This document shows positions 1 to 27,422 of a stretch of DNA of 27,422 bases, one piece after another (within the stretch, counting starts at the first letter, position 1; each line of letters starts with the position of its first letter). This stretch comes from a virus, in the IMG/VR virus record IMGVR_UViG_3300018428_006815, positions 1-27,422 of that record. One strand, written 5' to 3'. The translations under genes were made by a program, and so were the position numbers. Under the pieces are notes generated by a model. The model was not told the origin of the DNA. It searched no databases and saw only the letters and a list, made by a program, of their open reading frames with translations.

Positions 1-10
1 AAATAAACCA

Positions 11-346
11 ATGCAATATGCTGATGGAAGAGTAACAGATAATCGTAAAGATTTAGCTAAGACTGTAGAGCAATTAATGAGTGTAACATCTAGAGACCCA
101 TTTAAACTAGCTAGTGGAGAAAGTTTTGAAGAAGCTGTTGCTAGTATGAGTTTATCTCAATTACAAGAAATAGCTGTTAATGCAGGAGTATTTCCTTCTG
201 GAACAAAAGCTACACTTAAAAACAAACTACTCAAAGAGTATGAAAATCGTACTCATGGTAGATATGGTGCTAGCACAAACAGCAAGCCTATTGTTGACCC
301 AAACTCGCAAAAGGCTAAGGATATACTACGAATCATCAACGAATAA
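11..346 (+). CDS. SAP-domain protein, possibly 5'-partial
   Basis: A 111-residue protein. Residues about 47-79 fit the SAP helix-extension-helix DNA-binding fold: a first helix (SLSQLQEIAVNAG), a turn with the typical small-Gly-x-Lys pattern (PSGTKATL), then a second basic helix ending KLLKEYE. The rest is polar and not recognised. SAP domains usually bind DNA, so a role in DNA handling or packaging near the head is possible, but this is inference. No in-frame stop lies between base 1 and the ATG, and no Shine-Dalgarno site is seen, so the gene may start off the left edge. Its stop overlaps the next start (TAATG), which suggests coupled translation. It lies on the opposite strand from the tail operon and probably ends a head or packaging operon. 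Confidence 0.6.
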   Translation: MQYADGRVTDNRKDLAKTVEQLMSVTSRDPFKLASGESFEEAVASMSLSQLQEIAVNAGVFPSGTKATLKNKLLKEYENRTHGRYGASTNSKPIVDPNSQKAKDILRIINE

Positions 347-903
347 TGAATCAACTTGGCGAGCTAGCATTCCATATTTGGGATATTGAATTTGGGGATC
401 ATTCTACGGCTCTCGAAAGAGAGCGGAATGCTCTTCTAATATCTGGATACCTTGAGGCTAATTTGGGTCAACTTAATACATTAATTCATACTGATTTTTA
501 TGTAGATAAAGATAAAGATGAAGTTATACCAAGCTTGCAATACGAAGAAAAGGCTATTTTTACCCAGCTATATTTAAAAGACTACATGAATAAGCAGGCT
601 AGAAATATATTGAGAAATGCAGCTGCAAATTCAAGTGATAATTCAAGCTCTTCAACCACTACTGTATTGGGAGTTACTGATTGGACTGAATTAAGGGAAG
701 GTGACACCAGTATAAAAAGATCAGTTGCCACCTCTACCACTAAAAACACATCTGCACAAATATTTCAAAAATCAGCAAAAGAGGCTAATGAGCTTTTAAA
801 AGACTTAGTTTACTCCTATAATTTATATGGGGCTAAGCCAATGCAAGTAGCCGGAAAAGACGCGTTTATAACTCAAGATGTACCCCCTAGTGGTGTAGCT
901 TAA
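346..903 (+). CDS. Unknown phage protein, possible head-tail connector or completion protein
   Basis: A 185-residue acidic, largely helical protein with no domain I can name with confidence. The N-terminal half (about residues 1-95) is predicted helical and includes an aromatic-rich stretch (YEEKAIFTQLYLKDYMNKQA). A Ser/Thr-rich linker follows at about 96-107. The C-terminal part reads like a second helical unit: WTELREGDTSIKR, then AKEANELLKDLVYSYNLYG. It starts on the stop codon of the SAP-domain gene (TAATG) and is the last plus-strand gene. Its final 17 bases overlap the 3' end of the convergent glycosyltransferase gene. Small helical proteins at a head/tail gene boundary are often connectors or completion proteins, but nothing in the sequence proves this. 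Confidence 0.55.
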   Translation: MNQLGELAFHIWDIEFGDHSTALERERNALLISGYLEANLGQLNTLIHTDFYVDKDKDEVIPSLQYEEKAIFTQLYLKDYMNKQARNILRNAAANSSDNSSSSTTTVLGVTDWTELREGDTSIKRSVATSTTKNTSAQIFQKSAKEANELLKDLVYSYNLYGAKPMQVAGKDAFITQDVPPSGVA

Positions 904-1540
904 TATCTGAAGTAAAATTTTGACTTTGCGCTGGCATTAATACATGATGAAATAAACCATTGGGGTCATTTTTATTAATGCTTTTAATAATAAAATGATC
1001 TACTGGCAGATTCATATCATTATGTTTATATTCATTTATTAAAACCTTTGCTCCAGAAGGGGTTAAGATATATGCAATTGATGTCATGTGCCAAAAATAA
1101 TCATTTTTATGGAAGAAGTTATTCTTCTTAACATTAAAAAAATATTTGTTATACTTTTTTAAAACCTTGCGGTACAGAGGTAAATTTCTTTCAAGACAAC
1201 CACCAAGATAAATGATATTATAATCTGAAGGTAAGTAATTAGAGTATTCACAATTCCATTTGTCTTCGAAACCTAAATCAAACACAACATCATCTTCAAG
1301 AATTAAAATAGTTTTATTTTCCTGGTATGCAATTAACCAAAGGTTATAGTGACTAAGAAAACAAGCCTTCTCTTCTTTAGAGAGAGGTTTTTTATCATTT
1401 AAAAATTTTGAATCTATAGCATTAAATCTATTAATTCTAAAATTAATATTTTTCTGAATATTGTATAATCTATCTTTTCTTCTGCTAAGATTAATAAAAT
1501 ATGATTCATCAACACCGTTTAAACATTGATTTGTATTCAT
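887..1540 (-). CDS. Glycosyltransferase family 25 protein
   Basis: A 217-residue cytoplasmic enzyme of the GT25 (LOB1/LPS glycosyltransferase) type, which moves a sugar from a nucleotide-sugar to a glycan or protein acceptor. Landmarks in order: the N-terminal FINLSRRKDRL (15-25), EKACFLSHYNLW (57-68), the metal and donor-binding acidic motif ILEDDVVF (80-87, EDD at 82-84), AYILTPSGAKVLI (about 156-168) and PVDHFI (179-184). The length is near the family norm and the protein looks intact. There is no signal peptide or membrane segment. It overlaps the preceding glycosyltransferase gene by 32 bases, so the two are probably coupled and act in one pathway. The ATG at 1540 is the only ATG before the first motif and lacks a clear ribosome site. 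The target could be a virion protein or the host envelope; the sequence does not say which. Confidence 0.9.
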   Translation of the reverse strand: MNTNQCLNGVDESYFINLSRRKDRLYNIQKNINFRINRFNAIDSKFLNDKKPLSKEEKACFLSHYNLWLIAYQENKTILILEDDVVFDLGFEDKWNCEYSNYLPSDYNIIYLGGCLERNLPLYRKVLKKYNKYFFNVKKNNFFHKNDYFWHMTSIAYILTPSGAKVLINEYKHNDMNLPVDHFIIKSINKNDPNGLFHHVLMPAQSQNFTSDIKLHH

Positions 1541-2444
1541 CGATAACTTTTGGATTAGTTGGATTAAATTGATATATTAAGTCTTCAGAGACCCTGCGAA
1601 TAGCAGAATTTAAATTTTTGTTTTTGTGTTGATGTAAAGCTAGCTTAAGTTGATAAGCTCCTGTATGAGTATCATAATCAGGATAATAAAAACCCGCTTT
1701 TTTTAGCATATCAGAATTATGTACTAGCGGTATATTTAAATATAAAGATTCTAAATATGTATAATTTAAAGCGTTCATTAATTGGTGAGACAAAAATATA
1801 CCAGGGCCATTATTAAGTATATCTGCAATAGGCATGCGATCATGTAGTATAACTTTATCGTTTTTAAAAACATTTAAACCTTTGAGCCAAGAAATAAAAA
1901 ATCTTGAACGTTTTAATTTTGAAGAACAATATACATTGACTGTATTGAATGCATTAGGATCTTGATTATAAAGCTCTTCTGCAATTAAAATGGGGGGCAT
2001 ACAGTGTTTGGTGACATTAATATTAGGTTCTAATATAGAAACATTATTAGACGGCTTGACTTCAACATCAAAAATAAAATCAGGTTTCCATATATAGGGA
2101 ATAGTAAATACATTTTTATTATTGTATAATGTAGACAAGTAATTTTTATACAGCGAATAATGAGGAGAAACCCAGATTTCATCTACAAGCTTTGTATTTG
2201 AGGCTATATTGTTAGAAGTTGAGTTATTAATATCCCCTATAACTTTATTTCCGTAATAAATATGAACATAGCGAACTTTAGGGTTTATCTTTTTATATTG
2301 TTGAATTTCAGATTGATGCAAAAAAGATTCAACACCCAAAATATAATCAAAAAAAATACCTTTATGTTCTTGCAAGTTTCCGCAAGTTACATTAAGGCCA
2401 ATATCTTCTAAAAGTTCTGTAAGGAAAAATGTGTTTTGAGACAA
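1509..2444 (-). CDS. DUF2827-like (GT-B type) glycosyltransferase, N-terminus disrupted
   Basis: A 311-residue reading frame opening with TTG. It matches the DUF2827 family of presumed GT-B glycosyltransferases. Recognisable blocks are SQNTFFLTELLEDIGLNV at the start, LEPNINVTKHCMPPILIAEE (138-157) and the C-terminal sugar-nucleotide-side block NALNYTYLESLYLNIPLVHN (214-233), then GFYYPDYDTHTGAY. The family normally has a short beta strand before an NG(I/L)xQN motif. Here that strand is encoded just upstream in another frame (GTG at 2494), separated by nine A residues. One extra A, or a -1 shift, would join the two into a protein of about 328 residues. The TTG start at 2444 is therefore probably not the natural one. 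The 3' end overlaps the GT25 gene. Family assignment is from remembered motifs. Confidence 0.75.
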   Translation of the reverse strand: MSQNTFFLTELLEDIGLNVTCGNLQEHKGIFFDYILGVESFLHQSEIQQYKKINPKVRYVHIYYGNKVIGDINNSTSNNIASNTKLVDEIWVSPHYSLYKNYLSTLYNNKNVFTIPYIWKPDFIFDVEVKPSNNVSILEPNINVTKHCMPPILIAEELYNQDPNAFNTVNVYCSSKLKRSRFFISWLKGLNVFKNDKVILHDRMPIADILNNGPGIFLSHQLMNALNYTYLESLYLNIPLVHNSDMLKKAGFYYPDYDTHTGAYQLKLALHQHKNKNLNSAIRRVSEDLIYQFNPTNPKVIDEYKSMFKRC

Positions 2445-2455
2445 GCCGTTATAGC

Positions 2456-2494
2456 TTTTTTTTTATGATTGTTTGTTAATATAAGAATGTTCAC
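2456..2494 (-). other. Out-of-frame N-terminal segment and A9 slip site of the DUF2827-like gene
   Basis: A GTG at 2494-2492, directly after the stop of the 129-residue gene, opens a short frame reading MNILILTNNHKKK up to a run of nine A (2464-2456 on the minus strand). In the -1 frame the codons after the run read S-Y-N-G, then enter the downstream frame at L-S-Q-N-T. The joined product begins like a Rossmann-type glycosyltransferase: a hydrophobic strand followed by the NGLSQN motif. The arrangement can be explained by a base-call or assembly error in the homopolymer, a true frameshift mutation, or ribosomal or polymerase slippage on the A run. The sequence alone does not choose between them. 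Confidence 0.65.
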
Positions 2495-2495
2495 A

Positions 2496-2885
2496 TTAAA
2501 AGTTTTTTATGTCGTTGGACTCTTGATATTTTTCGTATTTCATTTTTACTTCTTGATATTTTCTTTGAAACTCTTGGATATGAGAGGCATCTATCCCTGC
2601 TGGCAAACTCATATCGTCACCCATTGAAAACAAGGCAGACTCAAAACGACTTACGAAATCTAAATCTATATTATACATTCTCTCGATAGCATCTATAGAT
2701 GCGGGCAAATTCGCCAAATCCATCGGAATCCCTTCGATTTTTTTTGATTGATCAGTTTGCCTATTATTATATTCTTTTATAAAATTATTATAAGTTTCTT
2801 CTTGAAACTTTTTATTTTCACCTTGTACATTTGATAACGCGGCAGTTAGGTCTTGAAGAAAGGCTTTATGTTGAGACTTGTCCAT
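2496..2885 (-). CDS. Small hydrophilic helical protein, function unknown
   Basis: A 129-residue charged protein with no signal peptide or membrane segment. Residues about 1-45 (Gln, Lys and Asn rich) and about 105-125 (EFQRKYQEVKMKYEKYQE) look like amphipathic or coiled-coil helices. They flank a less polar middle with paired Met and Leu residues. It lies between the fibre-like gene and the glycosyltransferases, where small phage proteins such as fibre chaperones or assembly factors are common, but I recognise no family. It starts with ATG after a 40-base AT-only spacer without a Shine-Dalgarno site. Its stop is followed by one base and then the presumed GTG start of the next gene. Confidence 0.6.
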   Translation of the reverse strand: MDKSQHKAFLQDLTAALSNVQGENKKFQEETYNNFIKEYNNRQTDQSKKIEGIPMDLANLPASIDAIERMYNIDLDFVSRFESALFSMGDDMSLPAGIDASHIQEFQRKYQEVKMKYEKYQESNDIKNF

Positions 2886-2925
2886 AAATTATTATAAATT
2901 TATTTAAGTATTATTCTAAATTTTA

Positions 2926-5250
2926 CTAAGGCACTATAAATTGACCAGTGAATGGATCGCTTAAATAATAAGAAAATTGCCCAACTTTTTCTCCTTGTAT
3001 TTTGTTACATTCTATTGGATAAAATAAAGCTTGCTGGTCATAAAAAACACTTTGATCATTGATAATGATATTCCCAGGATGCAATATATTGGTTAAGAAA
3101 ATACTATTGCCGGATATAATTTCTATACCACTATAAAAAGAGCTAAAGGTTTTACGAATTAAATCTCCGCCAGCAACAGAATCAACGTAAGATTTATTTA
3201 CTATATGAGAGTCATCAGTGGGCTCTACTCCGCTCAAAGTAATATTTTTTAAAAAAGTATTACTACCTTCTATAATTTGATCTTTTTTTATGTCTACTTT
3301 ATTAATATCTAAATTAACTACATTTGATTCAGTTTGAATTTGTTTGTCTACATTAATTTGAGATAACAAATTTGGAGTAAACTCTAAAACACTTTGGTCT
3401 GAAATACCATCACCAAAACCATTTACTGGAACCATTTTGTAAAGATAATAAGTACCACTAGCATAAGAGCCTGTAAATCCATCTCCTTCAATTTGGTAAA
3501 TTTCCTTCCTACCTATATCAGCCGGCATGTCATCAGGGTAATGGCCCAAAGCGGTAGATTCGTAGAAATAATTTTTGTAATCATTAAATTCTAAAATTTC
3601 ATTTAGTTTTGGCCCCACATCTCCATCAATTATTTCAAATGCCGGCTTCCTATAAACATCTACCCTACTGATATTTTGAGGGGAATTAATCGCATTAATA
3701 ACAACATCAACCGTAGTATCCATACTAACGAAGTTAGTGGGAGATAAAGAAACACCAACATTTTGAGCTTGGGAAGATATAGTATAATTTGCCAAAGACT
3801 GTTGGTTAAAGCTTTTTTTAACAGAAAAGTAATATGAAGGATTCAATCCAGTTCCGACTAACTCTTGACCAGTATAATAAATTAAAGTTGGATCATAATT
3901 TGTGTAATAGTTAAAATCCACTCCATCAAACTTAGGGCTAGGCTCAAATGTTAAGTTTAGCTCGTGAGTGCCATCTACATAATTAAACAAAAAATTACGA
4001 CTCGTAATTTTGGGTAAAGGTATTTCAACTATCCTAGTTTCTTGACCCTCTAATTGATTTGTTCCACTTCTGAGCAGTCTAGCAGAACAATATAAATTTT
4101 CATGAGCTCCTGTTCTACTATAAAAATAATCAAAACTGTAGAATTCTTCAACGCTATCAAAAGCTCCTGTGAAATATGATCCCGAAGTAAATGAAGTTTC
4201 TGGGGCTGCATCTACAGATAGTAAAACATAAGAACCAATTGTATTGTAATTTGTTCTATTAATTTCTATATCAATATATTGAGAGTCTCTTCTCGTTGCC
4301 CCAAAAAATGTTAAGTTATTTCCTGAAATATTTGGGATTTTAGGAAAGTATGTATGATTAATAGTATCAGGTTTAATATATTCTTCACCAGGGCCCAACC
4401 AATTGTGTGGCAGAATTTTTAACTGATAAGATGAATTTACAGGTAAACTTAAATTAAATGAATCCAAATTATAAGATATACCAGTCGCTATTTCAGTTTC
4501 AAAATTAACTCCAGAACTCACGATAAATGTTGAGTAATCAATGTTTTCAAGGTTATATGTAGGAACGACTTCAAAACTACTGCCGCTCGCTTCAATAAGA
4601 ATATCAGTAAGTAAAGTTTTTTCAACCTTAGCTTTTTCAGGAACTAAATCTACTATCAATTTAGAAGATTCGCCATATACATCATTTATGATAAATTCAG
4701 CAGTAATATTTTCTTCTTTAAATGTATTTGTAAATGAAACATCAAAACTATCAACGGTGCCAGAACTCAAAATACTGTTTCCAGCTTTGAAAGAATATGA
4801 AATACTTTCCAAGAAAGGCTCGTCCTGAAAGGTTGAAATTATATTATTATTTCTTGGGCTGATGATTTTAAAACTAAAAAACAAACTAGGGGTTTTGTGA
4901 TTGTATGTAATTAATTGGTTTTGCAGACTACTATCCAAACTTAAAAAATTATTACTTTCGTAAAAACTCGCAAAAGATAAAAACTTCCCTTCATCTTTAA
5001 AATTATAAACAGGAACACTTTGCTCTTCGGTAATATGAAATGCGGTAGTTGCACTGATACCGTTTTGATGAGCAAAAACATCTAAATATACAGTATCACC
5101 TTCGTATAAACCTTCAACTACATAACTATTACTTGATACAATTATATTTTTACGTATATAATCATTGACATAAATATAAATTTTATACTGCAAGACTCCG
5201 TCTTTTTCTGGCCATGTAAAAGATAAGGATTTATTTGGTAGCAAATTCAT
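2926..5250 (-). CDS. Tail fibre or adhesin-like protein with beta-sandwich repeats
   Basis: About 774 residues, beta-rich and low in Cys, lying directly downstream of the gpJ-like gene, where side fibres or receptor-binding proteins usually sit. The N-terminus (SLSFTWPEKDG through GLYEGDTVYLDVFA, about residues 10-60) resembles a fibronectin type III or Ig-like sandwich. Several further divergent repeats of this kind seem to fill the middle (for example the region ending SSQAQNVGVSLSP). Near the C-terminus, about residues 677-695, the motif DSHIVNKSYVDSVAGG matches the NK-x-YVD segment common in phage tail fibres. It is followed by a short, probably trimerising tip. The ATG at 5250 is preferred. 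A TTG at 5256, overlapping the previous stop, would add two residues. Binding to a cell-surface glycan or protein is inferred. Confidence 0.7.
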   Translation of the reverse strand: MNLLPNKSLSFTWPEKDGVLQYKIYIYVNDYIRKNIIVSSNSYVVEGLYEGDTVYLDVFAHQNGISATTAFHITEEQSVPVYNFKDEGKFLSFASFYESNNFLSLDSSLQNQLITYNHKTPSLFFSFKIISPRNNNIISTFQDEPFLESISYSFKAGNSILSSGTVDSFDVSFTNTFKEENITAEFIINDVYGESSKLIVDLVPEKAKVEKTLLTDILIEASGSSFEVVPTYNLENIDYSTFIVSSGVNFETEIATGISYNLDSFNLSLPVNSSYQLKILPHNWLGPGEEYIKPDTINHTYFPKIPNISGNNLTFFGATRRDSQYIDIEINRTNYNTIGSYVLLSVDAAPETSFTSGSYFTGAFDSVEEFYSFDYFYSRTGAHENLYCSARLLRSGTNQLEGQETRIVEIPLPKITSRNFLFNYVDGTHELNLTFEPSPKFDGVDFNYYTNYDPTLIYYTGQELVGTGLNPSYYFSVKKSFNQQSLANYTISSQAQNVGVSLSPTNFVSMDTTVDVVINAINSPQNISRVDVYRKPAFEIIDGDVGPKLNEILEFNDYKNYFYESTALGHYPDDMPADIGRKEIYQIEGDGFTGSYASGTYYLYKMVPVNGFGDGISDQSVLEFTPNLLSQINVDKQIQTESNVVNLDINKVDIKKDQIIEGSNTFLKNITLSGVEPTDDSHIVNKSYVDSVAGGDLIRKTFSSFYSGIEIISGNSIFLTNILHPGNIIINDQSVFYDQQALFYPIECNKIQGEKVGQFSYYLSDPFTGQFIVP

Positions 5251-5252
5251 AA

Positions 5253-8200
5253 TCAAAGTACATCCGTAAAGGTATCAGTTGGCACAACCTGATGTTCATT
5301 ATATTCAGCATCATCTAATTCTACAGTAGCTCCACCATCAATAATTTCATACTTAATTTTAGAATGCTCAAGTGCCATAATTTCATATTCACTACCAGAC
5401 TTAACTTCCTTGATACTTTTAACTTTAAACTGCTTGCCGCCAATATTACTATCTTGATCGTCTTTACCTTGTTTCACTAACCAGACAAAACCACCACGAA
5501 CATTACTAGATACAGCTTTATCTAAAGTTAATACAAAACCCTCTCTTTCTAAAACTTGGAAGGAGCTATATTGCTTTGTGTGTTCTGGTTCTTCGTCGCT
5601 ATCTGTGTCTGGAGTAAAAGAGTCTCTAATGTCTTGTATGTAAAATGTATTAATTTCTGGAGGAAGAGCTTTTACTGGGATATCTATGTATATTTTTTTT
5701 CTATTATTTTCATCCACCTTCATAATTCTACCACCACATTGGTGGGACATTTTATTATTATCAGCAACTTCAATAATATCACCTATTCTTAAATATGACC
5801 CTTGCAGGCTAGTCGAAAAGTTAATTACCTCTTTTTCCAGTTGTCGAGAATGAACCTTTGACATAGCCAACCTATTAGCTTCACCTTTTCTCGTGATAGC
5901 TATTCCTGCGATTTTAATAGCGGAATACCCGTGTTCTTTTATACCTTCTATATCTTCATAATATTCACTTTTCATTATGTAGCCATCTCTTTCGTCAAGG
6001 TAATCTACGGTACATGCTGTAATTCTAGAAGTTTGGGGTGTAGTTGCATAGGAAAAGCCAGCCTCAGTTACATTTGAATTATTAAAAAGCATAATGCTTC
6101 CACCTGCATCATTATCATCTCCTGGAGAGTCATAACTAATATAAACTTTTCCCCCACTGAAGTTTACGGTAGCTCCATATAAATTCAATAACTCTTTAAT
6201 TAGATCATATGCAGGTTTCTGAGAGTTAATGTAAACATTGCACATGTACCTACGTTCTTTAGTAGTAATCCCCTCTAAGGCTACAGTTACGGGTTCGTCA
6301 CAACGTTTAGAGAATTTCCAAAAAGACCACTTATCTATATCATCTTCTGTTAGCCCATATTTACCCATACCATAAACAGGGTTCCATAACAGATCATATA
6401 TAATCCATGCAGGATTACTTGTCCATTGTAAGTTTTCTTCGAAAAGGCCATCCCAAGTAGAATCATAAGCCCCAAGTTGAGGTTTATAGCCTGTCGGTAT
6501 TTTGACCAATTTACCTTTAATTAAATATTCTCTTCGAGGTATATCAGGCATATCTTTAGAGTTTACTCTAATTCCTATCATGGCTGAATTTGGATAAGAA
6601 AAGTAACCCGCAACATATTCATTAACAGAGAATAACTCAGCATCCATTTTATATCTAGCTTCTATAATACCACCAGTTAGTGGATCCATTTCTCTAGTTA
6701 ATCTATATACTTTAATTAACCTATTTCTGTAGTTATTCCCAGACTTAGGGTCAAGTGAAGCAAATTCAGGTATAAAAATATCTTTAACAAAAGGACTTGT
6801 TGCACAACCCTGTATTGTAAAATCTTTAGACTTGAAGGGTTCTCCCTCAATGCCGTACTCAAGTCTAAACATTAATTTTGCTGGCCAAATCTCACCGCTA
6901 TTTTTTATTATTTCGCCCATTTTTATGCAAAGAAATTTCATCAATCCCGAATTACAAGGAAACTTTCTTGCTGCTGCAAACGTAGCTAAGGCAGCCATTA
7001 AACTTGCTGCATTAACAATGAAACTTTTTACTATCTCTGTTGCAGCTATTTCTGCGGTACCAGATAGTACTGGGGGATTAAGGCCTACACCACTACCAAC
7101 CGAAGAAACTGGGCCACCACAAGGAAAAGAAGCACCCATAGAATTATTAATATCAACCTGAGGATCCGGTATCGCAATGTTAACAATTTGATCTAGAATT
7201 TTTTGAGCAATAATATATGCAATAATAGCATAAACTGTAGGTTTTAAATTTAAATAAGAAACAGATTCGTCACCTTCGTATACATAATGCAATTCATTTA
7301 CCTTAATCGATAAAGATACCATTGAAATTTCTGGATTTTCTACTGTATGCAAATAATAAAAATCTTTACTGTTTTGATCTCTTGGACCATACAAAGGATG
7401 ATTAACTATGTGGGTGTGAGCTGGTAGTCTGAATTCTTGAGCTAACAAAGGAGATCTATATGATGAATGAATATCTCGAGTGGCAAAATAAGAAGAATTG
7501 GGATTACCATTTTTGTAATATCCACCCTTAATATCAAAATGAAATTTAGAGAAATTAAACAATCCATCCTTATCCCTCATTGGTGTTCCATTTAAATAGA
7601 TAGACCTAGCCCAACCATATTGATCTGTCACTGGATCATTGACAGGTATGTCGACAGAAGAAGAAGCGGGAGGTGAAAGGCTTATAGTAATAGGATTATC
7701 AGCCTCAGAGTATGAACCAACTGGGCCACTTGTATCAATGGTTAAAGATGTTACCGACCCTTTAGAGTCTGTTGATATTTTGAATCTAGGATTAGAACTA
7801 CCCGAAGAGTTATTGGCGGCTTCAAGAAAATCGTCTTGAACAAAGTTTGTATTAAAACCAAAACCATACTGAATTAAATCAATATACTGAATTGAACCAT
7901 CTTGACTTATCGCGTTTCCGGGTATTCTTAATTTTAGGTCTTGCTTAAATAAATGTTCATCTGGATCTATATAATGAGTGTTACCAGCTATGGCATAATC
8001 TCTAGTGGAATATGTGTATCTACTAAAAAAAGAATTATGTTTTTTAATTTTGTTAAAACTTTTTTGATTTAAGGGTAAATAAATTTTATTAAATGTTTTT
8101 TTGTTGGTGTAGCCAGGATCAAGAACAAGAGCTTGAGCAATTTCTCCATATTCATTGGTCGTGCATTGTATAACCAAAGATAAATCTCTAGCTGGATCTG

Positions 8201-11200
8201 CAGATAAGCCAGCCAAGCCCCCTAAAGAACCCACAACAGTGAAAGATCTTTCTAGGGCATCTTGTTCTTCAAAACTTGGCCTGTATCCTTTATTTGCTCC
8301 ATTTACAGAATTAAGCATAACCTGTAACCCAGTACACATGTATCTATTGAATAAAAATATAGAACTATTTAAACTCGCACTGGCACCATCAGTAGTCCTA
8401 TAATTGCTACCAGTATTTTTTAAAAACAAGGAGGTCACTCTGCCTGTAAAAAACTTACTTCTCGCCCCAAAGACTTGCCTTTCAATCCTTGCCTGCCGGA
8501 CAAAAGGCACAATCGACAGATTCTTGTGTACAGAGGTAGTCCACGCGTAATGTTTAGTAAGAATAACGCGCCCAGTTTCTGCATTGTAACTAGAAACAGT
8601 AGTAAACTCCCCGATCCCGGGTTGACCCATAAAAAATATTTTGTCTCCAGGCCTAACAAATGTTCTGTTTCTTAAATAAACATAATTCGCAGTATAAGTG
8701 CGTCCAGGTACGCACCCTTGAGCTGGATCGTCATAGTATTCGTCATAAATGGGTGTAGATCCAAGTGAACTCACTCTATCATAATCATTACTAGACAAGT
8801 CTACAACCTCACATTTCATACCTATTACAGCTTTTACTGAGGGAGGTTTTTCGGCAGATATAGTAGCTCCACCTTGTGAGGCGTTTAAAGTAAAATCTAT
8901 GTGTTCCAATTCAAATGAAGCTGCAGCATCATTACTAGAATCGTTCACATTCATATTGTCTGGAAGGATTCCATTACCTAAACTACCAGGCCTTACACTG
9001 AAGCTGGAAGATATATTTAGGTGCTGTTCTTCTACATATTTTTTATAATTTGAATTAGTTAAACCTGTGCCATATAGTTTGTTTTCTACTAGCTTTCCCC
9101 CACTCATAGTAATGGTAGTCTGTAGACCATTATTACTTGCATCAATTTTGAAAACAATGCCAATATCTTGATAGTATCTCTCGAAAGCTCCGGTTTGTGC
9201 AGTGGCGGTAGTAAAAGGTAGCGCGGTATCAGTATGTGTTGGCAATATTGGAGTAAAACCCCCAATCATTGAATCATAAACTGGCAAATCTGGCGTTTTT
9301 GCTACTGTAATCATTGCAACTTTTCCAGAAGAATTTATACTAGCAAATGCTTCTATAGTAGTGGGAGCCATCATGAATTGAGAAATAGAACCATTGCTTT
9401 TATGTTTTCGAAGAACCAAAACTTCAACTCGATATACTATATCTGGCACATAATAACCTTTATTCAGGTTAGATTCCTGAGCCCCAAATGAAGTGCTTCC
9501 GCCAGCAAAAAATATAGAACTTCGATCAACCTTAGCGATATTTTCACATGGGTTAGTTGCATCGTACATATATCTACAAGAAGGTTCGCTGGGGTTCTGA
9601 AGGAAATTAACAATGTTTGAATCTTTTGCAGAGCCGCTACCAGGTACATATTTAAGGAAAATTGGATTATGATTTGAGGATCCACCACTAAAAATACTCG
9701 TACTAGTAGGTAAAGCTGTTGATGGAATAGTATGACCTGTATGGTTTTTAAAGGCGTCATAAACTCTTTTTGAAAAAGTTTCATTTCTAAGCAGATGAGC
9801 AAGTTTTGCGGATCCTGAGTCTACTGCACTTCTAAAGTAATCGACATATTTATTTGAATTAGTTTTATAAGAAAAACTGTACATTAAAGGATTACTATTT
9901 GCTGTAGGTTGTGGTAATGTAGCTCCAGAAGCATCACCACCTTGCACACCCGCGTTTCCAGCTACTTCACCACTTCTTTTTACGGAAACCGTACTCAGGG
10001 AAGCATATTGGCTAAAAGTAATATCAACATAGTAATACCTGAAAAAAGTTTGAGTAAATGAATAAGTGCATGGACATTTTCTAGTAGCACCATGCCATGA
10101 ACAATTGCTAGAAGGCAAACGAGCCCAACTTCCATTAACGCCATTACAGGCAGTTTTTGATAACAGTTCAGTTTTTTGAATAGTAGCAGTTCTGTACCCG
10201 AAAGTTCCTAAATAAAACCTTAATGATTTATTGTATTGTGTATCATTTAATGGATTTTTGGTGTCAGCATATATTCTAATTAAATTTTTAAAAAACTTGC
10301 CTTTTAAATATGGTATTTCACCCGCTTTGGCTTCTGGGTCCGTGGTATCTAGTCCAGCTATAATATCATCATCAGAAATTAAAGCTGGAGAAAAACCAAT
10401 CTGTGAAGCTGCTGGAATAACTGAAAAATAATCAAATGCTCTAGCCTGAGTAAACCTAGATTGATTTGTGCTACTGGTTGGATTAATGTCTATTCTAGCC
10501 GCTTCACTTTGAGGTTTAATGGTAATGTTCGTAGTTGTTGACTTGAGATCCTGAAAACCTAAACCTGCATTGGTTCTATATTCTTCATTTGTGCTGAGAT
10601 CCGAAAACATCAATCTTTCAAAAACATCATTGGGTAAATCGTGAGTTTCTTGAGTTTGAAAATAATCCCTGGTGCTCAAAGAATCACTCAAATCTGTAGT
10701 CTCAGAATCTCCTTGTATGGTATTGCCATCATTAGACGCTAACCAAAAACAATTAAATCCAAGCCTATTATTTACCAAAACATTAGAATATGTTGGCCTT
10801 GAATACGTTTTTGCTTGATTATTCCCCCAGATGTATCTGTGGTTCGGCATATCACCGCCATCTAATGCAGGGGAAATATCCGAAGCGCCGAGTCTCTCAT
10901 CTTTATCTTTTAAAAAGGTTGGTTTCCAATCATGAATATTTAAAGAAAATAAAGAATTAGTGCTAATAAAAGCGAGACTGCCTCTGTAGGGATTTATATG
11001 TTCCCAAAAATTTGCAAGCTGCACATCAAAGAAAGTTGAACCTTGACAATATATTGAAAACCAAAAAGAATCAGTAAGATCTACTTGCTGGTTGTAATCC
11101 CAGATATGATTGTATCGATAAGGAGCCAATGTTCCAAAGCTGGTACTACCTCCTTGAGCGCTTTCAGACAAAACTGCCGGCGGCAAACTTATCCTAAATC

Positions 11201-12611
11201 CTCGTGAGTCGGTGGGTTGATTTGCTGTTATAGTATAATTTCTAAGATTTGCAGGGTAGTTTTTACCTCTCACAAGAAGCTCTTTTTCAAATCCATCTTC
11301 ATCTATAACAGATTCAGTTTCAAAAGAAACTTGAGTTCCACCTGTATTTACATCACGAAGGTGATTTGATGTTAGATCATACTTAATATCAGAGAATATA
11401 GCTGTATCAGAAGTTGTAATTGTGTTGTCGTAATTAGCAATAAGTGGTAGTGTAACCTTACCGTGGTCATCACTAAAAAAACCAATACCTTCGGTAATAC
11501 TGTATTTACTGGGTTCCGAAATCGGCAGAGCAAAACCAGCTATTGGGCCTTCACATATTAAATCCAAGGACCTATATATTGCTATAGATTCTAATTTTAG
11601 ATATTTACCTCTCGTACCAACTTGAGCACCAATAGATTTTCCGTCATATATAAAAGAGCTATCAGTATAATTCAGGGGCCTGAAGTTTGCATCTTTATTA
11701 CCCCTTGGTGGAAATACTGCCGGTTTTAAGCCTGGGTTTTGTGCAAAACTTGAATCGTTTCGTCTAGGAGTAAGTGTTTGGCCAGGACCAAATGTTTGCT
11801 GAAAACCACCATGAGCAGATTGGCCCTTCTCATAACTAGAATTGTATGCATCATTGCCTTGGTCTGCAGTAAAGTTTTTGGCTGCTGTAGCGTTACTTGG
11901 AATAGAAACAGAATATTTACTACTATCATCTGTGCTTGGTTGATCTGCTATTGGTTCTATAGTTTGTTTATCTGAATGTCTATAATTATATTTTTTATTA
12001 AAATCAAAACCTTCTCTTAAAAAATTAAAACTTTCAACATTTGGCAAATCAAGTACATCGTCTAATCTGCGAATTTTTGCAGTTTTATAATCAAAGTCGT
12101 AGTTTGAAATATTTGAGTTAACCACCAAGCTACCAACCCTCAGTTGACCATAAACAACAGGTATTGGAGTTCCTTGTTCTGCCTTGTTTTCATTTTTACT
12201 GTATAAATGGGAATTGGTTTCTATTATTTCAAATTCTTCTACACCACCCGTTTCCTCTTTTGGGGTCAGTTTATCGGTAAGTTTTTGCATAGCCCATCCC
12301 ATTGCAGCATTTCCGGCAAATGCTCCAAGCATGCCCATGCCAGGAATACCTGCGGCAGCTTGAAATTGTGGTACTACCGTGTATTTATCCTTAGGTAAAA
12401 CCACATCCATACAAAAAGATTCAAACTTTACACCCGCTTCGTCAATTAAAAAATATTCAGTGCCCAGCAAACACTTGTCAATAAAATATTTTTCAAACCT
12501 AGGATTAAGAGCAAACAAAGCATTCCAAAACTCTCTCATACTGGATATTTCTAGATTTATTGATTCACCTAGTTGTTCCGATAGTTCGCCTGCAAATATA
12601 AAAGTTTTCAT
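5253..12611 (-). CDS. J: Tail tip protein: fused gpI-like and gpJ-like host-specificity protein
   Basis: A 2452-residue protein joining two lambda tail-tip functions. Residues 1-170 match gpI: a ubiquitin-like fold (about 1-83), an Ala/Gly-rich hydrophobic stretch (about 85-108), then the conserved PVVYGQLRVGSLVVN (151-165). After a polar linker, RSLDLICEGPIAGF (347-360) is the start-of-gpJ motif. The C-terminal hub is clear at about 2064-2107 (NPAWIIYDLLWNPVYG, DDIDKWSF, RCDEPV) and at about 2270-2285 (GSYLRIGDIIEVADNN). gpJ forms the central tail tip that contacts the receptor. Lambda J is about 1130 residues; the extra roughly 1000 here fall mainly between the two conserved parts. They include a Cys-rich patch (about 820-848) and two hydrophobic segments (about 1785-1812 and 1848-1875). 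The start overlaps the gpK stop (ATGA), with AAGGA just upstream. Confidence 0.9.
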   Translation of the reverse strand: MKTFIFAGELSEQLGESINLEISSMREFWNALFALNPRFEKYFIDKCLLGTEYFLIDEAGVKFESFCMDVVLPKDKYTVVPQFQAAAGIPGMGMLGAFAGNAAMGWAMQKLTDKLTPKEETGGVEEFEIIETNSHLYSKNENKAEQGTPIPVVYGQLRVGSLVVNSNISNYDFDYKTAKIRRLDDVLDLPNVESFNFLREGFDFNKKYNYRHSDKQTIEPIADQPSTDDSSKYSVSIPSNATAAKNFTADQGNDAYNSSYEKGQSAHGGFQQTFGPGQTLTPRRNDSSFAQNPGLKPAVFPPRGNKDANFRPLNYTDSSFIYDGKSIGAQVGTRGKYLKLESIAIYRSLDLICEGPIAGFALPISEPSKYSITEGIGFFSDDHGKVTLPLIANYDNTITTSDTAIFSDIKYDLTSNHLRDVNTGGTQVSFETESVIDEDGFEKELLVRGKNYPANLRNYTITANQPTDSRGFRISLPPAVLSESAQGGSTSFGTLAPYRYNHIWDYNQQVDLTDSFWFSIYCQGSTFFDVQLANFWEHINPYRGSLAFISTNSLFSLNIHDWKPTFLKDKDERLGASDISPALDGGDMPNHRYIWGNNQAKTYSRPTYSNVLVNNRLGFNCFWLASNDGNTIQGDSETTDLSDSLSTRDYFQTQETHDLPNDVFERLMFSDLSTNEEYRTNAGLGFQDLKSTTTNITIKPQSEAARIDINPTSSTNQSRFTQARAFDYFSVIPAASQIGFSPALISDDDIIAGLDTTDPEAKAGEIPYLKGKFFKNLIRIYADTKNPLNDTQYNKSLRFYLGTFGYRTATIQKTELLSKTACNGVNGSWARLPSSNCSWHGATRKCPCTYSFTQTFFRYYYVDITFSQYASLSTVSVKRSGEVAGNAGVQGGDASGATLPQPTANSNPLMYSFSYKTNSNKYVDYFRSAVDSGSAKLAHLLRNETFSKRVYDAFKNHTGHTIPSTALPTSTSIFSGGSSNHNPIFLKYVPGSGSAKDSNIVNFLQNPSEPSCRYMYDATNPCENIAKVDRSSIFFAGGSTSFGAQESNLNKGYYVPDIVYRVEVLVLRKHKSNGSISQFMMAPTTIEAFASINSSGKVAMITVAKTPDLPVYDSMIGGFTPILPTHTDTALPFTTATAQTGAFERYYQDIGIVFKIDASNNGLQTTITMSGGKLVENKLYGTGLTNSNYKKYVEEQHLNISSSFSVRPGSLGNGILPDNMNVNDSSNDAAASFELEHIDFTLNASQGGATISAEKPPSVKAVIGMKCEVVDLSSNDYDRVSSLGSTPIYDEYYDDPAQGCVPGRTYTANYVYLRNRTFVRPGDKIFFMGQPGIGEFTTVSSYNAETGRVILTKHYAWTTSVHKNLSIVPFVRQARIERQVFGARSKFFTGRVTSLFLKNTGSNYRTTDGASASLNSSIFLFNRYMCTGLQVMLNSVNGANKGYRPSFEEQDALERSFTVVGSLGGLAGLSADPARDLSLVIQCTTNEYGEIAQALVLDPGYTNKKTFNKIYLPLNQKSFNKIKKHNSFFSRYTYSTRDYAIAGNTHYIDPDEHLFKQDLKLRIPGNAISQDGSIQYIDLIQYGFGFNTNFVQDDFLEAANNSSGSSNPRFKISTDSKGSVTSLTIDTSGPVGSYSEADNPITISLSPPASSSVDIPVNDPVTDQYGWARSIYLNGTPMRDKDGLFNFSKFHFDIKGGYYKNGNPNSSYFATRDIHSSYRSPLLAQEFRLPAHTHIVNHPLYGPRDQNSKDFYYLHTVENPEISMVSLSIKVNELHYVYEGDESVSYLNLKPTVYAIIAYIIAQKILDQIVNIAIPDPQVDINNSMGASFPCGGPVSSVGSGVGLNPPVLSGTAEIAATEIVKSFIVNAASLMAALATFAAARKFPCNSGLMKFLCIKMGEIIKNSGEIWPAKLMFRLEYGIEGEPFKSKDFTIQGCATSPFVKDIFIPEFASLDPKSGNNYRNRLIKVYRLTREMDPLTGGIIEARYKMDAELFSVNEYVAGYFSYPNSAMIGIRVNSKDMPDIPRREYLIKGKLVKIPTGYKPQLGAYDSTWDGLFEENLQWTSNPAWIIYDLLWNPVYGMGKYGLTEDDIDKWSFWKFSKRCDEPVTVALEGITTKERRYMCNVYINSQKPAYDLIKELLNLYGATVNFSGGKVYISYDSPGDDNDAGGSIMLFNNSNVTEAGFSYATTPQTSRITACTVDYLDERDGYIMKSEYYEDIEGIKEHGYSAIKIAGIAITRKGEANRLAMSKVHSRQLEKEVINFSTSLQGSYLRIGDIIEVADNNKMSHQCGGRIMKVDENNRKKIYIDIPVKALPPEINTFYIQDIRDSFTPDTDSDEEPEHTKQYSSFQVLEREGFVLTLDKAVSSNVRGGFVWLVKQGKDDQDSNIGGKQFKVKSIKEVKSGSEYEIMALEHSKIKYEIIDGGATVELDDAEYNEHQVVPTDTFTDVL

Positions 12612-13375
12612 GAGTCCTTATACCTATATATATTATACACTTTATTTAATAACCCATCAACAATTACTTCTTTCTTGGGAAAACTATAAATAGGATGATG
12701 AAACATCATTTTATTAAAGTAAACACCTAAATGCATAAACCGAGATATAGTCGGCTCAAAAACAATCAAATCACCATCCTTCATTTCTTTTTTGTCAACA
12801 ATAAAAAAATAATCTTGAATGTGACTAAGCATATCTTCATTGTTGTTATCTTTTCTTCTAGACCAGTTGATATTAGTGTTGTGTAAATTTATATTTAAAT
12901 TCAATAAATAAAAATCTTTAACATAACTTAAACAATCTTGAAAATAAGGAATAAAAATTCTTTGTGACAAGCTTCTAGGTTTATAATTTTTAGGATAATG
13001 CAGGTATGTATTTTTCGAAGCAGTTGATAATATAAAAGAAGGAAGAGCGAAAGACTCAGCCATAGAAATATCACAGGGACCAGGTCTAGGATCTTCTGAA
13101 AGGTGAGTATGAAAAAGAGATATAATATTATTTTTTAAATATTGATTGTAAAAAAAATCGTTTTTACTATTAAATAAATCAGGAAAGAAAGAACCTTCAT
13201 TCTTAAGGGGGTAAAAGCAGAAATTATTGTTTTGATCGTTTAAATAAAAAAACCCGCCAGTTTCATTATTTAAATCACTTAGTCCATGCTTAAAGGAAGA
13301 CAATAAAACCTTAGCCGTATGATCCTGGGAATCCTCCAAAAGGTAGTCCATTTTGTTTTTCTTTGTTAGAGCCAT
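12608..13375 (-). CDS. K: gpK-like tail tip protein: JAMM peptidase plus NlpC/P60 peptidase
   Basis: A 255-residue two-domain protein equivalent to lambda gpK, a tail-tip assembly protein whose NlpC/P60 part can cleave peptidoglycan stems. The N-terminal JAMM/MPN domain shows E38 (NNETGGFFY), then H89-x-H91 and D102 with the canonical eleven-residue step. The Ser usually placed between them is replaced by Gly, so metal-dependent activity is uncertain. The C-terminal NlpC/P60 domain has catalytic Cys148 (YFQDCLSYVKDFY), His215 (RFMHLGVYF) and a later HH (226-227). It overlaps the gpL gene by 65 bases if the ATG at 13375 is used. An ATG at 13351 (MDYLLEDSQDHT) would shorten the overlap and is equally possible. 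Its position between L and I-J matches lambda order. Confidence 0.88.
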   Translation of the reverse strand: MALTKKNKMDYLLEDSQDHTAKVLLSSFKHGLSDLNNETGGFFYLNDQNNNFCFYPLKNEGSFFPDLFNSKNDFFYNQYLKNNIISLFHTHLSEDPRPGPCDISMAESFALPSFILSTASKNTYLHYPKNYKPRSLSQRIFIPYFQDCLSYVKDFYLLNLNINLHNTNINWSRRKDNNNEDMLSHIQDYFFIVDKKEMKDGDLIVFEPTISRFMHLGVYFNKMMFHHPIYSFPKKEVIVDGLLNKVYNIYRYKDS

Positions 13376-14249
13376 TAACTATGCCAAATCTTGCACGACA
13401 ACCTGATATGCTTTTGGGGCACATATCTTGAACCCAATTTTTTTTATCTTTTAAAGGGTTGGACTGTATACCGTTATTTTGACAAACGTATAAGTGATAT
13501 ACAGTTTCATCAGATTCTTCTATATATACAGAGACGGTATCATTTTTATTATAAGTAGTGTCCTTATTCCATTTGATTTGTTTGGCTTTTGAGGAATTTA
13601 AAGTAAAGCTGGCAGACAAGTTGTGAGTTAAATTATTACCGCCTTTGTCAGTGACTGGGGGACCTTTATATCCACAACCATAAGAATGGCGATATTTCCA
13701 TCCACAAACATTATGAACTAATTTTCTTCCTGGAATTAAGCCCCCGTCTTTTTCAAATCTAGAAACTAATTCAAATTGAATAAAGTCTGCATTTTCTATT
13801 GATTTTTTGTTTATTGTATATTTTTCTACAGGAAAAGAAACTTCAGTTGGTGAACCAAAGGGATTAACATTATTTGGAAAATTTTTACCATGCAAAAACT
13901 TAACAAAAGTTTTGGTTCTTCTTACATTAAAACCAACAAAATCTTTAAAGTAACGAGTTTTTAAACTGAAAAATCCATCTGTATTGTCAAATTTCAAAGT
14001 CGGCCTAGGAAGAGTTTCATCTTCGTAATCAAATCCGTGCGCTTGACACGGTATATAAAAATACTCATTAGAACCTTTTCCGTCTCCACTAAAATATATA
14101 GGGTTACCATATCCATTCTCCCCAGCATGAAACTTATATGTGGCAGGGATGTCCTCCTCAGTTTCGGGGTCTTTTAAAATTATTTCATATAAAGTAATTA
14201 ATGTGGAGGGCTCAAGCTCCATAATTTCATTAAAAATTTTATTATTCAT
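13311..14249 (-). CDS. L: gpL-like minor tail protein with Fe-S type Cys domain and an inserted module
   Basis: A 312-residue homologue of lambda gpL, a tail-tip protein whose C-terminal domain is reported to hold a [4Fe-4S] cluster. The N-terminal domain runs from STLITLYEIIL through RPTLKFDNTDGFF and the VRRTKTFVKFL strand. LIPGRKLVHNVCGWKYR and CGYKGPPV follow. Four cysteines match the cluster ligands: C182, C192, C277 and C284 (MCPKSISGC). The C-terminus PFGGFPG matches lambda NFGGF. Between the second and third Cys, about 85 residues replace about 23 in lambda. Part of this (about 226-275) looks like a CBM5/12 carbohydrate-binding module. Start is the ATG at 14249, 23 bases after the M-like gene, with no Shine-Dalgarno site. 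Confidence 0.87.
   Translation of the reverse strand: MNNKIFNEIMELEPSTLITLYEIILKDPETEEDIPATYKFHAGENGYGNPIYFSGDGKGSNEYFYIPCQAHGFDYEDETLPRPTLKFDNTDGFFSLKTRYFKDFVGFNVRRTKTFVKFLHGKNFPNNVNPFGSPTEVSFPVEKYTINKKSIENADFIQFELVSRFEKDGGLIPGRKLVHNVCGWKYRHSYGCGYKGPPVTDKGGNNLTHNLSASFTLNSSKAKQIKWNKDTTYNKNDTVSVYIEESDETVYHLYVCQNNGIQSNPLKDKKNWVQDMCPKSISGCRARFGIVNGSNKEKQNGLPFGGFPGSYG
13425..13574 (-). other. CBM5/12-like insert in the gpL Fe-S domain
   Basis: Residues about 226-275 of the gpL-like protein: IKWNKDTTYNKNDTVSVY, then YHLYVCQNNGIQSNPL and KKNWVQ. The order W, then YxxxDxV, an aromatic strand, N-x-G-x(3)-NP and a closing W is that of small chitin- or cellulose-binding type 5/12 modules. It sits between the second and third cluster cysteines, where lambda gpL has only a short loop. 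Confidence 0.55.
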
Positions 14250-14272
14250 GATTTATATATAATAAATTATTA

Positions 14273-15436
14273 TTAAACACATTCAATAAATGTTGCCGAT
14301 ATATTATGGTTATCTTTATATATGTATGTATGCCTCCATTCTGGGCAATAAAAAGTTGAAATGGTTTTTTGATTAGGGCTCGAGCCTTGTGCGGAGTTCG
14401 GGTTCCCTCTATATTGTTTTTGTAAATGGAACCCAAATTTTTTGTAACCCAAATGACTCTCTAAAAACAACAATATCTTCTTTGCTTCTAAATCAGATCG
14501 ACCATTAAAATTAAGAGATAAATTAGATAAATTATGATTATATCCATATTTATTGAATTTTTTGTAAAAATCATTTACTGAAGAGGTTTTATATTTAGGG
14601 GAATGGGCAATTTGAATTGACTCGGTTGGCCTAAAATCAAACATTTTAAAACCTAAATCACCATCTTGACTTTTTGGCTTATATGGATAGAAGGAGCATT
14701 CATTAGGGTTATCAATGAAAATTGAATGCCTTAACGGGTTATGAGAAGACAAGCAATTATCGCTAGCATTAAGTTGGTAATAAGGAAACTCAAGAAATAA
14801 CTCAGTAAAAGGGTTTCCACTATTGAAAGAAACAGAACCAGGGCTTTGATTACTTGACATTTTATAATTCTTGTAACCACCATTTAAATAAACATACTGG
14901 CCCTGCCTGAATTCTAAAGCTGGCCCCTGTGTAACTTGAGCAAAATCTTTTCTAGAGGTAAAGGCAACATTAAATTTTGTTGAAATTGTATCAGATCCGC
15001 CAGCAGGAGGTTCAACACTTGACAAAATAGATGGATAAGCGCAAGTAAAAGATGCTGTCACGTTATTAACATTTTGAGTTTCAACTTGATGGGAATAAGA
15101 AAGACAATAAAATTTATTTGCCTTATAAGGATAAAAAGGAGTATAATCAAAAGGCTCTATTCTTTTATTTGTAAACAAGCCATATATGTGGTATTCTTGA
15201 GGGTCATAATAAAAATTCTTCTGAAAAAACGATATCATTTGACTTGATTCTAAATCAGTTAACTGATTAAAACTTAAATCTAATGACATATTTAACGAAT
15301 TAATACCTTTCAAAGATCTCTGTGCATAACTATCGTTTAATTGAACAGAATCAGCGAGAGAACTAAAAGATGCAGTCGATCCAAATGAAGCTGCTACATT
15401 AATTTTATCGTTATTATTTGGTGCAGAAATATCCAT
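14273..15436 (-). CDS. M: gpM-like minor tail protein with two gpM domains
   Basis: A 387-residue protein in the lambda M position (after the tape measure, before L). Lambda gpM is about 109 residues and sits at the distal end of the tail tube, joining tube to tip. Here the fold appears twice. Copy 1 (about 31-133) has YAQRSLKGINSLNMSLDLSF, SQMISFFQKN, then KFYCLSYSHQVET and NNVTASFTC. Copy 2 (about 275-387) has NHNLSNLSLNFNGR, ILLFLESHLGYKKFGFH, then FYCPEWRHTY and HNISATFIEC. Both carry the strand, a helix ending in a Gly-Tyr-Lys-Phe-like turn, and the closing Cys strand of gpM. The linker of about 140 residues is beta-rich and unassigned. The ATG overlaps the previous stop (TAATG). Confidence 0.8.
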   Translation of the reverse strand: MDISAPNNNDKINVAASFGSTASFSSLADSVQLNDSYAQRSLKGINSLNMSLDLSFNQLTDLESSQMISFFQKNFYYDPQEYHIYGLFTNKRIEPFDYTPFYPYKANKFYCLSYSHQVETQNVNNVTASFTCAYPSILSSVEPPAGGSDTISTKFNVAFTSRKDFAQVTQGPALEFRQGQYVYLNGGYKNYKMSSNQSPGSVSFNSGNPFTELFLEFPYYQLNASDNCLSSHNPLRHSIFIDNPNECSFYPYKPKSQDGDLGFKMFDFRPTESIQIAHSPKYKTSSVNDFYKKFNKYGYNHNLSNLSLNFNGRSDLEAKKILLFLESHLGYKKFGFHLQKQYRGNPNSAQGSSPNQKTISTFYCPEWRHTYIYKDNHNISATFIECV

Positions 15437-16641
15437 TATTTTATTGTTTGAGTGACTTCTATAGCTCCGACCAAATTACCTTGAGAGCTAACCGAAAGAG
15501 CTTGAGTATTTATTACTCCATCACAAGAAAATTCAGCCATAAATCCCCTATGATTTTCTTGAGACATAACATCATCTGAGCCAAAATCGTCATAAGATAA
15601 ATCATGTAATCGAACTTTTAAATTTGCTTCCCTACCATTAAATCCATCCTTCAACATGTCTGGGTCTAAACTTTCACCCTGTAGAGACATATTAATTACA
15701 GTAGATTTTTTTGTTACTCTCGTAGGTACTAAACCTAGGTCTGTATTTTCGAGGGTGTCACTAGTTGGAGCTTCAAATCTTGAGTCCCTATTAACATTGA
15801 TTGAGTAGTCAAAGGAAATCGTATGCTCAAAACCTAATGGGGTTGTGCCAACTATTTGACTATGATCTCCATGAGGGATAGACTGTTGTTTATACAAATC
15901 GCTACTAAAATAATCCTCCATTATAGTCTCATCTTTTGTCAAAGAACCATAAATACTAAAATTAGCATTAGCTTGGATAATTGAGTTTGGAGATATTGAA
16001 AAATTAAAACTGTTGAGATAAGCGTCTGAGAACCTAAACGGACCTAAATACCCTTCGACTTTTTCTTCATTCAAGGGAGGGAATTGAGCTGGGTTCAATA
16101 GTCCAGTAATATTAAAAAATGAAGCCAAGTTTCCAGTGTTGGGGTAAAATGAAACATCAAGACTACCAACAATAGGTCCACTAGCAACATAATTAAATAA
16201 AGGATTAAAGTAGCCAGATTGAGCTTCACCTTCACTTAATGACCAGTCGCCACTCTTAGCATAAAGACTTACTATATATTGATTTCCATCAGGAAAAACA
16301 TCGTGCTCAAAAAATAAAGACTTGCCACTGTTAAAAACAACTTCAGTACCTTTGGGTATTTTTTTAATTGATGTAGCTAGAGGCATAGGGGGACCGCCAG
16401 AGGGTCCAAGTAAAACTAAAAATGGGCTGTTTGGTGAAAAATTTTGAGGAACATAATCTATTGGCGTATCAGGTGATGAAGAGCTTACATAAGAAGTTAT
16501 TTGAAGTTGATTATCATCTACTTGACGAGTAACCGACAAAGGTTGACTGACGGCCAAACTAGCTTGCTCAGCAAAAATAAACTCACCCTTCCCGTCTGAA
16601 GAAAGGTACAAAGGAACATTTTCATAAGGTTCAAAAATCAT
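15436..16641 (-). CDS. Tube-like minor tail protein B
   Basis: A 401-residue beta-rich protein with no Cys-rich or membrane segments other than one Cys near the C-terminus. I recognise no named family, but it shares a layout with the gene just upstream. An N-terminal strand pair (FAEQASLAVSQPLSVTRQ, 24-40) is followed by an inserted region. A core strand set then reads NSFNFSISPNSIIQANANFS and YGSL (about 210-234), and a later FDYSINVNRDSRF. These features recall tail tube and distal-tail proteins. Its place between the tape measure and gpM fits a distal tube or adaptor ring. It overlaps its upstream neighbour by four bases (ATGA) and shares one base with the gpM start. Confidence 0.6.
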   Translation of the reverse strand: MIFEPYENVPLYLSSDGKGEFIFAEQASLAVSQPLSVTRQVDDNQLQITSYVSSSSPDTPIDYVPQNFSPNSPFLVLLGPSGGPPMPLATSIKKIPKGTEVVFNSGKSLFFEHDVFPDGNQYIVSLYAKSGDWSLSEGEAQSGYFNPLFNYVASGPIVGSLDVSFYPNTGNLASFFNITGLLNPAQFPPLNEEKVEGYLGPFRFSDAYLNSFNFSISPNSIIQANANFSIYGSLTKDETIMEDYFSSDLYKQQSIPHGDHSQIVGTTPLGFEHTISFDYSINVNRDSRFEAPTSDTLENTDLGLVPTRVTKKSTVINMSLQGESLDPDMLKDGFNGREANLKVRLHDLSYDDFGSDDVMSQENHRGFMAEFSCDGVINTQALSVSSQGNLVGAIEVTQTIK

Positions 16642-17897
16642 GTTAAAACTTTTATTTTATGAATACCCGGTTCTTTAATCATATTCACAACATTTTTATA
16701 TTGATTTATTTCATCAATAGTTAAGATGTTATTTACTTGATTAAAATTAATATTTTCAGAAGTATCGCTAGTATCAAAATCAATTACCTGAAATGGTCCA
16801 TCAGTTAAAGGTTTAAAAATAAATTCTTCATAATCCGGAGATTCATAAGAAAAGCCTGTCACACCCACAATGCCCTGAGATTCAGTCATAAAGGTTAAAG
16901 CAGATGGAACTTCTACACTTGTGCCATCATCAAAAGATATTGTAGATTCAGCATTTACAATATAACCTCCAGCGGAATTATTAACGACCGATTTAGCAAT
17001 CGGTTCATCAGATAGCTCATCTTCAATTACATAATAGATTTGATTGGTTCCAATGTTTGATACATCCCAAATAATAGGATTAAGGTACTGCCTATCGCTT
17101 TTGTTTATATATCCATTGTATGTAACATTCACAGTAACTAAATCGGTGCTCGAACTTTGTATAGAATGATTAACGATTCTTGCATTTTTTATAGTAAAGG
17201 TTTCTATTCTTGAATTATCTATTGGATTATTTAAAACAATATTCAAGTCTTGCTGATATGGTTTTTTAATAAAGTCTCTAAATTTAGTAAATTCATAATC
17301 ATTAAAATCAAATGTTAAATTTGCTTCTTGAAATATAGGGTATTGAATATCAACTTGAACTGGGCTAGTTGATCCTATTTTATACAAAGGGTTTCTATTA
17401 ATTCTTATTGTATATTGAAATCTAGAAACTCTATTTGTTTCATAATCTTTAGCATTAATTAAAATAGATCCTTGATTGGGTATTTGTATGTCTGGGTTAA
17501 GATTATTACCTTCAGCTGTTATACCTTGACCTAAGTCACCGTAAACATTAATTGAAGCTTGAGCCTGGGGTATTTGACCTATACCAGCAGAAAAAGAATA
17601 TTCTGTTAAAAACCCATTGTCAAATCCGATGCTTTTATTTCCATAGTTTATACTACCCTTAATAGGTGTCTCGTCTATATAATCTAGTAAAGGTTCATCT
17701 CCTATATAATATTTTTGTATAGAAAAATTACCAATCATGTTTCCCTGCTTTGCTGGATAAACATAACCCTTACCAATAATATTAATTGGTTCCTGAGAAA
17801 TAGAGTAACTGCCATTAATATCAGTTACTCCAGACAAAAGAATACCATTTAGGTAAAACGTTTGCTCGTAATTAAATAATGCATTTTTAGTAGCCAC
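16638..17897 (-). CDS. Tube-like minor tail protein A, GTG start
   Basis: A 419-residue beta-rich protein. The opening segment YLNGILLSGVTDINGSYSIS (15-34) and the later EYSFSAGIGQIPQAQASINV, then YGDLG (about 99-123), read like tail tube strands. The C-terminal 120 residues are acidic and may be an extra domain. It resembles the next gene in strand order and in the Q-A-x-A-x(4)-YGxL motif, so the pair looks like an old duplication. The start is a GTG inside the end of the tape measure gene. It is backed by a perfect AGGAGG eight bases upstream, the only strong ribosome site I found in the window. A distal tube or adaptor role is inferred from position. Confidence 0.65.
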   Translation of the reverse strand: MATKNALFNYEQTFYLNGILLSGVTDINGSYSISQEPINIIGKGYVYPAKQGNMIGNFSIQKYYIGDEPLLDYIDETPIKGSINYGNKSIGFDNGFLTEYSFSAGIGQIPQAQASINVYGDLGQGITAEGNNLNPDIQIPNQGSILINAKDYETNRVSRFQYTIRINRNPLYKIGSTSPVQVDIQYPIFQEANLTFDFNDYEFTKFRDFIKKPYQQDLNIVLNNPIDNSRIETFTIKNARIVNHSIQSSSTDLVTVNVTYNGYINKSDRQYLNPIIWDVSNIGTNQIYYVIEDELSDEPIAKSVVNNSAGGYIVNAESTISFDDGTSVEVPSALTFMTESQGIVGVTGFSYESPDYEEFIFKPLTDGPFQVIDFDTSDTSENINFNQVNNILTIDEINQYKNVVNMIKEPGIHKIKVLT

Positions 17898-20800
17898 TTA
17901 AAGAACCTCCTGTTTGCTTTTCTTGAGAAATAACACCAACTACAGCATCTTTGATTTTGGAAGCCATAGCTTGATCTGCATCTCCCCCACCACTAACAGT
18001 AGACTCACCGCTGGAGCTGACGTTAATATTTATGGTAATATTCCCCCCAGAACCACTTGAAGAATTAGGAGCTTCAGCAGTTGGAGAAGATGGAGCTTTT
18101 ACTATTCCACCTTGATTCATCATATTCAAAGAATTTAGTCGATCAAAAAATCCAGGATTATTTTTTTCAATCTTACTAACACTATCAGCCTTTACTACAT
18201 ATTCCCCCTGATCTAACATGATAGGGCCAATTTTATCTATTCCACCCCTTCCAATAACTTTACCACCTTGAGACATCTGTGTGGGACAGCTACCACCAGA
18301 ACATCCTCCTCCATATGGCCAGTTACTCTTGCTGAATTCTGCATCCAGTGATTGATTTCCATATATAGAACTAGAGTCCAAAGAAATTCTATTTGCTTTA
18401 AAATTTTGACTAGCATTATATTCACTCAAACCTTGAGGGTTCATGCCAAATGGACTTGGGGAAGATCCAGAAGAAGCCTTAAGAAGCTCATTGCTTCGAT
18501 TTAAAACTTCAGCACTCTTAGAGAGGTTTACGCCTGATTGTTTAGACATAGACATAGCTCTAGACATTTGAGACCTGTCTGATTTACCAAATGCATTGCC
18601 ACTAGTCATGGTAAGCTCATGAAGGGTTTGAGGTTGCCCTGTGTTCTGAGAGCCTAATTGAGATCGACGATTTGAGCTTTGTAGATTTTTTGACATTTCT
18701 AGACTTTGTTGTAATTGTCTTGAGGTAGCCATAGCTCTAGCCATCTGGTCTCGTTCTGCTTTAATAAACGTACCGCCAGTTAATTCTTGACCAGTTAATG
18801 CTTTATAATTTTTGCCAGATTCTGTTTTCTTGAGGCCCTGATTTAAGAACCCAAAAGAAGCTCCAGCCTTTTTCTGCCAGCTAGAGTAATCAGTAATTCC
18901 TTGCTTTTTCCATCTAGCCATGTCGCTAGCAACACCAGTGTTAACAAAATTGGGGTCATTTTTAGATGGGTCGGATTGATAAGCTTTACCTGAAGCCCAA
19001 CCTTTCATTACACCACCAACACTGCCTCTAAGTTCCCATGCGGCTTTTGCTGTATTTGCTAATTCGCCAATTTTACTCATAGCTAAACCGCCAGCTAACT
19101 GTCCTACCATACCCGAGTATTTTTCATAGCGAGCTTTAGTTTTAGCATTCTTTTGTTCTACATCGTATTGGTATTTATTCAATAAATAATCTCCATACTT
19201 TTTGCTATAATCACTTCTGACTCTTGATCGAGAACTCATCATATCTCCAGTTGGGTCAATATCTAAAGTGCTACCAAGGTTTACCCTTCTAGAACCTGGA
19301 TCAACTGGGGCAGTTGGGCCACCATAAGGTTGATCTTCCCTATTGGAGTGTGCTGCAATCATTGTTCCAGCTAAGTAGCCTCCACCTCTAGCAACATTCA
19401 TTGCAGCGCTATCACTAGATGGATTGAATATATTATCATTTGACCACTTCTTAACATCATCCCAAACACTGCCACCCTCATATCTATGCAATAAACCACT
19501 AATGTTTTTACCAACAGCCGCAGCTATTCCTCCAGCATTTAATTTAACGACTGGAGTTGGTATAGAGCCTCCCGAAGCTAAAGTGACTGGTCCACCGTCT
19601 TGCATTTTGTAAATATCTTCAAGACTACCAGTAGAATTCATTTTATTCAACTTATCCTCTCCCAGTCTATCTACTATTTTTTTACGTACTACATACTCAC
19701 CAGCAGTAAGCATAGTTGGAACTTTTTTGTTTTCCGTATAACCAACTCTTCCGCCTCGATTTCTGCGTATTATTCCTCCATTATATTTAGTTACTCCAGT
19801 AACTGCACCACCAGTACTAGTATCACTACCAAATCCCATCATCGAGAAAATGCCACTAGTTAATTGCATTGATGCTCTGTCAATTAATTTGTCGTGTATT
19901 TTTTGCACGATACTACCTGCAAATTTTAAAAATACATCTTCCATTCTCATGGTTGAATCTGCAATGTCTCTAGCCATTTGTCTGAATCCATCTTGAACCG
20001 CATCAAAAGAAGTATTAGCTAATGTTTCTGAAAATCTTTCTATGGCCATATTGTTTTCTGCAATTCTAATATTTAGGGTGTCGCGAAACAAATTTTCTTT
20101 GCCATATAGTTCTATATTTTTTTCCTGGGTAAGCTTAGCTAGCTCTAATTGTTTTTCTGCAGCTTTCAGAGTGTTACCTTCTCCGGCATAAACACTCTGT
20201 TGAGCTGATAGTTTTTGCTCTTTGCCGCGTTGCTGAGCTCTATTAACATCAATTTCTTGAAGTCCTTCTGCGGCAAATCCACCCATATTAATTTTGTGGT
20301 TTAATTTATCAAGGGTAACTTTATGCTCTTCTTGAGCCTTAGCCATTTCATATGTAGTTTCAGCAAGATACAATCCAGCTTGTCTGTTTGCGTCGTATTG
20401 TAAAGATAAATTTCGAGTTTGATCGATTAGATCATTTGTAGATATTGCAGCCATAGCTTGATTACCTGTTTGACCAACAAATTGCGAAAGCCCTGGATTG
20501 GCTTCCGCATCATCAGATGTAATTGTTTGATTCATTGCTGCGCGTTGTGCTGCAGCCAAACCAACTTCACCAGCTCGACCAGTTATTTTATTTGCGACTT
20601 CATCTTTAACTAATGAAGATAGCATTTCCTCGCTTTCCAGCAAACCAAGTAAAGCATTATTTCTTCGCTTTGTTATGTCAAGAGAGGAGGTTCTTTGATT
20701 GTATTCTCCTTCTGCGAGGGCTTGTATACCTTCCGCAGTTAGCAAACCTTTTGTTTGAGTTTTTTGAAGTTCACTATTATATCTACTTGTATTATTGTTA

Positions 20801-23800
20801 GCTATCTGGTTTAATACCGCATTTTTACCAACAAGGTCTGCGTTTGCCTTAACTCTTGATATTCCAATTTCAACAGCTTGAGCCTCTCCATTTTTTAATC
20901 TTTCGATAAATTGAGCATCATTAAGTATTGCTAGTTCGGCTGCAGCCTGCTGTTTTCTATATTCTGCTCCTTGTTGTGTAAATTTAATTGAGTCTTTAAT
21001 ATTTTTTGTAACTTCTTCAGTAGCCACATCTTGACCTTGAAAGACACTACTTTTGCCATTAGCACCACCATCTTTATCTTTACCCAGTAAGAGGGTAGCT
21101 CCTTCTGAAATTTTAGAGATATCCTCAAAGGTTTCAGCTTTATCATATGCGGCATTAATTGATTTTAAAATTGCAGCTCCAGCTGCAGCAGCTGAAACTT
21201 GACCATCCATCTGTTGCTTAAGATCTTCCAAATTGGCTTGAATAGAAGATGTTAAGCGTGCATCTAAGCCCATTTCACTAATATCAGTAGAGAGTCTAGC
21301 TGTATCAATGGCCCCAATTTGGCTGTCTTTATCTACATATTTTCTATTGATTGAAAGTTTTGACACACCTTCTTTTCTTGCGAGCTGGCTTCCTATCTGT
21401 TCTTTTAAATCGGCGACAGCTTTTAATCGAGCATTTCTTTCTCTGTCATCTAAAGATTTTAATTTATTTGAATGAGCTCTTCTTTGTCGAGCCAGCATAA
21501 CCTCAACATTAGTAGCTTCCCCTAAAGCTAAATTTTGATCGTACTTTAATTTTTCTGCTTCTTGTCCAAGTTCGAACATTTTATTTCCATGTTGAAAGCC
21601 CATTTCCTCTAAACGTAAACGGTTAGCCATTTCTCGATTCATGTCAAAAATATAATTGTTAGATATTTGTAAAAGTTCATCTAACTTTTTTTGGTCTGCG
21701 GCAGTTTTTGCTGCAGCCTCTACGTGAGATTTAACATTTGTCTTTAAATCTTGAAACAATAATTCAACATCTTTTGAGCTAGCACCGCCCTCCATGGCTT
21801 GTATTATACCCCTAGCTTGACCCTTTATGGTGTCTGGCATGCTTTCATCGTCAGCTATTGTTTGAGCTAATTGTTGCGGAGTCATCCTACCTTCGCTTGG
21901 GTTGCTTATATTTATTTGATTAGATTGATTAATTGCTTCAGCGAATGATGATTCAAATTCAGCTATCTCAGCATTCACTTTAGACAAGGCCTCATTAAGT
22001 TTTAACAGTTGTGCTGAAGATTCTCCGTCTTGACTTGAACTCTTTACCCTACTTATTTCTTGCTCTAAAACGGCTCGCTGTGAAATATTGCGATTATTCT
22101 GATTTAGTCTTTCAGAAGTTGGTCTTGCAGCGTTAATGTTGGGTTTAAAATTTTCAGTTACAACTGATCTATTTGGGGCCGCAATTGAACCATCGTCAAA
22201 ATTAGTTTTAGAAAATAATTCTTGAAGTTTGTTAATGCTAGCTTCGGCCTTATTTGCATCAAAGTCATTTTCTCTGGCAACACTTCTTGCCATTTGATTG
22301 ATCGCTAAACTTCTTCCTATTGGGTCCGCTTTTTTATCTTCCCCCATCATGCCTAAGGAAAGCATATTCAATAAATCTTGGTTCGCCAAAGCCTCAGCCC
22401 ATTGCTGAACTTGATTTAATCCTTGTAGGGATTCTTGAGCACTTAAAGAAGCTTCTTGTAGTTTTCTTAAGCCTTCAGCTGTACCTGAAGTCATAAGAGC
22501 TAATTCGTCTGAGCTTAAACCTAATTCTTTTCCTAACCTACCAGCCTCTTTCATTAAAGCTTCTTGTTGTTTGGATTGTTGAGCTAATAGCTTCAACTCT
22601 TGTGTTCGACCTTGGTATGTTCCAGCTAGAGCGCTATTTTCTAGATCTTTTAATTTGTTGTTGGTTTCTAATAAGCCTTCAGAAGTTTGAACTGCCTTTG
22701 ATAGTCTACCAACGCTTTCAGAGGCTTCTTCTAAAGATTTGTTCATATTTTCAGCAACACTTCTTCCAATTCCAAATTCTTCTCCAAGTATAGTCATTGC
22801 TGGGCCTAGTGCTGCTAGAGCAAAACCCACCCCAGGAATAATGCTACCCAAGTTTCCAAGAGCTTTACCAAGAAATCTTGCTGAACCACCTGCAAGGCCT
22901 TTCTTATTTTGTCCAGAAGAATCTTTACCTAAACCAGCAACAAAACTACCATATCTAGTAATCTTATCTTCTGATCCCATGATCATTTTATCAACACTTT
23001 TACCTATACCTTTCATGGCATCAAATGCTAACATGGCTTGACTACCAGCTTGTACAACACCAGTAAGGGTTCTAGCGGCTGTTCCAGCCGTTCCTTCAAC
23101 TTCAGAAAAAGCTCCTTCAAGAGCATAAGTTACGGTGGTCAATCCCATTAACCTCATAGACAATCCTTCAACTGCTTCATTTGTAGAATCACCACTTACA
23201 TTTTTAGGTTCTTTGCTGTATCTATCTTCAACACCTTTACCTGCCACTACAAAATTAGGAATAAGGGCATAATTGGGAACAAATCCGACACTGGCCCCAT
23301 GGTTCTTAGGGTTAATTCCCATCTTTCTGGATCGAGCAATACCCTGTTTTATACCACCCGGCTCATCTTTTATATTGGTAACAGCAAGGCCTCTTGCATT
23401 TTGGGAAGAGCGCAAACTATTGTCTTGCTCTATTCTAATTTGAGATCGAGGTACACCAGCAGCAACTTCTCTATCAATTGCTTGATTCAAAGCTTTATCG
23501 TTAGAACCTAAAGCATTAATCCTTTTTCTTTGGCCGCTAAATGCAGACTGTTTTTCTTTTCGATCATAAACTTCCCGAATGATGTTAGTGGGAACTTTAA
23601 TGTTTTGTGCCTGAAGGTCAGCTATACCTTGATCAAGTGAACTTAGGTCATACTCCAATAAAACTTTCTTAATTTCAGATTGCGAAAAAAGTGTGCCTGA
23701 ATCAAGTTGTTGAGGTCTAACTACATCTGGTACAGATTTAAAATTCTGAGACATTGATTGATCAGATGTCTTGGAAGTTGATTGAACACTCGAACCTGGG

Positions 23801-26800
23801 GAACTAAAGTTTTTAGAGTTAGACTGATCACTAGTTTTACCACCGAGCTGTACACCTTCTCCAGGTTGCTTAAAGTTACTAGATGCAAAATTAGGAACAA
23901 ATCCAGAACTAGCATAATTAGCATTATAATCTTTTATTAAATTAGATAAATTAGGAATGTTTATTTTTTGTGTTGATATTTTATCACTATCCCTCATTGC
24001 AGAGTCATAAGCTTTACCAGCATTAATTTTCTGCCTACCCTGACCAATTTGCTTCATGCTTGAGTCATATTTTTCTCGCGCAGATTTATTTATTTGTTGA
24101 CGCTCATTAGATGCAACATCAAGACTTTTGATAGCAGAAGGGGAGATTCCTTTTTCGGTTAAGTATTTTTTAAACTTTTTTAAACCCTGAGGGTTAGCTT
24201 TAATTGACCATTTCTTTTTTCCATCAGAACCTTGATCCATATGCCATTTCACTTGATTAATTTTTGAGTTTTCAGCATCTAGGCTTTTTTCAGATTCAGT
24301 TTTTTCTCTTGGCTTAAAAACATTTAAGGCTAAAATAGACTGAGCAGGAAGTGTGGAAATTTTCTTAATAGCTCCAGTTATGTCTAGTTGAGTCGTACCA
24401 CCAATACTGTCTTTTATTATATTATTAGATCTAGCATAATCACGTATATTTTTTTCGTTATATGAAATATATTTATAATTATCTCCTAGCTTTTTAGATA
24501 GTGGCCCCTTCATCTGCTCGAAGTCAACAGACGAGCCATCACTAAAATTCATAGTTTGTTTAATGGCTGAGGTAGGCTTAAATACACCGTGTTTAATTTC
24601 GTCTAAATATTTTTTATTTTGAGCCTCATTCTCTTCTTTTGCTTTTTTGTCTTTAGCGATTGCAAAAGTGTTTGGTTGTGTACCCCAAGATTTAACTTGA
24701 GATAATGCTTGAGGAGAATTCACCCAATAAACTTCTTCGCCACCAAATGAGCCTTTATTCAACCCAAGAATGGGTTGATTGATTTCTTTCATATGTTGCA
24801 CGAAATGTTTATAGCCTTCTTTAGTGATAAATGTTTTTTTGTTTTTTATCGTTTGACCAATAAAACTTCTACCAAAAGTCTTTGATTCATAGCCAGAACC
24901 ATAAGTAGCTGAAGGTCTTTTACTATAAGCAAAACTAGGAACAAGGCCAATTGGCGCAGCATTCAAAGCACTAGCCTTAAATGGGTCTATCCATTCATCT
25001 GAATTTCTGGGAATATTAATTAAGTCATCTGATCTTAATGTGTCTATACCAGCAGATTGAATTTGGTTTTTCTTGAAAGACAATTCATTGAGTTGGTTGT
25101 AAGATCCAATCTTGTCTTGAAAGTTGTATTGTCTTCCTCGCTTTTTTAGGCTTTTTACAGCAGAAGCTTTAGTGGATAGATCTACCTGAGGAGGCCTAAA
25201 GAAATCTCCAGAAATAAACTGTTGAATTTTGGGGGCAGTTCTTGGTGTAATCGGCTCAATATTTACACCTTTGTTTTTCAGTGAAGTATTGTTTCTGAGG
25301 TTAAATTTTACAAGAGCTCTTCGAATCTGGGTTTCAGGATCTTGTTGTCTTTGAGCTTTACCCGCAGCTAATGCACCAGCACCACTACGAACATAATTAG
25401 GGATTAAGCCTTGATTAAAAATTTGCATAACCTCTTGCTCACGAGAACTAATTTGCCTTGTTCCATTCGGGTTATAGCCAATATCTGATTCAGGCACAAT
25501 TTGATTCATTGTTTTACCATAGAAATCATAATCCTTCCTGCCATATTCTGTTTTGTAATGATCTAATAAAGAAGGATCGTTCCTTCTACCAGAAACATTG
25601 AGATATATTCCGCCATTTTTCTCTGCCCATTGTTGTATGGCTCCACTAGCCATGGCTTTTTTAAACTCTTCAACTTTAGGATAGTGACCTCTCTTTGGAT
25701 CAGCTCCTTTGTTCAGTATTTTTAAAAGCTTTCTTTTGCTAAAGACATTTTTTTCGGGAATAGTTTTAGATAAAACTTTATCTTTTGCGGGCTTATTAAG
25801 TCCGCCGCCAGCAAATGTTTTTGCGACTGTTTCTGAAGTACTAAAAGATGTAGCTCCAGATGGAGCGGTGTTATCAATCTCACCAATATCTCTAGATCCA
25901 GAAAGAGGACCACTCACGTGAGATTTAACAAAATTTTGTATAATAGCTACAACATCATCTGGGGTTTTAACTCCAGAAAAAGATGGCATATTTTTACCAA
26001 TGTTTGGTTTGTCTATAGTGTCTCTTTTTTGACCTCTATATAAATTGAGATTGGCGAAGTTGGGTAAAAAGTCAGAATCTCCGTACTCCTCGTCAAATGA
26101 CAATGATTGTCTTTTAATTTTTTGATGAATTTGCTTTGGATTCATTTTTGAGAACTTTATAGAATCAAGTTCACTCATCCCTAAATCCATTAAATAAGAA
26201 ACCTTATCACTGACATTGCGCCAAACTTTTTCAAATTGTTTTTCGCCGCTAGACAATAAATTATTACCTTTATCTACAATAGATTTTGATACATTAGCGA
26301 TAAAGTTTTTTGATGAATAATTTGGAATTAAGCCATTGCTAACAACACCAAGATCTAAAGATGAATCAATTGAATGATCCCTATTTGCATAATTCGGAAT
26401 AGCTCCAATGGATGCTCCATGAGTCTTAGGGTCAATGCCCATTTTTTTAGCCCTTTGAATTCCTTGTTTTACTCCAGCCGGCTCATCCCTAGTATTAATG
26501 ACAGCCAAACCAGATGGATTGGCTTTAGATTTTAAACTGTTATCCTGATCAATCCTAATCATTGACTTAGGGATGCCAGCTGATCGCTCTCTGTTCACGG
26601 CTTCAGTTAGCGGGTTAGAGAAATTTGGAATAAAGCCAGAACTAACATCACCAGCGAGTTTATTTTCTTCTGCTGAAGCTCCCATAAGTTTTCCAGCGGC
26701 CTGACGGAAATTAGGCACAAAGCCAAAGCTAGATTGGATAGGTTTATAGTAACCTAATTCTTCACCAAATTTTTGAATTATTGAAGCTTTTTCTTTTTGT

Positions 26801-27390
26801 TTTTCGTCTCCAGATTTTTGATATTTAGTTACTATAGACTGTGGTAGCTGTAATGCATCTTTTTTGTATTTCAGGGGAAAGGTAATTTCTTTAGCTTTAG
26901 TTTTCTGCTTATATGCTGTTTTAAATTTTTTATCTATACTTAGGTCATCGACTGCTATATCGTATCCACTCTTAACTTCTGACTTCGACTTTTTGACAGT
27001 AGCCTTTCCGGCTCTTTGAGTTTTAATACCACCAAACGATTCCTTATACCCACCTATCATGTCAGCAATATTCAAAGTTAAAGTTGGAAGTTTAGGCGCC
27101 GGGCCAGCAAAAGCTCCCCTCTTGGTTTTTCCACTACCAGACATATACTGAGATTTTATACCCGCGCTTATATTTGTCGAAGCATGCTTTACAATATCTT
27201 TTTGAAGCTGGCCTCCACCTTGGTCTCCTCCCTCTCTAGTTCGAATAAAAGCTTCAACTTTTTGATCAAAGTTAGGATGCCCGCCAGATTTGCCACTTAA
27301 CCCTTGGAATATTGGGTCACCCCTATCGTATTGCCCAGCCTCTATTCCAAAAGTTGATGTGTTAGAAAATTTTGCATATGGTATATCCAT
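17887..27390 (-). CDS. Giant tape measure protein with modular N-terminal half, possibly 5'-partial
   Basis: At least 3167 residues. The lambda gpH equivalent sets tail length and is expelled during DNA injection. From about residue 1400 it is a normal tape measure: Ala/Gly-rich amphipathic helices, a hydrophobic segment (IIPGVGFALAALGPAMTIL, about 1517-1535), and long coiled-coil-prone helices to about 2500. The C-terminus carries two MLxxGEYVV motifs (TMLTAGEYVVRKK and IMLDQGEYVVKAD). It ends in a Gly/Ser-rich stretch and a helix. The first 1400 residues are different: dissimilar modules separated by about ten copies of a G-F/L-V/I-P-N-F/Y motif, including an ADP-ribosyltransferase-like module and a 73-residue module present twice. 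No in-frame stop lies between the ATG at 27390 and base 27422, and no ribosome site is seen, so the gene may begin further right. It overlaps tube-like protein A by 11 bases. Confidence 0.88.
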   Translation of the reverse strand: MDIPYAKFSNTSTFGIEAGQYDRGDPIFQGLSGKSGGHPNFDQKVEAFIRTREGGDQGGGQLQKDIVKHASTNISAGIKSQYMSGSGKTKRGAFAGPAPKLPTLTLNIADMIGGYKESFGGIKTQRAGKATVKKSKSEVKSGYDIAVDDLSIDKKFKTAYKQKTKAKEITFPLKYKKDALQLPQSIVTKYQKSGDEKQKEKASIIQKFGEELGYYKPIQSSFGFVPNFRQAAGKLMGASAEENKLAGDVSSGFIPNFSNPLTEAVNRERSAGIPKSMIRIDQDNSLKSKANPSGLAVINTRDEPAGVKQGIQRAKKMGIDPKTHGASIGAIPNYANRDHSIDSSLDLGVVSNGLIPNYSSKNFIANVSKSIVDKGNNLLSSGEKQFEKVWRNVSDKVSYLMDLGMSELDSIKFSKMNPKQIHQKIKRQSLSFDEEYGDSDFLPNFANLNLYRGQKRDTIDKPNIGKNMPSFSGVKTPDDVVAIIQNFVKSHVSGPLSGSRDIGEIDNTAPSGATSFSTSETVAKTFAGGGLNKPAKDKVLSKTIPEKNVFSKRKLLKILNKGADPKRGHYPKVEEFKKAMASGAIQQWAEKNGGIYLNVSGRRNDPSLLDHYKTEYGRKDYDFYGKTMNQIVPESDIGYNPNGTRQISSREQEVMQIFNQGLIPNYVRSGAGALAAGKAQRQQDPETQIRRALVKFNLRNNTSLKNKGVNIEPITPRTAPKIQQFISGDFFRPPQVDLSTKASAVKSLKKRGRQYNFQDKIGSYNQLNELSFKKNQIQSAGIDTLRSDDLINIPRNSDEWIDPFKASALNAAPIGLVPSFAYSKRPSATYGSGYESKTFGRSFIGQTIKNKKTFITKEGYKHFVQHMKEINQPILGLNKGSFGGEEVYWVNSPQALSQVKSWGTQPNTFAIAKDKKAKEENEAQNKKYLDEIKHGVFKPTSAIKQTMNFSDGSSVDFEQMKGPLSKKLGDNYKYISYNEKNIRDYARSNNIIKDSIGGTTQLDITGAIKKISTLPAQSILALNVFKPREKTESEKSLDAENSKINQVKWHMDQGSDGKKKWSIKANPQGLKKFKKYLTEKGISPSAIKSLDVASNERQQINKSAREKYDSSMKQIGQGRQKINAGKAYDSAMRDSDKISTQKINIPNLSNLIKDYNANYASSGFVPNFASSNFKQPGEGVQLGGKTSDQSNSKNFSSPGSSVQSTSKTSDQSMSQNFKSVPDVVRPQQLDSGTLFSQSEIKKVLLEYDLSSLDQGIADLQAQNIKVPTNIIREVYDRKEKQSAFSGQRKRINALGSNDKALNQAIDREVAAGVPRSQIRIEQDNSLRSSQNARGLAVTNIKDEPGGIKQGIARSRKMGINPKNHGASVGFVPNYALIPNFVVAGKGVEDRYSKEPKNVSGDSTNEAVEGLSMRLMGLTTVTYALEGAFSEVEGTAGTAARTLTGVVQAGSQAMLAFDAMKGIGKSVDKMIMGSEDKITRYGSFVAGLGKDSSGQNKKGLAGGSARFLGKALGNLGSIIPGVGFALAALGPAMTILGEEFGIGRSVAENMNKSLEEASESVGRLSKAVQTSEGLLETNNKLKDLENSALAGTYQGRTQELKLLAQQSKQQEALMKEAGRLGKELGLSSDELALMTSGTAEGLRKLQEASLSAQESLQGLNQVQQWAEALANQDLLNMLSLGMMGEDKKADPIGRSLAINQMARSVARENDFDANKAEASINKLQELFSKTNFDDGSIAAPNRSVVTENFKPNINAARPTSERLNQNNRNISQRAVLEQEISRVKSSSQDGESSAQLLKLNEALSKVNAEIAEFESSFAEAINQSNQINISNPSEGRMTPQQLAQTIADDESMPDTIKGQARGIIQAMEGGASSKDVELLFQDLKTNVKSHVEAAAKTAADQKKLDELLQISNNYIFDMNREMANRLRLEEMGFQHGNKMFELGQEAEKLKYDQNLALGEATNVEVMLARQRRAHSNKLKSLDDRERNARLKAVADLKEQIGSQLARKEGVSKLSINRKYVDKDSQIGAIDTARLSTDISEMGLDARLTSSIQANLEDLKQQMDGQVSAAAAGAAILKSINAAYDKAETFEDISKISEGATLLLGKDKDGGANGKSSVFQGQDVATEEVTKNIKDSIKFTQQGAEYRKQQAAAELAILNDAQFIERLKNGEAQAVEIGISRVKANADLVGKNAVLNQIANNNTSRYNSELQKTQTKGLLTAEGIQALAEGEYNQRTSSLDITKRRNNALLGLLESEEMLSSLVKDEVANKITGRAGEVGLAAAQRAAMNQTITSDDAEANPGLSQFVGQTGNQAMAAISTNDLIDQTRNLSLQYDANRQAGLYLAETTYEMAKAQEEHKVTLDKLNHKINMGGFAAEGLQEIDVNRAQQRGKEQKLSAQQSVYAGEGNTLKAAEKQLELAKLTQEKNIELYGKENLFRDTLNIRIAENNMAIERFSETLANTSFDAVQDGFRQMARDIADSTMRMEDVFLKFAGSIVQKIHDKLIDRASMQLTSGIFSMMGFGSDTSTGGAVTGVTKYNGGIIRRNRGGRVGYTENKKVPTMLTAGEYVVRKKIVDRLGEDKLNKMNSTGSLEDIYKMQDGGPVTLASGGSIPTPVVKLNAGGIAAAVGKNISGLLHRYEGGSVWDDVKKWSNDNIFNPSSDSAAMNVARGGGYLAGTMIAAHSNREDQPYGGPTAPVDPGSRRVNLGSTLDIDPTGDMMSSRSRVRSDYSKKYGDYLLNKYQYDVEQKNAKTKARYEKYSGMVGQLAGGLAMSKIGELANTAKAAWELRGSVGGVMKGWASGKAYQSDPSKNDPNFVNTGVASDMARWKKQGITDYSSWQKKAGASFGFLNQGLKKTESGKNYKALTGQELTGGTFIKAERDQMARAMATSRQLQQSLEMSKNLQSSNRRSQLGSQNTGQPQTLHELTMTSGNAFGKSDRSQMSRAMSMSKQSGVNLSKSAEVLNRSNELLKASSGSSPSPFGMNPQGLSEYNASQNFKANRISLDSSSIYGNQSLDAEFSKSNWPYGGGCSGGSCPTQMSQGGKVIGRGGIDKIGPIMLDQGEYVVKADSVSKIEKNNPGFFDRLNSLNMMNQGGIVKAPSSPTAEAPNSSSGSGGNITININVSSSGESTVSGGGDADQAMASKIKDAVVGVISQEKQTGGSLSGY
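17906..17911 (-). promoter_or_regulatory. Strong Shine-Dalgarno site for tube-like protein A
   Basis: AGGAGG lies on the minus strand eight bases before the GTG at 17897. It is embedded in the last codons of the tape measure gene, where it encodes a Gly-Gly pair. It decides the GTG start. Most other starts here have only AT-rich leaders, so this gene probably gets independent, high initiation despite its overlap with the tape measure gene. Confidence 0.8.
18490..18786 (-). repeat. Duplicated QM-x-RAM segment near the tape measure C-terminus
   Basis: Two copies of about 40 residues. The first has ELTGGTFIKAERDQMARAMA then SLEMSKNLQSSN. The second has ELTMTSGNAFGKSDRSQMSR, then RAMSMSK and AEVLNRSN. 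The shared core is ELT, a Lys/Asp-rich turn, QM-x-RAM-x-x-S, and a helix ending near S/R-S-N. It lies between the two GEYVV motifs and may be a paired docking surface, but no function is known. Confidence 0.7.
23266..23484 (-). repeat. 73-residue module, copy 2
   Basis: Residues 1303-1375 of the tape measure protein, from QAIDREVAAGVPRSQIRIEQ through LAVTNIKDEPGGIKQGIARS to GASVGFVPNYA. It aligns without gaps to copy 1 and lies at the end of the modular half, just before the helical tape. The DNA has diverged, so the duplication or separate acquisition is not recent. Confidence 0.9.
23716..23883 (-). repeat. 22-residue imperfect tandem repeat in the tape measure protein
   Basis: Residues about 1170-1225, right after the PNFA motif at 1163. 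Two and a half units share the pattern NF-x(2)-PG-x(2)-VQ-x(3)-KTSDQS: first SNFKQPGEGVQLGGKTSDQS, second KNFSSPGSSVQSTSKTSDQS, then a partial QNFKSVPDVV. It is Ser-rich and probably disordered, acting as a flexible linker between modules. Confidence 0.8.
25426..26046 (-). other. ADP-ribosyltransferase-like module inside the tape measure protein
   Basis: Residues about 449-655, bounded by PNF/Y motifs on both sides. It shows the three-part signature of R-S-E mono-ADP-ribosyltransferases in the right order: an Arg strand LYRGQ (R452), the STS strand SFSTSETVAKTFAGGG (S517-T518-S519) and a candidate E-x-E (E651-Q-E653) near the end. The Ala-rich helix after STS, with the pattern S-x-x-VAxxFA, is characteristic. 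The gaps (about 65 and 132 residues) are longer than in C3-type toxins. A 60-residue Lys-rich insert after STS accounts for part of this. Such enzymes transfer ADP-ribose from NAD to proteins or nucleic acids. The R and STS parts are convincing; the E-x-E is the weakest assignment. Confidence 0.6.
26386..26604 (-). repeat. 73-residue module, copy 1
   Basis: Residues 263-335 of the tape measure protein, from EAVNRERSAGIPKSMIRIDQ through LAVINTRDEPAGVKQGIQRA to GASIGAIPNYA. By eye it is identical to copy 2 at about 46 of 73 positions without gaps. It ends in a PNYA motif and follows another PNF motif directly, so it is a self-contained cassette. I know no function for it. Confidence 0.9.
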
Positions 27391-27422
27391 TCTTTTAGAA
27401 GAATGGCCATACTTACCAGCTG

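Follow-up and report, generated by a model that had tools for sequence, protein, structure and literature searches.

The window, that is, the whole stretch of 27,422 nucleotides that was analysed, carries tail genes in the lambda-type order: a tape-measure-like ORF, followed by genes for gpM-like, gpL and gpK-like proteins and a gpI-gpJ fusion. The gpM-like minor tail protein (14273..15436, minus strand) matched Phage_min_tail (4e-17). The gpK-like tail assembly protein (12608..13375, minus strand), with an NlpC/P60 and a weak JAB part, matched NLPC_P60 (5.9e-7) and PHROG 30. The gpI-gpJ fusion of 2452 aa (5253..12611, minus strand) was assigned by PHROG 32 at residues 1-172 and by PHROG 31 (central fibre J, 1.5e-98) near its C-terminus. 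It was observed that gpI and gpJ appear here as a single ORF, in which about 1800 residues without family matches separate the gpI-like part (1-172) from the J core (near 1995-2433). The ORF at the tape-measure position (17887-27390, minus strand; 3167 aa) gave no Pfam match, and its N-terminal half contains scattered short repeats, such as GFIPNFSNP, GLIPNYSS and SGFVPNFA. Downstream of the tail genes, a glycosyltransferase family 25 gene (887-2444, minus strand) adjoins a DUF2827 gene.

The gpL-like tail-tip hub protein is encoded by an ORF of 312 aa (13311..14249, minus strand). It matched Phage_tail_L at 1.1e-33 and 116.7 bits, well over the curated Pfam cut-off of 25, as well as PHROG 18 at 4e-50. 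The lambda gpL chain 8iyk_L was matched both in sequence (1.7e-18) and in structure (Z 13.5). Judged by sequence and model together, this ORF is a homologue of lambda gpL. Residues 1-166 (13752..14249, minus strand) form the HDI attachment domain, which aligns with lambda gpL 17-157 and with T1 gp36. The Fe-S domain follows in two halves. The first half, residues 170-202 (13644..13742, minus strand), contains C182 (13704-13706) and C192 (13674-13676), and C182, W184, Y186, R187 and G191-C192-G193 were invariant in the gpL alignment (A4). The second half, residues 275-312 (13314..13427, minus strand), contains C277 (13419-13421) and C284 (13398-13400); these two cysteines, R287 and the PF..FPG tail were invariant in the same alignment.

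Between the two halves lies an insert. It begins with a variable linker, residues 203-224 (13578..13643, minus strand), whose mean pairwise identity is 28% and whose length differs among relatives. The linker is followed by a CBM5/12-like domain, residues 225-274 (13428..13577, minus strand), which was delimited from the AlphaFold2 model, CBM5/CBM12 structures and a profile match, and whose core aromatics are W227, Y233, Y254 and W272. The interval 13425-13574 (minus strand), for which the sequence-only reading had proposed a carbohydrate-binding-module-like insert of some 60 extra residues, corresponds to residues 226-275. This size was borne out, since C192 and C277 are separated by 84 residues compared with 22 in an ordinary gpL, which leaves about 62 extra residues; the insert-less relative L020 also has 22 residues between its second and third Cys. 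The four ligands and both flanks are retained, as had been proposed: C182, C192, C277 and C284 align with the four lambda gpL ligands and were invariant in 25 sequences. The last strand of the domain, W272-V-Q-D-M-C277, leads directly into the third ligand.

The fold of the insert was evaluated with AlphaFold2. The full-length model, built from a 25-row gpL alignment, had a mean pLDDT of 75, with 86-93 for most of the insert, a dip to 64 at residues 241-250 and values below 50 at residues 170-189, around the first ligand. When the insert was modelled alone (22 rows), the pLDDT was 87. The model is compact and an extended loop was not seen; residues 225-274, approximately, are thus predicted to be a separately folding domain, in agreement with the sequence-only reading. 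Foldseek searches with the insert gave no match with E < 0.001 and PDB E-values of at least 0.3, and the top rows were occupied by tailspikes of phages and by a baseplate protein. The structural case for CBM5/12 is accordingly made by a second look with VIA-align and by the profile evidence, not by Foldseek. VIA-align returned the Pa193 tail fibre (Z 7.4), the A-1(L) fibre (Z 6.9), the CBM5 of S. marcescens ChiB (1e15; Z 6.8-6.9 over 47 residues) and the module of a Vibrio chitin deacetylase (4nyu; 1.1 A over 44 residues), together with the ChiC (2d49), ChiA1 (1ed7) and EGZ (1aiw) modules. The rows with Z of at least 5 were mostly CBM5/12 modules or phage proteins of that fold. With the full-length model, ChiB CBM5 was found again at residues 193-276, and ChiC again too. 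Values of Z below 8 are modest for such small domains, and for this reason the sequence evidence matters.

In sequence, the 22-row profile of the insert was aligned by hhalign with 12 CBM12-type sequences (four PDB stretches and eight phage stretches) at P 0.0005, and none of 500 column permutations was as good. With 60 non-redundant copies the same set was matched at 90% (P 1.5e-6; 0/300 permutations as good). A three-sequence CBM5 set gave only 3.5%. Conserved Y, V, Y-x-C, P and W stand at matching positions of the insert and CBM5/12. The window's own insert had no CBM_5_12 match in a Pfam scan and no significant match in a direct sequence search of the PDB. Nevertheless, CBM_5_12 was the commonest weak Pfam match of the relatives (3/22, and 6/20 in another set, best 8.7e-4); among the scores listed, none of them exceeded the cut-off of PF02839, the best being 15.9 bits against 26.2. 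A YkuI_C match (0.0026) was disregarded, as it was under the cut-off and seen in one or two members only. The best profile match outside gpL was a protein of Nitratiruptor phage NrS-3 encoded just after the tape measure (97.5%). In this protein (L059:1387-2544) the same CBM-like domain was noticed near the N-terminus, followed by DUF2460. We take the insert domain to be a remote relative of CBM5/12 whose profile comes nearest to the CBM12 type. From model and profiles, the insert has a CBM5/12-like fold, and the earlier fold call was right.

The same insert was found in the four loci identified first and in further IMG/VR relatives, with 37-82% overall identity. Y233, C256, P265 and W272 were invariant across 22 diverged copies, so the W/Y pattern pointed out before is real and, judged by this conservation, the set of W227, Y233, Y254 and W272 is not chance. 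The mean pairwise identity was 35% for the domain, 59% for the HDI domain and 62-66% for the two Fe-S halves. Between close pairs, the domain dN was 0.14-0.18, while dS was > 1 and near saturation. The sequence comparison indicates that the domain is under purifying selection, with dN/dS well below 1, and these figures together show a part that appears constrained, yet faster-changing than its scaffold. Such faster change is as expected for a surface-facing part. A tree of 101 rows was made from the gpL part before the second Cys. There, 35 of the 37 CBM-type representatives formed one clade (100/100) with no loss, L074 and L147 standing apart, and two changes were required for the CBM-type insert. 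The neighbour of the window on this tree is L080 (84/89), where the CBM-like domain is the shortest and most CBM-like. Scans of genome contigs revealed no relative. A tblastn search of 50,697 phage records with a relative's insert and flank gave chance-level matches only (E 8-9), none of them in gpL. Two of these chance-level matches, an Ep020 fibre and the NrS-3 protein, looked CBM-like.

The length of the loop between the second and third Cys (C2-C3) was surveyed in two exact-motif scans of at least 120 stretches each, pooled with the earlier loci. Among the matches listed, the loop was measured in 112 gpL ORFs of the four-spacer class and in 116 of the three-spacer class; the pool contains loci picked for their likeness to the window, which biases the proportions. 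Among these matches, the loop had 20-28 residues in 104/116 of the three-spacer, lambda-type gpLs. In the four-spacer class it had 21-22 residues in 36 and mostly 67-122 in the others, again among the matches listed. The CBM-like domain was present in 74 of the 75 long loops listed for four-spacer gpLs, all from uncultured phages. Long inserts occurred in about ten of the three-spacer gpLs listed, and eight of these contain a stretch, or the start of one, with QxDGNxVxY-type repeats or degenerate forms. When three lectin-like inserts were scanned, B_lectin was matched at 3e-7, 4e-7 and 1e-4, all under the Pfam cut-off: two just below it and the third weaker. On the gpL tree, the lectin-like insert required one change (99/98). 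Bulb-type lectin-like repeats were noticed in the C2-C3 inserts of L193, L215, L227, L243, L253 and L302, and also of L250 and L268; the lectin-like inserts have about 290-320 residues, two being cut off. Two other inserts had no Pfam match, one of 186 residues with a coiled-coil look (L236) and one of 136 residues rich in Gly/Thr (L194).

In order to evaluate the sugar-binding potential of the insert, its residues were compared with those of characterised modules. W687 of ChiA1 binds chitin. In CBM5, a consecutive Y-W or W-W pair is important for chitin binding, a third surface Tyr contributes in some members, and a Tyr and a Trp belong to the core (PMC8449059). The core pair is kept in the insert as Y233 and W272 (Y265 and W299 of CjCBM5), invariant in the 22 copies. 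The window insert has no aromatic residue where the pair of CBM5 and the Trp of ChiA1 fall, namely following Y-x-C and preceding P. The canonical chitin-binding aromatics were missing in 52 of the 57 relatives checked, and in the remaining five copies a Tyr or Phe stands close to the Pro. The insert is therefore unlikely to bind chitin in the canonical way. If the insert binds sugar, this would take place via a surface other than the canonical aromatics, and a CBM5/12-like fold alone does not imply sugar binding. The glycan-binding function proposed before found no support in these residues and is putative.

The explanation that we favour, with a probability of about 0.5 for the whole, is a single old insertion, exposure at the surface of the tip and low-affinity contact with glycan. 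Sequence, tree and model show that a small CBM5/12-like beta-domain entered the loop between the Cys pairs of gpL, most likely in a single ancient event, and has since been inherited within one clade of uncultured phages. From the lambda and RcGTA structures, three copies are expected to stand out on the exterior of the trimeric tail tip, around the cone. The lambda Fe-S domain has been placed on the outer tip surface (PMC10721106), and the gpL C-terminal region has been called hypervariable and presumably near the cell wall (PMC13243795). There, the most likely role of the inserts would be to make low-affinity contact with glycan on the host surface (capsule, LPS or peptidoglycan), and they may help to hold or orient the tip ahead of the action of the central fibre and plug. 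By analogy, such contact is the most likely role, at about even odds; it is favoured by the sugar-binding-type modules found in the same loop elsewhere and by a domain that changes faster than the scaffold. Counting against it are the lost aromatics, the Pfam scores, which among those listed stay under the CBM_5_12 cut-off, a CBM of phage A-1(L) that does not bind and the low-confidence Fe-S model. The idea that, on the particle, the insert is a neighbour of the peptidase gpK was not supported: it comes from gene order alone, and gpK was undetected in lambda virions (PMC10721106).

The main rival is that the insert is a structural bead, docking side fibres or the large gpI-gpJ regions without binding sugar. 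This is a serious possibility, although it is given less than even odds. The same fold occurs in the particle-binding region of the phiAB6 tailspike and in bead I of the Pa193 fibre; the chitin-binding aromatics were lost while core residues were retained; the partner J is unusually large, with the intervening ~1800 aa; and the best non-gpL profile match is the NrS-3 protein after the tape measure (97.5%). Against a bead, recognised sugar-binding families occupy the same loop in other lineages, and the domain evolves quicker than the assembly scaffold. Accessory insertions are common in tail-tip hubs, and the gpL C-terminal region is termed hypervariable (PMC13243795), as would suit a passive decoration that is retained through inheritance and has no particular function in binding; however, the absence of loss among the 35 representatives, the dN/dS well below 1 and the invariant core residues make this very improbable. 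It is also unlikely that the CBM5/12 likeness arose without homology, by convergence on a small beta fold that is common. Modest Z values (4-7), Foldseek E of at least 0.3 in the PDB and the lack of a significant PDB sequence match are compatible with convergence, but most VIA rows of Z at least 5 are CBM5/12 modules or same-fold phage proteins, the profile match far exceeds the column permutations, and Y, V, Y-x-C, P and W are conserved in register.

Beyond the low-affinity glycan contact proposed for the window clade, the presence of the CBM5/12-like fold and the B_lectin-like class at one site gives the Fe-S loop of gpL the appearance of an insertion port. The modules differ by lineage: CBM5/12-like in the window clade, B_lectin-like in another gpL clade and a third, GTA/R4C type. 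This reuse of the same spot by unrelated sugar-binding-type domains points to a general location for parts that contact surfaces. More tentatively, the loop might be a general exchange port in which the cluster is a clip that closes the ends of the insert, so that unrelated glycan-binding modules are displayed and the hub is left undisturbed. What the Fe-S cluster does in tail tips of the gpL type has been stated to be uncharacterised (PMC10721106). If true, the port reading would give this long unexplained cluster a role, and the uptake by the loop of three or more modules that appear unrelated offers a rationale for the Fe-S domain that can be tested. The inserts may also mark a second host-contact site beside the central fibre, in phages known from metagenomes only.

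Compared with known systems, the insert shares with the CBM5/12 modules 1e15, 2d49, 1ed7 and 4nyu the fold and the core W/Y...Y...V...Y...W, and its Y-x-C is as in ChiA1. It differs in the loss of the chitin-binding aromatics, in the greater length of the hairpin that joins its first two strands and in its carrier, a tail protein, whereas CBM5/12 modules ride on enzymes. A similar fold (Z 5.7-7.4, VIA-align) is found in beads of the Pa193 gp47 fibre, among which the first (bead I) has the fold of the insert, of the phiAB6 tailspike, of the A-1(L) fibre and of APK16 gp47. Like the insert, these beads belong to the phage adhesion apparatus, although they are located in trimeric fibres or spikes and not in the Fe-S domain of a hub. 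The matches of the insert in BFVD were likewise mostly tail fibre or unnamed proteins. The N-terminal part of the phiAB6 tailspike with this fold was termed particle-binding by its authors, and in cyanophage A-1(L) the distal CBM on the neck fibre showed no binding to host cells. In the evolved Dit of phages of lactic acid bacteria, a CBM in the tail-tip ring protein aids adsorption (PMC10688798, PMC6669499), but there the hosts are Gram-positive, the carrier is Dit and the CBM types are others.

Lambda gpL (8iyk_L) has the HDI domain, the Fe-S motif and the gene order L-K-I/J in common with the window, but a 22-residue loop and no insert. In the RcGTA hub, an oligosaccharide-binding domain at 168-249 interrupts the ion-binding domain (143-167, 250-263) (PMC7296036), and the roseophage R4C hub has the same layout, with 142-161 and 244-266 flanking 162-243 (PMC10276861). 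The cysteines of the R4C hub (vBDshSR4C_014) are 147, 157, 244 and 251, with 86 residues between C157 and C244. RcGTA g13 and the R4C hub thus resemble the window gpL in the gene position, in the four-Cys Fe-S site and in a domain of about 80-86 residues between the Cys pairs, described as oligosaccharide-binding; the statement of the sequence-only reading that no described case was known has to be withdrawn as far as the architecture is concerned. The families are different, PF09931 and PF09356 in the R4C hub and PF05100 (Phage_tail_L) in the window gpL, and hhalign detected no profile similarity between the window and R4C inserts. A limited literature search of open-licence papers found no description of a CBM5/12-like fold at the gpL Fe-S loop. 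The insertion site for a sugar-binding-type domain was already known, and what is new is the CBM5/12-like fold at this site together with the B_lectin-like class.
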